From contig NZ_NNRM01000039.1 in NCBI RefSeq assembly GCF_002252525.1, positions 186,001 to 250,000 of the forward strand: 64,000 bases of DNA, read 5' to 3'. Both the position numbers and the translations under genes were made by a program. Of the stretch, positions 1 through 64,000 are shown piece after piece. Origin of the DNA: Brucella pseudogrignonensis. Lineage in GTDB: Bacteria; Pseudomonadota; Alphaproteobacteria; Rhizobiales; Rhizobiaceae. Numbering within the stretch: position 1 is the first letter of the stretch; every line of letters starts with the position of its first letter. The notes beneath the pieces are model-generated. The model had not been told where the DNA came from. It worked only from the letters and a program-made list of their open reading frames with translations, and ran no database searches.

Positions 1-1
1 G

Positions 2-916
2 GTCTATCAGGGTGCGCAAAAGGCATTTGATGCAGCCGGGCTCATCTCGGTTCCGGTGGCTGTGGACCAGCAGGGCATGGCCCTTGCTCCTATCATCAGC
101 GACCCCAAGCCGGGGCGGGGTGTTTTTGTGACGCCATCCCATCAGTTTCCGACCGGCACAACGCTTTCACTGAAGCGGCGACTGCAGCTGATAGACTGGG
201 CACAGCGTCACAACGCCTTCATTCTCGAAGATGACTATGACAGTGAATTTCATTATGTCGGAAAGCCCACCGCCTGTCTGCAGGGGCTCGATACCCATGA
301 CAGAACCCTCTATATCGGCACCTTCACCAAATCGCTGTTTCCCGGCCTGCGGATTGGCTATGCGGTGCTGCCGCAGAGCCTGGTAAAGCCAATGACCGCC
401 GCCCGCACATTGCTTGACGGGCACAGCGCGTCGATCGCCCAATACACGCTCGCACGCTTCATCGAAGGCGGACATTTCGGCATTCATATCCGCAGCATGC
501 GGCGTATCTATGCCCAGAGACTGGTGGCATTGCAGCAGCTGGTTGACCGGCACCTCTCGGAATTCGTCATCCCACAGGTACCCGCAGGCGGATTGCAGCT
601 GCCCTGCATCCTGGCCTGCAATCTGTGCGAACAGACTGTCGTCGAGGCGGCCGCAAGGATCGGTATCGAATTGATTGGCCTGTCTTCACTGCACGCTGGC
701 ACCACCGATAGGAAGGGCTTTCTGATCGGCTTTGCAGCCTATACGCCTTTGCAACTCGAGGCGGCGACCCAGAAACTCGCGGCGCTGTTTCAATCCTTGA
801 CAAACAATCCGCATGCGCGGATGCCCGGCAATTCTGCCGGCGCGTTCGCCCCCCATTCGGGACGATCGCGCCCTCGCCGCGATGATCGCGGCTCCGACAA
901 CAAAGGCGGCAAATGA
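2..916 (+). CDS. MocR/PdxR-type regulator, aminotransferase domain (5' end missing)
   Basis: The reading frame is open to the left edge of the window, so the N-terminal GntR winged helix and part of the fold-type I domain are missing. What remains is the aminotransferase-like half: DDYDSEF and the PLP-lysine motif TFTKSLFPGLRIGY near the middle are characteristic of MocR regulators, which bind pyridoxal phosphate and usually control vitamin B6, GABA or amino-acid genes. The extreme C-terminus is a basic, low-complexity tail (roughly the last 35 residues) that looks like an extension beyond the domain. Its target genes cannot be read from this fragment. The gene downstream in the same direction is a dehalogenase-like hydrolase. 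Confidence 0.85.
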   Translation, partial: VYQGAQKAFDAAGLISVPVAVDQQGMALAPIISDPKPGRGVFVTPSHQFPTGTTLSLKRRLQLIDWAQRHNAFILEDDYDSEFHYVGKPTACLQGLDTHDRTLYIGTFTKSLFPGLRIGYAVLPQSLVKPMTAARTLLDGHSASIAQYTLARFIEGGHFGIHIRSMRRIYAQRLVALQQLVDRHLSEFVIPQVPAGGLQLPCILACNLCEQTVVEAAARIGIELIGLSSLHAGTTDRKGFLIGFAAYTPLQLEAATQKLAALFQSLTNNPHARMPGNSAGAFAPHSGRSRPRRDDRGSDNKGGK

Positions 917-1036
917 ACCAGAGCCCAAAGGCCCGCCGCGTTTCGTTCCCGCACCTATTCGCCGGCAATGCGGCGATCAAGCAATTTCATGCTATCAGAC
1001 GCGGTACAGGGATCTAACAACAACCGGTGGCGGACC

Positions 1037-1963
1037 ATGCAATTGGCAAGACAACAACTCTTTCCGGATTTCAAGATGCAGGATGTGCAAACCAAAGCTG
1101 TTCGCTTTGCGGTGATGTCGGCCGGACAAGGCCTGCCGATCCTGCTGCTGCACGGCTATCCGCAAACCATGGCCGCCTGGCACAGGATCGCGCCCGCGCT
1201 GGCTTTGTCGCATCAGGTTATTGTCGCGGACCTGCCCGGTTATGGTCGCAGCCGGATCACCGCTGACGCTCAAGGAGCCGGTTCAAAACGCCGTATGGCC
1301 GCAAGCCTGGTGGAGATGATGCAAGCCCTTGGCCATCAGCGTTTCGTGGTCTGCGGCCATGATCGCGGTGGACGCGTCGCCTATCGCATGGCACTCGATT
1401 ATCCTGACATGGTGCTGGGCCTGATCTCGGTGACCGTCGTCCCCACCCCAGAAATGTGGGAGGGGGCCAGCAAAGCCTTCGGTATGGGCGCCTGGCACTG
1501 GTTCATGCTCGCCCAGCCCGAACCACTGCCGGAAACACTGCTGTCGGGCGATCCGGGCTTCATCATCGATGCGACCCTGGCAAAAATGGCCGGCAGCCTC
1601 GATCAGTTGCATCCCCTCGCCCTTGCCGATTATCGGCAGGCCTTCCGCGACCCTGTGGTGCGGCATGGCATCTGCGAAGACTATCGCGCCGCAGCAGGGA
1701 TCGATGAAATAGATGATCTTAATGATCGCGCGGCAGGACGGCGGATCACCGCCCCGGTGCTGGTTTTGTGGGAACAGGGCCGAACCTATGGCGGCAACAG
1801 GCAACCGCTCGCCATCTGGAATGACTGGGCCAACGATGTTACCGGGCAAGGCCTCTCCGGCGGTCACTTGCTTCCGGAACTGGCCCCGGAAGCACTGCTA
1901 GCGCAGATGAGACTGTTCCTCTCCCGGCATGAACAGGCCTTTGCGCATCATTGCAGCGGCTGA
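1037..1963 (+). CDS. Alpha/beta hydrolase, fluoroacetate/haloacetate dehalogenase family
   Basis: Protein of 308 residues, about the length of known fluoroacetate dehalogenases. With the start at 1037 the nucleophile motif is GHDRGGR, giving Asp109, Arg110 and Arg113, almost the same numbering as the family's Asp/Arg/Arg triad. The cap pair His-Trp lies in the segment WHWFMLAQPEPLPE, and the catalytic histidine is in SGGHLLPELAPE near the C-terminus. An Asp rather than Ser nucleophile, plus the His-Trp halide pocket, argues for C-halogen (or C-F) bond hydrolysis rather than esterase activity. Substrate is inferred, not proven. A longer reading from 968 is possible, but 1037 matches the family's N-terminal LFPxF segment. 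It is followed after about 130 bp by an ABC importer that could be co-expressed. Confidence 0.8.
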   Translation: MQLARQQLFPDFKMQDVQTKAVRFAVMSAGQGLPILLLHGYPQTMAAWHRIAPALALSHQVIVADLPGYGRSRITADAQGAGSKRRMAASLVEMMQALGHQRFVVCGHDRGGRVAYRMALDYPDMVLGLISVTVVPTPEMWEGASKAFGMGAWHWFMLAQPEPLPETLLSGDPGFIIDATLAKMAGSLDQLHPLALADYRQAFRDPVVRHGICEDYRAAAGIDEIDDLNDRAAGRRITAPVLVLWEQGRTYGGNRQPLAIWNDWANDVTGQGLSGGHLLPELAPEALLAQMRLFLSRHEQAFAHHCSG

Positions 1964-2095
1964 AAATGCGCATCGTCCCTGTCATGGAAAACAAGCCGGG
2001 AAGGCTAGATGGAAGAGACGTAATAAAATTTTGTTTGCCGGGCCGCGCAGAGAAATCTAAACCATGCGCAGACCGAACAGCACAGGAGCGCCCGC

Positions 2096-3118
2096 ATGGA
2101 TTTGTCCCCAACCCGCCGACAGGCCCTGATCGGACTGAGTGCTATCGGCGCCAGCGTGGTGCTGGGCTCGCCCGTCCGCGCCGCCACCCGCAATCTTGCC
2201 GTTCTGCATCTGGCAAGCCATGCTCCCAGCTATATCGCCTTTGAGCGTGGCTATTTCAAAGATGCCGGGCTCGATATCGCACTGAAATTCTTCGAAGCCG
2301 CCCAACCCATGGCGGTGGCGATCGCATCGGGGGATGCGGATTTCGGGGTCACCGCCATGAGCGGCGGTCTGATCAGCCTGGCGGACAAGGGTGCAATCAA
2401 GGTGATTGGCGGCGCGCTTTGCGAGGAACAAGGCATCACCGGCAATATCATCCTTGCCTCCAACAAGGCTTATGATGGCGGCCTCACCGATCCCTCCAGG
2501 CTCGCCGGGCATAGTTTCGGCATCACCACCGCGGGATCCTCGTTCCATTTCATGGCGCACAAGATTGCAAAAGCCAACAATATTGCGCTTTCCGACATTC
2601 AATTGCGGCCGTTGCAAAAGCTCGGCGCGGTGGTTGGTGCCCTGTCGACGGGCCAGATCGACGCCTGGGCCATCCAGCCCAATGTCGCCAGAAAGCTCAT
2701 CCGTGACGGTGCCGCCAAGCAGATCGGCCTTGTTGCTGATTATGCGCCGGACTATCAGGTGACGACCGCTTTTACCTCAACCCGCAATGCCAGCGATCAA
2801 CGCGCCATGACCGAGGCTTTCGTCAAAGCCTATTCACGGGCCATTGACGACTATAATGCCGCCTTTGTCGACAATCACACCGATGATGCAGCCCGCGATG
2901 ATCTCGCGCGGATCGTGCATAAATATGTCGAGAGCGACAGCCCGTTTGAGACAGCACGACAGAACCTGGTTGATGGGGCCATGCGCATCAACAAGGGGCT
3001 TGCTCTCTCCCTGTCCAGCTGTATCGAACAACTCGACTGGTTTCGCGCCGAAGGCATGGTCAAGGAAGCGGTGACAAAGGAAAAGCTTTTCGACACCTCC
3101 TTTGTCAAAACAATCTAA
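2096..3118 (+). CDS. ABC transporter substrate-binding protein, NrtA/SsuA/TauA type
   Basis: 340-residue periplasmic binding protein of the nitrate/sulfonate/taurine/pyrimidine-precursor group. The N-terminus TRRQALIGLSAIGASVVLG followed by an alanine-rich cleavage region looks like a twin-arginine (Tat) signal peptide. The mature part begins with the LAVLHLASHAPSYIAFERGYF segment typical of this family, where the ligand pocket lies between two lobes. It is followed by its ATPase (3213) and permease (3973) on the same strand, so the three form one importer. The ligand cannot be named: these proteins bind sulfonates, nitrate, HMP or small aromatics. The nearby dehalogenase raises the possibility of a halogenated organic acid, which is only an inference. 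Confidence 0.85.
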   Translation: MDLSPTRRQALIGLSAIGASVVLGSPVRAATRNLAVLHLASHAPSYIAFERGYFKDAGLDIALKFFEAAQPMAVAIASGDADFGVTAMSGGLISLADKGAIKVIGGALCEEQGITGNIILASNKAYDGGLTDPSRLAGHSFGITTAGSSFHFMAHKIAKANNIALSDIQLRPLQKLGAVVGALSTGQIDAWAIQPNVARKLIRDGAAKQIGLVADYAPDYQVTTAFTSTRNASDQRAMTEAFVKAYSRAIDDYNAAFVDNHTDDAARDDLARIVHKYVESDSPFETARQNLVDGAMRINKGLALSLSSCIEQLDWFRAEGMVKEAVTKEKLFDTSFVKTI

Positions 3119-3212
3119 CAAGGTGATGCCGCAACGCTTGATTGGCGGCAGATCGATCAGGATCAGCCAGCAACAGCCTGGCGGATCAGCGCGTTTCGGT
3201 GTGGGGAGTTAA

Positions 3213-3980
3213 ATGGATCTGCTGCTTGAAAACATCAGCCATAGCTATGGCCCGGTTGAAGTCCTCAAGGACCTGTCGTTGCGGATACCAAACGGACAGA
3301 TTGTCTGCGTGATCGGACCTTCGGGCTGCGGGAAATCGACATTGCTGCGTTTCCTGGGTGGACTTGAGCGTCCGACCGCCGGCAAGGTGCTGGCAGTTGG
3401 AACGCCGCCGTCAGACTCGCTCAACCCGCTCACTTATGTCTTTCAGCATTTTGCCTTGCTGCCCTGGCGCAGCGTCGAAGGCAACATCCGACTGGTGCTT
3501 GAGGATCACCCGATCAGTCGCGCGGAAACCGAGCAGATCATCAGCAATGTGCTCAAACGGACCCGGCTCGTCGACTTCCGCAAGGCTCTGCCCAAGCAGC
3601 TCTCGGGCGGGATGCGTCAGCGCGTGGCGATTGCCCGCGCTCTGGCGGTACGGCCGGCGGTGATGCTGATGGATGAGCCCCTGTCGGCCCTTGACAGTCA
3701 GACACGCGAATTGCTGATGGACGACCTGGTCACATTGTGGAGCCGCCAACCTTTCACATCCGTCTATGTCACCCACAATCTCAATGAAGCGGTTCGGCTC
3801 GGTCATCGCGTGGTTGTGCTGTCGCGGCGCCCGGGAACAATCCGTGAGATCGTCGACATCGATATTCCATTGGGCGAGCGCCGGCTTGGCAATCCCGTGC
3901 TGGAAGAAAAGCAAAAGCAACTCTGGGAATTGATGCGGGCGGAGGCCGAGGCCGCAGATCAGGAGCTCATTCATGGTTGA
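3213..3980 (+). CDS. ABC transporter ATP-binding protein (SsuB/NrtD/TauB type)
   Basis: 255-residue nucleotide-binding subunit that powers the importer. The Walker A motif is GPSGCGKST, the ABC signature is LSGGMRQRVAIARAL, the Walker B is VMLMDEPLSALD, and the switch histidine is in YVTHNLNEA. The GGGGAG sequence upstream of the ATG at 3213 is a good ribosome-binding site. The 3' end overlaps the permease gene by 8 bases, which suggests translational coupling. The spacing from the binding-protein gene is about 95 bp. Confidence 0.92.
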   Translation: MDLLLENISHSYGPVEVLKDLSLRIPNGQIVCVIGPSGCGKSTLLRFLGGLERPTAGKVLAVGTPPSDSLNPLTYVFQHFALLPWRSVEGNIRLVLEDHPISRAETEQIISNVLKRTRLVDFRKALPKQLSGGMRQRVAIARALAVRPAVMLMDEPLSALDSQTRELLMDDLVTLWSRQPFTSVYVTHNLNEAVRLGHRVVVLSRRPGTIREIVDIDIPLGERRLGNPVLEEKQKQLWELMRAEAEAADQELIHG

Positions 3981-4794
3981 AATCGCCCCGCTCAAGCAAC
4001 AAGCACAGATCGTGCGTCCGGTGCCGTTTCGCGGGGGCGGCTTCGCACCCCGACCGGTTCGCCATGTCGCGCTCATTCTGTTCATTGCCCTCATCGCGCT
4101 GGCCGAAGTCGGAACACGTGTTGGTTTTATTTCCAATCTGACGCTGCCAGGCCCTTCCGCCGTCCTCGAAACATTTGTCCAGCTCTGGCAGACGGGTCTG
4201 TTATGGCAGCATCTGTTGCCATCGCTGCGCCGCCTCCTTGTGGGCGCCAGCCTTGGCATTGCAGCCGGCGTCAGCCTTGGTGTGATGATCGGTCTGTTCA
4301 GCCATGTGCGCGCCGGTCTGGTACCGCTCGTTGCCGCCTTGTTTCCGATCCCGAAAATCGCGCTGCTGCCGCTGTTTGTCATTTGGTTCGGCATTGACGA
4401 GATGTCAAAATATATGCTCATCGCCTTCGGAACATTCACCCCGACGGTCGTTGCGACCTATGGTGCGGTCGACAATGTCGATCGCTCCCTTATCCGTATG
4501 GGCCAGAGCTTCGGCCTGGGCTGGTGGTCGATCGTCCGCAAGATCGTGCTGCCCGGCGCCTTCCCTGCCATCCTGTCAGGTTTGCGGGTGTCGATCTCCA
4601 TCGCCATCATCCTTCTGGTCGCCGCTGAAATGCTGGGCGCGCAGTTCGGCATCGGTTCCTACATTCTGGAAGCCGGATCGCTCTATGATCTCGAAAAGCT
4701 GTTTGCCGGTGTAACCATCCTCTCGCTGCTGGGTCTGATTGTCAACGCCATCATCACACAGATCGAAAGACATTTCCTGAACTGGCGTGGTTGA
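3973..4794 (+). CDS. ABC transporter permease (SsuC/TauC type)
   Basis: 273-residue inner-membrane permease of the BPD_transp_1 family. Hydrophobic helices are visible from about residue 33 (LILFIALIALAEVG) onward, and the cytoplasmic coupling segment is at GQSFGLGWWSIVRKIVLPGAFPAILSGLRVS (the EAA-type loop). It overlaps the ATPase gene and ends the operon. The next gene, alanine dehydrogenase, is convergent, with 135 bases between the stops and no obvious strong terminator. Confidence 0.9.
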   Translation: MVEIAPLKQQAQIVRPVPFRGGGFAPRPVRHVALILFIALIALAEVGTRVGFISNLTLPGPSAVLETFVQLWQTGLLWQHLLPSLRRLLVGASLGIAAGVSLGVMIGLFSHVRAGLVPLVAALFPIPKIALLPLFVIWFGIDEMSKYMLIAFGTFTPTVVATYGAVDNVDRSLIRMGQSFGLGWWSIVRKIVLPGAFPAILSGLRVSISIAIILLVAAEMLGAQFGIGSYILEAGSLYDLEKLFAGVTILSLLGLIVNAIITQIERHFLNWRG

Positions 4795-4929
4795 TCTTTC
4801 GATCATGCCTGCCTTCAGCCCGCCTCGGAAAGCCCGCTTCAGAAGGAAGGGACGACAGGCGAGCTATGAAGTCAAAATCTGCCGCACCCCGCAGACCTCG
4901 TTGCAACAAGGCCTGTGGGGTTCGATCCC

Positions 4930-6048
4930 TCATGCGACATTGAGCACCGTTTCCGCTGCATAGGCCTGATAACCGAGGGCTTCCGCCACCGGTCCGTTGG
5001 TAATCCGCCCCCGATGGACATTCAGCCCATTGCGCAAATGCCTGTCCTCGGCAAGCGCACGCAACCCCCGGTCAGCGAGCGCAAGCCCGTGACGCAGCGT
5101 GGCATTGTTAAGCGCATGGGCTGCAGTAACCGGCACCGCACCGGGCATATTGGCCACACAATAATGCAGAATTCCCTCCACCAGATAGGTCGGGTCAGAA
5201 TGCGTGGTCGGCCTGGAGGTTTCACAACAACCGCCCTGATCAATCGCCACATCGACGATGACCGCGCCAGTTTTCATGCCCGACAACATGTCATGGCTGA
5301 CCAGTTTGGGGGCGGCTGCGCCCGGTATCAGCACGGCGCCGATCACCAGATCCGCCGCAAAGACCTCATCCTCAATCGCCTGCAGACTGGCATAACGCGT
5401 ATGCACACGTCCCGCCAGCAAATCATCGAGCTGGCGCAGACGCGGCAGAGAACGGTCGAGAATGGTGACATCGGACCCGAGTCCGACGGCCATCCGGGCC
5501 GCATGCAATCCGACCACCCCGCCGCCGATGATGGTGGTCTTGGCTGGCAGCACGCCCGGCACGCCACCCAGCAGGATGCCGCGTCCACCATTGGCTTTCT
5601 GTAACGCAGTCGCGCCCGCTTGAATGGACAGTCGGCCGGCCACTTCCGACATCGGCGCCAGCAGGGGCAAACCACCACGATCATCGGTCACCGTTTCATA
5701 GGCGATGGCTGTCACACCCGATGAAAGCAAACCCTTGGTCTGCTCTTTATCAGGAGCCAGGTGCAGATAGGTGTAAAGGATCTGGCCCTCGCGCAGTTGT
5801 TCCCATTCTTCGGGCTGCGGCTCTTTCACCTTCACGATCATGTCGCATTTTGAGAAGATTTCCTGCGAGGACGCGACGATCCGCGCGCCGGCTGCACTGT
5901 AATTGGCGTCATCGGCGCCGATGCCGGCTCCGGCGCTGGTTTCCACCAGGACATCATGGCCATGGGCCACGTAGTCACGCACTGCATCGGGGGTCAGCCC
6001 AACACGATATTCATGGTTCTTGATTTCCTTCGGGCAACCGACACGCAT
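4930..6048 (-). CDS. ald: Alanine dehydrogenase
   Basis: 372-residue NAD-dependent L-alanine dehydrogenase (L-alanine to pyruvate plus ammonia). The start [20 protein letters not shown] matches the family N-terminus, including the substrate-binding Arg and the KEIK motif, and is preceded by GAGAGGAACGTCT; an upstream in-frame extension to 6150 is not needed. The Rossmann motif [20 protein letters not shown] and the segment YLHLAPD, with the catalytic His, are present. It is transcribed divergently from an Lrp-type regulator (6205), the classic rhizobial ald/aldR arrangement, so alanine-responsive control through the 156-bp intergenic region is likely. Confidence 0.96.
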
Positions 6049-6204
6049 AGACGTTCCTCTCTGTTCGCCCACGTTCTGTGGGTCATTATCCATTCTGAAA
6101 TCAAACCATCTCCAGCACGCAATGTCCTTGCAAAGAGGATTTGCAACCATCGGTATTCTGGTGGATTATTGCGTACCCAGCCCTTTGTTTCGAAGGTTCT
6201 TCGA

Positions 6205-6675
6205 ATGAGCACTCTTGATCCGATTGATCTTGCAATCCTCAGGACCTTGCAGGCCAATGCCCGTATCACCAATGCGGAGCTTGCAGAAAAAGTCGGTCTG
6301 TCGCCATCTGCTTGTTCGCGCCGGCTCGACAGTCTGGAAAAGAACCAGATCATTGCCGGCTATCACGCTCGCCTGTCACCCAAAGCTCTGGATTATCGGA
6401 TGATCGCGATTGTCCATATTTCCTTGTCGGGCCAGTTTACCAAAACCCTCGCCGAGTTCGAGGCCGCAGTCAAACGGTGCCCCAATGTGCTGGTCTGCTA
6501 TCTGATGTCGGGGGAATATGATTACATCCTGCGGGTCGCAGCAAAAGATCTCGAAGACTACGAACGCATTCACCGCGACTGGCTGTCCGCGCTGCCGCAT
6601 GTGGTCAAGATCAATTCAAGCTTCGCTTTGCGGGAGATCGTCGACCGGCCCTATGTCGGACCTCATCAGACTTAA
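6205..6675 (+). CDS. aldR: Lrp/AsnC family regulator, probable AldR
   Basis: 156-residue leucine-responsive-type regulator. An N-terminal helix-turn-helix (residues about 5-50: DPIDLAILRTLQANARITNAELAEKVGLSPSACSRRLDSLE) is followed by a RAM ligand-binding domain. The start ATG at 6205 gives the standard family N-terminus; the frame is open further upstream but crosses ald's control region. Its divergent position relative to ald indicates that it activates alanine dehydrogenase in response to alanine, as known for AldR proteins; that role is inferred from context. Confidence 0.92.
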   Translation: MSTLDPIDLAILRTLQANARITNAELAEKVGLSPSACSRRLDSLEKNQIIAGYHARLSPKALDYRMIAIVHISLSGQFTKTLAEFEAAVKRCPNVLVCYLMSGEYDYILRVAAKDLEDYERIHRDWLSALPHVVKINSSFALREIVDRPYVGPHQT

Positions 6676-6694
6676 GAGCGTCATAGGGCAAGAA

Positions 6695-6720
6695 AGAGCC
6701 CGGCGCGGGCGACGGGCTCT
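6695..6720. terminator. Hairpin between convergent aldR and KGG-like gene
   Basis: AGAGCCCG (6695-6702) pairs perfectly with CGGGCTCT (6713-6720) around a 10-base loop. It sits between two convergent stop codons (6675 and 6732). On the minus strand the stem is followed by TTTCTTG, so it probably works best as a terminator for the minus-strand gene. Confidence 0.6.
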
Positions 6721-6731
6721 CCCGAGACAAC

Positions 6732-6893
6732 TTACTTTTTGTCGTTTGACTGGCTGGATTTGCCCGTCTGGCCACTGCCAGACTTCTTCTCTTCATTCTT
6801 ATGGCTCTGCTCGCCAGCCTTGACATGCTGTTCGTGGCTTCCGCCTTGCTTGCCAGAAGCCTGTTTCTTGTTATCCTGCTGATTGTTCGCCAT
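6732..6893 (-). CDS. Small hydrophilic KGG-like stress protein
   Basis: 53-residue, very polar protein made of Gln, Asn, Lys, Gly and Ser with the pattern GKQGGSHEQHVKAGEQSHKN. This resembles the 'stress-induced KGG' small-protein family, which begins MANN and carries repeated KGG-type turns. The start at 6893 is chosen because GGAGG lies 7 bases upstream; the ATG at 6899 would touch that site. No membrane segment and no cysteines. Upstream on the minus strand is a weak EcfG-like promoter (GAAAC-N16-GGTT, 6933-6957), consistent with general-stress control. Probably intrinsically disordered; molecular function unknown. Confidence 0.7.
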   Translation of the reverse strand: MANNQQDNKKQASGKQGGSHEQHVKAGEQSHKNEEKKSGSGQTGKSSQSNDKK

Positions 6894-7055
6894 GGTCATT
6901 CCTCCACATGTACCGGAATGGTACGGCGTCCTAACCGGGGCGATCAGAAAAAGTTTCACCCGCAACGCCTGAATGTCATGCAACGTACCAAACGAACTCT
7001 GAGCAGCTTCGCGCCGCGTTGTCGTCGGTCTTCAGCCTTGTCCGCAGGCTGGAGA

Positions 7056-7463
7056 TCAGGGCTTCTCGCCAAGCATTTGCAAAGCCTCCCGATAGCCTCT
7101 GCTGCGCTCCGCGTCCTCGCGGTGAAGACGCAGATTATCCCGCAAATCGGCGATCTTGACCGGTCGGGCAATTGGATTGGAGCAGGCACGCTTCACAAAG
7201 AGCAGATGGTCTTCATCATCGCGACGCGTGATGGCATTGAGCGCTAAGACAATATCGTCATCAAAGCCAAAGGAATAAATATCATTCAGTGATGTCGCCT
7301 TATGCTCAATCATATCATGCATGACAGCAAGTATCTGTGTTTCCCTTGTGGTCTGCGCCATCATCACCCGCAAGGCATGCAGGATATAGGGATCCCCGTT
7401 GCAATCCTTCTGATCCATATGGGCGGCTGCGGCAACCGCGATCGCTGTTTCCAGATTACTCAA
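7056..7463 (-). CDS. HD-domain protein, RelA/SpoT hydrolase-like, stand-alone
   Basis: 135-residue protein corresponding only to the N-terminal HD (hydrolase) domain of RelA/SpoT proteins. The metal-binding set is visible as His29 (YILHALRV), His49-Asp50 (AVMHDMIE) and Asp106 (KIADLRDN). There is no synthetase, TGS or ACT domain. A TTG start at 7463 is preferred because GGAGAG lies just upstream and the first helix (LSNLETAIAVAAAAH) matches the family. An upstream in-frame start at 7523 would add 20 proline/glutamine-rich residues. By family it could hydrolyse (p)ppGpp like small Mesh1-type enzymes or another nucleotide; that is inference. Confidence 0.75.
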   Translation of the reverse strand: MSNLETAIAVAAAAHMDQKDCNGDPYILHALRVMMAQTTRETQILAVMHDMIEHKATSLNDIYSFGFDDDIVLALNAITRRDDEDHLLFVKRACSNPIARPVKIADLRDNLRLHREDAERSRGYREALQMLGEKP

Positions 7464-7698
7464 TTGTCTCTCCTGCCCGACGGCTTGTTGGGGTGGCACT
7501 GCTTGCTGCGGCCGATAACACAATCCTCAGCAAAGATAAATTTGCCAGAGCGAGCGGCACAAAAACCGACTGTTTCAAACATTCCGTGACTCCTGCTCAA
7601 AAAAGCGTATAGTCGTCGCATCGTCACCAATACGAATATGTAGGCGGTGACGGCTAAGGGTTATTTGTGCTCTTGCCTGCTAGCAAGGAGGAGCACGG

Positions 7699-8001
7699 AT
7701 GGTACTCCCCAATCATGCATGCAGCCATCTCGAAGATGATTTGCTCGACAATTCCCTAATCGATAATGATCTGTGCTTGATGCTTGGCCGGCGAGCCGAA
7801 CATTATTCACCCGGGCGTCGCATGCAAAATCGCATTGTCGAAGCAACGATCGCGCGGCTGATCGACTCTCCCCAACAATTATCGGAAGGTGACCCCGACC
7901 GGGTGCTGTTTGCCGTGCTGCATCAGGTTGCTGTCGATCTTCTGCAGATGCCGATACCATTGTTGGGCTTTCCAGAGGACGCGGCTGAGGCTGCGGAATG
8001 A
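7699..8001 (+). CDS. Hypothetical protein, 100 aa
   Basis: 100-residue acidic protein with no family recognised. It is supported as a gene by a strong AGGAGGAG ribosome-binding site upstream of the ATG at 7699 and by even codon use. The sequence is mostly helical by eye, with an LxxR/RIVEATIARLID stretch in the middle and an acidic-alanine end. It is transcribed divergently from the HD-domain gene (about 235 bp between starts), so the two may share a control region. Confidence 0.6.
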   Translation: MVLPNHACSHLEDDLLDNSLIDNDLCLMLGRRAEHYSPGRRMQNRIVEATIARLIDSPQQLSEGDPDRVLFAVLHQVAVDLLQMPIPLLGFPEDAAEAAE

Positions 8002-8139
8002 ATCTGCGTTAGAACCCTCAGCCATGGTGCCCGCGCGAAGCTTGCAATTGATCAAAGGTTGTTCGGAATAAACCAAAGTCCGACATGACCCACCAACGGC
8101 TTAATGGTAGAAAACTCCCCTCAACCCAGGGGGGAAGAA

Positions 8140-8331
8140 ATGGGACACGATGCTGATCTGCACAAATCAGAAATTTTGAACGCATTGCTGGCGCAAGCAA
8201 AAGATGCAACTGCGGCCCGCAATGAATTTCCACGCGCAAACTGGCTCGACCGGATGCCGGCGAGTTATTTTTCTGCATTGGCGGGTTGTTGTATCCTCGC
8301 TACACTGTTTCTCATCACCACACTTGTTTGA
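8140..8331 (+). CDS. Small single-pass membrane protein, 63 aa
   Basis: 63-residue protein with a polar N-terminal half and one hydrophobic C-terminal segment (YFSALAGCCILATLFLITTLV), so it is probably tail-anchored in the inner membrane. The ATG at 8140 is preferred over the in-frame ATG at 8104 because GGGGGGAAGAA directly precedes it. No family recognised. The following 350 bases up to the response regulator hold no convincing gene. Confidence 0.5.
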   Translation: MGHDADLHKSEILNALLAQAKDATAARNEFPRANWLDRMPASYFSALAGCCILATLFLITTLV

Positions 8332-8681
8332 CAGCCGGCTCGCGCTTTTTTGGTGACCACAACATAGGCACTCAGCCAGGTTTGATCCCTTCTGATCTCG
8401 CAGTGGTGGCTGCACGACATCCCCATAGGGCCGCGCGACGCTTGAGCGCCCGATGCACACACGCCAACCGCGCGCGCCGCTGCCTACACCCGGTCAGCAA
8501 CAGGATGGCGTAACAAACGGGACCAATAATTTCCCAAAACTGATTTGCACTCTCGGCACCCCAGCCCCTTTTCATCGCGCCATCGTCGATCATGGCCTGC
8601 GCAATCCCATGACCTGCAACTATTCATCCATCACTATCGGTGATAATGCAGCCAGCAGCGCAGCAAAGGAATAACAGGTCG

Positions 8682-9092
8682 ATGGACATTTTCGCGGGTG
8701 GCAAAACAACTGTTCTGGTTGTCGAAGATGAAGCACTGTTGCGCCTTGTCGCCGTCGGCGAGCTCGAGGATGCCGGCATGGCAACCTTGGAAGCGGAGAA
8801 TGGCAGCCAGGCGCTGGAGATCCTGGGTTGCAATCGCAGCATTGATGTCGTCTTCACCGATATCGATATGCCCGGTGCCATCAATGGCATTGAACTGGCC
8901 AATATCGTCCGCGAAACCTATCCGCATATGCGGGTGATTGTCGTTTCTGGTCTTAGCAACATCGAAAATACCACACTGCACAAGGCTATTCCCTTTTATT
9001 CCAAACCCTATGACATGGCGCGCATTATTGAGCAGATGCAGGCGATTGAGCGGATTGCCCGACCTCAAGACCAGACCCAATCCGACATCTGA
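8682..9092 (+). CDS. Single-domain response regulator (receiver only)
   Basis: 136-residue CheY-like receiver. The acidic pair is Glu15-Asp16 (VVEDEALL), the phospho-acceptor is Asp60 (VVFTDIDMPG), and the conserved Lys is in FYSKPYDM. There is no output domain. This type is common in rhizobia next to HWE kinases, where it works in phosphorelay or general-stress signalling; no kinase is adjacent here. The start at 8682 fits the receiver's first strand; an in-frame upstream start at 8640 would add 14 residues. Confidence 0.85.
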   Translation: MDIFAGGKTTVLVVEDEALLRLVAVGELEDAGMATLEAENGSQALEILGCNRSIDVVFTDIDMPGAINGIELANIVRETYPHMRVIVVSGLSNIENTTLHKAIPFYSKPYDMARIIEQMQAIERIARPQDQTQSDI

Positions 9093-9193
9093 ACCGCATG
9101 GCTCGCTTTTCGAGGATGGACCGCTCGGACCGACACTTTCCGCGATGCGAAGATGCCGCTATAGCAAGACAATAATGGCAGAGGCGGGGGGAA

Positions 9194-11932
9194 ATGGTTC
9201 ACACAATCATTGCCCAAGGCAAAGTCATTCGGCTGTTCATCGCCGCAATCATAGCGATTATCCCTGCTCTCTTGCCGGTCTCGCAAGGCAGGACGCAAGA
9301 CCTGCCTCCCTATCAAACCCTGGAGGTTCGCAGGCTGTGTGCGCCCACCCAGATCAGCCGGACGCCCGGCCAGAGGGCCAACCAGACAGGTCACATTCTG
9401 CTGAATTCTGGCGGTGAGGTCAGACTGGTCGACATCACATTTGGCCCCGATCGTCGGCCTTATTTCGCGGTCGACTATGCAACAGGCAAAGGCCTAGAGC
9501 GCGCAAAAGGCTTTGTCCCGATCGAAAACGCCTCCAACTTCTGTGGATTTTCACAGCGCGCGGAAAATGGTCAGCCCTTTGTTTCCCCGCCCAACACCTG
9601 CCATCTCATCGCCGCTGTAGCCCCCTCACTCGCCGCTTTGAACAGCCAGGCGCGGGCGCTAGCGGCCTTCCGCCCATCAATGGCGGCGTACCTCCAGTCC
9701 GACGGTCATTATGCGCTGTCGCTGGGCCTGCTGAATATCAAAGCCAGTAGCAGCATTCTCGCGCGCGCAACACGGCTGCCAGAAAACAGTCATTGCTCGA
9801 CCGGCATCGCATTCATCGCTTCGCTGGTAAAGACCGGCAGCGCATTCTCGCAACCTGAAACAGCGGGTTATGCCTCCACAGAAGAGCGGCTTGCCGCCGC
9901 AGGCGCGCTGCTGCAGGCTGCAGCTCAGACGCAAGACAGCAATGGCCTCAGGAAAGCCTGCCATCTGGGACTGGGCTCGGCTTGCAGTCTTTACGCGCAG
10001 GCGATCTATGACGCGGCGGATCCCGACGGGGACCTGCCTGCAACCGTGACCCATTATGCCTTGCTTGGCTGCATGAGCGGCGATGTTCTGGGCTGCAAGC
10101 TGGCGATCAATCGTTCCGAGAACACGCTGAAAAATGCCCAGTTTAGCGCAATCGAAGGTGGCACCGGCGATGCCAACGATCTTGTCACCCCGGAACTCGC
10201 CAAGCCAGGCTGTGATGCAGGTGACGCTGTGAGTTGCGTTTTACTGGCACGTGGAACCGCAAGCACCACCACCGCAACAGCTGTCGAGGCAAGCTCCAAT
10301 TTTGCCGCCCTCTATACAGCCTGCGGTGCCGGCATTGCCTTTGTCTGTCGTGATCTTCCCGACAGTTTTGATCCGGTCATAAGCGCGCGTGGCCAGGCAG
10401 TATCCGCAACACCGGACGAAAATTATGCGCTGGCTGCCTTTCTCGAGGAAAGCTGCGAACCGGGCCCCTCACGAGCCAACCATATCCATTGCAAACCTGC
10501 CTATTACAAATATCGTGACTTTCTGCAGGACACGGAGCCAGATCGCCTCGAAAAGCCCCGTCTGACAAAGACCAAAGCCCTGCTCGAGCGCGGCTGCGCT
10601 GACGGCGATCCATCGGCCTGTATCGCACAAACACGGCTTGCGGCGCACTGGGCCTTGGATGCCCGCAATCACAGCGCAGCCCGCGCGATCGCTCTTTGCG
10701 CAGAGCAGACTGAGAAGGATAGTGCCTGCACCGGGCTGGGGTCGGCGCTCGATCCCGGCCTTGCTGCGGCAGCGCCGGCACAAAATGACAGCTATCAGGC
10801 TCTTTCCAACAGCTGTCGCACCGATACATCCGCCAGCGGACCGCAGGCCTGCGCGGCAGCCGTCGCTGCCGCTCTCGCTTCCAAAGACATCAAGCGACCA
10901 CAACTTGAAGCCATGCTCGACAGTGCCTGCGGCGATGAAACAATCAATGGATGTCAGGCATTGGCCTCATTGCTGTTCGCCAATACCAAGGAGCAATCGC
11001 CGCCCCCGATCAAAGCCGACAACGATGCCAGGGCGTTGGCGGCCCTTGAAAAAGGCTGTCGTTTCGACAATGCGCCAGCAAGCACCTGTCTGTCGCTGGC
11101 GCGACTGCATGGCGACGCCGGTGAAATTGCTGCAGCGATGAACCTGTTTGAAAAAGGCTGCGCCGCTCAGATCGCGCAGAGCAGCAATAGGCCGGAAACC
11201 GTCAGCCTCTGCTACGAGGCCGCAAAATTCGCGTTGCAACACAAGACGCATTATCCGGCAGCGCTGCAATGGGCGGACTTTGCCTGCAAGGCCGCCGATC
11301 CCGGGCTTTCGCCTTATGCCTGTAAACTGATCGGCAATATTTACGCTCTCGGCCTCGGCACCGCTGTCAACGCCCAGCAAGCAGCAATGGCCTACCAGAG
11401 CGGCTGTTTCCATCCTTTCGTCGCCACCACCGATGGCGAAGCCTGCATAAGATATGGCAATCTTCTGCTTGGAGCAAAGCCCCCGATCGTGCTGGCCGGT
11501 GACGCCTATGCTGGCGATCAAACCGCGGCCAGCTTGATTACCGAAGCCTCACGCGCATACGACATGGGCTGCATGGACAATATAGAGCAGGCCTGTCAGC
11601 TTAACCGGACATTGCTCGAAGACTGGAGCAGGGGCCGCTATCCCCATGACCGCACCACCTGCAGCGTTAAGGATGATGCCGGAACAACCCGATCTGAAAA
11701 AACCTGCCGCAGGTTTTCCTTCTATCAGGCGGCAGCCGAACGCAAACCAGGACGTCGTCAGCTTCGTCTCAACGTCCATGTCTGGCCTGATGGCGATAAA
11801 ACCGTGATCTATCAGGACAATGGCCGTTGGCGTCTCAATGAAGTGATCACCGATGGTCCCCAGCGCAAATCCGACATGACGTGCTGGCGCAACCCGATCT
11901 CAAAACGCAGTTTTTGCGCAAAGCCCTTATGA
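9194..11932 (+). CDS. Exported cysteine-rich Sel1/Hcp-like repeat protein
   Basis: 912-residue protein with an N-terminal hydrophobic signal (VIRLFIAAIIAIIPALLPV) and a strong GGGGGGAA ribosome-binding site. The body has about ten helical-hairpin units, each with two cysteines spaced roughly 7-12 apart. Examples are CHLGLGSAC, CMSGDVLGC, CDAGDAVSC, CGAGIAFVC, CADGDPSAC, CGDETINGC and CMDNIEQAC. This is the pattern of Sel1-like and Helicobacter cysteine-rich (Hcp) repeats, where each hairpin is held by a disulfide. The last 60 or so residues form a different, beta-rich cysteine-containing end (QLRLNVHVWPDG, MTCWRNPISKRSFC). It is probably a periplasmic or secreted scaffold; the exact role is unknown. 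Confidence 0.75.
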   Translation: MVHTIIAQGKVIRLFIAAIIAIIPALLPVSQGRTQDLPPYQTLEVRRLCAPTQISRTPGQRANQTGHILLNSGGEVRLVDITFGPDRRPYFAVDYATGKGLERAKGFVPIENASNFCGFSQRAENGQPFVSPPNTCHLIAAVAPSLAALNSQARALAAFRPSMAAYLQSDGHYALSLGLLNIKASSSILARATRLPENSHCSTGIAFIASLVKTGSAFSQPETAGYASTEERLAAAGALLQAAAQTQDSNGLRKACHLGLGSACSLYAQAIYDAADPDGDLPATVTHYALLGCMSGDVLGCKLAINRSENTLKNAQFSAIEGGTGDANDLVTPELAKPGCDAGDAVSCVLLARGTASTTTATAVEASSNFAALYTACGAGIAFVCRDLPDSFDPVISARGQAVSATPDENYALAAFLEESCEPGPSRANHIHCKPAYYKYRDFLQDTEPDRLEKPRLTKTKALLERGCADGDPSACIAQTRLAAHWALDARNHSAARAIALCAEQTEKDSACTGLGSALDPGLAAAAPAQNDSYQALSNSCRTDTSASGPQACAAAVAAALASKDIKRPQLEAMLDSACGDETINGCQALASLLFANTKEQSPPPIKADNDARALAALEKGCRFDNAPASTCLSLARLHGDAGEIAAAMNLFEKGCAAQIAQSSNRPETVSLCYEAAKFALQHKTHYPAALQWADFACKAADPGLSPYACKLIGNIYALGLGTAVNAQQAAMAYQSGCFHPFVATTDGEACIRYGNLLLGAKPPIVLAGDAYAGDQTAASLITEASRAYDMGCMDNIEQACQLNRTLLEDWSRGRYPHDRTTCSVKDDAGTTRSEKTCRRFSFYQAAAERKPGRRQLRLNVHVWPDGDKTVIYQDNGRWRLNEVITDGPQRKSDMTCWRNPISKRSFCAKPL

Positions 11933-11959
11933 CGCGCGTGCCTCGCTATCAGCTGCCCC

Positions 11960-12029
11960 TGTCAGGCGGCCCCTGTCAGCCTGTCCATGTCAGGCTGCCC
12001 ATGTCAGGAGAATGTCAGGCGAATGTCAG
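11960..12029 (+). repeat. Six-copy TGTCAG direct-repeat array
   Basis: TGTCAG(G) occurs at 11960, 11974, 11988, 12002, 12013 and 12024, all in the same orientation. The first three intervals are exactly 14 bases and the last two exactly 11. The array fills the gap between the stop of the repeat-protein gene (11932) and the LexA box (12063) of the radical SAM/UdgX operon. It could be a slipped tandem repeat or an array of protein-binding sites; no known motif was recognised. Confidence 0.8.
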
Positions 12030-12062
12030 CAGAAACCAACCCGGTCGAAGAAGGTGATTGAC

Positions 12063-12077
12063 GAACAAAACGAGAAC
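12063..12077 (+). promoter_or_regulatory. LexA (SOS) box of the radical SAM/UdgX operon
   Basis: GAAC AAAACGA GAAC is a perfect match to the alphaproteobacterial LexA operator GAAC-N7-GAAC. It ends 15 bases before the ATG at 12093, where a bound repressor would block transcription. The same form of site occurs upstream of imuA in this window (26708). Confidence 0.85.
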
Positions 12078-12092
12078 TTCTAATCTTGGTTC

Positions 12093-13325
12093 ATGGCTTC
12101 CATGACCCTGCAAAGAAAACTTGAAATCCTGTCGGATGCGGCAAAATACGACGCATCCTGTGCTTCCAGTGGTGGCGAAAAGCGCAATGCCCTGAAAGGG
12201 GGCCTGGGATCCTCCGGGGGCTCGGGGATTTGTCATGCCTATGCGCCCGATGGGCGCTGCATTTCTCTTCTCAAAATCCTGATGACCAATTTTTGCATGT
12301 TCGATTGCGCCTATTGCGTCAACCGGGTTTCCAGCAATGTCGAACGCACGCGCTTTTCCGTTGACGAGATTGTCACCCTGACCCTCGAATTTTATCGCAG
12401 GAACTATATTGAAGGCCTGTTTCTGTCGTCGGGGATTATCCGATCACCCGATCAGACAATGGGGGACATGGCGCTGATCGCCCGCAAATTGCGGACCTTG
12501 CACGGTTTCAAGGGTTATATCCATCTCAAGACAATTCCGGATGCGGCCCCTGAGCTCATTCGGGAGGCCGGGCTTTATGCAGACCGACTCTCAATCAATG
12601 TCGAATTGCCACAGGACCAAAGCGTACGGCAACTCGCCCCTGAAAAGCGCCCGGAAACCATCCGCGCCACCATGGCTCAGGTCCGGCTTGAAGGCGAGGC
12701 AGCTTCTGACAAGACCATCACAGGGCGCAAGCCGCCAAAATTTGCGCCTGCCGGGCAAAGCACCCAGATGATTATTGGCGCCGATAGCTCCAATGATGCC
12801 ACTATCCTCAATACCGCCGTCCGGCTCTATACCGGCTACAAGCTGCGCCGGGTCTATTATTCCGCCTTCAGTCCGATCCCCGATGCAACCAAGGCATTGC
12901 CCTTGATCAGGCCACCGCTTGAACGCGAACATCGTCTTTATCAGGCAGACTGGTTAATGCGGTTTTATGGCTATGAGGCCTCGGAAATAACCGCAGGCAC
13001 CCGCGACGGATTTCTCGATCTGGATATCGATCCCAAACTTGCCTGGGCACTGCAGAATCGCGGCCATTTTCCGGTTGATATCAATAAGGGATCACGGGAA
13101 ATGCTGCTGCGTGTTCCCGGTTTTGGCGTCCGAACCGTCGATCGCATCATCAGCGCGCGTCGGCTGCAGCCGTTGCGGATCGGCGATCTCGTGCGCATCG
13201 GTGCACTGACACGCAAGGCCAAACCATTCATCACCGTCACCGACTGGACCCCCGGATTGGTGCTCGACAGTGCGAATTTGCGACAGCGTTTCATGCCCGC
13301 GCCCAAACAGTTGAGTTTGCTCTGA
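12093..13325 (+). CDS. Putative DNA modification/repair radical SAM protein
   Basis: 410-residue radical SAM enzyme of the family annotated as 'putative DNA modification/repair radical SAM protein', usually encoded beside UdgX. Early residues KYDASCASSGG precede the 4Fe-4S motif C68-MFD-C72-AY-C75 and a radical SAM barrel. Near the C-terminus is a helix-hairpin-helix DNA-binding segment (INKGSREMLLRVPGFGVRTVDRIISARR). The reaction is unknown; the association with UdgX suggests action on damaged or modified DNA. Translation may start at 12093 or at the ATG at 12102. It is the first gene of a LexA-boxed operon, with 24 bases before the next gene. Confidence 0.88.
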   Translation: MASMTLQRKLEILSDAAKYDASCASSGGEKRNALKGGLGSSGGSGICHAYAPDGRCISLLKILMTNFCMFDCAYCVNRVSSNVERTRFSVDEIVTLTLEFYRRNYIEGLFLSSGIIRSPDQTMGDMALIARKLRTLHGFKGYIHLKTIPDAAPELIREAGLYADRLSINVELPQDQSVRQLAPEKRPETIRATMAQVRLEGEAASDKTITGRKPPKFAPAGQSTQMIIGADSSNDATILNTAVRLYTGYKLRRVYYSAFSPIPDATKALPLIRPPLEREHRLYQADWLMRFYGYEASEITAGTRDGFLDLDIDPKLAWALQNRGHFPVDINKGSREMLLRVPGFGVRTVDRIISARRLQPLRIGDLVRIGALTRKAKPFITVTDWTPGLVLDSANLRQRFMPAPKQLSLL

Positions 13326-13349
13326 CAGGAAAAGATTGAAAGCGGCTGC

Positions 13350-14795
13350 ATGTCTTTTTGTGCCACTATTGACGAGATCGGAACGGTCAACAGCTGGCGT
13401 CAGGCGGCGCGGCGCGCCATGTCGCATCGTATCCCGCCGGAGAGCATGAACTGGAATCCCGCTGATGGCCTGTTTGATGGCGATGGTTTGCCGCAAAGTG
13501 AGGGACCGCATGCGACCCTTGCCTCCAAGGCCTTCCTTGAAACCATGCGCAGCGTGATATGGCATGCCGACGCCGAACGATTTCATCTGCTCTATCAAGC
13601 CTTGTGGCGTCTGGTGCAACGCGACGGCGATCCGCTGTCTCCGGTAGATCCCCTCGGTTACCGTCTGATCCGGATGAGCAAGAATGTAAGGCGGGATCTA
13701 CACAAGATGCATGCATTCCTGCGCTTCCGCGAAATCAGCGCAACAACGCAACGCCGGCGTTTCATCGCCTGGTTCGAACCCGACCACAATATCGTCGAAC
13801 CAGCCTCAACATTTTTCGTGGCACGCTTCTCCGACATGGACTGGACGATCCTGACCCCAAAACGCAGCGCTGTGTTTGAAAATGGCGTGCTGGAATTTCG
13901 GGCCGGTGCCGCAAGACCCAATCTGGCGCCGGATGACAGCGAGGCGCTTTGGAACGCCTATTTCAGCAATATTTTCAATCCAGCCCGAACCAATATACGC
14001 GCCATGCTATCGGAAATGCCGAAAAAATACTGGCGTAACATGCCCGAAACGAGCCTGATCCCAGCCATGCTGAAGGACGCGGAGGCGCGCACCACCAAAA
14101 TGCGCGAGGCGCAGGCCACCCCTCCACGAAAAGGCTCCGAGCTGATCACGCAACGCTATCGCGACCAGTTCCCGGCCGTTGCAGCCACCGCAGACACAAT
14201 CGACGACCTGAGCCGCGCGATCCGCACTTGTCAGCGCTGCAGCCTTTGCGAACAGGCCAGCCAGGCTGTCTGTGGATCTGGAAGCCAGAACGCCGCAATA
14301 ATGATTGTTGGCGAGCAACCCGGAGACCATGAGGATTTAAGCGGCCTGCCTTTCGTTGGACCAGCTGGCCAGATCCTGCGTCGGCTGATGCAGCGAGCCG
14401 ATATAGCTGACAATAGCGTGTTCCTGACCAATGCGGTCAAGCATTTCAAATTCACACCGCGCGGTAAAAGACGCCTCCACCAAACGCCAAATCGCGATGA
14501 GATCAATCATTGCCGATGGTGGCTTACCCAGGAAATAGCGCTGGTAAAACCCAGGCTTATTGTGGCACTCGGTGCATCGGCGGCTTTTGCTGTAAGCGGC
14601 ACCGCGCGCCCGATCTCCCAGCGGCGCGGAACCGTGGAACAGTTGCAGGATGAAACCCGTATCCTTTTCTCATGGCATCCCTCCTATATTCTGCGGTTGC
14701 CTGATCCGGTACACCAGCAGCGCGCGGAAGGCCAATTGCTCGACGACCTGGGTCAGGCCAGAGACCTTATCGCAGCATTGGGCAGCGCTGGCTGA
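13350..14795 (+). CDS. udgX: DUF4130-UdgX fusion, uracil-DNA-binding repair protein
   Basis: 481-residue protein with two parts. Residues about 10-250 are a DUF4130-type domain (the partner usually found with the radical SAM protein), and about 275-475 are a UdgX-type uracil-DNA glycosylase. In the latter the cysteines CQRCSLC (FeS-type), the motif [20 protein letters not shown] at 321-340, and the UdgX-specific loop KRRLH at 373-377 are visible. His377 is the residue that in UdgX becomes covalently linked to the abasic site after uracil removal. The C-terminal motif SWHPSYILR is also present. Operonic with the radical SAM gene and under the same LexA box. Its last 125 bases overlap an antisense EVE-domain remnant. 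Confidence 0.93.
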
Positions 14796-15237
14796 CGTGC
14801 CGCAATTGATCGATGACCACAGGGCCGGCAATCCCATGGCCATCGCAATCAGATCTGCATCCGCATCAATGATTTCAAACAGCCCGAAGCGAAACTGGTA
14901 GCCCCAGTTGGACTTTGAACGCGTGAAGGAAAGCGCGTTGAGCATGGGTCTGATCAGTGCCTGTAGTGCCGGCAACCAATTCACATCGCGCCGCCATGGA
15001 TTAAAGCCGGGTGCCATCTCGACCTGGTAGGGCTGATGATCACGAAGATGGCCGATCGTCGTAAATGCCTGCAGGCTGTCATTGCCACCGAGACTTCGCA
15101 TTGGTGAATAGGTGAAGACGCGATCACCACAGCGACGCCGGCGTAACGGTGCCGCCTTCCCGTCACCCGGGCTGGTGGGGGCGGCTGGGGTTTCAAGTTG
15201 AGTGTGCTGACGAGCTCGACAGACTGCATGTCGGCAT
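14670..15237 (-). pseudogene. Decayed EVE-domain (UPF0310-like) gene
   Basis: Homology to EVE-domain proteins, which read modified bases in nucleic acids, is clear over 14832-15227. Signature stretches are [44 protein letters not shown], PLxxLSF and [12 protein letters not shown]. The only sensible start, ATG at 15237 (MPT...), is in a different frame from the rest, implying a small deletion. The region after it has lost the consensus (ETPAAPTSP). At the other end the frame runs on past the normal domain end into the 3' end of udgX. Both ends are therefore abnormal and the gene is probably non-functional. Confidence 0.65.
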
Positions 15238-15405
15238 CCTCTTCCCCAACTTCTCCGTCTGTCACCCGTGCCCTCGGCGATCATAGCCTGATCGCTGCCA
15301 GCAGCGAGCGATGTAAGGGTCCCAAACAAACAACGCAATCCCAACTATCACCTCCCATTCACGTGGATATCTTTCCGAGAAGCCGCATATTTAGAAGCGT
15401 CCCCG

Positions 15406-15430
15406 GGAACAGATTGCCCGCCACCGGGTT
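15406..15430 (+). promoter_or_regulatory. EcfG-like general-stress promoter candidate
   Basis: GGAAC (15406) followed after 16 bases by GGTT (15427). The -35 is perfect and the -10 differs by one base from the EcfG consensus CGTT. It lies about 30 bases upstream of the PRC-barrel start, a family often under general-stress control in rhizobia. Confidence 0.5.
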
Positions 15431-15461
15431 ATACCCACTCAAAAAACAAGGAGGATTTGAG

Positions 15462-15758
15462 ATGGATCACAGCAAACATATTAGACTAACAGCGCCGGAA
15501 CTGAATTCGGACACGCTCGATGGCGCCACCGTCTATGGTATCGATGACCACAAGATCGGAACCGTCGACCACCTCCATGGCATGGGGCCCGATGCGCAGG
15601 TCATCATTGACGTTGGCGGGTTTCTGGGCATTGGCGCAAAACCGGTCTCGGTTCCACTCAGCGGCTTTGATTTCATGCGCGATGATAACGGCAATGTTCA
15701 TGCGGTGACGTCCTGGACCAAGGATCAGCTTAAAGAGCTGCCTGAACATCGCGACTAG
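15462..15758 (+). CDS. PRC-barrel domain protein
   Basis: 98-residue protein consisting of one PRC-barrel (residues about 20-85: LDGATVYGIDDHKIGTVDHL ... VPLSGFDFMRDDNGNVHAVTSWTKDQL). The ATG at 15462 is set by AAGGAGG 8 bases upstream; the longer frame upstream is not coding. PRC-barrel proteins of this small type are cytoplasmic or envelope-associated stress proteins in alphaproteobacteria, and their molecular role is poorly known. An EcfG-like promoter lies just upstream. Confidence 0.85.
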   Translation: MDHSKHIRLTAPELNSDTLDGATVYGIDDHKIGTVDHLHGMGPDAQVIIDVGGFLGIGAKPVSVPLSGFDFMRDDNGNVHAVTSWTKDQLKELPEHRD

Positions 15759-15968
15759 CTTTCTCCTGCGGCTTGCTGGCGCTGACGCGCCTGCAGCTGT
15801 CCGCTGCAGCCTTGTGATGGCCGTTGTGCCCGGCGTGTGTTGGTTGTGTCAAAGGAATGGTGGCAATGCGCCCCGAGTCAGGACCGTCTAAGCCGTTCAG
15901 GTGTAACGCAAATCACTGGTGCAGTGCCAACAACCGGCACTGCGCCCAAATAAACCATGAGGATAGTT

Positions 15969-16520
15969 ATGACTGAAATCACCGATGCCAATATCGTCAT
16001 TCTCGCAACAGATGGATACGAACGCTCGGAGCTTCGTGTCCCCTTGGAAAAACTGCGCGAACGGGGGGCCACGGTCAAGATCGCCTCTCCCAAAAGTGGA
16101 ACAATCAAAAGTTGGGACGACGGCGACTGGGGTGACAGCGTTGATGTCGACCTCACGCTGCAGGAGATTGCACTCGATGACACCCATGCGCTGGTTCTGC
16201 CGGGTGGGCAAATCAACCCCGACAAATTACGCGCCGATGAAGATGCGATAGGCGTGGTACGCGCATTCCTGAAATCGGGTAAAATCGTCGCGGCAATCTG
16301 CCATGCACCCTGGTTGCTGATCGAAGCGGACGCCGTCAGGGGCCGCAAGGTAACCTCCTATGGTTCGATCAAAACCGACCTGAAAAACGCCGGCGGCCAC
16401 TGGGTCGATGAAGCAGTCATTGCCGATCAGGGCATTATAACCTCGCGATCGCCCGATGATCTTGACGCTTTCGTCGACAAGATTGTCGAGGAGATCGCGG
16501 AAGGCCGTCATCCCCGTTAA
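15969..16520 (+). CDS. DJ-1/PfpI family protein
   Basis: 183-residue class I glutamine amidotransferase-like protein of the PfpI/DJ-1 group. The nucleophile elbow is AAICHAPWLL, with the catalytic Cys followed by His. The acidic partner is in DGYERSELRVP at the N-terminus. PfpI/YhbO-type proteins act as deglycases or proteases under oxidative or carbonyl stress. The ATG at 15969 is preferred over 15957 because GAGG lies 6-7 bases upstream of it. It sits among other stress-type genes and is followed by a good terminator. Confidence 0.88.
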   Translation: MTEITDANIVILATDGYERSELRVPLEKLRERGATVKIASPKSGTIKSWDDGDWGDSVDVDLTLQEIALDDTHALVLPGGQINPDKLRADEDAIGVVRAFLKSGKIVAAICHAPWLLIEADAVRGRKVTSYGSIKTDLKNAGGHWVDEAVIADQGIITSRSPDDLDAFVDKIVEEIAEGRHPR

Positions 16521-16538
16521 ACTGCATTCCCAAATCAG

Positions 16539-16561
16539 GACCGCCAGTTGCGCTGGCGGTC
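16539..16561 (+). terminator. Intrinsic terminator-like hairpin after the DJ-1/PfpI gene
   Basis: GACCGCCAG (16539-16547) pairs perfectly with CTGGCGGTC (16553-16561) around a 5-base loop, followed by ATTATCTTA. It lies 18 bases after the stop at 16520. Confidence 0.7.
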
Positions 16562-16591
16562 ATTATCTTAAGCCGAAGCCGGGAGGACCGC

Positions 16592-17050
16592 ATGCGAAGC
16601 AAACTTTTGTCCAATGACAGCGAGCGCGTCTTCATATTGGTGGTTGAACCAGGCGAGGAAGCTTTCGAGACAATTCGCCATTTTGCCATCAAACATGACA
16701 TCAACGCCGCATCGGTTTCGGCGATCGGCGCGTTTCAGGAAACAATGCTCGCTTTCTTTGATCTCCAAGCCCGGCGCTACCAGGATATTCCTGTGACCGT
16801 GCAAAGCGAGGTCTTAAGCCTGATCGGTGATATCACATTGAACGAACAAGGTGAGCCGCACCCCCATCTTCACGCGGTGCTGGGCTTGTCCGACGGACAG
16901 ACACGTGGCGGGCATTTCGTCAAAGGCTATGTGAAGCCAACCCTGGAAGTCATTATTCGAGAAACACCCGCATCACTCAAACGCAGCTATAATCCAGATT
17001 TTGGCATCGCATTGATTGATATCGATCTTTCAGACAGGACTAACGAGTAG
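16592..17050 (+). CDS. PPC/DUF296 domain protein
   Basis: 152-residue single-domain PPC (plant and prokaryote conserved, DUF296) protein. The signature PHPHLHAVLGLSDGQTRGGHFVKGYVKPTLEVII includes the clustered histidines that form the likely metal site in bacterial members. The ATG at 16592 has GGAGG just upstream. In plants the domain is joined to AT-hooks and binds DNA; free-standing bacterial versions have no established function. It stands after a terminator, so it is probably a separate transcription unit. Confidence 0.85.
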   Translation: MRSKLLSNDSERVFILVVEPGEEAFETIRHFAIKHDINAASVSAIGAFQETMLAFFDLQARRYQDIPVTVQSEVLSLIGDITLNEQGEPHPHLHAVLGLSDGQTRGGHFVKGYVKPTLEVIIRETPASLKRSYNPDFGIALIDIDLSDRTNE

Positions 17051-17361
17051 CAGATGGCGCTGGCTAAGCCGGCGGTCTCCGGTGTCCTTTAAGGAAGAAC
17101 ACGTGCTTCACGATACCACAGAACGCAGGCTTTAGCCCGCGCAAGCCTTGTTCGTTCCCGTTAAAACTTCTCCTCGATCATCCTCACTGAGCCGCACCTG
17201 CGGGCACGATTGGGGACAACGGATTGGAGTATCGGTCGCCGAGCCCAAGTCTCATCTGCTCAAATGGAGGCAGCGCGTTTCAATCACGCATCAATACCGA
17301 TGTAGGTCGCAAAATCTGGTTCAGAGAAAGCTGCATTTTCACCGAAAAGATCGAGTTGCGA
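17051..17361 (+). other. Intergenic stretch, no gene recognised
   Basis: About 310 bases after the PPC gene. No frame has a ribosome-binding site or recognisable protein, and no RNA structure stands out. It leads into decayed genes, so it may itself be degraded sequence. Confidence 0.5.
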
Positions 17362-17640
17362 TCAGCTCGTGTGGCTGGGTTGATGATTCATTTTCTGACG
17401 GAGTGATTCTGCCGAAGGCCACTGATATCGCATTTGTTCAATCCTATCATTTCCCCACCGGCTCCTGTCACGCTTATTTTCAATTACCGTACCACCGAGC
17501 TTTTCATAGAAAACTACAGCATTCGAATTCTCCGCGAATACCAGAAAATAACATGGCAAAAAGCATGGTTCGCCTCTCGCCATCGAAATCTTCAATTGCG
17601 TGACGAAGGAGCGCCTTCGCTACGGGGGAGCGTCCCTAAT
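17362..17640 (-). pseudogene. Remnant of a GNAT acetyltransferase
   Basis: On the minus strand, one frame reads YFLVFAENSNAVVFYEKLGG, the acetyl-CoA-side motif of GNAT enzymes, followed by a plausible tail (RWGNDRIEQMRYQW). Just upstream, in another frame, is VAKALLRHAIEDFDG, which matches the helix that should precede it. The two halves are joined only by a frameshift near 17570, and the N-terminal half is missing. It is therefore a broken, truncated gene. Confidence 0.6.
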
Positions 17641-17863
17641 ATTTTGGCGAGTCATATAGGTTAAGAAGGTAGGTGCCATGCTCCGTTCAATCACTCAGGC
17701 CAGCAAATCGCTTCTCCCAAATTTCCTTCCACCCTATCACGCCTCATCCGGTACTCTTCATCTACGGCGACGATCCGCACACCCTGCCGCTCTATGGCCG
17801 GCCTGCGGCCGCCTCTGTTTTTTCTTCGCCCAGGGGCCGGGGAAAATCTCAAGCAGAAAGATC

Positions 17864-18534
17864 ATGAGCATCTACACTAAAAGCGCTCGCTTCGACCAGA
17901 CCCATTCCCTGACGGGGGCGTAAATGCAGGCGCGGGCACCCTCGATTTTTGCAGACACCGCGCATGCGAGCCGCTCGCAACAGTTCACCCAATTCCCACC
18001 CTTGAAATAATACGCGGCCTCAAAAAGGAAGGCTTTGTCACGGACGGAGCAAAACAATCCGCAAGCCGCAGTTTAGACAAGGCCCATTCCACCACGCATC
18101 TCATTCGGTTGCGCGATGTTGAAGATGGCAACATCTATAATGTCGGTGACAATCTGTGCGAAATCCTGCTCAAAAATGCCAATGATGGCACCAGTCCCTG
18201 TGAGTTGATGGCCGGGCTCTATCGCATTCGTTGCATGAACTCGCTTGTCACTCAAACAGGCACCATCGACGCCATCCGGGTGAGACATTCCCACGACGCC
18301 ACGCAAAAAAGTCACCGAGGGCAACTATCAGGTGCTCGAAGAGGCGGAGCGGATCCTCCTGGCACCGCAGCAATGGTCACAGCCCTTGCCCACTGCGCCC
18401 GCTTGTCCACAATGCGGGCGAAAGGCAGAATCCGATCAAACCGCAGCAATTGCTGCAGCCCGACGCAGCAGCGACCAGGCTATCCGGCTCAATAAGGCCC
18501 TCAGGGTGTTGGGTGAAAAAATGGCAAGGAATTC
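17864..18534 (+). pseudogene. Decayed DUF932 gene (plasmid/element-type)
   Basis: Starting at ATG 17864, pieces of a DUF932 protein can be read in order but in changing frames. MSIYTKSARFDQTHSL is followed by an in-frame TAA at about 17921. RAPSIFADTAHASRS comes next. After a frameshift near 18000 comes LEIIRGLKKEGFVTDGAKQS and VGDNLCEILLKNANDGTS. After another shift near 18295 comes RKKVTEGNYQVLEEAERIL. A fragment resembling the family's end, DQAIRLNKALRVLGEKMA, lies just before 18534, with the middle shortened. DUF932 genes are typical of rhizobial plasmids and integrative elements, so this is probably a scar of a former mobile region. Confidence 0.7.
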
Positions 18535-19030
18535 AAACTTGTGCCGAGGCGTTGATGGAAACAATTTCCAGTTCAAGCGCCCCTATCTCAACAACCTCGC
18601 CTACCGCCTTACCCATCAGGGCGATTGCAACCGGTGAACCATGCGACAACGTGTCCCGCGATGGATCAGCCTCATCTTCACCGACAATTTTGAAACTCAG
18701 CCTGCGACCATCCGAGCGCTGAAAGGTGACCACATGCCCAAAGCCAACAACATCAGAAGATGCGGAGGGCTTAACCAGCTCAGCCGTACGGATGCGCTCA
18801 CTGTAATAGCGTACATCACGCAGCCAAACCGCTGACTGACGCCGTCTTTCATTGATATCCTCGAGCCGGTTTGCAGCGTCAAGCCTGCTTTGCGCCGATG
18901 CAAGCGCTTCGTGCAGCATTTCAAGCCCGCTCTCCGTCACCAGATTGATTCGACCAGAAATCGGTCGCGGCGGCAAAATTGTCTCCGCAGCAGCTTCCGC
19001 ACTTTCTTCTTTGACAAAAGCGACGCTCAA
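18533..19030 (-). CDS. GreA/GreB family transcription elongation factor
   Basis: 165-residue GreA-type protein. The N-terminal part (about 28-85) forms the coiled-coil region (GLEMLHEALASAQSRLDAANRLEDINERRR) and the C-terminal part (about 92-160) is the FKBP-like domain (GFGHVVTFQRSDGRRLSFKIVGEDEADPSRDTLSHGSPVAIALMGKAVGEVV). It begins with TTG at 19030, 8 bases after GGGAG. The family binds the RNA polymerase secondary channel. This is a variant paralogue rather than the housekeeping GreA, judged by the odd N-terminal extension. It adjoins the DUF932 remnant at its 3' end. Confidence 0.85.
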   Translation of the reverse strand: MSVAFVKEESAEAAAETILPPRPISGRINLVTESGLEMLHEALASAQSRLDAANRLEDINERRRQSAVWLRDVRYYSERIRTAELVKPSASSDVVGFGHVVTFQRSDGRRLSFKIVGEDEADPSRDTLSHGSPVAIALMGKAVGEVVEIGALELEIVSINASAQV

Positions 19031-19201
19031 ACTGTCAGGCTCCCTGTCGATGTATTCTTGCAGAGATTAACGCATTAACGATTAAAAAGCTGCAGAAATT
19101 GTCACTGGAACATTAGACAGCGGTTTGTTTCTGCCAGCGCTTCGTGGCATTGCTCCGACATTTTGCCGAAAGGGTGCAACAGGCTGAGAAACCCGCACCC
19201 T

Positions 19202-19227
19202 GGAACAAATTGTGAGGCAAGTCCGTT
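19202..19227 (+). promoter_or_regulatory. EcfG-type general-stress promoter
   Basis: GGAAC (19202-19206), a 17-base spacer and CGTT (19224-19227): an exact match to the alphaproteobacterial general-stress sigma factor consensus. It is about 90 bases upstream of the ATG at 19318 on the same strand. Confidence 0.7.
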
Positions 19228-19317
19228 TTCCTTGCAAATCCGGCGTTTTGCAACTGTGGGACCCGAGAGGCCGCAGACAATTATCACTGTCCACCATGAT
19301 TGAGCAGGAGGATCTTG

Positions 19318-19581
19318 ATGTTTCCATATGTCGATTACATGACCGCGCCATCGTCTGATAAACTCACCCGGGCGCAGCACGACGCCCTGCGGGCCATCGC
19401 CTTCTTCCGCCGTCAGAAAAAGATCGGCAGCGACTGGCTCGTTGGTGACAAACGACTGTCCCATCGCGTTATCGGACGGCTCGAACAGCTCGACCTCGTC
19501 GAGGAAAGTGTCATTCGAGGCGAGCCCATGCTGCAGCTTACCATTTTTGGTCAAGCAATGAAGGCCAAGCTGCTGCAGTAA
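19318..19581 (+). CDS. Hypothetical protein, 87 aa, stress-promoter gene
   Basis: 87-residue protein with the stretch KLTRAQHDALRAIAFFRRQKKIGSDWLVGDKRLSHRVIGRLEQLDLVEE. By eye this resembles a small winged-helix or HTH arrangement (helix, turn, recognition-type helix, short strand), but no family was recognised. The ATG at 19318 is fixed by AGGAGG 7 bases upstream. A perfect EcfG-type promoter lies upstream, so expression under general stress is likely. Confidence 0.65.
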   Translation: MFPYVDYMTAPSSDKLTRAQHDALRAIAFFRRQKKIGSDWLVGDKRLSHRVIGRLEQLDLVEESVIRGEPMLQLTIFGQAMKAKLLQ

Positions 19582-19902
19582 CCACTTCCCTGATAAGCCG
19601 GCCATATCTCGAATCTGTGCTCAAAGCCCTCAAGGCCGTGCCCGCTGTCACGGGCATCGCAGAAGGCGCGTAAGGCCAATGCGGACCCGACGCCGGCATT
19701 CTCTGAAACGCCCAAGCCGACAGGTTGACGCAACCCTCCAATCTTCTTCCAACAACCGCTGCGTGGGGCGACGTGGACCGCGCTTTGGGCCGGGTTCCCG
19801 AGCGCCTTCGACGGATAGTCCAGACCCGCTCTTTAAATCGCCCCTCTCTGTGTTTATCTGAAGCCATAAGCACATATCCTGATTAGACGGGGAACCACGG
19901 CA

Positions 19903-20070
19903 ATGGCACAGCCTTCATGTCCAGACGAAGCTTTGGAAATTGAGATCCTGCCCCCCGAACCGCGCTCGGATGCAGCGGCCATTCTCTGCGATTGTTGCCG
20001 GCAGAAAAAGCCTGCTTTCTGTTTTGACGAGGACTGTTGCGGTGTTTGTATCGATTGCCTCGAAAGTTGA
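19903..20070 (+). CDS. Small cysteine-rich (zinc-ribbon-like) protein, 55 aa
   Basis: A 55-residue frame with an acidic N-terminal half and a cysteine cluster in the C-terminal half: CDCC, then C, CC, C and C, ending CIDCLES. Nine of the 55 residues are cysteine, eight of them within the last 28. This spacing could form a small zinc or iron-sulfur site. The ATG at 19903 has only a weak GGGGAA upstream and no family was recognised. A real small gene is plausible but not certain. Confidence 0.4.
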   Translation: MAQPSCPDEALEIEILPPEPRSDAAAILCDCCRQKKPAFCFDEDCCGVCIDCLES

Positions 20071-21140
20071 TAATTTTCTGGCAAACAAACTGTAGCCAGC
20101 AATACCGCGTGCTTGGCGGCCTGTCATGCACCCATCAGGCATCATTGCCCACACACCCCAATCAATTTTCCTGCAAGATGTTGAGCTAAACCCGTCCGTC
20201 AGCGCGATGATAGTCTGGGGGGCAGATTCAGGTTTGCATGGAAGTGCTTTCTTCCATTTAAATAGCTAGAAAGTCATATTTACATCAATCTCCGTGCCCG
20301 TTGACCGACCGATCGACAGGACCTCGATTGGCACCATGGCACCAGTTCCGATATTCGCTATTGTCAGATGGCGGGCAAGGCCGGTCAACACATGGCGCAG
20401 GATATGTATGGAAGGGCTTGTTCCCAAGGGTCTCTTGTCAAACTGCAAGCCGGCAGTCTGATCGGCGCGTTGTTTCTTGAGAGCGTGATGCAACCCTTGT
20501 CTGGCCTAGCATAACGGAACGAAGCAACTCCCTGAACAAGGGCGACGTCTTTAAGGACGAACCATAGTGTGGCGGGAAACCATGCGCACTCCCTCGTTTT
20601 TCCTGCTCGACGCGCATTGCATTTTTGTCCTGCCGCGGTTCCTTTTTTGTATAAGGTCGTGGACATTCGCAGTGCTGCTCGCCACAGTTCTGTCTTTCGC
20701 TGCCATACGAATGTTTCCGTATCGCCCGGCAAGTGCTGTGCGGGAATTCAGATCGGCGCTTGCGGTCCTCTGCGCCAGCCCTTTGGCGACAACAGACTGC
20801 GTCCTGTTTTGGATTACGGCTTTGAGTATCGCATTGAGGGCAAAAAAGCGCTTCAGTCATTGGAGCGCATTCGCTGTTTGTTGCGGATGTCCGCCGTGTA
20901 AAGCTCCACGCTTTTGCAGGTTTTTTTCGGGTGCGCAGAGCTGGCAGGAACAAAAACTATCTTGCGCGGTTGTTTTCTCAGTGATCAGGTGCCTGAGGAG
21001 ACCGCGGAGCCAGCGACGGTCAAGCTCTTCCCCTGTCGTCTCGTGCCAGCAAGACGCTGTGGGTCAGAATTGAGCAGTCTGGCATCACCGTTCTATAGTG
21101 GACGCATCGATGGTGCACTGACAGCTAGATGAGGACAGTC
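20071..21140 (+). other. 1.07-kb gap without a supported gene
   Basis: Open frames exist on both strands (for example 20567-21073 plus, 20438-20953 minus), but they lack ribosome-binding sites and family features and have compositions unlike neighbouring genes. A short minus frame at 20266-20493 ends in a plausible-looking stretch (HLTIANIGTGAMVPIEVLSIG) that may be the relic of a gene. No Ku gene is found here, although Ku often neighbours ligD. Confidence 0.5.
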
Positions 21141-23789
21141 ATGGCCCGCGATAAACTCGAAACCTACAAAAAAAAGCGCGACTTTGAAAAGACGCAGGAG
21201 CCAAAAGGGGTGAACCGGCCAAAGGCCTCGAAGAAGCTGCGTTTCGTTATTCAGAAACATGCTGCGACGCGACTGCATTACGATCTGCGTCTCGAACTTG
21301 ACGGTGTCTTCAAATCCTGGGCCGTGACCAGAGGACCCTCTCTTGATCCCGGCGACAAGCGTCTGGCGGTCGAGGTCGAAGACCATCCTCTTGATTACGG
21401 GGATTTCGAGGGAACGATCCCCAAAGGCCAATATGGCGGCGGCACAGTGATGCTCTGGGACCGTGGTTACTGGACACCGGAAGGAGAACTGACCGCCAGC
21501 GAGGCGCTTGCCAAAGGCGATCTGAAATTTACCCTAGAAGGTAAGCGACTGCATGGCAGCTTTGTGCTGGTGCGCATGAAAGCGGATCGCAACGGCTCCA
21601 GACGAACCAACTGGTTGCTGATCAAGCATCAAGACGCGTTTGCCGTATACAGCAACGGTGCTGCCGTTTTGGACGACAATGACACCTCTGTCGCATCCGC
21701 TCGTTCCATGCAGATGATAGCAGCCGGCAAAGGCAGAAAGCCGCGCCCCTTCATGATCGAAACTGACGCTATCGCGGCAGACGCCGTTTGGGATAGCAGT
21801 CATGGGCTTGCTGCAAAAAAGCGCGAAAAAAACAAAAGGATGTCGGAGACCGTCAAGTCAACGCCCGCCACCATGCCGGACTTCGTCCCACCCCAATTAT
21901 GTGAAACCCACGACAGGCCGCCGGCTTCGAAAAACTGGATTCACGAAATTAAATTCGACGGCTACCGCATCCAGATGCATGTCAATTCTGGCGCAGTCAC
22001 ATTGAGAACCCGAAAGGGTCTCGACTGGACCGAAAGATTTCCAGCCATTGTAAAAAGCGCGGCAGCACTCCCCGACGGCATCATAGATGGGGAAATCTGC
22101 GCGCTGGACGAAAGTGGAGCACCTGATTTTGCAGCATTGCAGGCAGCTTTGTCCGAGGGCAACACCGATGCCCTGGTTTATTTCGCGTTTGATCTGCTTT
22201 TTGACGGCATCGAGGACCTGCGGCAACTTGCTCTTACCCACCGCAAGCAACGGCTCGAGCAGATGGTAGAAAGCGTCAGTGAGGATCCGCTGATCCGCTA
22301 TGTGACACATTTTGAAACAGGCGGGGAAGCGGTTCTGCGTTCCGCCTGTCGGCTTTCGCTGGAAGGCATCGTTTCCAAACAGGCGGACGCCCGCTATGTC
22401 TCGGGTCGTTCCGACAGCTGGGTCAAGTCCAAATGCCGTTCAGGCCATGAAGTGGTGATTGGCGGTTATGCCACGACCAATGGCAAATTCCGTTCTTTGC
22501 TCGTCGGCGTCAATCGGGGCAGACATTTCGTATATGTTGGTCGTGTCGGTACCGGCTATGGCGCAAAAACCGTTGCGGGCATTCTACCGAAACTTCGTGC
22601 GCTTGAGGCCAGGAAATCGCCTTTTACCGGTATCGGTGCGCCCAAGGGAGGCACCGATATCAAATGGCTGAAACCGCAATTGGTCGCAGAGATACAATTC
22701 GCCGGGTGGACGGCAGACGGCCTCGTTCGCCAAGCTGCGTTCAAAGGGTTGCGCGAGGACAAGCCAGCGAAAGAGGTGGTTGCCGAAACGCCGGCAGCGC
22801 CGAGCGACGTCGATGTCCCTGAAAACGACACCGCAAAGCCTGGAGATATTCTCACCTCTCAAGCAGGCGGCAAACACAATATCATGGGCGTATTGATTTC
22901 GAGCCCTGATAAGACACTCTGGCCGGATGCTGGGGATGGAAAGCCAGTCACAAAACTCGATCTCGCCCGCTATTACGAGGCGGTGGGACCGTGGTTGATC
23001 AACCATGTCAACGGCCGGCCCTGCTCGGTGGTTCGCGCGCCCGATGGTTTGCAGGGCGAGCAGTTCTTCCAGCGTCATGCGCTCCCAGGCACCTCGAACC
23101 TGATCGAACTTGTAGAGGTGTTTGGTGACAGGAAGCCCTATCTCCAGATCGATCGGGTGGAAGGGCTCGCAGCAGTCGCTCAAATGGGTGGCGTCGAACT
23201 GCATCCGTGGAATTGTTTACCCTATCAACCAGAAATCCCTGGTCGGCTGGTGTTTGATCTCGATCCTGGCCCTGACGTGGCTTTTTTCAGCGTTATCGAA
23301 GCGGCGCTGGAAATGCGCGATCGCCTTGATCAGCTTGGTCTGGTCAGCTTCTGCAAAACCACGGGCGGCAAAGGACTGCATGTGGTCACGCCGCTTGGCG
23401 GTGGCAAAGGCAAAAAACTCAACTGGGCAGAAGCCAAAGGTTTCGCACACGATGTTTGCCAACAAATGGCCGGCGACTATCCCGACCGCTACCTGATCAA
23501 AATGGCCAAAAGCCAGCGCAAAGGCCGTATTTTCCTGGACTACCTACGCAATGACCGCATGTCGACAGCCGTTGCACCGCTCTCACCCAGAATGCGCGAG
23601 GGGGCGACGGTGTCGATGCCGCTCAACTGGACCCAGGTCAGAAAGGGCCTCGACCCCAAGCGATTTACAATCCGGACTGTTCCCGCGCTACTCGGAAAGA
23701 AAAAGGTTTGGGAGGACTATTTTGACGAGCAACGATCTTTGCGTGAGGCGATAAAGAAGCTCGAAAAATCGATACGTCCACGAGCTTGA
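21141..23789 (+). CDS. ligD: Multifunctional ATP-dependent DNA ligase LigD (NHEJ)
   Basis: 882-residue LigD with the rhizobial/pseudomonad domain order. A 3'-phosphoesterase occupies about 12-165 ([42 protein letters not shown]). The ATP-dependent ligase spans about 245-540, with catalytic Lys271 in EIKFDGYR. The primase-like polymerase spans about 590-870, with the metal pair Asp706/Asp708 in DLDPGPD and the motif [13 protein letters not shown]. With Ku it repairs double-strand breaks by end joining. The start at 21141 is preceded by GAGG. No ku is in the window, so its partner must be elsewhere. Confidence 0.96.
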
Positions 23790-24507
23790 GCATTCGTCAG
23801 CACTGTACGCGCGCGCGATGAGAATGGGGTTGCATCCGTAGGGCAATATATGAATCCTTATGCGATATCATATTCTGCAAGTGTTTCCACCACGATTTGT
23901 GAAGCTCAGGTGCCCTTCGCCTAGCCTCATCTTTGCCGCCAACCCAAACGCCGGTTCCGCTGATCGACTGTCGAGGAGAAGCTCGTGGTTGTAAGATCAG
24001 AATTCTGCAACTCGCCCCGTGCTAGCTGCTGGGGTATCTTCAGCTTGTTTCAAAATCGAAAAGCGATGAATGCCATGGGCTGCAGCTATTATCCGGTTGG
24101 TACGTGTGCCACCAACCTCAACTCGTTTGGTCTCTGTTGGTGTACTATAAAAAGCCAGCACCAGTACGCAAACAGCATCGCAACCAACGCCGACTGCGCG
24201 CTGGATAGAGAGGGCCCATGTTTTATCGTTTGCAGTCAATCGACCCACGCTGTGATAGGAAGACGTTGCGGCTTTCTATAAATATATGCCCCCAAACTTC
24301 TTTGCCGCATGCACTTTCCCAAGGGATAAGCAATGAGACTGATGCTTTCAACCTCTCTATATCATTCACTGGAAATAAGAGTTTTTTGCGAGCAAGCCGG
24401 TTGTTCGGCTGAAAGACTTTACTGAAGGGCTCCAGCGCGATGCTCATTTAGCAGAAACGCCAGCAACTATAAAGGAGCTGCATTCGCATCCTCCCGCGTC
24501 GGTCTCG
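23790..24507 (+). other. 720-bp convergent gap between ligD and the helicase
   Basis: AT-richer than its surroundings, with short open frames on both strands (for example 23997-24248 and 24223-24447 minus) but none with a ribosome-binding site or recognisable family. No strong terminator was seen for either convergent gene. Confidence 0.5.
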
Positions 24508-26568
24508 TTAACGCCACATCTTGCGCATTCTCGCTCCAACATCCATTCTGACCGATGCCTTGCTGCGCTCCGCTCTTGCGGCTGAGAGCTTTGGCCAACT
24601 TGTGATCTCGAACAGCGGCAGCAAGTTTTTGGGGATGAAGCGGGTTCTGGACGCATATACGTGCCGGTCCCCCTGCGTGTTCTGCCCATAGGTGAAGAAG
24701 CGTTGTGGTGTGATAAGGCTCAGGCTATCTCGCGCGCGGGTCATCCCCACATAGAGCAGGCGCCGCTCCTCTTCGAGTTCCGCCGTCGTTCCGGCACCGA
24801 GATCCGACGGTATACAACCGTCCACCACATTGAGCATGAAAACCGAACGCCATTCCTGGCCCTTGGATGAATGGATAGTTGAAAGGATGAGATAATCTTC
24901 GTCCAGCAGCGGTACGCCCGCCTGGTCACTGGTGGCATCGGGCGGATCAAGCGTCAATTCGGTCAGGAACCGCTCACGGTTGGGATAACCGCCAGCAATC
25001 TGCTCAAGCTGGAGAAGATCGGCCTTGCGGGTTTCAGCCTCCTCATGAAGACGTTCAAGATGCGGTTCATACCACAGGCGCGCCTGACCGATTTCCCCGG
25101 GCCAGCCGCCTTCTGCTTTGCGCAGAGCTGAAAGCATCGCGATAAAGGCAGGCCAGTCGTCGCCAGTCCTGGGTGGTGGTGGAATTTCGGCGAGAGATAT
25201 CAGGGGTTCAGGGTCTGTGGCAATGGTGTCGAGTATTTTGCCGGCTGTCTGCGGACCAACGCCGGGAAGCATTTGCAAAAGGCGAAAGCCCGCCACACGA
25301 TCACGAGGATTCTGTGCAAAGCGGAGCGCCGCCAGCAAGTCCTTGACATGAGCACTGTCGAGAAATTTCAATCCACCGAATTTGACGAAGGGGATGTTGC
25401 GTCGCGTCAGTTCGATTTCAAGGGCACCACTATGGCTCGATGTCCGAAACAGCACAGCCTGTTGCTTGAGCGTCATACCGATCTCGCGATTGGCCAATAC
25501 CTGCTCCACAATGTAGTGGGCCTGGTCACTTTCGTCCCGGACGGTCACGAGCAGGGGACGCTGCTCCGAGCAACGGTCCGTCCATAGGTTCTTGGTGAAC
25601 CGCTCGCGTGCGAGGTCGATCACTCCATTGGCTGCAGCCAGAATGGGTTGTGTGGAGCGGTAATTGCGATCAAGCGTGATGATGTCTGCCGGCTTTGGCG
25701 CGAATGCTTCCGGAAAATCAAGGATGTTGCGCACCGTTGCCGCGCGAAATGAATAGATCGATTGCGCGTCATCCCCGACCACAGTCAAGCCCTGCCCATC
25801 GGGTTTTAATGACAGAAGAATGGAGGCCTGCAACCGGTTGGTATCCTGATACTCATCGACAAGGACATGGTCAAAACGCCCGCCAATATCCTGCGCGAGT
25901 TCGGGATCAGACACCATCTGCGCCCAATAGAGCAGAAGATCGTCATAATCGAGGACGTTCTGCGCCTGTTTCGCGTCGACATAGGCCGCAAATAGCTGTT
26001 TGAGTTCCTCTTCCCAGCCGATCGCCCAGGGATAGGCCGATTTGAGGATCTCGCCGATGGAACTTTCGGCATTGACCACCCGTGAATAGATGGCAAGGCA
26101 AGTCCCCTTGGTGGGAAAGCGGCTTTCTGTCTTCGACAGGCCCAACTCGTGCCGGATCAGGTTCATCAGATCCGCACTGTCTTCGCGATCATGAATTGTG
26201 AAGTCCACATTCAGGCCGATCTGTTCGGCATAGATCCGCAACATCCGCGCCCCGATGCCGTGAAAGGTCCCGGCCCAGTGGAGCGCATCGCGCATGATGG
26301 CAGCGTTCTCACCCACAACTTGCCGACAGATCCGCTCTACCCGTCGGCCCATTTCGGAGGCCGCCCGGCGCGAAAAAGTCATCAGCAAGATCCGTCTTGG
26401 GTCCGCGCCTTTGACAATGAGATGGGCAACCCGATGCGCCAATGTGTTGGTCTTGCCTGAACCAGCACCGGCAATCACCAATAGCGGACCGCTGACACCA
26501 GCGTCCCCCACGCCATATTCCACTGCTTCCCGTTGCCGGTCGTTGAGCTTTTCCAGGTAAGCCGTCAT
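24508..26568 (-). CDS. UvrD/PcrA-like ATP-dependent DNA helicase
   Basis: 686-residue superfamily 1A helicase. Visible motifs are the N-terminal Q-motif region (LNDRQREAVEYG), Walker A AGAGSGKTNTL, motif Ia, Walker B VLVDEYQDTN, motif III (VVGDDAQSIYSFRAA), motif V (STIHSSKGQEW) and motif VI (LLYVGMTRARDSL). It unwinds DNA 3' to 5' in repair. It is shorter than the main UvrD and lies divergent from imuA. The LexA box between them (26708) is about 140 bp from this start, so SOS control of the helicase is possible but less certain. Confidence 0.92.
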   Translation of the reverse strand: MTAYLEKLNDRQREAVEYGVGDAGVSGPLLVIAGAGSGKTNTLAHRVAHLIVKGADPRRILLMTFSRRAASEMGRRVERICRQVVGENAAIMRDALHWAGTFHGIGARMLRIYAEQIGLNVDFTIHDREDSADLMNLIRHELGLSKTESRFPTKGTCLAIYSRVVNAESSIGEILKSAYPWAIGWEEELKQLFAAYVDAKQAQNVLDYDDLLLYWAQMVSDPELAQDIGGRFDHVLVDEYQDTNRLQASILLSLKPDGQGLTVVGDDAQSIYSFRAATVRNILDFPEAFAPKPADIITLDRNYRSTQPILAAANGVIDLARERFTKNLWTDRCSEQRPLLVTVRDESDQAHYIVEQVLANREIGMTLKQQAVLFRTSSHSGALEIELTRRNIPFVKFGGLKFLDSAHVKDLLAALRFAQNPRDRVAGFRLLQMLPGVGPQTAGKILDTIATDPEPLISLAEIPPPPRTGDDWPAFIAMLSALRKAEGGWPGEIGQARLWYEPHLERLHEEAETRKADLLQLEQIAGGYPNRERFLTELTLDPPDATSDQAGVPLLDEDYLILSTIHSSKGQEWRSVFMLNVVDGCIPSDLGAGTTAELEEERRLLYVGMTRARDSLSLITPQRFFTYGQNTQGDRHVYASRTRFIPKNLLPLFEITSWPKLSAARAERSKASVRMDVGARMRKMWR

Positions 26569-26707
26569 CTGTCCCCGTCATATACAAAAAATTCCTGCCG
26601 CTGGGCTTCGCCGATATCCCCTTGAAACCCTTGCAGGATTCAATTGAACACCGCGCAAAAGCTGTGATTTCAATTCAGCAGGCCCGATTGACTCGCAAAG
26701 GCAATCG

Positions 26708-26722
26708 GAACAAATAGGGAAC
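26708..26722 (+). promoter_or_regulatory. LexA (SOS) box of imuA-imuB-dnaE2
   Basis: GAAC AAATAGG GAAC, a perfect GAAC-N7-GAAC operator, ends 49 bases before the imuA start. LexA control of this cassette is established in alphaproteobacteria. Confidence 0.9.
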
Positions 26723-26771
26723 TTATCAGCTTTTACTGAAGCTGCAAACCCCTGCAAGGAACTGTATCGCA

Positions 26772-27527
26772 ATGCCCGAACCCGCCGCCAATCCCGTTAT
26801 TGCAGAACTGCGGTCGCGCATCGAGCGGCTGGAGGGCGGACATGCGCGACAACGCCACGTTCTGCCTTTCGGTTTGCCGGCGCTCGACAGCAAACTGCCG
26901 GGTGGCGGTCTGGCCTTAGCTTGCCTGCATGAAGTGGCTGGCGGTGGCAATGGTGCCGTGGATGGTGCTGCTGCCGCCTTGTTTGCAGCAGGGATTGCCG
27001 CACGCACGCAGGGCAAGATCCTCTGGGTGGTCACGCGCCGCGATCTATTCATGCCGGCCATCGCTCAGGCTGGCCTTCATCCCGACCGAATGCTGCATCT
27101 GGAGGCGGGGGATGAAAAGTCCCTTCTTGCCTGTTTTGAGGAGGGCTTGCGTCACGGCGGTCTGGGCGCTGTGATTGCCGAAACGGCCCGCCTGTCGATG
27201 ACAGCATCGCGACGGTTGCAACTTGCCGCCGAAAATGGGGGAACTATCGGCATTGCCTTGCGGCGCTGGCGTCGACAGAGCGAAGCCGGTGATTTTGGTC
27301 AGCCCACGGCCAGCGTCACGCGATGGCGCGTGTCTCAAATGCCATCCGCACCCCTTCCCGTTCCAGGACTCGGCCGGGCACGCTGGCTTGTCGAACTCAT
27401 CCGTTGCCGCGCTGGTGACAGCGCAGATTTTGAAGTGGAGGCCTGTGATGACCAGGGTCGTATCGCTCTTCCTTCCAAGGTGGTCTACCGATCGCCTCAG
27501 AAGGAAATCGGACGTCGGATCGCTTGA
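26772..27527 (+). CDS. imuA: ImuA, RecA-like mutagenesis accessory protein
   Basis: 251-residue ImuA. The N-terminal RIERLEGGHARQRHVLPFGLPALDSKLPGGGLALACLHEVAG is typical of the family, which resembles RecA/SulA in fold. It works with ImuB and DnaE2 in damage-induced mutagenesis, probably by loading or stabilising the mutasome. Its gene overlaps imuB by 80 bases, so the two are translationally coupled. Confidence 0.92.
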   Translation: MPEPAANPVIAELRSRIERLEGGHARQRHVLPFGLPALDSKLPGGGLALACLHEVAGGGNGAVDGAAAALFAAGIAARTQGKILWVVTRRDLFMPAIAQAGLHPDRMLHLEAGDEKSLLACFEEGLRHGGLGAVIAETARLSMTASRRLQLAAENGGTIGIALRRWRRQSEAGDFGQPTASVTRWRVSQMPSAPLPVPGLGRARWLVELIRCRAGDSADFEVEACDDQGRIALPSKVVYRSPQKEIGRRIA

Positions 27528-28971
27528 TGACACCGCCCCGCTGGTGCTTGTCGGACACGATAGCCGGCGGCGTGTCATCATGGCACTCGACGACAATGCA
27601 GAGGCGCTCGGCCTGCGCCTTGGCATGCCCGTCGCCAAGGCGCAGGCACTGGCGCCTGACCTTCGCCTGATGGATGCCAATCCCGCCGCCGACGCGGCGG
27701 GACTGCAGAAACTCGCTCATTGGGCCTTGCAGCGCATCTCTCCGATCGTCATGGCTGATCCACCCGACGGGCTTGTCATTGACACGACCGGTGCAGACCA
27801 TCTTCACGGTGGTGAAGCCGCGATGCTCGGCGCAATCCTGCAGCGCTTCGCCTCTTCCGGGGTCAAGGCGCGCATAGCGCTCGCTCAAAGCTGGGGGGCA
27901 GCCCATGCAGCCGCCCGCTTTGGTGAACACAGCATTGAGATCATACCAGACAACAAAACCGCATCTTTTCTGGCGGCGCTGCCGCTTGCAGCGCTGCGTC
28001 TGCAAAAAGACATGATCGTCGAATTGCACCGGTTGGGTTTTGAAACCATCGCCGATGTGATGAACCAGCCCCGCGCACCGCTGACCTTGCGCTTTGGTCC
28101 ACAGATTGCCCGTCGGCTCGATCAGGCTTTCGGGCGATTACCCGAACCCATCACGCCCTACCGCGTCCCCGAAATTATCGAAGCAAGAAAGGTGTTTGGT
28201 GAACCGATCGGTGCGGCAGAAACCATCCGCCGCGCAATCGGCAAACTGGTATCCCAGCTCTGTGCCGAACTTGAAACCAGGGGAATGGGTGCACGGCGGC
28301 TTGATCTGCTGATCCATCGCGTCGACAACGCCCGACAGGCACTCCGGGTTGGCGCAGCGCAGCCTATCCGCGACCCCCAACGCCTGTCACGGCTGCTCAA
28401 TGACAAAATTGCCAGCATCGATCCCGGCTTTGGCATCGAAATCATGGAACTTGCAGCCGTGATTGTCGAACCGTTGCGTGAAAGACAGCCCATGGTCACA
28501 CTCATCGATGCGGCAAACCCCGATATTTCCGACCTGGTTGATGTGCTGGCCAACCGCATTGGCGAAAGCCGACTGTGTCGCTTTACACCCGTCGAGAGCG
28601 ACGTCCCCGAACGCTCGGTGGCAATGATCGCAGCACTGTCACCCGAAACCGGCGCCACTTGGAACGGCAAATGGCCTAGACCAACGCGCCTGTTAGCACG
28701 CCCCGAACCGATCGAAACCATGGCTCTTCTGCCCGACAATCCGCCGGTCTGGTTTACCTGGCGCGGTGTGAGACGACGGGTGCGACAGGCAGACGGCCCG
28801 GAACGCATTCGCGGCGAATGGTGGAAGCGCGATGCCGAAATGGCAACGGTGCGCGATTATTTCCAGGTTGAGGACGATGCCGGTGAACGCTACTGGATTT
28901 TCCGTTCCGGCGACGGCGAGCACAGCGAGAGCGGTAGCCAGCGCTGGTTCCTGCATGGGGTCTTTGGATGA
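27448..28971 (+). CDS. imuB: ImuB, inactive Y-family polymerase-like protein
   Basis: 507-residue DinP-like protein. The start is ATG at 27448 with GGAGG upstream, inside the imuA 3' end; a longer frame back to 27223 lies entirely within imuA and is not needed. The N-terminal strand reads VVSLFLPRW instead of the usual acidic D-x-D of active Y-family polymerases, as in other ImuB proteins. ImuB is thought to be a hub joining the beta clamp and DnaE2. It overlaps dnaE2 by the four bases ATGA. Confidence 0.94.
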
Positions 28972-31900
28972 GAGAAACAGCCTATGCCGAGCTGCAGGTC
29001 ACCAGCCATTTTTCCTTTCTGCGCGGCGCCAGCAGTTGTGAGGAACTGTTTGCCGAAGCCGCGCGATTGGGCATTGCCGCGCTCGCAATCGTCGATCGCA
29101 ATTCGCTGGCAGGTCTTGTGCGGGCGCATCAGGCCGCCCGCGACAGCGGTGTGCGTCTGGTCGTCGGTTGCAGGCTGGACCTTTGCGATGGCATGTCTGT
29201 TCTTGCCTATCCCACCGACCGACAAGCCTACGCCCGGCTATGCCGGTTGCTCTCGTTGGGAAAAATGCGCGCCGGCAAGGCAAAATGTCGGCTCGAATGG
29301 GACGATCTCGCAAGCTATAGCGAGGGATTGCTCGTGGTGCTGTTGCCCGATGAGGCCAACGCAGTCGTAGCCACCCATCTTCGCAAACTCCATGCCGTAT
29401 TCGCTGATCGTGCCTATATGGCATTGACATTGCGGCGCAGACCCAATGACCCGCTGCGCCTGTGGCAGCTTTCCCAAATGGCCGCAGCAGCCAAGATCAG
29501 CACCGTGGTCACCAATGATGTGCTGTTTCATGAGCCGGCACGCCAGGTTCTGCAGGATGTGGTGACCGCTATCCGCCACAATGTAACGATTGACGAACTC
29601 GGACATCGTCGAGAACGTTTCTGCGACCGCTATCTCAAAAAACCGGATGAAATGCATCGGCTGTTTGCCCGCTATCCGGAAGCGCTTTCCAGAACAAACG
29701 AGATCGTTGATCGCTGCAGATTTCAGCTCGATGAATTGACCTACCAATATCCCGAGGAAAAGCTCTTCCCTGAACTCTCGACCCAGCAGGCGCTGGAGAA
29801 ACTGACATGGGCGGGTGCTCTCGAGCACTACCCGGAAGGGCTGCCCGATAAGGTCCGACGCGGGCTTCAGCATGAATTGCAGCTGATCGCCAAGCTCGAC
29901 TACGCCCCCTATTTTCTCACGGTCAACGCAATCGTGCGCTTTGCCCGCTCAAAAGGTATTCTCTGTCAGGGTCGTGGTTCGGCGGCCAATAGTTCGGTCT
30001 GCTACGTTTTGGGCATTACCAGCATTGATCCCGACCGCAATGATTTGTTGTTCGAACGCTTCGTATCGGAAGAACGGCGCGAACCACCCGATATCGATGT
30101 CGATTTCGAGCACGAGCGCCGCGAAGAGGTCATCCAGTGGATCTACCAAACCTATGGGCGGGAGCGGGCAGCCTTGTGCGCAACCGTTGTTCGCTATCGT
30201 GCCAAAGGCGCCTTGCGCGATGTCGGAAAGGCGCTTGGCTTGCCCGAAGATCTCACCAAAACACTCTCGTCACAGGTTTGGGGCTGGTCGGAAAGCATTG
30301 AAGCCAAACATGCCGAAGTGCTCAATCTCAACCTGCAGGATCGTCGTCTGCGTCTGGCGCTCGACCTTGCCCATCAGCTGGTGGGGACACCGCGACATCT
30401 GTCCCAGCATCCCGGTGGCTTTGTCCTGACGCGCGACCGCCTTGACGAACTGGTTCCGATCGAACCTGCCGCAATGGCTGATCGGGCGATCATTGAATGG
30501 GACAAGGACGACATTGATATATTGAAGTTCATGAAGGTCGACATTCTGGCACTCGGCATGCTGTCCTGCATGCGCCGGGCTTTCGATTTTCTGGCACAGC
30601 ATAAAGACACCCAGCTTAATCTTGCCTCCATTCCTTCTGAGGATCCGCGGACCTATGCCATGATCAGACGCGCCGATACGCTGGGCACATTTCAGATTGA
30701 ATCGCGTGCACAGATGGCGATGTTGCCGCGCATGAAACCCCGCACTTTCTATGATCTGGTCATCGAAGTGGCGATCGTCAGGCCAGGACCGATCCAGGGT
30801 GAGATGGTCCATCCCTATCTCAAGCGACGCGAAGGCCGCGAGGAGGTCATCTATCCCAGCCGGCAACTGGAAGCCGTGCTCGGCAAGACATTGGGGGTTC
30901 CGCTGTTTCAGGAACAGGCGATGCGGGTGGCCATCGAATGCGCCGGCTTTTCTGCTGGCGACGCCGATCAATTGCGCCGTGCAATGGCAACCTTCAAACA
31001 TACAGGCGGGGTTTCCAAATTCGGTGAAAAGCTGATCGAAGGCATGGTGGCCAATGGCTATCCACGCGAATTTGCAATGCAAACCTTCAAGCAGCTTGAG
31101 AGCTTCGGCTCCTACGGCTTTCCGGAAAGCCATGCGGCGAGTTTCGCGCTCATCGCCTATGCCAGCAGCTGGATGAAATGCTGGCATCCCGATGTCTTCT
31201 GCGCCGCACTTTTGAACGCCCAACCGATGGGGTTTTACGCCCCGGCGCAGATTGTTCGGGACGCGCAATCCCATAATGTCGAGGTTCGTCCCGTCTGTAT
31301 CAATGCGTCCCGCTGGGATTGTACCTTAGAGGCGCGCAACCCCGATGACGGCCGGCTGGCCGTTCGGTTGGGCCTGCGCATGGTGAAGGGATTGGGTAAT
31401 GCCGATGCCGCGCGGCTGATTTCGGCGCGCGGTGATCGACCCTTTGCTTCGGTTGACGATCTCTGGCATCGCGCGGCAGTTGGTGTGGAAACGCTCAATG
31501 AACTGGCCAAGGCCGATGCTTTCAAACCCTCGCTCGGCCTGCAAAGACGGGAAGTCTTCTGGGCCATGAAGGCGCTCAGGGATGAGCCATTGCCGTTATT
31601 TTCTGCTGTTAGAAACCGGGAGCTGGCAACATCAGGCCAGACATTCCGGCAACAGAACGGGTTCAAAGAACAAATCGAGCCCAAGGTCAAGCTGGCGCCC
31701 ATGACCGCCGGCAGCGAGGTGGTCGCCGATTACGGCCATACCGGTCTCACCTTGCGCCAGCATCCGTTAAGTTTTCTGCGCTCCGAGCTTGCAGATCGTG
31801 GCGTGGTGAGTTGCGCCAGAGCGACCGCCATGGGTGATCGCCACTGGGTCGACATTGCAGGGCTTGTGCTTGTGCGGCAGCGACCGGGATCCGCAAAAGG

Positions 31901-32258
31901 GGTCATGTTCGTGACGATTGAGGATGAAACCGCTGTTGCCAATCTCGTGATATGGACCAAAACATTCGAAAAGTTCCCTCGAATTATATTGGGGGCAAAT
32001 ATGATGGGTGTGCGTGGCCGCGTGCAACGAGAAGGCGAGGTCGTTCATATCGTCGTCCACCACTTGACCGATCTGTCACACGAACTCGCCAGCATCGGCT
32101 CACGTGAGTGTCGGTTTCCCCTCCCCCATGGCAGGGGCGATGAATTTCACCATGGATCCCCGACACCCGATCCGCGCGGCCTGCCCAAGCCACGCGATAT
32201 GCCGGACCCCTACCTGCATCTTGACGAGATCGCAATGAAGACACGAAATTTCCGCTAG
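28968..32258 (+). CDS. dnaE2: Error-prone DNA polymerase III alpha-like DnaE2 (ImuC)
   Basis: 1096-residue C-family polymerase. The PHP domain begins at the N-terminus ([20 protein letters not shown]). The polymerase core includes [19 protein letters not shown] and the catalytic acidic segment [18 protein letters not shown]. It carries a helix-hairpin-helix and ends with an OB fold ([28 protein letters not shown]). It performs translesion synthesis in the ImuA-ImuB-DnaE2 mutasome. Last gene of the LexA-boxed operon. Confidence 0.96.
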
Positions 32259-32654
32259 AATATCTGACTGCGAAGATCGCCACAAAAGCCAGGCCTGCGC
32301 ATAGCGAGACCCGCCCTCGGCCATGATGTTCTCTCACCCTCGAAATTGGTCCGCTAGCGTACCAACGCCCCTTGCTCCAGACTGCTTGGTGCAGCAAAAC
32401 CGCTGTATTCTGCACCATCAGACGTGCTCAAAGCCGTTTTCGCGCGCGCTTAATGATGTCTGGTGATGAAGGCTAAAACCTGCATGCACCCCCTCTTGTT
32501 TAGCGCTCACTTTCGTGCTTTCTGGTTGTCGGGTTTCGGCGATTGCAACCAGCCTGTCACCGACAGAGCCATTGGTTGCTGCGCTTGATTGGGCGTGTCT
32601 CGGAAGAGGCATCTCGCATGATGAGGGTCATGCGAAGAAAAATTTGGGGCTGGG
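32259..32654 (+). other. Upstream region of the autotransporter
   Basis: 396 bases between dnaE2 and the autotransporter. No gene or strong terminator was recognised. It presumably holds the autotransporter promoter, but no clear -35/-10 pair could be assigned. Confidence 0.5.
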
Positions 32655-35600
32655 ATGAAATCTTCTGTTTATTGGATGCGTCGCAGCCTTGCGACGCGAA
32701 GCGCGACACTCCTTGCAACCACCGCGCTGACTGCCATTCTCGCAATGAACACATTACCGGCTTCTGCCCAGCTTGCCTGGGACGGCATCAACACCACTTC
32801 GGGTGCGGATGGCGGCGCTGGCACCTGGTCCGCGGGTTCGGCAACCAACTGGGTCGATGCCAATGGCAATAATGTTGCCTGGATCAATGGCAGCCATGCG
32901 GTGTTCGGCGATTTCACGGGTGCTTCCGGCGCAGTACAGGTCGTGGGCAATGTGGCGGCGAGTTCTCTGACCTTCAACCGCACCAGCTTTCCCGGCTATA
33001 ATATTTATGGCGGGACCGTGATGGGCGTGGGGGCAGCCGGTACTGAGCTGTTTAGCGACGGATCGCTCGACGTCTCGGCAAATCTTGCGGGCGGCGACTG
33101 GATAAAGACCGGAACCGGGATTATCCGCTTTCTTTCTGCCAACAGCCATACTGGCACCACCTATATCAACCAGGGTGCCATCGCAATCAGCAATGCCAAC
33201 GCATTGGGAAGCGCTGCGGGGGGCACCGTTGTTGCATCCGGCGCGGCCTTGATCTTCAACGGGAACTTCACCGTCGCCAATGAAGCCCTGACCCTTTCGG
33301 GCACCGGTCTGGGAAGCGGGGCGCTGACAAACAATGTGTCAAAATCGGTCTGGGGCGGTTCGGTCACATTGGCGGCTGACACGATGATTGGTGCTTCCGG
33401 CGCCGACCAGAGCCTGTCGCTGACGGGCGCAGTCGACAGTGGCGGCCATACGCTTACCTTCAATATTGGTTCCAACGCCAACGGACTGATCTCCGGCATC
33501 ATGTCGGGCACAGGCGGGCTGACCAAAGGCAGCGCCGGAACATTGACCCTGAGCGGCGTCAACAGCTTTACCGGCGCCACGACAATTCTTGGTGGCTCGC
33601 TCGTCATGGGCGCACAAGATGCCCTGGCAACATCCTCAACAGTCCAGCTCGCAAACGGCACCTGGGATCTCAAGGGTTTCAATCAGACGGTCAAGGGACT
33701 GTCCAGCAACAACAGTTCGGCCAGTGTAGCGCTCGGTTCAGCCGCTCTCACGGTCAACAATGCCGGTAATTTCACCTACTATGGCGACATTACCGGAACG
33801 GGAAGCCTCACAAAGTCAGGTGCCGGAACTTTGACACTGGGCGGTGTGACAAGTTACACAGGCGCAACCGCGATCAATGGCGGTATTTTGCGAACCGGCG
33901 TTGCAAACGCTCTTACCCAATCGACAGGCATCGCGCTCAACGGCGGCACCTTCGATTTGTCCGGCTACAATCAGACAGTCGGCGCCCTGAATGGCGGCAC
34001 CGGAGCCAGCGTGACTTTGGGATCTGCCATGCTGACCGTTGACACCGCCACAAACAATAGTTTCTGGGGAAGCATTTCCGGTGGGGGCGGTCTGACAAAA
34101 GCCGGTTCCGGCCTATTGGATCTGCGTTCTGCGAACAGCTATTCAGGCGCAACCGCTGTGACTGGCGGCACGCTGAGAGTAGGCCCGGGCGCTTCCCTCG
34201 CCAATTCTTCAGCCATCTCGATCAGCAATGGCGGCACTCTCAGTTTGACGGCAGCCAATGCGCTCTCCTCCAACGCTGCCGTCAGCCTGACAGGTAACGG
34301 ATCCCAGCTTGGACTCGCCGCCGATCAGCAGATCGGTTCCCTTGCCGGCACGGCGGGCACGTCGATCTATGTCGACCCAGGGGTGACACTGACGACCGGA
34401 ACCAGCAATACCAGCTCGATTTTTTCTGGCAATATCGGCAGCAATGGCGAGGGAAATCTCGTCAAGCTCGGCAGCGGCGGCCTGACCTTGTCCGCTACCA
34501 ACAATTATAGCGGCACCACCACTGTTCAGGCTGGCTCGCTGATCGTCAACGGCTCCATTGCCGCTTCCTCCCTGACCACAGTCCAAGCCGGTGCCGCCTT
34601 GGGTGGCGGCGGCCGCGTGGGAGCGACCAGGATCAAAGACGGCGGCACACTTGCCGCCGGCGCACCGGTCGGTACATTGCACATTGATGGAAACCTGACA
34701 CTCGATCAGGGAAGTCAGATCGCCTATGAGGCGGGTGCGCCGGGCGTGGACTATTCGACGCCCGGGACATCCGATAGTCTTTCGGTCACCGGAAATCTCA
34801 CACTGAACGGCGCCAAGCTCAACGTCACCGACGCGGGTGGATTTGGCCCCGGGCTTTATCGCATCTTCGATTACACCGGCACGCTCACAACCACCAATGG
34901 CGGCTTGTCAATCAACCAGGCGCCGGCCGGAGCGCCCCTCACCATTCAAATTCTGACCGCAGACAAGCAGATCAATCTCATCAATGTCGGCAATCAGACG
35001 CTTGGGTTCTGGAATGCCGACGGCACTGCAAGCGCCAGCCAATTGGGCGGTGGAAGCGGAACCTGGTCGGTGGTCTCCCCGGTCTGGACCGATGAAAGCG
35101 GTAGTCTGACCGCTCCGATGCAGCCACAGCCAGGCTTTGCCATATTCGGTGGCAATGCCGGGACCGTGACAATCAACAACAGCGCCGGATCCGTCCAGGC
35201 GACAGGCATGCAGTTCGCCTCCGATGGATACCGGATGACCGGCGATGCCTTGACGCTCATCGCAGATGCAGATCATCCGGCACCTGTGGAAATAAGAGTG
35301 GGCGACGGCAGTGCGTCAAGCGGATCCTATGTCACAAGCATCGACAATGTAATCACCGGCAGCGACGGGCTCAACAAGACCGGCGCCGGAACGCTTGTGC
35401 TAAACGGATCCAATCTCTATTCCGGCGGCACAACATTGTCGGCAGGCAGGCTTTCCGTGTCCTCTGACGCAAATCTCGGCGCAGTCAACGGCGGCCTGAC
35501 CTTTGCGGGAGGCGTCCTCGAACTTGGTTCCTCGTTCGATCTTGCAACCGCGCGCTCCGTGCAACTGACCGCAGCGGGTGGAACAATCGACACCAATGGT

Positions 35601-38219
35601 TTCAATTCGACCCTGCGTCGCGAGATCACCGGCAATGGCGATCTGATCAAAGCTGGCACCGGCACGCTGACACTCAATGGCATGAACAGCTTCACCGGCA
35701 AGACCCGGATCGATGCAGGCGGAACGCTGGCTCTGGCGGGCCAGGGCCGGATCAATAGCTCCAGTGGTGTCGAAGTCAATGGTACGCTTGACATCTCAGC
35801 CGCCGCAGCCGCGCAGATCAAGACATTGTCTGGCAATGGATCGGTTGTTCTGGGCTCCAATTATCTAAGCATAGCACAGGCCGCAGGCGTCTTTTCGGGC
35901 GCAGTCACCGGGACTGGCGGCGTCATGGTGACCCGCGGCAGCCAGGTTCTGTCCGGCAACAGCAGCTTCTCGGGCACATTGGGGATCTCCGAGGGAGCTA
36001 CGGTTCGCATCGGCGATGGCGGCAGCGCGGGATCAATCACCGGCGACATCAACAATTGGGGCATGTTGGTATTCGACCGCTCTGACGCTCTGACCTATGG
36101 CGGGACGATCACGGGTGGCAAAGGCACGCTCGGGATCACAGGTGGCGGGACATTGACGCTGACAGGCGCCAATAGTTACAATGCCAACACCATTATCGAC
36201 CAGGCGACATTGATGATCGGCAATGGTGGAACAGGCGGACGTCTGGGCTACGGTGATACCATATTTGCTGGTACCAGCGCCCTGGTGTTCAATCGCAGCA
36301 ACAGCTACGCCTATCGGGGAGCGCTGATTGGCGACGGCACGCTCCGGCAGATCGGCAGCGGCACCACCATCCTTGCCGGCGATCTGACGCGATTTACCGG
36401 AAACACCGAGGTTTCAGGCGGTACATTGCAGCTCGAGAGCCTGCCAGTCGGCGACATGACGGTTGCAAACACCGCAACAATCGATTTCGCTCTGCTCAAG
36501 GATGCAGTCTTTCAAGGCGCAGTGACGGGCAATGGCCAGTTGCTCAAATCGACGAATTCCGTGTTGACACTCTCCGGCGACAATAACGGTTTCACAGGCC
36601 AGACAAAGGTTAATGCCGGCACGCTTGTCATTACCGGATCATTTGGCGGCGACTACAGTGTCGGAAACGGCGCAGTGCTGATTGCTGACGGCAACATGAA
36701 GGGTGGCCTCACCGTAACAGCCGGCGGTCTACTGGGCGGAACTGGTGTCCTGGGCGATCTGACAATCGAAACGGGCGGCGTGCATGCGCCGGGTCATTCG
36801 CCTGGTACCCAGACCATCGTGGGCGACTATATCAACCATGGCACTTTGCTGGTGGATGTCACACCTGATGTCTCCGACAGGCTGGTGGTTACCGGTGGGG
36901 TCGATATTTCAGGCGCAACACTCAGCCTGTTGCTGTCGCCGGCCACAGCCGAGAGCTGGAACCCACTCAACGGCCCTTACACGCTCATCGCAAATCAGGG
37001 CAGTGATGCCGTTTTGGGGCGTTTTGCCTCGGTGAGCAAAAACCTGGTCTTCCTTAATGAGACCCTCGATTATGCGGGCGGTGATGGCAATGATGTGACC
37101 TTGCAGCTCAACCGCAATGATGTCGGCTTCGACGATGTCGCCGCGACACGCAACCAACGCAGCACGGCACGGGCGATTGCATCGCTGCCTTCCGGAAACG
37201 CGGTCTGGAACACCATCGCCTTGCAGCCCGACGATCAATCGGCACGGGCAGCCTTTGACGCGCTTTCAGGCGAAATTCATGCCTCGGCGAAATCGGGCCT
37301 GATCAATGACAGCCATATCCTGCGCGATGCCATCAATGATCGACTGCGCGCGGCTTTTGCCACCGCTGAAGTAAAAACCTCCTCCGCATCGACCGCCAAT
37401 CTCGCGGCATGGGGCCAGGCACTTGGCTCCTGGGGGCGTTTCAACGGCAATGACAATGCGGCCGCCTTCGACACTTCAACCGGCGGCTTCGTGACCGGCT
37501 TAGATACACAGCTTGGCGACACATCCCGCCTCGGACTGGTCGCCGGATACAGCCATTTGAGCATGCATGCCAAAGACCGCAGCTCGTCGGCTTCCGCACA
37601 GAGCTTGCATCTTGGCCTTTATGGCGGCAGCCAATTTGATGCGATCAGCCTGCGTGCCGGAGCGGCCTACAGCTTCAATGCGCTTGAGACGAACCGCTAT
37701 GTTGGCATCCCAGGGCTTACTGACTTCCATGATGCCGATTATGATGCATCAACCTTGCAGCTTTTCGGCGAACTGGGCTACCGCATCGATACCGACCTTG
37801 CCGTGTTCGAACCCTTCGCCAATCTCGCTTATGTCAATCTACATACCGATGGCTTCAGCGAGACCGGCGGGGCGGCTGCGCTTTCAGCAGGCAGCAATTC
37901 AACCCAAACCACCTTCACGACGATCGGCTTGCGCAGCTCGAGCACCTTCACGCTCAATCATCTCACAGCCAATGTGAATGGCATGGTCGGCTGGCGTCAT
38001 GCCTATGGTGACCTCGACCCGGTTACCCGCCTTTCTTTTGAAGGATCAGACAGTTTCCAGATGACGGGCGTGGCGATCGGCAAAAACGCGGCTGTGGTTG
38101 AATTGGGCGTCGATTTTAATCTCGCCCCCAATACAACATTGGGCGCTGCCTATCGGGGTCAGTTCCTGGAAGGCGCCATCGAGAACGGCTTTAACACCAA
38201 ACTCGCTGTCAAATTCTAG
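32655..38219 (+). CDS. Large type Va autotransporter with PATR passenger repeats
   Basis: 1854-residue outer-membrane autotransporter. A signal peptide covers residues 1-38, with cleavage after LPASA. The passenger (about 39-1550) is a glycine-, serine- and threonine-rich beta-helix with many autotransporter-associated strand repeats of the form GxGGLTKxGxGTLTLSGxNSFTGxT, spread along its length. The C-terminal beta-barrel spans about 1585-1854 (AAWGQALGSWGRF to the final LAVKF, a Phe-terminated barrel signature). There is no visible protease or lipase catalytic motif in the passenger. It is probably a surface adhesin or aggregation factor; the target is unknown. Confidence 0.9.
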   Translation: MKSSVYWMRRSLATRSATLLATTALTAILAMNTLPASAQLAWDGINTTSGADGGAGTWSAGSATNWVDANGNNVAWINGSHAVFGDFTGASGAVQVVGNVAASSLTFNRTSFPGYNIYGGTVMGVGAAGTELFSDGSLDVSANLAGGDWIKTGTGIIRFLSANSHTGTTYINQGAIAISNANALGSAAGGTVVASGAALIFNGNFTVANEALTLSGTGLGSGALTNNVSKSVWGGSVTLAADTMIGASGADQSLSLTGAVDSGGHTLTFNIGSNANGLISGIMSGTGGLTKGSAGTLTLSGVNSFTGATTILGGSLVMGAQDALATSSTVQLANGTWDLKGFNQTVKGLSSNNSSASVALGSAALTVNNAGNFTYYGDITGTGSLTKSGAGTLTLGGVTSYTGATAINGGILRTGVANALTQSTGIALNGGTFDLSGYNQTVGALNGGTGASVTLGSAMLTVDTATNNSFWGSISGGGGLTKAGSGLLDLRSANSYSGATAVTGGTLRVGPGASLANSSAISISNGGTLSLTAANALSSNAAVSLTGNGSQLGLAADQQIGSLAGTAGTSIYVDPGVTLTTGTSNTSSIFSGNIGSNGEGNLVKLGSGGLTLSATNNYSGTTTVQAGSLIVNGSIAASSLTTVQAGAALGGGGRVGATRIKDGGTLAAGAPVGTLHIDGNLTLDQGSQIAYEAGAPGVDYSTPGTSDSLSVTGNLTLNGAKLNVTDAGGFGPGLYRIFDYTGTLTTTNGGLSINQAPAGAPLTIQILTADKQINLINVGNQTLGFWNADGTASASQLGGGSGTWSVVSPVWTDESGSLTAPMQPQPGFAIFGGNAGTVTINNSAGSVQATGMQFASDGYRMTGDALTLIADADHPAPVEIRVGDGSASSGSYVTSIDNVITGSDGLNKTGAGTLVLNGSNLYSGGTTLSAGRLSVSSDANLGAVNGGLTFAGGVLELGSSFDLATARSVQLTAAGGTIDTNGFNSTLRREITGNGDLIKAGTGTLTLNGMNSFTGKTRIDAGGTLALAGQGRINSSSGVEVNGTLDISAAAAAQIKTLSGNGSVVLGSNYLSIAQAAGVFSGAVTGTGGVMVTRGSQVLSGNSSFSGTLGISEGATVRIGDGGSAGSITGDINNWGMLVFDRSDALTYGGTITGGKGTLGITGGGTLTLTGANSYNANTIIDQATLMIGNGGTGGRLGYGDTIFAGTSALVFNRSNSYAYRGALIGDGTLRQIGSGTTILAGDLTRFTGNTEVSGGTLQLESLPVGDMTVANTATIDFALLKDAVFQGAVTGNGQLLKSTNSVLTLSGDNNGFTGQTKVNAGTLVITGSFGGDYSVGNGAVLIADGNMKGGLTVTAGGLLGGTGVLGDLTIETGGVHAPGHSPGTQTIVGDYINHGTLLVDVTPDVSDRLVVTGGVDISGATLSLLLSPATAESWNPLNGPYTLIANQGSDAVLGRFASVSKNLVFLNETLDYAGGDGNDVTLQLNRNDVGFDDVAATRNQRSTARAIASLPSGNAVWNTIALQPDDQSARAAFDALSGEIHASAKSGLINDSHILRDAINDRLRAAFATAEVKTSSASTANLAAWGQALGSWGRFNGNDNAAAFDTSTGGFVTGLDTQLGDTSRLGLVAGYSHLSMHAKDRSSSASAQSLHLGLYGGSQFDAISLRAGAAYSFNALETNRYVGIPGLTDFHDADYDASTLQLFGELGYRIDTDLAVFEPFANLAYVNLHTDGFSETGGAAALSAGSNSTQTTFTTIGLRSSSTFTLNHLTANVNGMVGWRHAYGDLDPVTRLSFEGSDSFQMTGVAIGKNAAVVELGVDFNLAPNTTLGAAYRGQFLEGAIENGFNTKLAVKF

Positions 38220-38230
38220 CAGGACAATCA

Positions 38231-38258
38231 TCAGGCGGCGATGACAATTGCCGCCTGA
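38231..38258 (+). terminator. Hairpin after the autotransporter gene
   Basis: TCAGGCGGC (38231-38239) pairs with GCCGCCTGA (38250-38258), loop of 10 bases, 11 bases after the stop at 38219. No T-run follows, so it may end or protect the transcript. Confidence 0.5.
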
Positions 38259-38440
38259 TCTGAGCGCGCTCCGATCGGCAGTCCCCTCTCCATGATACGC
38301 TGATCAACTGCAATGAACACCGCTAAAACACCGCCTATGTTTTGCCGGCTATATATTTCTCCGCAGGAATTGGTATACCCTCCGGATTGATGCTCTGTAT
38401 TCTACGCACAACCACTGATTTCAGGACGTATAGCAGAGCC

Positions 38441-39568
38441 ATGCCATCAACGCTTTCTCTCCATGATTATGATTTGACGCTTCGGGACATCAATGCCATC
38501 TGCCGCGAGGCCTTAAATCGCGACAGACTCAGCTTTGACAGCGATTTCTTTGCGCTCGGGGCCGATTCCCTGACCTTGGTGGAAATTCAGCTGCTGATCG
38601 AAGACAAGTTTGGCATTGCGGTCGACTGGCGTGATATATTGCGATGCCGCAGTGTCTCTTCGCTGGCTTATTTTCTCTGTTCACGAGACTATCAGGATGC
38701 GCAGCCGCATAAGCAGGCAGCATTTAACGGCGTGACATTCTGCTACCGTGTCATCGGTTCCCTCAACGCCAACAGCGTGCCCAAGCTGATCATCGGCGGC
38801 GGCTTTCAGGACATGTATTCCCTGCCGCATCTCGAAAGCCTGCTTGCTTCAGACGGGCCGCTTATTTTCGTTGATGTGCCAGGGACCGGTGCTGCCGACG
38901 ACATTCCGGAGAATGCCGGCTTTGCTTTCCTCGCGGCCTGCATCAATAAAATTCTCGAGATCGAGACCCTCGCAGAAGTCGATTTGATCGGTATTTCCTA
39001 TGGCGGATTGATCGGGCTTGAATTTTCATACCAGTGGCCAGAAAAAATTGCCCATATGATCCTGGTGGGGGTCGCTGAAACCCACCCGCTGGCCGTGAAA
39101 GCGAAGCTCGATCACGCGCTTAGCCTGCTGCTTTCGGGTGCCAGAGAACAGGCAGCCGTTGAAATTGTCGAAAGCCTGATGTGCATGGACGCAACAAAAG
39201 AAGTGCAACTGCGGGACGAACTCTACAAATTATTGAAAACCGCTTTGATGTCCTATGCTGAAATACAGCAATCCCGCTTCGAGGCGCTACGCAAACGAAT
39301 GACAGAGCGAAAGCCTAGAACCGCCCCGGTCAAGCTTGACGCACCAACGCTGTTTGTGACCGGCGAACATGACAGCATCACTTTGGCAGAAGATATCGCG
39401 GCCTGCGCGGCGCTTTTTGAAACCGCCACCTTCTTCACGATTACCGAGGCTGACCATCTCGTCTTCATCGAGAGACCAACCGAGCTGGCCGAGGTGATCA
39501 TTCGCTTTGTCCATGGGATCGACTTCACCCAGGCGCCCTATCTCAAGCAATACCACCGTCTCGATTAG
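38441..39568 (+). CDS. Acyl carrier domain fused to an alpha/beta hydrolase
   Basis: 375-residue two-domain protein. Residues about 12-80 are a phosphopantetheine carrier domain with the attachment Ser43 in FFALGADSLTLVEI. From about 95 onward is an alpha/beta hydrolase with nucleophile Ser186 in GISYGG, an Asp in VTGEHDSIT and a His in EADHLVFIERP. The arrangement resembles the carrier-thioesterase end of a synthetase, but no NRPS, PKS or phosphopantetheinyl transferase lies nearby. It may be a free-standing carrier/thioesterase that accepts an acyl or aminoacyl group from an enzyme encoded elsewhere. The start at 38441 gives a natural N-terminus; in-frame ATGs at 38390 and 38342 are alternatives. 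Confidence 0.75.
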   Translation: MPSTLSLHDYDLTLRDINAICREALNRDRLSFDSDFFALGADSLTLVEIQLLIEDKFGIAVDWRDILRCRSVSSLAYFLCSRDYQDAQPHKQAAFNGVTFCYRVIGSLNANSVPKLIIGGGFQDMYSLPHLESLLASDGPLIFVDVPGTGAADDIPENAGFAFLAACINKILEIETLAEVDLIGISYGGLIGLEFSYQWPEKIAHMILVGVAETHPLAVKAKLDHALSLLLSGAREQAAVEIVESLMCMDATKEVQLRDELYKLLKTALMSYAEIQQSRFEALRKRMTERKPRTAPVKLDAPTLFVTGEHDSITLAEDIAACAALFETATFFTITEADHLVFIERPTELAEVIIRFVHGIDFTQAPYLKQYHRLD

Positions 39569-39595
39569 GCAGCGCTGGCCTGATCGCAGCGCCGA

Positions 39596-39628
39596 TCAAG
39601 AGCCGTTCAAGCGCCGTTCAAGCGCCGC
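39596..39628 (+). repeat. Three tandem 11-bp units
   Basis: TCAAG[A/C]GCCG[T/C] repeated three times head to tail at 39596, 39607 and 39618, in the convergent gap after the carrier/hydrolase gene. Confidence 0.75.
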
Positions 39629-39695
39629 AAAGCCCAAAGCCCCGTCAAGGCGCCAATGCGGCGCCTTGCAGACCGTCGCCAACGTACTGCGTGCC

Positions 39696-39743
39696 GTCCA
39701 GGAATTCGTCCAGGAATTCACCTAGGAGTTCACTTAGGATTTC
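39696..39743 (+). repeat. Four tandem 12-bp units
   Basis: GTCCAGGAATTC at 39696 and 39708 is perfect, followed by the diverged units ACCTAGGAGTTC (39720) and ACTTAGGATTTC (39732). They lie in the same convergent gap as the 11-bp repeats. Recent slippage is suggested by the two identical copies. Confidence 0.8.
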
Positions 39744-39812
39744 ACCGGGAAATTATCCCTCGCATTCGAACCGAATCCGGCGCCCTCCTGTGACAGAGAA
39801 TTTCGGTCTTGA

Positions 39813-41252
39813 CTAAAGGGGCGCTGAAAGCCGATGGGACACGTTCTTGACCACCGTATAGTGGTGCAGCCCTTCCGCACCGCCTTCACGGCCAAGTCCG
39901 CTCTCCTTCACACCCCCAAAGGGCGTTTCCGCGACAGAGGCTTCAAGCGTGTTGATCGAAACATTTCCCGCTTCAAGGCCCGACATCAGTCGATCGACAT
40001 TATCCGCAGAGCGCGCAAAGCCATAAGCCGCCAGACCAAAAGGCAGCGCATTGGCCTTGGCAATGGCTGTCTCAACGCAAGCAACAGGGTTAATCAGAGC
40101 CAGCGGGCCAAACGGCTCCTCCGACATCGCGCGCGCATCATCGGGCAGTTCCGCCAAGGCTGTCGGCGCAAAGAAATATCCATTGCTGTTCAGCCGCTCG
40201 CCACCAAACAACAGTTTCGCCCCCCTCACCTTCGCATCCTCGACCAGCATTGCCAAAGCCTCCAGGCGGCGCGCATTGGCAACCGGCCCCATATCGATAC
40301 TTTCCACCATTCCATTGCCGACGCGGATCGATTGCGCCGTTTCAACAAAGGCTGCGGTAAAACGCTCATAAAGCGCTTCGTGAACAAAGAAGCGGGTTGG
40401 TGAGGTGCAGACCTGACCGGAATTGCGATATTTGCGGCGTGCCGATATAATGCCGGCTGCCACCGGATCCGCATCCTCGCAGACAATTACCGGCGCGTGG
40501 CCGCCAAGCTCCATCAAGGCAGGCTTCATGTGCCGCGCCGCCATCTCCGTCAGATGCTTGCCGACGCTCGTTGATCCGGTAAAGGCAATTGCCCGGATTT
40601 CCGGGCGTGGGATCAGGAAACCGGAAATATCGGCCGGAATCCCGAAGACCAGATTAAGCACGCCGGCAGGCAAACCGGCATCCACCAGCGCCCGGGCAAC
40701 ATGAACCACCGCCGTTGGCGTTTCCTCCGAGGCTTTCAACACCACAGAGCAACCAGCAGCCAGTGCCCCGGCAATCTTGCGCGCCGGCTGGCTCATCGGA
40801 AAATTCCACGGCGCGAACGCCGCTACCGGACCGATCGGTTCATGCAGCACGATATAGCGAATGCCCGGGGCGCTCGGCACGACCCGCCCATAAAAGCGCA
40901 CACATTCACCGGCATCCCACTCGAAGAACTCACAGCCTCGTATCACCTCAAGTCTTGCCTCACTCAGTGGCTTTCCATTCTCCAAGGTAATCGAACGGGC
41001 GATCTCTTCCTGCCGGTCACGCATCAGCGAGGCCGCCTTGAGGAGGACGGCAGCGCGCGCCGCAGGTGCCGTGTTCTTCCAGAGCTGGTAACCACTCCAG
41101 GCCGCCGCAACCGCTGCATCAAGATCCGCAGGCTCGGCAATGGCGACCCTGCCGATCTCGCTCTCGTCGGCCGGATTGATGATAGGAAGCGTGTTGTTGG
41201 TCTTGCGCCATTCGCCGCCTATGAAAAGCTGCACCTCGGTTTTTTGCATCAC
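39813..41252 (-). CDS. NAD(P)-dependent aldehyde dehydrogenase
   Basis: 479-residue ALDH superfamily enzyme. Conserved parts are the cofactor motif FTGSTSVGKHL, the general-base Glu in MELGGHAPVIV and the catalytic Cys in SGQVCTSPTR. Sequence by eye is near the succinate-semialdehyde and 2-aminomuconate-semialdehyde dehydrogenase groups. With 3-hydroxyanthranilate dioxygenase in the same cluster, oxidation of 2-aminomuconate semialdehyde (as NbaE/AMSDH) is a reasonable inference. It is last in the minus-strand cluster, separated by 210 bp from the previous gene, so it may have its own promoter. Confidence 0.85.
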   Translation of the reverse strand: MMQKTEVQLFIGGEWRKTNNTLPIINPADESEIGRVAIAEPADLDAAVAAAWSGYQLWKNTAPAARAAVLLKAASLMRDRQEEIARSITLENGKPLSEARLEVIRGCEFFEWDAGECVRFYGRVVPSAPGIRYIVLHEPIGPVAAFAPWNFPMSQPARKIAGALAAGCSVVLKASEETPTAVVHVARALVDAGLPAGVLNLVFGIPADISGFLIPRPEIRAIAFTGSTSVGKHLTEMAARHMKPALMELGGHAPVIVCEDADPVAAGIISARRKYRNSGQVCTSPTRFFVHEALYERFTAAFVETAQSIRVGNGMVESIDMGPVANARRLEALAMLVEDAKVRGAKLLFGGERLNSNGYFFAPTALAELPDDARAMSEEPFGPLALINPVACVETAIAKANALPFGLAAYGFARSADNVDRLMSGLEAGNVSINTLEASVAETPFGGVKESGLGREGGAEGLHHYTVVKNVSHRLSAPL

Positions 41253-41461
41253 AAAGCCTCTGCGATCTAGAAATTCGGGCCCAGCCCGGATCAGTCATTG
41301 CGAAAGAATGCGTCGCTTTAATTCATGCGACAATCCACGTTAAATCCATATATCCATGACATTATTCTCATGAATTGATCAGCGGCTTGAATGGTTTTGT
41401 GCAACCGCCGGCAATCACCGCAGGTTGCGGTGTCGCTGCAGACCCCATTTCAGAAACCGTG

Positions 41462-42346
41462 TCAGCCGATCGCGCGAATGCCCGCAAGCAGCGCTTGCGA
41501 AAGCTCTGTTTCTGGCGAACACCAATCCAACACAATATCGTAGTGGTTACGGTTCGCGACCTCGATCTGTCTCACCACCCCGCCTGCTTCTGCCCAACAA
41601 GCGGCAAAGGCGCGCGACTGCCGCGTGAAGCCCTCTGCCTCCTGTTGCGACCACGCCACAGTGATCGGGCAGCCCCGTTGCGGAATGTGGCGAATTGGAC
41701 TGAGTGCATCAATATCGGCAGGACCAAGCCTCAGCCATTGTTGCGGAAATGTTGCGGCCAGCGGCGCCAGTTCAAACAGGCCACTGACGGGCATGCCAAA
41801 TTTGACGATATCGGCTGGAAGCCGAAAATCATCTTGCCACCCTTCTGCCAACAACGCCGCCGCAAGATGACCACCCGCTGAACTGCCGCCGACCGTGATG
41901 CGCTCTCGATCAAGTTGAAATTGCTGCGCATTGCGCCAGACAAAGCCTAGCGCAGCCCGCACCTCACGGGTTATTTCTGCGAGACTGACATCGGGCGCCA
42001 GCCGATAGTCAACCACGACGGTCGCGATGCCTTCGGCCGCCAACATGCCGGCCATCATCGCGGAATCCTCCTTGCCGAGCGCCCGCCAATAGCCGCCATG
42101 GATGAACAGGAAGACCGGCAGCAATCCTTGCGAGCCCGGCGGAGCGAAAATATCAATCCGCTGTCCGCTCTCCTCATCATAGACCACATCAAAATGTCGG
42201 CCCCAGCGCTCACGCTGCGCAATGCTTTCTGCGCGATAAAGCTGCATCTGCGCCGCAAATTCCGCCGCCGAAACGGTTGCCTTGGCATTATAGTCGCGCT
42301 CAAGGCGTGCCGGATCGATACCGGCTTCTGAAGACAAAGCGCTCAT
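41462..42346 (-). CDS. Alpha/beta hydrolase, kynurenine-formamidase-like
   Basis: 294-residue hydrolase. The oxyanion motif HGGYWRALGKEDSAMMAGML and the nucleophile elbow GGSSAGGHLAAALL closely resemble the eukaryote-type kynurenine formamidase (AFMID), not the metal-dependent bacterial KynB. A catalytic His is in NRNHYDIV near the C-terminus. In this operon it may release the aromatic amine from an N-formyl or N-acyl precursor before ring cleavage. It starts 33 bases after the aspartate-dehydrogenase-like gene. Confidence 0.82.
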   Translation of the reverse strand: MSALSSEAGIDPARLERDYNAKATVSAAEFAAQMQLYRAESIAQRERWGRHFDVVYDEESGQRIDIFAPPGSQGLLPVFLFIHGGYWRALGKEDSAMMAGMLAAEGIATVVVDYRLAPDVSLAEITREVRAALGFVWRNAQQFQLDRERITVGGSSAGGHLAAALLAEGWQDDFRLPADIVKFGMPVSGLFELAPLAATFPQQWLRLGPADIDALSPIRHIPQRGCPITVAWSQQEAEGFTRQSRAFAACWAEAGGVVRQIEVANRNHYDIVLDWCSPETELSQALLAGIRAIG

Positions 42347-42379
42347 GCGTATACATCCTTGGTCATGCTCTATCTTTCC

Positions 42380-43186
42380 TCACATCACCAGGGATCCGAC
42401 CCGGTTTTCAATCAGTCGAACAAGGCTGAGCGCTGTCATTTCCGAGGATTTGGGGTTGGTCCTGAGTGGCGCATTTTCAAAGCGCAGCTGCATGGTTCCA
42501 AATGCACCCTCGGCAAAGATCTCATGCAGGTTGCTCTCGGCATCAGGGTCCGCCACCAATGTGACCTGGGTCTGATCAAGGCCAATTCCCGCAAGTGCGG
42601 TGATTACTGCGACATTGGCATTCTGCGGAAAGGCATCGGCCGTGTCGCGGGCGCTGGCGCTGAAGATCACTGTGGGCTCGGTAATCCGCTCAAGGTCAAT
42701 CAATTGCGCGGCACGGGTGCCCTGCCATGCCATTGCCGGCTTGGTAATCCGGTGTTCGACCCGATCAACGGCCAGTCTGGATGCGGCGGCGAGCGCATCA
42801 ATACCGCCAAGCGCGCCGGGCGGAATGATCAGCTTGCAGCCTTTCTGCGCAGCCAGTGCCTGCAGCTCTTCAAGGCGCCCCGCCTCGACAAATGCAGATG
42901 TCGACGACACCGCGAAATCCATGCCGTGCGAAAGTGCCGCCATGCCATAGGGAATAACACTCGAGCGACCCGCCATTTCGATCACCAGGCTCGCTTGCGT
43001 CGCGGCAAGGTCTTGTGGATCATCAATCAGCAGAGCGCCGTCCGGCAGCCCCTCCCGTGACCGCGAGCGGTCGCGCACGGCGACCGCAACGATATCAACC
43101 GGGCATTTGCGCTTAAGAAGAAGGCCGGCGACCCGGCTGCCAATGGCGCCCCAGCCGATCAGTGCAATTCTTTCAGATCCCGACAT
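42380..43186 (-). CDS. Aspartate dehydrogenase-like (NadX family) protein
   Basis: 268 residues from ATG 43186, the usual length for L-aspartate dehydrogenase. A Rossmann motif IALIGWGAIGSRVAGLLL is followed by the family core FAVSSTSAFVEAGRLEELQALAAQKGCKLIIPPGALGGIDALAAAS. Family members oxidise L-aspartate to iminoaspartate with NAD(P), or run in reverse. Inside a 3-hydroxyanthranilate-cleaving operon it might act on a related amino-acid or imine intermediate; that is speculation. It overlaps the preceding ATPase gene by 14 bases. Confidence 0.82.
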   Translation of the reverse strand: MSGSERIALIGWGAIGSRVAGLLLKRKCPVDIVAVAVRDRSRSREGLPDGALLIDDPQDLAATQASLVIEMAGRSSVIPYGMAALSHGMDFAVSSTSAFVEAGRLEELQALAAQKGCKLIIPPGALGGIDALAAASRLAVDRVEHRITKPAMAWQGTRAAQLIDLERITEPTVIFSASARDTADAFPQNANVAVITALAGIGLDQTQVTLVADPDAESNLHEIFAEGAFGTMQLRFENAPLRTNPKSSEMTALSLVRLIENRVGSLVM

Positions 43187-43874
43187 AGCCCTGCACCTTG
43201 TCATGCTCACGCTCCAGATCGGCACCACTGCCCTGCCAGACCGTCCGTCCCTTCTCAACGATATAATGGCGATCGGCCAACCGCTTTAACACCGCAATAT
43301 TCTTGTCGATCAACAGGATCGACTGCCCCATCTCACGCAAGCGCATGATGCAATGCCAGATCTCGGTGCGGATCACCGGTGCAAGTCCCTCGGTCGCTTC
43401 GTCCAGGATCAGCAATTGCGGATTGGTCATCAAGGCGCGTCCGATGGCCAGCATCTGCTGTTCGCCACCCGACAGCGTCCCGGCGGTCTGGCTGGCCCGC
43501 TCCTGCATGCGCGGAAACAGCGCGTAGACCTTCTGCAGATCCCAGGGAGACGCGCGCTTGCTGCGATTGGATGCAGTGGCAACGAGATTCTCCCGTACCG
43601 TCAGGGTGGGAAAGATCTGCCGACCCTCCGGAACAAGGCCCACTCCAAGCCGGGCGACTTTTTCCGGCCTGTAGCGCGTCGTATCGCGACCGGCTATCTC
43701 AACGCTGCCGCCCGTCGCTTCGAGCAGTCCCATCATTGTCCGTATCGTCGTGGTCTTGCCCATGCCATTGCGACCCATCAGGGTGACCAGTTCGCCCTCT
43801 TTCACTTCCAAACAGACATCATGCAGAACCTTTGAATGCCCATACCCAGCCTGAAGTCCCTGAATTTTCAGCAC
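43173..43874 (-). CDS. livF: Branched-chain-type ABC transporter ATPase (LivF-like)
   Basis: 233-residue ATPase with Walker A GRNGMGKTTT, signature LSGGEQQMLAIGRALM and Walker B LLILDEATEGLAP. It forms the LivF half of the ATPase pair and overlaps the LivG-like gene by 7 bases. It is part of the operon's five-component importer, whose substrate is more likely aromatic than a branched-chain amino acid, given the catabolic genes. Confidence 0.92.
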   Translation of the reverse strand: MLKIQGLQAGYGHSKVLHDVCLEVKEGELVTLMGRNGMGKTTTIRTMMGLLEATGGSVEIAGRDTTRYRPEKVARLGVGLVPEGRQIFPTLTVRENLVATASNRSKRASPWDLQKVYALFPRMQERASQTAGTLSGGEQQMLAIGRALMTNPQLLILDEATEGLAPVIRTEIWHCIMRLREMGQSILLIDKNIAVLKRLADRHYIVEKGRTVWQGSGADLEREHDKVQGYVGI

Positions 43875-44623
43875 AGCTGTTCCTCCCCGCCAAGATAGGC
43901 ATCCCGCACAGCCTGGCTTGACCTTATATCCTCCACCGTGCCCGTCAGAATGACACGCCCGTAGACCAGCACTGAAATGCGATCCGCGAGTGCGAACACC
44001 GCCTCCATGTCATGTTCCACAAGCAACATCGTTACCTTGCCGCGCAAGCCGTTGAGCAATTCGATCATCTCCCGACTTTCCAAGGCCCCCAGTCCCGCCA
44101 TTGGTTCGTCCAGCAGGAGGAGTTTCGGATTGAGAGCCAAAGCCATCAGCAATTCCAGCTGCTTGCGCCCGCCACTCGACAGATCTCCGGCGCATTTGTC
44201 GGCATGATTGGCCAGCCGGCTTCCGGCGAGGATCTCCTCAACCGCGTGCCAGATTGACCTGCGCCCTTTCAAACGGTCGAAGATCTGGAAATTATGCCCT
44301 TCGCGCATCTGAACCGCCAGCGCGATATTCTCACGCACACTCATCTCGTCAAGCAGCGTGCTGATCTGGAAGGTGCGGCCCAGACCGCGCGCGACACGTC
44401 TGGCCGCGCTCAATTGTGTGATGTCTTCACCCATCAGGCGGATCGAACCGGAACTGGGGGCGAGTTCGCCGCACAATTGATTGATGATCGTGGATTTTCC
44501 CGCACCATTGGGGCCGATCAGCGCATGAATATGGCCCTGCTCCACGTCGAGGGTGACATGATCGGTCGCAACAAGCCCGGCAAAGCGCTTGACCAGATCA
44601 CCAACTTCAAGAAGTTTGCTCAC
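43868..44623 (-). CDS. livG: Branched-chain-type ABC transporter ATPase (LivG-like)
   Basis: 251 residues from a GTG start at 44623, overlapping the stop of the LivM-like gene as GTGA; GAGG lies upstream. A longer frame to 44746 would run inside the permease gene. Walker A is GPNGAGKSTI, the signature LSSGGRKQLELLMALA, and Walker B LLLLDEPMAGLG. Confidence 0.92.
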   Translation of the reverse strand: MSKLLEVGDLVKRFAGLVATDHVTLDVEQGHIHALIGPNGAGKSTIINQLCGELAPSSGSIRLMGEDITQLSAARRVARGLGRTFQISTLLDEMSVRENIALAVQMREGHNFQIFDRLKGRRSIWHAVEEILAGSRLANHADKCAGDLSSGGRKQLELLMALALNPKLLLLDEPMAGLGALESREMIELLNGLRGKVTMLLVEHDMEAVFALADRISVLVYGRVILTGTVEDIRSSQAVRDAYLGGEEQLC

Positions 44624-45621
44624 GTCCGCACCTCGACTTTGCGCAGTCGTGACGACCAATGCCGAATTCTCAGCCAGGCGCCGACAATCCCACCTTTTGT
44701 CCCCATCACCACAAGCAGAAGAACAAGGCCCATCGCAAGCTGCCAATGCTCGGTCCAGGAGGCAAGATAGGTCTGAAGAATGAGGAAGGCTGCCGCGCCC
44801 CAGAGCGGACCAAAGAAACTGCCTACCCCTCCCAGAATAACCATCACCATCAATTCCCCTGACTTGGTCCAGTGCAATGTGTCCGGGCTCGCAAAACGCA
44901 TGAAGATGGTCAGCAGCGCGCCAGCGAGACCAGCGCCCATTCCAGCCAGGACAAAACCGTAGAGTTTGTAGCGATAGGTTTCGATCCCCATGGCGGTCAT
45001 CCGTCTTTCACTCTGCCTTATGCCGGAAAGCACCGCGCCATAGGAGGAATGCACGACGCGCCAGAGAAAGCTGAGATAGAGGATCATCGAGACAAGGATG
45101 ACATAATACATAGTTGTCTTGTCCCGCAGGCTAATGCCGAACAGATCATTGGCCTGGCGCACGATGATGCCGTCTTCGCCACCATAGGTCTTCAGTGAAA
45201 CGAACAGGAAAAACAGCATCTGCGCGAAGGCCAGAGTTATCATGATGAATTGCACACCCGATGTGCGCAAGGCCAGAGCGCCGATGAACAGCGCAGCGAT
45301 ACCCGAAACCAGCACCGCTGCCGCAACCGTTATCGGAAATTGATCGGAGCCCGGGATGAACCCGAAAAGCAGGGTGTCCTCAGCATGGTGGAAATAGAGA
45401 ATACCCACAACATACGACCCGATGCCGAAAAAAGCCGCGTGACCAAACGAAACCATCCCACCATAGCCGAGGATCAGGTTGAGACTTGCAGCGGCAATCG
45501 CGTAGATCATGATGCGGGCGACAAGGCTTGTGGCGGCATTCTGCCCCAAGGCGTCGGCCGCCAACGGAAACAACGCCAGCAAGCCACAGCCAGCAACAAT
45601 GAGCAGCATACGATAAGACAT
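44620..45621 (-). CDS. livM: Branched-chain-type ABC permease (LivM-like)
   Basis: 333-residue integral membrane protein with about ten hydrophobic segments and the family motif LNLILGYGGMVSFGHAAFFGIGSY. Translationally coupled to the LivG-like gene through GTGA. It forms the channel with the LivH-like partner. Confidence 0.92.
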   Translation of the reverse strand: MSYRMLLIVAGCGLLALFPLAADALGQNAATSLVARIMIYAIAAASLNLILGYGGMVSFGHAAFFGIGSYVVGILYFHHAEDTLLFGFIPGSDQFPITVAAAVLVSGIAALFIGALALRTSGVQFIMITLAFAQMLFFLFVSLKTYGGEDGIIVRQANDLFGISLRDKTTMYYVILVSMILYLSFLWRVVHSSYGAVLSGIRQSERRMTAMGIETYRYKLYGFVLAGMGAGLAGALLTIFMRFASPDTLHWTKSGELMVMVILGGVGSFFGPLWGAAAFLILQTYLASWTEHWQLAMGLVLLLVVMGTKGGIVGAWLRIRHWSSRLRKVEVRT

Positions 45622-45624
45622 GAT

Positions 45625-46539
45625 CTATCCTCCCACCGGAAACAGGCCTTTTGGGCGGAACAGCAGAACGATGGCCATCAAAAGATAGATTCCCATCGAG
45701 GCAATTCCCACGCCCAAGGCATCGGCTTGCGCGGCAGCCATCACATTGCGCAGGATACCAGGCAGGAACGCGCGCAGACAGGTATCGATGATCCCCAGTG
45801 AAATGCCGGCGATGAAAGCGCCTTTGATTGAACCCACCCCGCCGATGACCACCACGACAAAAGTTGCAAGCAGGATCTGCTCTCCCATCCCGACCTGAAC
45901 GGCAAGGATCGGACCGGTCATGAAGCCGGCAAGCCCGGCAAATGCCGCACCGAGTGCAAAGACCAGCGTGTAAAGCAGTCTGATATCAATACCCAATGCC
46001 CGCACCATATCCCGGTTTGTAGAGCCTGCGCGCACCAGCATGCCGATACGGGTCCTGTTGATGAAAAGATAAAGTCCGACTGCGACCAGCAGACCCGCGG
46101 CAATGATCATCAGCCTGAAAGGCGGGTAACTCAGACCCTCAAACAGCTCAACTGGCTGCGAGAGCGATGCGGGCAGCTGCGTGAAGACCGGCTGCCGCCC
46201 AAAAGTGAGAACGGTCAACTCATTGAAGATCAGGATCAGCGAGAAGGTCGCCAGCACCTGATCAAGATGATCGCGCTGATAAAGCTTCCGCATGATACCA
46301 AGTTCGATGGCAATACCCACCACCATGGCGGCGAGAATTGCCACTGGCAGCCCCAGCCAGAACATTCCCGACTGAACCGCGACAAAGGTGCCGATGAAGG
46401 CACCGATCATATAAAGCGACCCATGTGCCAGGTTGATCACGCCCATGATTCCGAAGATCAGCGTTAACCCGGCGGCAAGAAGAAACAGCATGACGCCGTA
46501 AAGAAGGCCATTGAGAAGTTGTTCGACGATGAGTGTCAT
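45625..46539 (-). CDS. livH: Branched-chain-type ABC permease (LivH-like)
   Basis: 304-residue membrane protein; the start MTLIVEQLLNGLLYGVMLFLLAAGLTLIFGIMGVINLAHG is the classic LivH N-terminus. Only 3 bases separate it from the LivM-like gene. Confidence 0.92.
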   Translation of the reverse strand: MTLIVEQLLNGLLYGVMLFLLAAGLTLIFGIMGVINLAHGSLYMIGAFIGTFVAVQSGMFWLGLPVAILAAMVVGIAIELGIMRKLYQRDHLDQVLATFSLILIFNELTVLTFGRQPVFTQLPASLSQPVELFEGLSYPPFRLMIIAAGLLVAVGLYLFINRTRIGMLVRAGSTNRDMVRALGIDIRLLYTLVFALGAAFAGLAGFMTGPILAVQVGMGEQILLATFVVVVIGGVGSIKGAFIAGISLGIIDTCLRAFLPGILRNVMAAAQADALGVGIASMGIYLLMAIVLLFRPKGLFPVGG

Positions 46540-46576
46540 TATGGAAACTGACCTTCAAAACAGATAATAACTGGGT

Positions 46577-46597
46577 GGCGCGCAACCTGTGCGCGCC
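46577..46597 (-). promoter_or_regulatory. Intercistronic stem-loop after the binding-protein gene
   Basis: GGCGCGCA (46577-46584) pairs perfectly with TGCGCGCC (46590-46597), loop ACCTG, 12 bases after the binding-protein stop. Such hairpins after a periplasmic binding-protein gene commonly protect that mRNA segment and reduce read-through, giving more binding protein than permease. Confidence 0.55.
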
Positions 46598-46608
46598 CGC
46601 AACCCGGC

Positions 46609-47769
46609 TCAGAGCTTGCAAGCCTGCGCGTAGGAATCACCGTAATTCTCAATCAGTTTCTTCTTGATCCTGGTTGTCGGATTGCCGTCCTCGCCAGCCA
46701 CGACATCGACCAGATACCAATCCTGCAGCGGATGCTGGTTCGGTCCGAAAGCGAAGCTGCCCCGGACAGACTGGAAATCAGCCTTGCGCAATGCTGTGCG
46801 CAGCGCTTCGATATCATCAACCCCGCCCGTCTGCTTTAAGGCCGAGGCAATCAGACGGCCAGCATCATAACCTTGCGTCCCATAATAGGTCAGCGGCCGG
46901 TCGGGAAAGGCTGCTTTCCATTTTGTCACCAGCGCATGACTTGCGGCATTGTCGATATCCGGGCTCCAGTGACTGGTCGCCATCAAGCCGATTGCCGCCG
47001 CGCCCAGAGATTTGAGGATAACTGCGTCACTGGATGGCTCCGAGAGAACCATCGGCACCTTGCCCAACAAACCGGCTTGCTGATATTGCCGCATGAATGC
47101 GATGCCCATACCGCCCGGATGCGACTGGAAAACCACGTCTGGATTGGCCGCGCGGATCTGCGCCATTTCTGCCGAATAATCGGTCTGATCAAGCTGGGTG
47201 TAGATTTCGCCGGCGATCTCGCCCTTGAAGCCGCGCTTGAAACCGGCGAGCGCATCCTTGCCCGCCTGATAATTGGGCGCCAGAATGAAGGCCCGCTTGA
47301 ACCCCTCCTGCTCGGCGGCGATCCCCGACGCCTCATGCAGCGCGTCATTCTGCCACGAAACCACGAAGTAATTCGCATTGCAGTCCTTGCCCGCCATATT
47401 GGAGGGAGCGGCGTTGGCGCTGATATAGATGCCATCATTATCGACAATATCGGGCACCGCTGCACCCAGCACATTGGAGAAAATGATCCCGGTGAACAGC
47501 TTGACCCCGTCTTCAGACATGAACCGTTCAGCGATTTGGCGTCCGTTTCCCGGCTTGGCGGCATCGTCCTCAACCTTGAGCTCGACTGCAACACCGCCCA
47601 GTTTGCCGCCCTCCTCGTCGATTGCAAGCTGCAGGCCGTCGCGAATATCCTGGCCCAGATAACCGCCTGGGCCCGACAAGGTCGTTATCACACCGATCTT
47701 GACCGGTTCCGCAGCAGCGCTTGTCGCCAGCCCCGATAGAAGGCCGATCAGCAACAATTTGTCTTTCAT
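46609..47769 (-). CDS. Branched-chain-type ABC substrate-binding protein
   Basis: 386-residue Leu/Ile/Val-binding-like protein. The start MKDKLLLIGLLSGLATSAAAEPVKIG gives a clean signal peptide cut after SAAA; AGGGGAA precedes the ATG. The longer open frame upstream is not coding. The Peripla_BP_6 fold is recognisable (GVITTLSGPGGYLGQDIRDGLQLAIDE). It confers specificity to the LivFGHM-like importer; by context the ligand is probably the compound degraded by the operon. Confidence 0.9.
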   Translation of the reverse strand: MKDKLLLIGLLSGLATSAAAEPVKIGVITTLSGPGGYLGQDIRDGLQLAIDEEGGKLGGVAVELKVEDDAAKPGNGRQIAERFMSEDGVKLFTGIIFSNVLGAAVPDIVDNDGIYISANAAPSNMAGKDCNANYFVVSWQNDALHEASGIAAEQEGFKRAFILAPNYQAGKDALAGFKRGFKGEIAGEIYTQLDQTDYSAEMAQIRAANPDVVFQSHPGGMGIAFMRQYQQAGLLGKVPMVLSEPSSDAVILKSLGAAAIGLMATSHWSPDIDNAASHALVTKWKAAFPDRPLTYYGTQGYDAGRLIASALKQTGGVDDIEALRTALRKADFQSVRGSFAFGPNQHPLQDWYLVDVVAGEDGNPTTRIKKKLIENYGDSYAQACKL

Positions 47770-47839
47770 CGCATTCCCCTTTGAATTTTTATTGCTTGTT
47801 CCCGGAAGGCGCCCGATCATTAGCCCGGGCGCTGGCGTT

Positions 47840-49368
<1,529 letters not shown>

Positions 49369-49494
49369 CGGAAATTCCTCGCTTCAGCACGGGTCACTCC
49401 AAACCCGCTTGTCTCTGATCGAGCCTGACTTTCTTTCATTCGGGAAGTATTGTAAGTAGAATATATTCATAAACAAAAACACATAAGTGATCGC

Positions 49495-50421
49495 ATGCGA
49501 CCCACACTGCGTCAGATTGAATGCTTCCAAGCCGTCGTCGAACTGGGAAATTTCTCCCGCGCCGCCGAGCGCGTGAAAACCACCCAGGCCAATCTTTCTC
49601 ACACGATCCGCGATCTCGAGGCTGTGCTTGACGCACGACTTTTCGATCGTACGACCCGCCGGGTGAACCTGACCGAAGCCGGACGCGCCTTCGCGGTCGG
49701 CGCGCTGGCAGGACTTGCCGAAATCGACCGCGCCTCCGATAGTGTACGTGATCTTGGCAAGCTGCGGCGCGGTCAGGTCAGTATCGCAGCACCGCCGCTT
49801 CTATGCACCACGATCCTGCCGCAGCTGGTTCGTCGCGTGGCCGATGAACACCCCAATCTCGTGGTAAAGATCGAGGATGTCGGTCCGGAAATCGTGCTCG
49901 AACAAGTGAGAACAGGTCGGTGCGACTTGGGAGTGGGTACGTTTTCAGGTGAGGATTCCGATGTCGAAAGCCAGACGGCACTGCGCGACCAGCTGATGAT
50001 CTTCGTATCGCCCCATCATGATTTTGCCGGCTATGATCACGTCACCTGGTCGCAACTCGATGATCAGCCACTGATCACCCTCACCCAGAAAAGCAATATC
50101 CGCCTGTTGACCGAAATGGGGTTCGAACAGGCAGGACTGTCGTTGAGGCCGCATATGGAAGTCAACCAGATCCATAGCGTGCTTTCACTGGTCGAGGTCA
50201 ATGCCGGAATTGCCGTGCTGCCTGCCTATGCGTTCACTGCCCTGCGCGGTCGCGGCATTGTGGGACGCCCGCTCACAGAACCGGCGATCATACGCGAAGT
50301 ACGCCTGATCACCCCGCGTGATCGCGAACAATCGGCGGCGACCGCTGCGGTGCGTTTGATCCTGCGCGACCTGCTGCGTCAGATGATCCCCGAACTCCCA
50401 GGAAGCGGAAAAAGCTGCTGA
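49495..50421 (+). CDS. LysR family regulator of the catabolic operon
   Basis: 308-residue LTTR with an N-terminal winged HTH (LRQIECFQAVVELGNFSRAAERVKTTQANLSHTIRDLE) and a periplasmic-binding-protein-like effector domain. It is divergent from the ten-gene minus-strand cluster, with an AT-rich 126-bp gap, the usual arrangement for control of the divergent operon by a pathway intermediate. Confidence 0.9.
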   Translation: MRPTLRQIECFQAVVELGNFSRAAERVKTTQANLSHTIRDLEAVLDARLFDRTTRRVNLTEAGRAFAVGALAGLAEIDRASDSVRDLGKLRRGQVSIAAPPLLCTTILPQLVRRVADEHPNLVVKIEDVGPEIVLEQVRTGRCDLGVGTFSGEDSDVESQTALRDQLMIFVSPHHDFAGYDHVTWSQLDDQPLITLTQKSNIRLLTEMGFEQAGLSLRPHMEVNQIHSVLSLVEVNAGIAVLPAYAFTALRGRGIVGRPLTEPAIIREVRLITPRDREQSAATAAVRLILRDLLRQMIPELPGSGKSC

Positions 50422-50559
50422 CCTAAGCCCATTTATACTTGCCTCCTTTGTCGTTGCGGGATCAAATGACAAATTCGTTGTTTAGAATCAGCTGAAAAGG
50501 CGACTGCAACAACCAACCACGGGACGCCGATCGCCACGGCAGCAAGGGAATGCAGCCTC

Positions 50560-52158
50560 ATGAAAACCTATCAAAAACTAGTATCAGCAGCCCTGATTGC
50601 GGTTGCGCTCAACAGCACGGCGATCACCGCGGTCTTTGCCAAGACGCTGATCTATTGTTCTGAGGCCTCTCCCGAAATGTTCGACGCCGCACAGACGACG
50701 TCCGGCGCTGTTTACGACGCTTCTGCGCGCAATCTTTCCAATGGGCTTGTCAAGATCAAGCGTGGCTTTACCGAGCTCGAGCCCGGTCTCGCAGAAAGCT
50801 GGGAGGTATCGGCCGACGGCAAGGAGTATAGTTTTCATCTGCGCAAGGGCGTGAAGTTTCACACCACCAGTTATTTCACGCCGACCCGCGATTTCGATGC
50901 CGATGATGTCATCTTCACCTTCGATCGCCAGGGCAACAAGGACAATCCCTATTATAATCAGGGGACCTGGCCGCAATTCGGTGCCTATTCCTTTCCCGCG
51001 CTGATCGACAGGATTGAGCGGGTCGACGATTACACTGTCAAATTTGTACTGACGCGGCCCGAAGCAACATTCATTCCCAGCCTGTCGCTGACATTTGCAG
51101 TCATTCAGTCCAAGGAATATGCCGACAAGCTGGTGGCCGAAAATCGCATCGCCGAGTTCAGCCAGCAACCGATCGGAACTGGGCCCTACCAGTTTGTTGC
51201 CTATCAGAAGGACAGTGCCATTCGTTACCAGGCCAATCCCAATTATTGGGCCGGCAAGCAAAAGATCGACAATCTCATTTTCGCCATCACCCCCGATGCG
51301 GCCGTGCGCCATCAAAAGCTCAGTACGGGTGAATGCCACGTCATCGCCGCTCCCAATCCCGCCGATATAGCGGAGATGAAGAAAGATCCGGCAATCGAAA
51401 TGCAGAACAAGGAAGGGTTGAACCTCTCCTTCCTGGCCTATAATACCCAGCAAAAGCCATTTGACGACGTGCGGGTGCGAAAGGCGCTCAACATGGCCGT
51501 CAACAAGCCGGCCATTATCGACGCGGTTTATCTGGGCTCAGCGGTCGTCTCCGTCAATCCGCTGCCGCCCAGTGTCTGGGGCTATAACAAGACAGTCAAG
51601 GATGACGCTTACGATCCCGAACAGGCGCGCAAGCTGCTTGCCGAAGCCGGTGTCAATGATCTCAACATGAAGATATGGGCAATGCCGGTGCAGCGGCCCT
51701 ATATGCCCAATGCACGCCGGGCGGCTGAATTGATTCAGGCCGATTTTGCCAAGGTCGGGGTCACTGCCGAAATCGTCACCTATGACTGGGGTGAGTATCT
51801 CAAGCGCTCGCTCGACAAAGACCGGGATGGTGCGGTCATGCTGGGCTGGACAGGCGGCATCGCTGATCCCGATAATTTTCTTGCCGCTCTGTTGAGCTGC
51901 CAGGCCGTCGGCAGCGCCAATCGCGCCAACTGGTGCGACCAGGATTTTGAAAAGCTGATCCAGGCCGCCAAACTGACAACCGACCAGGCTGAGCGCAGAA
52001 AGCTTTATGAACAGGCGCAGCTGGTGTTCAAGGAACAGGCGCCATGGCTGACCATCGCCCATCAGATCGTCGAACAGCCGGTCAGCAAGAAGGTCAAGAA
52101 CTTCCGGATCGACCCATTCGGGGGCTATCTTTTCGAGGATGTCGACATCGAGGAATAG
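50560..52158 (+). CDS. Dipeptide-type ABC substrate-binding protein (DppA-like)
   Basis: 532-residue SBP_bac_5 protein with signal peptide MKTYQKLVSAALIAVALNST...VFA. Typical stretches are YCSEASPEMFDAAQTTSGAVYDASARNLSNGL and LAESWEVSADGKEYSFHLRKGVKFH, near identical in style to DppA, which binds dipeptides (or heme). No permease or ATPase genes are adjacent, so it must use a transporter encoded elsewhere. The peptidase gene follows directly on the same strand. Confidence 0.9.
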   Translation: MKTYQKLVSAALIAVALNSTAITAVFAKTLIYCSEASPEMFDAAQTTSGAVYDASARNLSNGLVKIKRGFTELEPGLAESWEVSADGKEYSFHLRKGVKFHTTSYFTPTRDFDADDVIFTFDRQGNKDNPYYNQGTWPQFGAYSFPALIDRIERVDDYTVKFVLTRPEATFIPSLSLTFAVIQSKEYADKLVAENRIAEFSQQPIGTGPYQFVAYQKDSAIRYQANPNYWAGKQKIDNLIFAITPDAAVRHQKLSTGECHVIAAPNPADIAEMKKDPAIEMQNKEGLNLSFLAYNTQQKPFDDVRVRKALNMAVNKPAIIDAVYLGSAVVSVNPLPPSVWGYNKTVKDDAYDPEQARKLLAEAGVNDLNMKIWAMPVQRPYMPNARRAAELIQADFAKVGVTAEIVTYDWGEYLKRSLDKDRDGAVMLGWTGGIADPDNFLAALLSCQAVGSANRANWCDQDFEKLIQAAKLTTDQAERRKLYEQAQLVFKEQAPWLTIAHQIVEQPVSKKVKNFRIDPFGGYLFEDVDIEE

Positions 52159-52275
52159 GCCCGCAGCGACGCGAACCACATATATTGCTGACAAGCGGTT
52201 GAAGCCACACCGCTTGTTTTTGAGCGCCCCGCCGCAGCCCGGCGACAATGACTGACATATGCCGAGACTTGAAAA

Positions 52276-53520
52276 ATGGATATCGTTGAACGCTTTCTAG
52301 CCTATACCCGCATCAACACCACCGCCGTGCCAAATGCGGATACCCTGCCCTCAAGCCAAGGGCAGCATATCCTTGCCCGCCTTCTCGCCAACGAGATGCG
52401 CGCGTTTGGCATGGAGGTCGAGGAGCGAGAGCATGCGATCGTTGTGGGCACATTGCCTGCCAATGTTGACCATAGCCAGATTGCAGAGTTTCCAACCATT
52501 GCCTGGGTTGCGCATCTTGATACCTCCGCCGAATACGCAACCGACACCCACGCGCATGTGGTCGATTATGCAGGTGGAGATATCCTGCTCAACAAGGCGA
52601 CCGGCTCAGTGATCCGGCTTGAGGCCTTTCCTGAACTTCAGCACTATATTGGAGACAGGATCATCGTCACGGATGGCAGCAGTCTGCTGGGCGCAGACAA
52701 CAAGTCAGCCATCGCCGAAATCATGCACGCCATGCAGGTCCTGACCGCGCATCCCGAGATCAAACACGGTATTGTCAAAGTGGTGTTCGTCCCCGACGAG
52801 GAAATTGGCCTGCTCGGCGCCAAGGCTCTTGACGTACCCTCCCTTCATGCCGATTTCGCCTATACGCTTGATTGCTGTGCGCGCGGGGAGATCGTCTATG
52901 AAAACTGGAACGCCGGTGAGTTTCACCTGTCGTTCAAAGGCCAGCCCGCCCACCCGATGTCAGCCAAGGGCAAGCTGCGCAACGCCATCCTCTATGCTCA
53001 GCAATTCATGGCGATGATGCCAGCCGGTGAGCGTCCCGAATATACCGAGGGCACCGAAGGCTATTACTGGGTCAAGGCGATCCAGGGAACGGTTGCCGAA
53101 ACAAAGCTCACTATCGATATCCGCGATTTTACAACCCAAGGCTACGAAACGCGCCGCGCATTCATCGAGAATCTGGCAGCGAGTTTCAACCGTCTGTATG
53201 GCGAAGGCAGCGTGCAGCTCCACTATAAGCCCGTCTACAGAAATGTCGCCGAGACGCTACGCGGCAACAATTATTATCCTGTGCAGATCGCGCTTGAGGC
53301 CATGAAAACGCTCGGCGTCGAGCCACGTCCTTTACCTATGCGCGGCGGCTATGATGGCGCGGTCTTATCGGAAAAAGGCCTGCCCTGCCCCAATCTGTTC
53401 TGCGGCGCGCATAATTTCCACTCCATCTATGAATTTCTTCCAGTTTCTTCGCTGCAGAAAGCGTCGGAAATGGTTGTCGAGATCATCAAGACAGCACGCA
53501 AACCCAGCGGCTCTGCCTGA
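52276..53520 (+). CDS. pepT: Peptidase T (tripeptide aminopeptidase)
   Basis: 414-residue M20 zinc peptidase. Metal and catalytic residues are in AHLDTS, DGSSLLGADNKSAIAEI and VPDEEIGLLGAK, and the dimer-domain segment GQPAHPMSAKGKLRNAI is present. It removes the N-terminal residue of tripeptides in the cytoplasm, fitting the upstream peptide-binding gene. Confidence 0.93.
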   Translation: MDIVERFLAYTRINTTAVPNADTLPSSQGQHILARLLANEMRAFGMEVEEREHAIVVGTLPANVDHSQIAEFPTIAWVAHLDTSAEYATDTHAHVVDYAGGDILLNKATGSVIRLEAFPELQHYIGDRIIVTDGSSLLGADNKSAIAEIMHAMQVLTAHPEIKHGIVKVVFVPDEEIGLLGAKALDVPSLHADFAYTLDCCARGEIVYENWNAGEFHLSFKGQPAHPMSAKGKLRNAILYAQQFMAMMPAGERPEYTEGTEGYYWVKAIQGTVAETKLTIDIRDFTTQGYETRRAFIENLAASFNRLYGEGSVQLHYKPVYRNVAETLRGNNYYPVQIALEAMKTLGVEPRPLPMRGGYDGAVLSEKGLPCPNLFCGAHNFHSIYEFLPVSSLQKASEMVVEIIKTARKPSGSA

Positions 53521-53807
53521 CGCAAAAAGGCAGCAGCGATCGACGGCTTGATGGCAAATTCAGCAAGGCCTGCAGACGCTTTCTGCGCTCAAACCCTTTG
53601 CCGCCCGTCAAGCGACCGAGCAACCGGCCATCACCCGCTTTTAGGCATGGCGTTGCAGTGTGCGGCGCCCAGCGCCATGGGGTTTGCCATACGTGGCACG
53701 CCTCGCTGCCTGCGCGCATAAGGCAATTTTTTTGGAATAATGAAAAAGCGAGGGATCGTTTCCGCGTCATGGGTGTTGTTATCAGCAATCCATTGTGAGG
53801 AATTTCA

Positions 53808-54221
53808 ATGACCAACAACAAAACACCCTACGCGCTCGTGGCCGATGACGATGTCATTATCCGCATGGACGTTGTCGACATTCTGGAGACGGCCGGCTTT
53901 CGGGTCAAGGAGGCGAGCAATGTTGAAGAAGCATTGGAATTGCTCGAAGCTGACGCCGACCGTTTTCAATTGCTGTTCACCGATGTCCAGATGCCGCCCA
54001 GCGAATTGACCGGTTTTGACCTCGCCCGCCGCTGCTCTCAAGACTGGCCTCATATCGGAATACTCATTGCCTCCGGCATGGTTCAGCCAGAAGGGGACGA
54101 ACTGCCAAAAGGTGCGGTCTTTGTGCGAAAACCTTTCAGCGCAAATGTGGTTTATGATCACCTGCAGACGATTTTGCCGGATGGCAAGAAGCCGGAGCCA
54201 CTCAAGACGATGGCGCTATAG
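53808..54221 (+). CDS. Single-domain response regulator
   Basis: 137-residue receiver with acidic cluster Asp13-15, phospho-acceptor Asp59 (LLFTDVQMP) and Lys in FVRKPF. The ATG has GAGGAA upstream. An imperfect EcfG-like promoter (GGAAT-N18-CGTT, 53734-53760) lies about 50 bases upstream. With the HWE kinase at 54954 it may form a split two-component pair, though a DUF1543 gene on the other strand lies between them. Confidence 0.87.
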   Translation: MTNNKTPYALVADDDVIIRMDVVDILETAGFRVKEASNVEEALELLEADADRFQLLFTDVQMPPSELTGFDLARRCSQDWPHIGILIASGMVQPEGDELPKGAVFVRKPFSANVVYDHLQTILPDGKKPEPLKTMAL

Positions 54222-54226
54222 CACCA

Positions 54227-54736
54227 TTAGCAGCCGATCTTCAGATATCTGCAGACGAAATCAAACGGAATAGCGGCGGGCGAGGGGACGAGTTCGATTG
54301 AATAACCTCTCGCCTCAACAGTCTTGCTTATATTGACAGCCTTCTCGACTTCAAAGGCCTTATCCTTATGCGGCTGGGACCAATGCTGAATTTCTGCCAG
54401 CGCGCGCGCCTTGGCGGTTTTGGCGTCGGGACAAACCAGCAACACGTTGCGATGCAACTCGCCAAATTCAGCGGGGTCATATCCACCCAGATTGATAAAG
54501 AATAGCTTGTTGTTATCCAAATTGTTGCGCCGCGGCACAATCTGGATGTCGTAACCGTCGAAATGGCGGATCTCTCCCCAGCAGTCCACATGCAGGCTTT
54601 TCGGATTGCCCCACCATTGCGACCGCAAATCATCATAGCAGTCCGAGGCGGTCTTTCCGACACAGAAGCGTATGTCGTGCAGCTCGACATTCGAACCGCC
54701 ACAATCACCACCAATCTGGAACATGAACAATTTCAT
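54227..54736 (-). CDS. DUF1543 domain protein
   Basis: 169 residues from ATG 54736 (GAGG upstream). MKLFMFQIGGDCGGSNVELHDIRFCVG and LFFINLGGYDPAEFGELHRN are the two halves of the DUF1543 repeat. The function of the family is unknown. It lies convergent to the response regulator (only 5 bases between stops) and divergent from the HWE kinase. Confidence 0.85.
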   Translation of the reverse strand: MKLFMFQIGGDCGGSNVELHDIRFCVGKTASDCYDDLRSQWWGNPKSLHVDCWGEIRHFDGYDIQIVPRRNNLDNNKLFFINLGGYDPAEFGELHRNVLLVCPDAKTAKARALAEIQHWSQPHKDKAFEVEKAVNISKTVEARGYSIELVPSPAAIPFDFVCRYLKIGC

Positions 54737-54953
54737 CGCGGAACCTCGCATCAGGAAATGTCTTCTGCTCAATCTAACGCAGATGGCGACAGAGGCAAAT
54801 AAAAAACCGATTATCTTCATAGGCTTAGCGAGATTACATGAATTGCGCCGCCCCGCAGATTGCTTTCCATGTCAAGCATGTCCTAATATAGAGATCCGTA
54901 AAGCGGCAACTGATCATCAGTTCTCTTGCTTGCCAGATGTGAAAGAGATCTTG

Positions 54954-56027
54954 ATGAACAATGATTATGCGTTCTTGAACGCAGACGGACAATCTGCGGA
55001 TGAAATACGCCGCTTTGATTGGGACAGCAGCCCGCTGGGCGCACCATCGCAATGGCCGGCCGCGCTGAAGACAGCGGTGCAGATGATGCTGGCATCGCAT
55101 TTTCCCAAGGCAATTGTCTGGGGTCCGCATTTCATCACAGTTTTCAATGATGCTTTCCGTCCTATCCTTGGTGCCAAGGAAAACTGCATGGGCAAGTCTT
55201 TCAGGGCTATCTGGGCAGAGGCATGGCCCGAAATTCAGCCCATCGTCGAGAAGGCCTATCAGGGCGAAGCAACCTTCATCGAGGATTTTCCGCTGGTGAT
55301 CAATCGCTACGGATATCCTGAAGAATGCTATTTCACGTTCTGCTACAGCCCGATCCGGCTTGAAAGTGGTGATGTCGGGGGGATGATCGACACGGTTGTC
55401 GAAACCACCGGAAAGGTTGAGGCCGAAAAGCGCGCCTCGATCTTCAATTCGGAACTCGCCCACCGCATCAAGAACACCTTCAGCATCGTCAATTCCATTG
55501 CCAATCAGACTTTTGTCGATGCCGACACCGAGCAGCGCAGCAAATTCACCGAAAGGCTGCATGCCCTTAGCCAGGCACACGAGATCCTGCGCCTGCAGAA
55601 CAATTCGCAGAGCTCCCTCTCGCAACTTATAGGCGGTATTGCCTCTGCTCTGGGCGTAGCCGAGAAAATGGATATTGAGGGCCCCGAGATTGCAATAGGC
55701 TCAAAGGGCGTCGCATCGATATCGCTTCTCATTCACGAATTGACGACCAATGCCATTAAATATGGTGCACTTTCAAAAGAAGGTGGCCGCGTGCAGATCA
55801 GGATGGAGATTGTGAAACTGGACGGTACCGAGACGCTGACCCTTTACTGGAAAGAAAGCGGCGGACCCCAGATCACGGCACCAAGTCGAAAGGGCTTTGG
55901 CACAAAGCTGATCCGAACCGGCTTGCTTGGAACCGGCGATGTCAACCTGCGTTACGAGACGACCGGGCTTGAGGCGGTTATGACTGCCCCTCTCTTCAAA
56001 CTCCGAGCTGACACGGGAAAATCTTGA
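54954..56027 (+). CDS. HWE-type sensor histidine kinase with PAS domain
   Basis: 357 residues from ATG 54954. An N-terminal PAS-like domain (about 10-155: RFDWDSSPLGAPSQWPAALKTAVQMML, where many rhizobial stress kinases begin the same way) is followed by the HWE dimerisation helix with His170 in ELAHRIKNTFSIV and the ATPase domain with HELTTNAIKYGAL and GFGTKLIR. No transmembrane segment, so it is a cytoplasmic sensor. Kinases of this family often feed the PhyR-EcfG general-stress pathway; here that is inference. Confidence 0.9.
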   Translation: MNNDYAFLNADGQSADEIRRFDWDSSPLGAPSQWPAALKTAVQMMLASHFPKAIVWGPHFITVFNDAFRPILGAKENCMGKSFRAIWAEAWPEIQPIVEKAYQGEATFIEDFPLVINRYGYPEECYFTFCYSPIRLESGDVGGMIDTVVETTGKVEAEKRASIFNSELAHRIKNTFSIVNSIANQTFVDADTEQRSKFTERLHALSQAHEILRLQNNSQSSLSQLIGGIASALGVAEKMDIEGPEIAIGSKGVASISLLIHELTTNAIKYGALSKEGGRVQIRMEIVKLDGTETLTLYWKESGGPQITAPSRKGFGTKLIRTGLLGTGDVNLRYETTGLEAVMTAPLFKLRADTGKS

Positions 56028-56122
56028 TCGTCAAGCGATATTAAGACCGTCCTGGAACCAATTGCCCTTCCGGTGATTATCATCGCGTGCACGGGAAGGC
56101 TTGCTAGAACGGAACAACTAGA

Positions 56123-56362
56123 TTGGCGAATGAAGAGGCGCGCTGCGCCCATTTAATGGGACAGCTATATAGTTTGCGCAACGTTCTCAGAAGGATCATT
56201 GCGCAGCTGGACGCTGATGCGAAAAAAGCACTTATATCCAGCATTTCCGATGATATTGTTATCCTACAACAGCAAGTTGAGGGGTTGGATGACGACAAAT
56301 CGCGTGCCTTTGTGACAGGAGCGCTGGAGGAAAACAGACGAGTTGCCCTGTTGATGAAGTGA
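56123..56362 (+). CDS. Small helical hypothetical protein
   Basis: 79 residues from a TTG at 56123, or 68 from ATG 56156. Mostly one long helix (LYSLRNVLRRIIAQLDADAKKALISSISDDIVILQQQVEGLDDD). No family recognised. It is supported by the perfect terminator just downstream. Confidence 0.55.
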   Translation: MANEEARCAHLMGQLYSLRNVLRRIIAQLDADAKKALISSISDDIVILQQQVEGLDDDKSRAFVTGALEENRRVALLMK

Positions 56363-56371
56363 TGAAAACTG

Positions 56372-56399
56372 AAAAACCACGGGCTTTCCCGTGGTTTTT
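56372..56399 (+). terminator. Rho-independent terminator
   Basis: AAAAACCACGGG (56372-56383) pairs perfectly with CCCGTGGTTTTT (56388-56399), loop CTTT, with the T-run included. It ends the small gene at 56362. Confidence 0.9.
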
Positions 56400-56466
56400 G
56401 CTTTTGGCTTATGCAAGATATATACCGCAGATAATCAAGCCAGTTTGATCATCTGGCGTCGGCAGA

Positions 56467-56706
56467 TCAGCTGTGAAACCGGTGAATGTGCTGAATTGCG
56501 ATCATAAACTCCGCTCTCGCATCCTCTGGGCAGATCCCATCATCAAGGACGGCGATCAGTTTCTCAAGCGGCTTGAGCATCGTGGCCGTCATCTCGGCCG
56601 GCCATCGATCCAGAATGAAAGCGGCGGCTTCCTCGGCGCTCCTGATCTGATTGGTCACGCCATTGATTCCGGCGACCTCAATCGGCTTATCCCAAAATCT
56701 GTTCAT
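56467..56706 (-). CDS. DUF982 protein
   Basis: 79-residue DUF982 protein, a family almost confined to rhizobia (pattern F-x-x-P/I-V, then EEAAAFILDRWP). The function is unknown; family members are often in stress or regulatory settings. A perfect EcfG-type promoter sits 22 bases upstream of the start on the minus strand. Confidence 0.85.
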   Translation of the reverse strand: MNRFWDKPIEVAGINGVTNQIRSAEEAAAFILDRWPAEMTATMLKPLEKLIAVLDDGICPEDARAEFMIAIQHIHRFHS

Positions 56707-56727
56707 TGGCTTTCCCTTCTCTTTTAA

Positions 56728-56752
56728 AACGAGAATGGCAGCGCTTTGTTCC
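56728..56752 (-). promoter_or_regulatory. EcfG-type general-stress promoter of the DUF982 gene
   Basis: Read on the minus strand: GGAAC (56752-56748), 16-base spacer, CGTT (56731-56728). This is a perfect consensus, 22 bases from the DUF982 start. Confidence 0.75.
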
Positions 56753-57445
56753 GCGCTTTAGAGCTTCCGCCACCGTGAAACCGGCTATCAATCCAGGCAA
56801 TTTTCAGCGGAGTTGACCTTGCAGGAGCGCCCTTGCTACAAGGCAGGGATCCTCGTTGGGGTTGCATCCCCTTGCGCTCTCAAGCTGTCAGCCAAAGATG
56901 CAACGCGACTTTGTCCAAACTGAGACCCAAGTTGCAGGGAAATGCAGAATGCGGCCAGCTTCTCAGAGCATGCTTTGCATGCCGTTGCGCGCCATGTAAT
57001 GCCTGGTTGCCAATCGGAGGCTCCGGGTTGGCCCCTTTAAGACCGATGTTAGAAACAGATTATTGATAGAATAGATATTTTTAGATGTTGAACTTTCCCA
57101 CGCTCTCCAGCACCGCCTTTCCTGCATGCCTTCTGCGATTTGATTTCAATCGCGGGCGTCGCTTTTTGCAGTGCATCATTGCATGCAGCAGATGGTGTCG
57201 ATGGACCCGTCGCTTCTTGAACCGGGACGCTCAGCCGGTCAGGGAATTGCCTCAGCGGATCCTTGCGAGAATGCCACGGCCTTGCACGCGGAACACTGCC
57301 AGCGCTGCAGGATCGACTTTTGTTGCCATTGTTTACGACCGGAAATAGCTTGACCACACGATCGGCATCCTTTCCACGATCATCGGTCCGTTTCGTCTGC
57401 TCCCCGGTTTCAAACCTTTCAAGCCAGAGATTATAAGAGACAATC
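56753..57445 (+). other. 690-bp gap without a supported gene
   Basis: No convincing gene. The only frame of note is 57201-57353, with a short CxxC-xxxx-CCxC cluster near its end, but it lacks a ribosome-binding site. Confidence 0.4.
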
Positions 57446-58840
57446 ATGCATGAGATCATCTGCCCCCATTGCAGCAAGGCTTTCAAGATTGATGAGGCAG
57501 GATATGCCGATATCCTAAAACAGGTCCGGGACACTGATTTCGAGACGCAGTTGCATGAGCGGCTGGAACTGGCCGAACACGACAAGCGCAACGCCGTTGA
57601 ACTTGCGCAGGCCAGGGTCGCTCAGGAATTGCAGAAAGTTAGCTCAGCCAAAGATTCTGAAATCCAGCATCTACAGGCGAAGCTTGAAGCCGGCGAAGTT
57701 TCAGGAAAATTGGCGATCGCCGAGGCATTGAGCGCTGTGGAAAAGCAGCGCGACGCCCTGCTCAACGACCTTGAGAAGGCCCGACGCGATCAGGACGCAT
57801 CCTCCAAACTCGCAGAGGCGAAGCTGGTCGCCGAACTGCAGAAGACGGCGTCAACCAAGGATGCCGAAATCCAGAGCCTCAAAGCCAGGCTTGATGCAAG
57901 TGAGCTTGCACAGAAACTTGCTGTGACCGAAGCGGTCAGTGTGGTTGAGAAGGAGCGCGAGGCGCTGAAGAATGGTCTTGCTCGGGTCGAGCTCGAAAAG
58001 CAACTGGCCGAAACAGCTCTCCGCGACAAGTATGAAACACAACTCAGAGATCGCGACGACGCCATCGAGCGCTTGCGCGATATGAAACTGAAGCTGTCGA
58101 CAAAGATGATCGGTGAAACGCTCGAACAACATTGTGCCACAGAGTTCGACCGCATTCGGGCAACCGCATTTCCCCGCGCCTATTTTGAAAAGGACAATGA
58201 TGCGCGTACCGGCAGCAAGGGTGACTTTGTTTTCCGCGATATGGACGACACCGGTGCCGAAATCGTTTCGATCATGTTCGAGATGAAGAATGAGAATGAC
58301 GAGACGGCGACCAAGAAGCGGAATGAGGATTTTTTCAAAGAGCTCGACAAGGATCGCACCACCAAGGGCTGCGAATATGCGGTGCTGGTTTCGCTGCTTG
58401 AACCCGAGAGTGAACTTTACAATACCGGTATTGTCGACGTCTCGCACCGCTATCCAAAAATGTATGTGGTCCGGCCACAATTTTTCATGCCAATCATCAC
58501 GCTTTTGCGCAATGCGGCGATGAGTGCTCTCAAATACAAGACTGAACTGGCGCTGGTGAAAGCGCAGCATGTCGACATCACTCATTTTGAATCTCAGCTT
58601 GACGATTTCAAAACGGCTTTCGGGCGAAACTGGCGGCTGGCCTCAGATGGCTTCGAAGAGGCGATCAGGCGGATCGATGAAGCCATCAAAGACTTGGAAA
58701 AAACCAAGGATGCGCTGCACAAATCAGCAAACAATCTTCGTCTTGCAAACGACAAGGCGGAGGATCTGACGGTCAAGCGTCTAACGCGAGGCAATCCGAC
58801 GATGGCCGCCAAATTCGCCGAACTCAAACCGGCCGACTGA
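57446..58840 (+). CDS. DUF2130 protein with long coiled coil
   Basis: 464-residue DUF2130 protein. It starts with a zinc-finger-like CPHCSKAF motif, followed by a long coiled coil (about 40-220) with two near-repeats ([18 protein letters not shown] and [18 protein letters not shown]). A folded C-terminal domain (about 225-460) carries [43 protein letters not shown], which looks nuclease-like in style. The function is not established. Confidence 0.9.
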
Positions 58841-59143
58841 GCAAGACCTCAATGCGGAATTCCGTGCGTCTCGCGGGAGCCATGGCTATCATCCCTCCTC
58901 GCCGGATTTGATGGGCGGCTCTCGAAGCCGTTGCTGGGCCTGCATAGCGTGCAGCCGGTATTGGACGGCTAGGATTTCCGGCAAACTATCCGGCAATCGA
59001 ATTCGCTGAGTGGGGACAGAAACCGCACCACCGAAACGAATTTTCTGTCACAGAACCCTTCAGTCCGCTATCCCCCTTGCCTGGAGCCGCCATGTTGCTT
59101 ATTCCCACCCGCAATAGAAGCAGCGTTAAGAGGATCAGAGAGA

Positions 59144-59947
59144 ATGGAAGATGCAATTATTCGTGTCACCGATCTGTCCGTCCTCTTCGACAATGCATCG
59201 GCTTTAGCCGCAGTCAGCGTCTCCATTGCGCCAGGAAAAATAACCGTGATCTGCGGCGCAAATGGTTCAGGGAAAAGCACCTTGTTGCGGAGTATGGCGC
59301 GACTACAAGCGCCCTCGCAAGGCACCGTCTTCTTCGAAGGAACGGATATCAGCCGTTTACGGCGCATTGATCTGGCCCGCAAGATCGCTGTTCTTGGACA
59401 GATGCCCGAAGTGCCGGCCGGGCTGACCGTAGAGGAACTGGTTGAAAATGGTCGACATCCGCATCGACGTTTGTTCTCAAGACTGGGACCGGAAGATCAA
59501 CGATTTATTGAGGATGCAATTGCCCAGGTTGGTCTGCAAGACTTGCGTCAAAGGCATGTGGCATCGCTGTCTGGTGGTGAGCGGCAACGGGCCTGGGTTG
59601 CGCTCGCCCTTGCGCAGAATCCCACTGTACTTTTCCTCGATGAACCGACGAATTTCCTCGACATCCGACACCAATCTGAACTGTTATCGCTGTTGAAAAA
59701 GCTGAACCGGGAACGCGCGCTGACGATCGTTGCCGTCCTCCACGATCTCAACCAGGTGATTGAACTGGCAGATCATGTGATCCTGATGCGCGAAGGCCAT
59801 GTGATGACAACAGGGGAGCCTGCAACCGTCTTCACAAAGCCGCATCTCAAACAGGCATTTGATTTCGAGATCGATATTACCCAGCATCCGGATTTACCGA
59901 TCCCCTTCTGCCTTCCCCGCTGGGTCCATCATCGCGATCGGCCGTGA
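59144..59947 (+). CDS. fhuC: Iron-siderophore ABC transporter ATPase (FhuC-like)
   Basis: 267-residue ATPase. Walker A GANGSGKSTLL, signature LSGGERQRAWVALALAQ, Walker B VLFLDEPTNFLD, and H-loop VLHDLNQV are those of the FecE/FhuC group. It is followed 4 bases later by the fused permease. Confidence 0.92.
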   Translation: MEDAIIRVTDLSVLFDNASALAAVSVSIAPGKITVICGANGSGKSTLLRSMARLQAPSQGTVFFEGTDISRLRRIDLARKIAVLGQMPEVPAGLTVEELVENGRHPHRRLFSRLGPEDQRFIEDAIAQVGLQDLRQRHVASLSGGERQRAWVALALAQNPTVLFLDEPTNFLDIRHQSELLSLLKKLNRERALTIVAVLHDLNQVIELADHVILMREGHVMTTGEPATVFTKPHLKQAFDFEIDITQHPDLPIPFCLPRWVHHRDRP

Positions 59948-59951
59948 GAAA

Positions 59952-61931
59952 ATGAAAATGAATGCTGCAACCACGATGCGATCGCGCGCTTTCGGGCTCG
60001 CTTTAATCCCGATCATCCTCGGAATCGTGTTGCTGGTGCTTCTGTCCTTTGCAGACCTGATTGCCGGCAGTGGTCAGGTCACAATAAAGGATCTGTTGCT
60101 GGCACCCGCAAGGCCGCAATCGGTTGCACAGATCATCATCGAAACGATCCGGCTCCCGCGGGTGTTTGCAGCCATCCTCGTCGGAGCGGCCCTCGCAACT
60201 GCCGGTACCATCATGCAGACGATCCTGCGCAATCCACTCGCCGCGCCTGATATTCTAGCAGTGACCAGCGGCGCACAACTCGCTCTCGTCATATCGAGCC
60301 TGTTGTTGCCCTTTGCGTTTCCTGGTTTCGCAGCAACCATTCTCGGCGGCGCGATCGGTGGGATGGTTTGCTTGTCCGTGGGGGGCGGATTGCGCGCGCA
60401 ACCCGTCAGGCTGGCACTGGCGGGGGTTGCGGTCAGCCTGGCGTTTTCAGCACTGACCGCAGCAATCATTCTAACCGCAGACGATCGTGCATCCGGAATT
60501 ATTCTCTGGTCTTCGGGCATTCTGGATCAGACCGGCTGGAACAAAATCCTATCGCTCGTTCCACTGGTTTTCGCCGGAATTATACTGCTGATCATGTTTG
60601 GCAGACAATTTGATGTCATGAATTTGGGCAATGATATTGCCTCAAGCCTCGGCCTGGGAAAAGCCACAGCCATCATTGGGCTTTTGCTGTCCGTCATCCT
60701 GGCTGGAGCAGCTGTCTCCATCGCCGGACCGATTGGCTTTATCGGCCTCGCCGTACCGAATTTCTTGCGGGCAGTTGGTTTAATCAAACATCGTATCCTG
60801 TTGCCAGCTGCATGTATTTGGGGTGCGGTCACCTTGTTGGGCGCCGACGTTATTGCGCAAGGGTTGAGCAAGGAAGGCAGGGTCGTTCCAACCGGGATTC
60901 TCGCGGCGTGTCTGGCTGCGCCCGTTCTGATCATGATACTTCGCAAGGTGAAAACGGAGGCAGGCAGTCGCGCCAATGTTTTGCTCGCCACCGTGCTGTT
61001 TGCTCGAAAGCCCATGCTTTATGGCTGCCTCTTGCTGGTCCTGTCCGCAGCAGTCTTCGCAGGGCTCACATTGGGCGACGGCATATTGGGCAGACAAATC
61101 GATTGGAGTATCGCCTATACGCTGCGCATGCCTCGGGTTTTGATCGCGATGGGCGCTGGCGCATTATTGGCCGTGGCAGGATTGTTGCTTCAGGCCGTGA
61201 CCAGAAACCCGTTATCAGGGCCAGAAACGCTTGGGCTTGCGCAAGGGGCCGCGCTGGCAAGTCTGCTTGCACTCCTGGTAGGCTTTGTTCCGGGAAGCCC
61301 CCTCTTTGCCTTGTTCGCCGCCCTGGGTGCAGGTAGCGTCGTTGTCTTGATAGCGGTAGTCGGGCGTCGTTTATCGCCAGCGAGCATCGCCTTGACCGGA
61401 CTGGCGATTGCAGCCAGCCTGTCAGCCTTAAGCACCCTTGTGGTGATTGAGGCCAAGCTGCAGGTCGCGGAAGCTCTTTCCTGGCTTGCGGGATCGACCC
61501 ATGCGCGCAGTTGGCGGGATGTTGAAGCGCTTTCGCCCTGGCTGATCCTGCCGCTGCTGACATTGGCGCTTGCAAAGCGGCTTGATATACTCGCGCTCGG
61601 TCATGACGGGGCTCAATCGCTAGGGGTTGATCCCGCCTCAACCAGGATATGGGCGATGGTGCTCGCCGCCTTCTGTGTTGCAGGCGCGGTGGCTGCGGTC
61701 GGCGCCATCGGATTTGTGGGATTGATTGCACCGCATGCGGCGCGTCTATGCTGCGGCGCACGCTATCGGCATCTCCTGCCCGTCACGGCACTGATCGGCG
61801 CGATCCTGACTGTTTTGGCGGACATGATCGGACGTTCCATCATTGCGCCTCATGAAATCCCGGCAGGCATAGTGACCGCCTTCATCGGGACCCCATTGTT
61901 TATTGTCTTGATGCGCAAGCAATCCCGCTAG
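59952..61931 (+). CDS. fhuB: Fused FhuB-type iron-hydroxamate permease
   Basis: 659-residue double-length permease, two FecCD modules joined in one chain (each with the segment IRLPRVFAAILVGAALATAGTIMQTILRNPLAAPDIL or its counterpart LRMPRVLIAMGAGALLAVAGLLLQAVTRNPLSGPETL). A fused permease is the mark of the ferrichrome/hydroxamate FhuB type. The start at 59952 follows the ATPase stop by 4 bases; an upstream start at 59859 would overlap the ATPase gene by about 90 bases. Confidence 0.92.
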   Translation: MKMNAATTMRSRAFGLALIPIILGIVLLVLLSFADLIAGSGQVTIKDLLLAPARPQSVAQIIIETIRLPRVFAAILVGAALATAGTIMQTILRNPLAAPDILAVTSGAQLALVISSLLLPFAFPGFAATILGGAIGGMVCLSVGGGLRAQPVRLALAGVAVSLAFSALTAAIILTADDRASGIILWSSGILDQTGWNKILSLVPLVFAGIILLIMFGRQFDVMNLGNDIASSLGLGKATAIIGLLLSVILAGAAVSIAGPIGFIGLAVPNFLRAVGLIKHRILLPAACIWGAVTLLGADVIAQGLSKEGRVVPTGILAACLAAPVLIMILRKVKTEAGSRANVLLATVLFARKPMLYGCLLLVLSAAVFAGLTLGDGILGRQIDWSIAYTLRMPRVLIAMGAGALLAVAGLLLQAVTRNPLSGPETLGLAQGAALASLLALLVGFVPGSPLFALFAALGAGSVVVLIAVVGRRLSPASIALTGLAIAASLSALSTLVVIEAKLQVAEALSWLAGSTHARSWRDVEALSPWLILPLLTLALAKRLDILALGHDGAQSLGVDPASTRIWAMVLAAFCVAGAVAAVGAIGFVGLIAPHAARLCCGARYRHLLPVTALIGAILTVLADMIGRSIIAPHEIPAGIVTAFIGTPLFIVLMRKQSR

Positions 61932-61959
61932 GGTACCGCACTCATCGCACGATTTCCAT

Positions 61960-62826
61960 TCAGACTGCGAGCGCGCTGGTCGTTTTCTCAACCAGCCGCG
62001 CCATTGACCTGGTTGATCCGAATGGCCAGATATCACCACCGATCGCATAGACCTGTTTGGCGGCAACCATCGGCAGAACAGACCAGATGGCGCTTTGGCT
62101 CAGCTCATCGGGCACAGCGTCACCGAGCATCAGCAGTTTTGTATCGACGCTCACGCTTGCCAACTCTTCAAGCCCAATCGTTGTAAAGCCAAAGGGCTGA
62201 GTGCCAAACTCGGCACCAAGCGCGAACCCGGCTTGCAGAAGCGTCCTCATGATCAGAGAATTCGACGTGAAAACGCGCAACCGGGCAACCCCAGGCAACG
62301 GCTGTGCAACAATCAGCTTGACGGAATCGCGGTTGTTTTTTCCAACAGCAATCAGTCGCTCCTCAAATGACTGCCATTCTGCCTCCCCGATTCCCGCGCG
62401 ATCGATGGCTTTTGCAACAGTTGAAAGATCGCGTTTTGTGGCCTCATAGAAATCCGGAGCATTGGTGCCTGCATCCAGGAGAAGCGTCGGAGCGATTGCT
62501 TTCAACCGGGCCGCAATCGTCGCATGGCGCAAGGCAGAGGTCACGATCAGGTCCGGTTTGATGCGCATCAGCGCTTCAAGGCTTGGTTGCTGGCGGCCCC
62601 CCACGTCAAGGGCGCCAACCAGCGCTTCATTGTCGATCCCAACCCATCGCCTGTAGCCACCCAGATCAGCCACGCCCGCAGGAACAAGCCCCAGTGAGAG
62701 AACCATTTCGGTCTCGGCCCATTCGAGGGTCACGATTTTGCGAGGCACGTCGGCGGCACCTATGCGCGGAAGCGCGGTCAAAGCCGCTCCAACCAGAAAC
62801 CCGCGACGGGATAAGCCTGCTACCAT
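61960..62826 (-). CDS. fhuD: Iron-siderophore binding protein (FhuD-like), Tat-exported
   Basis: 288 residues from ATG 62826. The N-terminus SRRGFLVGAALTALPRIGA is a Tat signal. The rest is a FhuD/FecB-type helical-backbone binding protein (IVTLEWAETEMVLSLGLVPAGVADLGGYRRWVG). The start overlaps the receptor stop as ATGGTAG, so translation is coupled. Convergent with the permease gene, 28 bases between stops. Confidence 0.9.
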   Translation of the reverse strand: MVAGLSRRGFLVGAALTALPRIGAADVPRKIVTLEWAETEMVLSLGLVPAGVADLGGYRRWVGIDNEALVGALDVGGRQQPSLEALMRIKPDLIVTSALRHATIAARLKAIAPTLLLDAGTNAPDFYEATKRDLSTVAKAIDRAGIGEAEWQSFEERLIAVGKNNRDSVKLIVAQPLPGVARLRVFTSNSLIMRTLLQAGFALGAEFGTQPFGFTTIGLEELASVSVDTKLLMLGDAVPDELSQSAIWSVLPMVAAKQVYAIGGDIWPFGSTRSMARLVEKTTSALAV

Positions 62827-64000
62827 CGAACGCTCGTCGTTGCCACAACGGATCGACCTTGGCCAAAATAGCACTGGCTTGTGGAATTGCACCCTGCCAC
62901 ATATTTCTTGTCGCCAAGATTATAGGCGTTGACCTGCAAGCGATAGTTACCAAGATCGTAACGCAGGAACGCGTCAAGCAGTGTATAGGATGGCACGTAG
63001 AATGTATTGAGCGTGTCACCCGCCGTCTTGCCAATACGACGCACCCCGCCGCCAACAATGAGCGTGCCATCGATGCTGTTTGGCAAAGGCATGTCATAGC
63101 TGACGAAAAGTGACTGCTGGTTCTTCGGAACCGTATAAGGCAGTTTGCCGATCTGAGCCGGATTCTGGCTTTCGCTGACTTCCGGATCCTGGAAGCTCAG
63201 TCCACCCGTGAGGTTCAACCGGTCCCACAAGCGTGCCGTTGCTTCCAGTTCAACCCCGCGAACACGCACTTCATCGGTTTGATAGTAAATGCCGGAGATA
63301 CGATTGACGACATTTTGCTGTTCAGCCTCAAATGCCGAGAGTGTTAGCGAATAGTCATCGCCTTCCGGCGCGTATTTCAGACCGACCTCCTTCAAGGTAC
63401 CGGTTGTCGGCTTCAACGGCGTGTCGGCAAGGGTAAGCGTCGGCAGGAACGACGTCGAATAAAGCGCGTAGGGGACAAAACCTGAATCGAAAATATAAGC
63501 TACGCCGACCCGCCCGGTGAATTTATCGGGATTCTGATCATAATCCACGCTGCGGCCCGTAGACAGGGTCGTCTGCTCGGAATCGATGCGGGCAAAATCC
63601 TTGCGTCCACCGAGCGTAACGCGAAGTTTTCCCGCCTCGATTTGATCCTGCACATAGATTCCGGTCTGATACTGCTTTTGCAACAGACGTGTCGTGGGCG
63701 AAAGCCTGGCTATGGATTTGTCGTAGGTCGGGTTGAACAGGTCTTGAGAAGGACCACTCGCAGACGCTGTGTGATTGTCCAACCGCTGCCACTGCTGATC
63801 AACACCAAACAGCAAGGTATGAGACAATGGGCCGGTCTCGAAACGGGATTCCAGTTGCGTGTCAAACGCAATTGCATCCAGTTCCGGCTGAGCGAGGTAA
63901 TTGGTGCGCGGAATGGTATGACCGTCCCAGCCACTCGATGGCAGGACGCCGGTGAACAGGTTGCGGTAGTCGGTTTTCATGTGCGAGTAGCGGAAATTCT
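62820..64000 (-). CDS. TonB-dependent siderophore receptor (5' part beyond window)
   Basis: At least 393 C-terminal residues of a TonB-dependent outer-membrane barrel; the frame is open to the right edge, so the signal, TonB box and plug domain are not visible. Barrel strands such as FRYSHMKTDYRNLFTGV, YQTGIYVQDQIEAGKLRVTLGGR, LKEVGLKYAPEGDDYSLTLSAFEAEQQNVV and the end SVVATTSVRW are typical of ferrichrome/hydroxamate receptors. Same strand as the binding protein, completing a hydroxamate uptake system. Confidence 0.93.
   Translation of the reverse strand, partial: NFRYSHMKTDYRNLFTGVLPSSGWDGHTIPRTNYLAQPELDAIAFDTQLESRFETGPLSHTLLFGVDQQWQRLDNHTASASGPSQDLFNPTYDKSIARLSPTTRLLQKQYQTGIYVQDQIEAGKLRVTLGGRKDFARIDSEQTTLSTGRSVDYDQNPDKFTGRVGVAYIFDSGFVPYALYSTSFLPTLTLADTPLKPTTGTLKEVGLKYAPEGDDYSLTLSAFEAEQQNVVNRISGIYYQTDEVRVRGVELEATARLWDRLNLTGGLSFQDPEVSESQNPAQIGKLPYTVPKNQQSLFVSYDMPLPNSIDGTLIVGGGVRRIGKTAGDTLNTFYVPSYTLLDAFLRYDLGNYRLQVNAYNLGDKKYVAGCNSTSQCYFGQGRSVVATTSVRW

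Follow-up and report, generated by a model that had tools for sequence, protein, structure and literature searches.

A predicted LexA-controlled operon for a radical SAM enzyme and a DUF4130-UdgX fusion protein in Brucella pseudogrignonensis

Two neighbouring genes in a 64-kb stretch of Brucella pseudogrignonensis DNA (the window) raise the question of whether a radical SAM enzyme and a UDG of the UdgX type are made together under SOS control and, if so, which of them that control follows. The features on which the argument rests are these:

12058-12063, + strand: possible -35 hexamer TTGACG, picked out by eye, overlapping the first base of the LexA box
12063-12077, + strand: predicted LexA box GAACAAAACGAGAAC, from sequence, conserved position in relatives and matrix rank
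12079-12084 or 12081-12086, + strand: possible -10 hexamer, TCTAAT or TAATCT respectively, picked out by eye
12093-13325, + strand: radical SAM protein of family TIGR03916, from a profile match, the CX3CX2C motif (C68, C72, C75) and an HhH-like C-terminal region
13350-14054, + strand: DUF4130 (TIGR03915) domain, residues 1 to about 235 of the second protein, from profile and AlphaFold2 model
14055-14795, + strand: UdgX domain (TIGR03914), from profile, motifs and structure matches
26708-26722, + strand: second good candidate LexA box, GAACAAATAGGGAAC, 49 nt before imuA, serving as internal positive control
26772-32258, + strand: imuA-imuB-dnaE2-type operon (26772-27527, about 27448-28971, and 28968-32258)

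The initial annotation had placed a perfect GAAC-N7-GAAC 15 bases before the first start codon, and a motif scan of the window bears this out: 15 nucleotides (12078-12092) separate the box on the + strand from the ATG at 12093, with a second in-frame ATG at 12102. Taken without its context the motif is weak evidence for an operator; the window holds 5 matches against 1.59 expected, and in the organism's own genome there are 200 sites for the motif and 166 for its reversed form. Scored with a matrix derived from 55 lexA and recA boxes of other genomes, the 12063 box comes third of 105 own-genome sites (100 of the 200 genomic sites and the 5 in the window), and this rank, together with the conserved position described below, points to a good site. 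The promoter reading of the neighbouring hexamers is weak, because a consensus scan of 11900-12200 passed no sigma-70-type promoter. What lies ahead of the operon, then, is a predicted LexA operator motif of the alphaproteobacterial type, with a promoter that the scan did not recognise.

The host genome has a lexA match (G000:C23:93192) whose own autoregulatory box, GAACAAGACTGGAAC, is of this type and begins at -72, and GAACAATAATAGAAC begins at -180 of its recA match. Within the window, the imuA-imuB-dnaE2 operon, assigned to the SOS response, carries the same type of box as the radical SAM operon. Its dnaE2-type gene matches the error-prone polymerase model PRK05672 over the cut-off, ImuB is assigned from a Pfam IMS match over the cut-off and Pol IV models under theirs, and the ImuA matches fall under the curated NCBIfam cut-off. 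This second operon carries out translesion synthesis rather than lesion processing, and in that it differs from the radical SAM operon.

The initial annotation had proposed looking for the box upstream of orthologous operons, and there the operator motif is conserved, in its favour. A perfect box occupies the corresponding position in 28 of 30 loci of the host's order (30 of 38 operon loci), with 1 of 390 control windows and 1 of 30 for the reversed motif; in 74 of 77 named loci (80 minus three clearly non-alphaproteobacterial ones; one of the 77, L092, is labelled only Proteobacteria), with 15 of 2390 control windows and 1 of 80 for the reversed motif, both over all 80 loci; and in 26 of 26 further loci from the same class or nearer. 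The three counts are not additive, since the named loci overlap the order genomes (L037 and L103, for example, have the same box and sit on equally long contigs), and the control rate of 0.3-0.6% is a rough background that includes coding DNA. All five loci without a perfect box have it with one mismatch. As yardsticks, 30 each of the lexA and recA genes were taken from the same 38 operon-bearing genomes: lexA has a perfect box in 30/30 and recA in 18/30, or 29/30 within one mismatch. The box is found before none of 20 UDG genes from 20 genomes of the order, these being chosen among the TIGR03914 matches listed below the UdgX cut-off and presumed to be family-4. Over 106 alphaproteobacterial loci a -35-like hexamer starts 17-19 nt upstream of the box in 39 (10 and 11 in displaced controls), and the spacer within the box looks like a -10 hexamer, agreeing with it on average at 3.72 of 6 positions (2.42 when shuffled); unlike many of its relatives, the window's box has no such hexamer inside it (1 of 6 matches). 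In 39 of the 106 the box ends 2 nt ahead of the first in-frame start codon, and a leaderless promoter covered by LexA is predicted for many relatives.

In the rest of the phylum, outside the Alphaproteobacteria, the alphaproteobacterial box is found before none of 32 operons, and 20 of them have a perfect E. coli-type CTGT-N8-ACAG instead, 6 more having it with one mismatch (4 of 380 control windows). The remaining six carry neither LexA box tested, though four of these have another palindrome. Control of the operon would thus have outlasted a switch in LexA specificity, and perhaps even a switch of regulator. LexA control is very likely because the box is conserved in the Alphaproteobacteria and replaced by an E. 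coli-type box in other classes, and we put the probability that the window's operon belongs to the LexA (SOS) regulon at roughly 0.9. Relatives of the operon also occur in 158 plasmid records (the best 80% identical), in 10 phage records and at 2 loci in IMG/VR; transfer into the host genome by plasmid is a possibility.

Of the two proteins, the first (410 aa) scores 564 bits against TIGR03916, rSAM_link_UDG (cut-off 343.5), a family which we take to cover the HhH-containing COG4277. The three cysteines of its cluster motif are invariant in 30 sequences. Its structure model (pLDDT 74; below 50 at residues 16-55, 70-82, 261-274 and 404-410) matches only general radical SAM folds in the PDB, at a best TM of about 0.4 by query length; HydE, AprD4, MiaB, viperin, lipoyl synthase and others make up the best 50 of 1299 matches. 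The likely SOS control, the HhH-like C-terminus and the partner proteins together make it reasonable to suppose that the enzyme acts on damaged DNA.

The second protein (481 aa) had been described simply as UdgX. The UdgX domain is there, but the description is incomplete, for the protein is a DUF4130-UdgX fusion: next to the TIGR03916 gene it matches TIGR03915 at 182.7 bits (cut-off 112.25), followed by TIGR03914 at 288.8 bits (cut-off 189.95), and a script flagged such in-frame fusions in 67 of 71 named loci with a UDG. The AlphaFold2 model of the DUF4130 domain (mean pLDDT 89.8; its alignment took in 73 of 79 loci with a DUF4130 match) has no PDB match with E below 0.001. Among the weak matches, at E 0.007 and worse and TM about 0.27 or less, are several that we would group as DHH/RecJ-type phosphoesterases, a resemblance that may serve as a lead only. 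The UdgX domain has motif A GEQPG (321-325), the loop KRRLH (373-377) and motif B HPSYILR (443-449), and the solved chains nearest to it are UdgX (E 3e-48), 6ajo, 6ail and others being presumably the Mycobacterium smegmatis enzyme. With that enzyme it has in common the GEQPG motif A, a KRRIH-type loop and an HPS...LR motif B; the solved chains have about 205-230 residues, whereas the window's domain is fused behind DUF4130. The UdgX signature given in PMC10359453 is a motif A with Q, an R-loop with the covalent His, and motif B. K373-R-R-L-H377 is the UdgX loop, and the assignment of His377 in the initial annotation is therefore correct; its equivalent is present in 71 of 72 UDG domains of radical SAM-DUF4130 operons. 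Covalent uracil capture by the domain is predicted from family and motifs.

How commonly the bare motif occurs might suggest that the box is a chance match, or some other regulator's conserved site, ahead of a constitutive operon. Given its conservation at the same place far above the control windows, the same motif before every lexA counted, and the E. coli-type box that takes its place in other classes, this is hardly credible. Speaking against LexA control itself are the slight genome-wide enrichment, the promoter scan, the position of the window's -10-like hexamer outside the box, and the six operons of other classes with neither LexA box. It is also very unlikely, if a shade less so, that the radical SAM protein is simply an SplB-like enzyme of a kind already known to be SOS-controlled. 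The relevant passages of PMC3765255 do call the partner SplB-like, and those of PMC8565304 give SplB (COG1533) as SOS-regulated, but the latter treat SplB and COG4277 as separate members. Among NCBIfam profiles the window's protein matches TIGR03916 alone and no SplB family, and no protein described as a spore photoproduct lyase is among the best 50 of 1299 PDB fold matches.

The emphasis placed earlier on UdgX needs amending, though UdgX does sit in the operon and its His loop is well conserved. SOS control could serve UdgX, for uracil capture, with the radical SAM gene a passenger; in two genomes with no radical SAM match (G171 and G194) the box is kept before DUF4130-UdgX, as it is in a third (G136) before a remnant consisting of a DUF4130 tail and UdgX. 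Against this, operons that have no UdgX still keep LexA-type boxes, and most UdgX genes located outside the operon have none. Alphaproteobacterial operons without a UDG have a perfect box in 4 of 5 cases and one mismatch in the fifth, and at the 18 non-alphaproteobacterial loci without a UDG a LexA box, perfect or off by one base, is present in all but two (L249 and L222). Of 15 UdgX genes outside the operon (three, in G069, G105 and G136, with DUF4130 tails, and one with merely 32 bases upstream), a perfect box precedes one by script, or two counting the G136 remnant. Control on behalf of UdgX is thus improbable. Gene counts show DUF4130 to be the partner that stays with the radical SAM gene, UdgX being optional: among 199 genomes 38 have the radical SAM gene over the cut-off, 39 have DUF4130 and 37 have both, while at non-alphaproteobacterial loci DUF4130 is found in 29 of 29 and a UDG match in 11 of 29. 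Caulobacter vibrioides, a control genome, has matches to TIGR03916, TIGR03915 and TIGR03914 alike.

A broader alternative, to which we give somewhat less than even odds, is that the operon belongs to a general DNA-damage set run by whichever damage-responsive regulator a lineage provides, LexA being one and a non-LexA regulator that binds the palindrome GTCTCA-N5-TGAGAC being another in Xanthomonas-type genomes. This palindrome precedes the operon exactly in G280, G567 and Xanthomonas dyei, and with one mismatch in G477, a genome that we assign to the Xanthomonadaceae. These four genomes have 11 exact sites, of which 10 precede uvrA (3), the operon (3) or a helicase (4) that matches Pfam WHD_HRQ1 under the cut-off and that we take to be Hrq1/MrfA-like. 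In the wider family exact sites occur in 41 of 60 genomes, against none in any of the 60 for the reversed control. The lexA genes of the four genomes carry TTAGTAGTAATACTACTAA, and one of the two in X. dyei TGTACAAATGTACA, rather than the palindrome, both being, we assume, LexA motifs of Xanthomonas. The palindrome accordingly suggests a second, LexA-independent repair regulon, but its regulator and its response to damage are putative, and of 30 further loci only 11 precede the helicase, 5 the operon and none uvrA, the others standing before mraZ, dnaB, the CRISPR gene csy1 or genes of unassigned type. The palindrome near uvrA lies between that gene and an opposite-strand gene reading like rplU, and could therefore serve either; ahead of recA it occurs once in the wider family. 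It is conceivable, though we think it rather doubtful, that radical SAM-DUF4130 is a core tied to damage-responsive transcription through any regulator at hand, be it alphaproteobacterial LexA, E. coli-type LexA or a LexA-independent palindrome regulator that also governs uvrA, the helicase and, in one genome or another, recA or rmuC. Such company would point to radical chemistry as a means of repairing bulky or crosslinked lesions, UdgX being optional.

The initial annotation had known of no description of this pairing as SOS-induced, and this is not borne out. PMC8565304, in the passages concerned, already lists a two-gene UDG operon, COG1573-COG4277, within the SOS network of Bacteroidetes, cites earlier such regulation in Verrucomicrobia and Alphaproteobacteria, and gives the alphaproteobacterial LexA motif as GAAC-N7-GAAC / GTTC-N7-GTTC. 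That operon, likewise of two genes with a UDG and LexA control, is very probably the window's gene pair; the SOS link being in print, the window's operon is therefore one more case. The same passages mention neither DUF4130 nor the covalent chemistry of UdgX, and they do not describe COG4277 as a radical SAM family. The NCBIfam set TIGR03916/TIGR03915/TIGR03914, whose curated cut-offs both window proteins exceed, says nothing on regulation in the descriptions returned, and the published accounts of UdgX, as far as searched, mention neither SOS nor radical SAM.

For LexA control of the window's operon, known LexA biology would have the repressor, bound at its box, block RNA polymerase at a promoter immediately before the start codon of the radical SAM gene. 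Upon DNA damage, RecA-stimulated self-cleavage would release LexA, and both proteins of the operon would be made alongside RecA and the ImuA-ImuB-DnaE2 polymerase. The radical SAM-DUF4130 core may then bind damaged DNA through the HhH-like domain, with a 5'-deoxyadenosyl radical reversing or preparing the lesion, while the fused UdgX would excise uracil and then, by a covalent bond from His377, cap the abasic site, so that DNA which is single-stranded or stalled does not break in the course of the SOS response. This division of labour between the enzymes is tentative at best; the parts of the scheme with support in the sequences are the box and its retention in relatives, the switch to another box type beyond the Alphaproteobacteria, the linkage of radical SAM and DUF4130, and the conserved His377.

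What the comparison adds is that control appears to follow the radical SAM-DUF4130 pair, with UdgX an accessory. The function of TIGR03916 and DUF4130 could thereby be tested in an amenable SOS model, for instance Caulobacter, and UdgX would gain a physiological setting absent from the UdgX papers as far as searched. Were the palindrome to mark a second damage regulon, that would be the greater surprise.

The stretch 12063-14795, an operon that the initial annotation placed under LexA control, begins with a perfect box, followed after 15 bases by the first start codon and by two reading frames with a gap of 24 bases between them. The coordinates it gave were correct, as was its His377, though it missed the DUF4130 part of the second protein.

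Features of the window
12063-12077, + strand: LexA box, perfect GAAC-N7-GAAC, GAACAAAACGAGAAC, read from the sequence
12093-13325, + strand: radical SAM ORF, NCBIfam TIGR03916 (564 bits, cut-off 343.5)
13350-14795, + strand: fusion ORF, DUF4130 (TIGR03915) and UdgX family (TIGR03914), both profiles over cut-off
24508-26568, - strand: UvrD/PcrA-like helicase gene, divergent from the imuA-imuB-dnaE2-type operon; matches below curated cut-offs
26708-26722, + strand: good LexA box before the imuA-imuB-dnaE2-type operon, GAACAAATAGGGAAC, matrix rank 7
26708-32258, + strand: imuA-imuB-dnaE2-type operon, including its box
32655-38219, + strand: repetitive, autotransporter-like ORF of 1854 aa, translation read by eye

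The bare GAAC-N7-GAAC motif is no rarity, with five occurrences in the window against 1.59 expected and 200 sites in the genome, where the reversed motif has 166. A position matrix was built on 55 boxes preceding lexA and recA of other genomes; when it was applied to 105 sites of the genome (100 listed of the 200, plus the window's five), the operon box ranked third and the site at 26708-26722 seventh, the remaining three window sites ranking 58, 88 and 100. The genome's own lexA and recA are preceded by boxes of the same type as the operon. The top-scoring LexA-like site among those scored is GAACAAAACAAGAAC, at G000:C23:46313-46327 in this same genome.

The radical SAM profile TIGR03916 exceeded its cut-off in 38 of 199 genomes of the bacterial order. 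Thirty loci were fetched, the window's own included, and a box was counted if it lay in the stretch from 250 bases ahead of the match start to 15 bases past it: it was perfect in 28 and had one mismatch in 2. Among the controls, one window out of 390 scored, as did one reversed-motif test out of 30. Among 80 named loci three are clearly outside Alphaproteobacteria (Xanthomonas, Acidovorax and Comamonas); of the other 77, one is labelled Proteobacteria only, and 76 carry names that we take to be alphaproteobacterial. These 77 have a perfect box in 74 cases and one mismatch in 3 (control windows of all 80 loci, 15/2390), and all 26 further loci that a phylum search turned up in the same class or among nearer relatives have a perfect box. 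The box before orthologous operons, which the initial annotation proposed to look for, is thus conserved in relatives. As the sets share some loci and consist of related sequences, 28/30, 74/77 and 26/26 are not independent trials; the contrast with the background is large despite this kinship and overlap. Two yardstick genes were read in 30 of the 38 genomes that have the operon: lexA has a perfect box in all 30 and recA in 18 (29 within one mismatch). As a negative yardstick, UDG genes that fell short of the UdgX cut-off, from 20 genomes of the order, gave no box within 600 bases (0/20).

Outside Alphaproteobacteria we compared 32 operons, 29 from the phylum search and the three named loci. 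None has the alphaproteobacterial box; the E. coli-type box, CTGT-N8-ACAG, is perfect in 20 and has one mismatch in 6, against 4 of 380 control windows, and neither box was found in the other six loci (L101, L222, L249, L250, L251 and L252). Control of the operon thus appears to outlast a change of LexA specificity, for which chance conservation of DNA does not account.

As to which gene the control follows, in the 199 genomes radical SAM was over its cut-off in 38, DUF4130 in 39 and UdgX in 52, and comparison of the first two lists gives 37 genomes in common. The 29 non-alphaproteobacterial loci have DUF4130 in 29 and UDG in 11; UDG similarity is present in 71 of the 80 named loci, two of the nine without it (L106 and L122) sitting at contig ends. 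Five alphaproteobacterial loci lacking UDG, away from contig ends, have a perfect box in four cases and one mismatch in L066, and the UDG-less operons of Comamonas and Acidovorax have E. coli-type boxes, perfect and with a mismatch, respectively. UdgX outside the operon is usually without a box: a perfect one lies within 600 bases of 1 of 15 such genes (one of which had 32 bases of upstream DNA only), and in a second, in genome G136, the box precedes what is left of DUF4130, within the region that was taken as the UdgX gene. This same-family genome (L186, G136:C1:5486700-5489500, - strand, about 842-973) has a decayed operon, the radical SAM gene gone and a LexA-type box directly 5' of a DUF4130 tail and UdgX gene; similar tails in G069 and G105 have no box. 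Three genomes speak against a strict reading: in G171 and G194, where the radical SAM match is missing, the box still precedes DUF4130-UdgX, and G186 has the box and radical SAM but no DUF4130 nearby. These counts and exceptions assign the box to the operon's promoter, which as a rule serves radical SAM together with DUF4130.

The box lies in forward orientation in 106 alphaproteobacterial loci. In 39 of these a hexamer matching the -35 element at 4 or more of 6 positions begins 17-19 bases upstream of it, compared with 10 and 11 at displaced positions, and the box spacer agrees with the -10 hexamer at a mean of 3.72 of 6 (shuffled spacers, 2.42). In 39 of the 106, two bases separate the end of the box from the first in-frame start codon; in that group LexA would cover the -10 element, and transcription would begin at the ATG or close to it. 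The window is unlike that group: by eye, TTGACG reaches into the first base of the box, a -10-like TCTAAT or TAATCT is positioned after the box, and a consensus scan gave no promoter there.

Of the six loci that have neither LexA box, four (L250-L252 and Xanthomonas dyei L101) hold the palindrome GTCTCA-N5-TGAGAC, which has one mismatch in L250 and starts 33-51 bases ahead of the match. In the same four genomes lexA is preceded by TTAGTAGTAATACTACTAA, and one of the two X. dyei lexA genes by TGTACAAATGTACA, as expected of LexA in Xanthomonas-type genomes. The exact palindrome occurs 3, 3, 3 and 2 times per genome (reversed control, 0); among these 11 sites, 10 stand before uvrA (3), an Hrq1/MrfA-like DEAD helicase (4) or the operon (3), and the last before a small unassigned gene, all 11 assignments having been checked by tblastn. 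The uvrA site is flanked by uvrA and, on the other strand, an rplU-like gene, so that it could serve either. Across the family the exact palindrome is found in 41 of 60 genomes (reversed control 0 in all 60), and 30 loci, one per genome, gave the helicase 11 times, the operon 5 times, the small gene once and uvrA never. Pfam, run on six of the other 13, returned RecA, MraZ, DnaB, RmuC, Csy1 and none; a further locus, L311, is MraZ-like by eye, and the rest of the 13 are without an assignment. Over the loci handled (L250-L252, L101, L277-L287 and L294-L323), the palindrome looks like the mark of a putative repair-rich regulon with a regulator other than LexA, possibly a LexA-independent damage regulon; a search of literature titles found none on it.

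COG4277 is very probably the TIGR03916 family. PMC8565304 describes a two-gene COG1573-COG4277 operon with UDG in the SOS network of Bacteroidetes, and refers to a UDG-based repair system under SOS regulation reported earlier in Verrucomicrobia and Alphaproteobacteria, so the claim that SOS control was new does not hold. PMC3765255, on SOS components, names SplB-like radical SAM genes and UDG genes as associates of DUF4130. In the two UdgX papers searched, the terms 'SOS' and 'radical SAM' were both absent. In the wider literature searched, 'DUF4130' and 'COG4277' were each named in one paper and 'TIGR03916' in none, and as far as that literature goes the function of the operon is little studied.

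The radical SAM gene is present in 158 plasmid records, and the closest copy, 80% identical, is on a plasmid of Ketogulonicigenium robustum. No fewer than 100 of these records are in Phaeobacter, Paracoccus, Leisingera, Sulfitobacter, Ketogulonicigenium and Thioclava, genera that we take to be Rhodobacteraceae. Relatives also occur in 10 phage records (46-55% identical), including two of 240 kb labelled Acinetobacter phage, and in two IMG/VR contigs (L123 and L124; 60-62%).

The UdgX part of the second protein has the motifs GEQPG, KRRLH and HPSYILR, with His377 in the KRRLH loop as annotated, and its closest solved structures are UdgX chains (E 3e-48). His377 is conserved in 71 of 72 UDG domains, the window's own and 71 from named loci. 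The sole exception, Acetobacter nitrogenifigens L045, lacks the histidine and a recognisable GEQPG motif; its radical SAM protein is nonetheless among those closest to the window's (76%). In the radical SAM protein C68, C72 and C75 are invariant, and the structure model matched general radical SAM folds only; weak profile matches of its C-terminus to HhH proteins (ComEA-related, E 0.0064; RuvA, 0.027) make DNA binding plausible. DUF4130 gave a confident structure model, yet no significant match among solved folds; DHH/RecJ-type phosphoesterases recur weakly (E 0.007 and worse). LexA is a repressor whose release depends on RecA, and by that established biology LexA would repress the operon and RecA-dependent release would induce it. 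Our best guess is that the radical SAM and DUF4130 pair would use radical chemistry to process a lesion and that UdgX would capture uracil or abasic sites.
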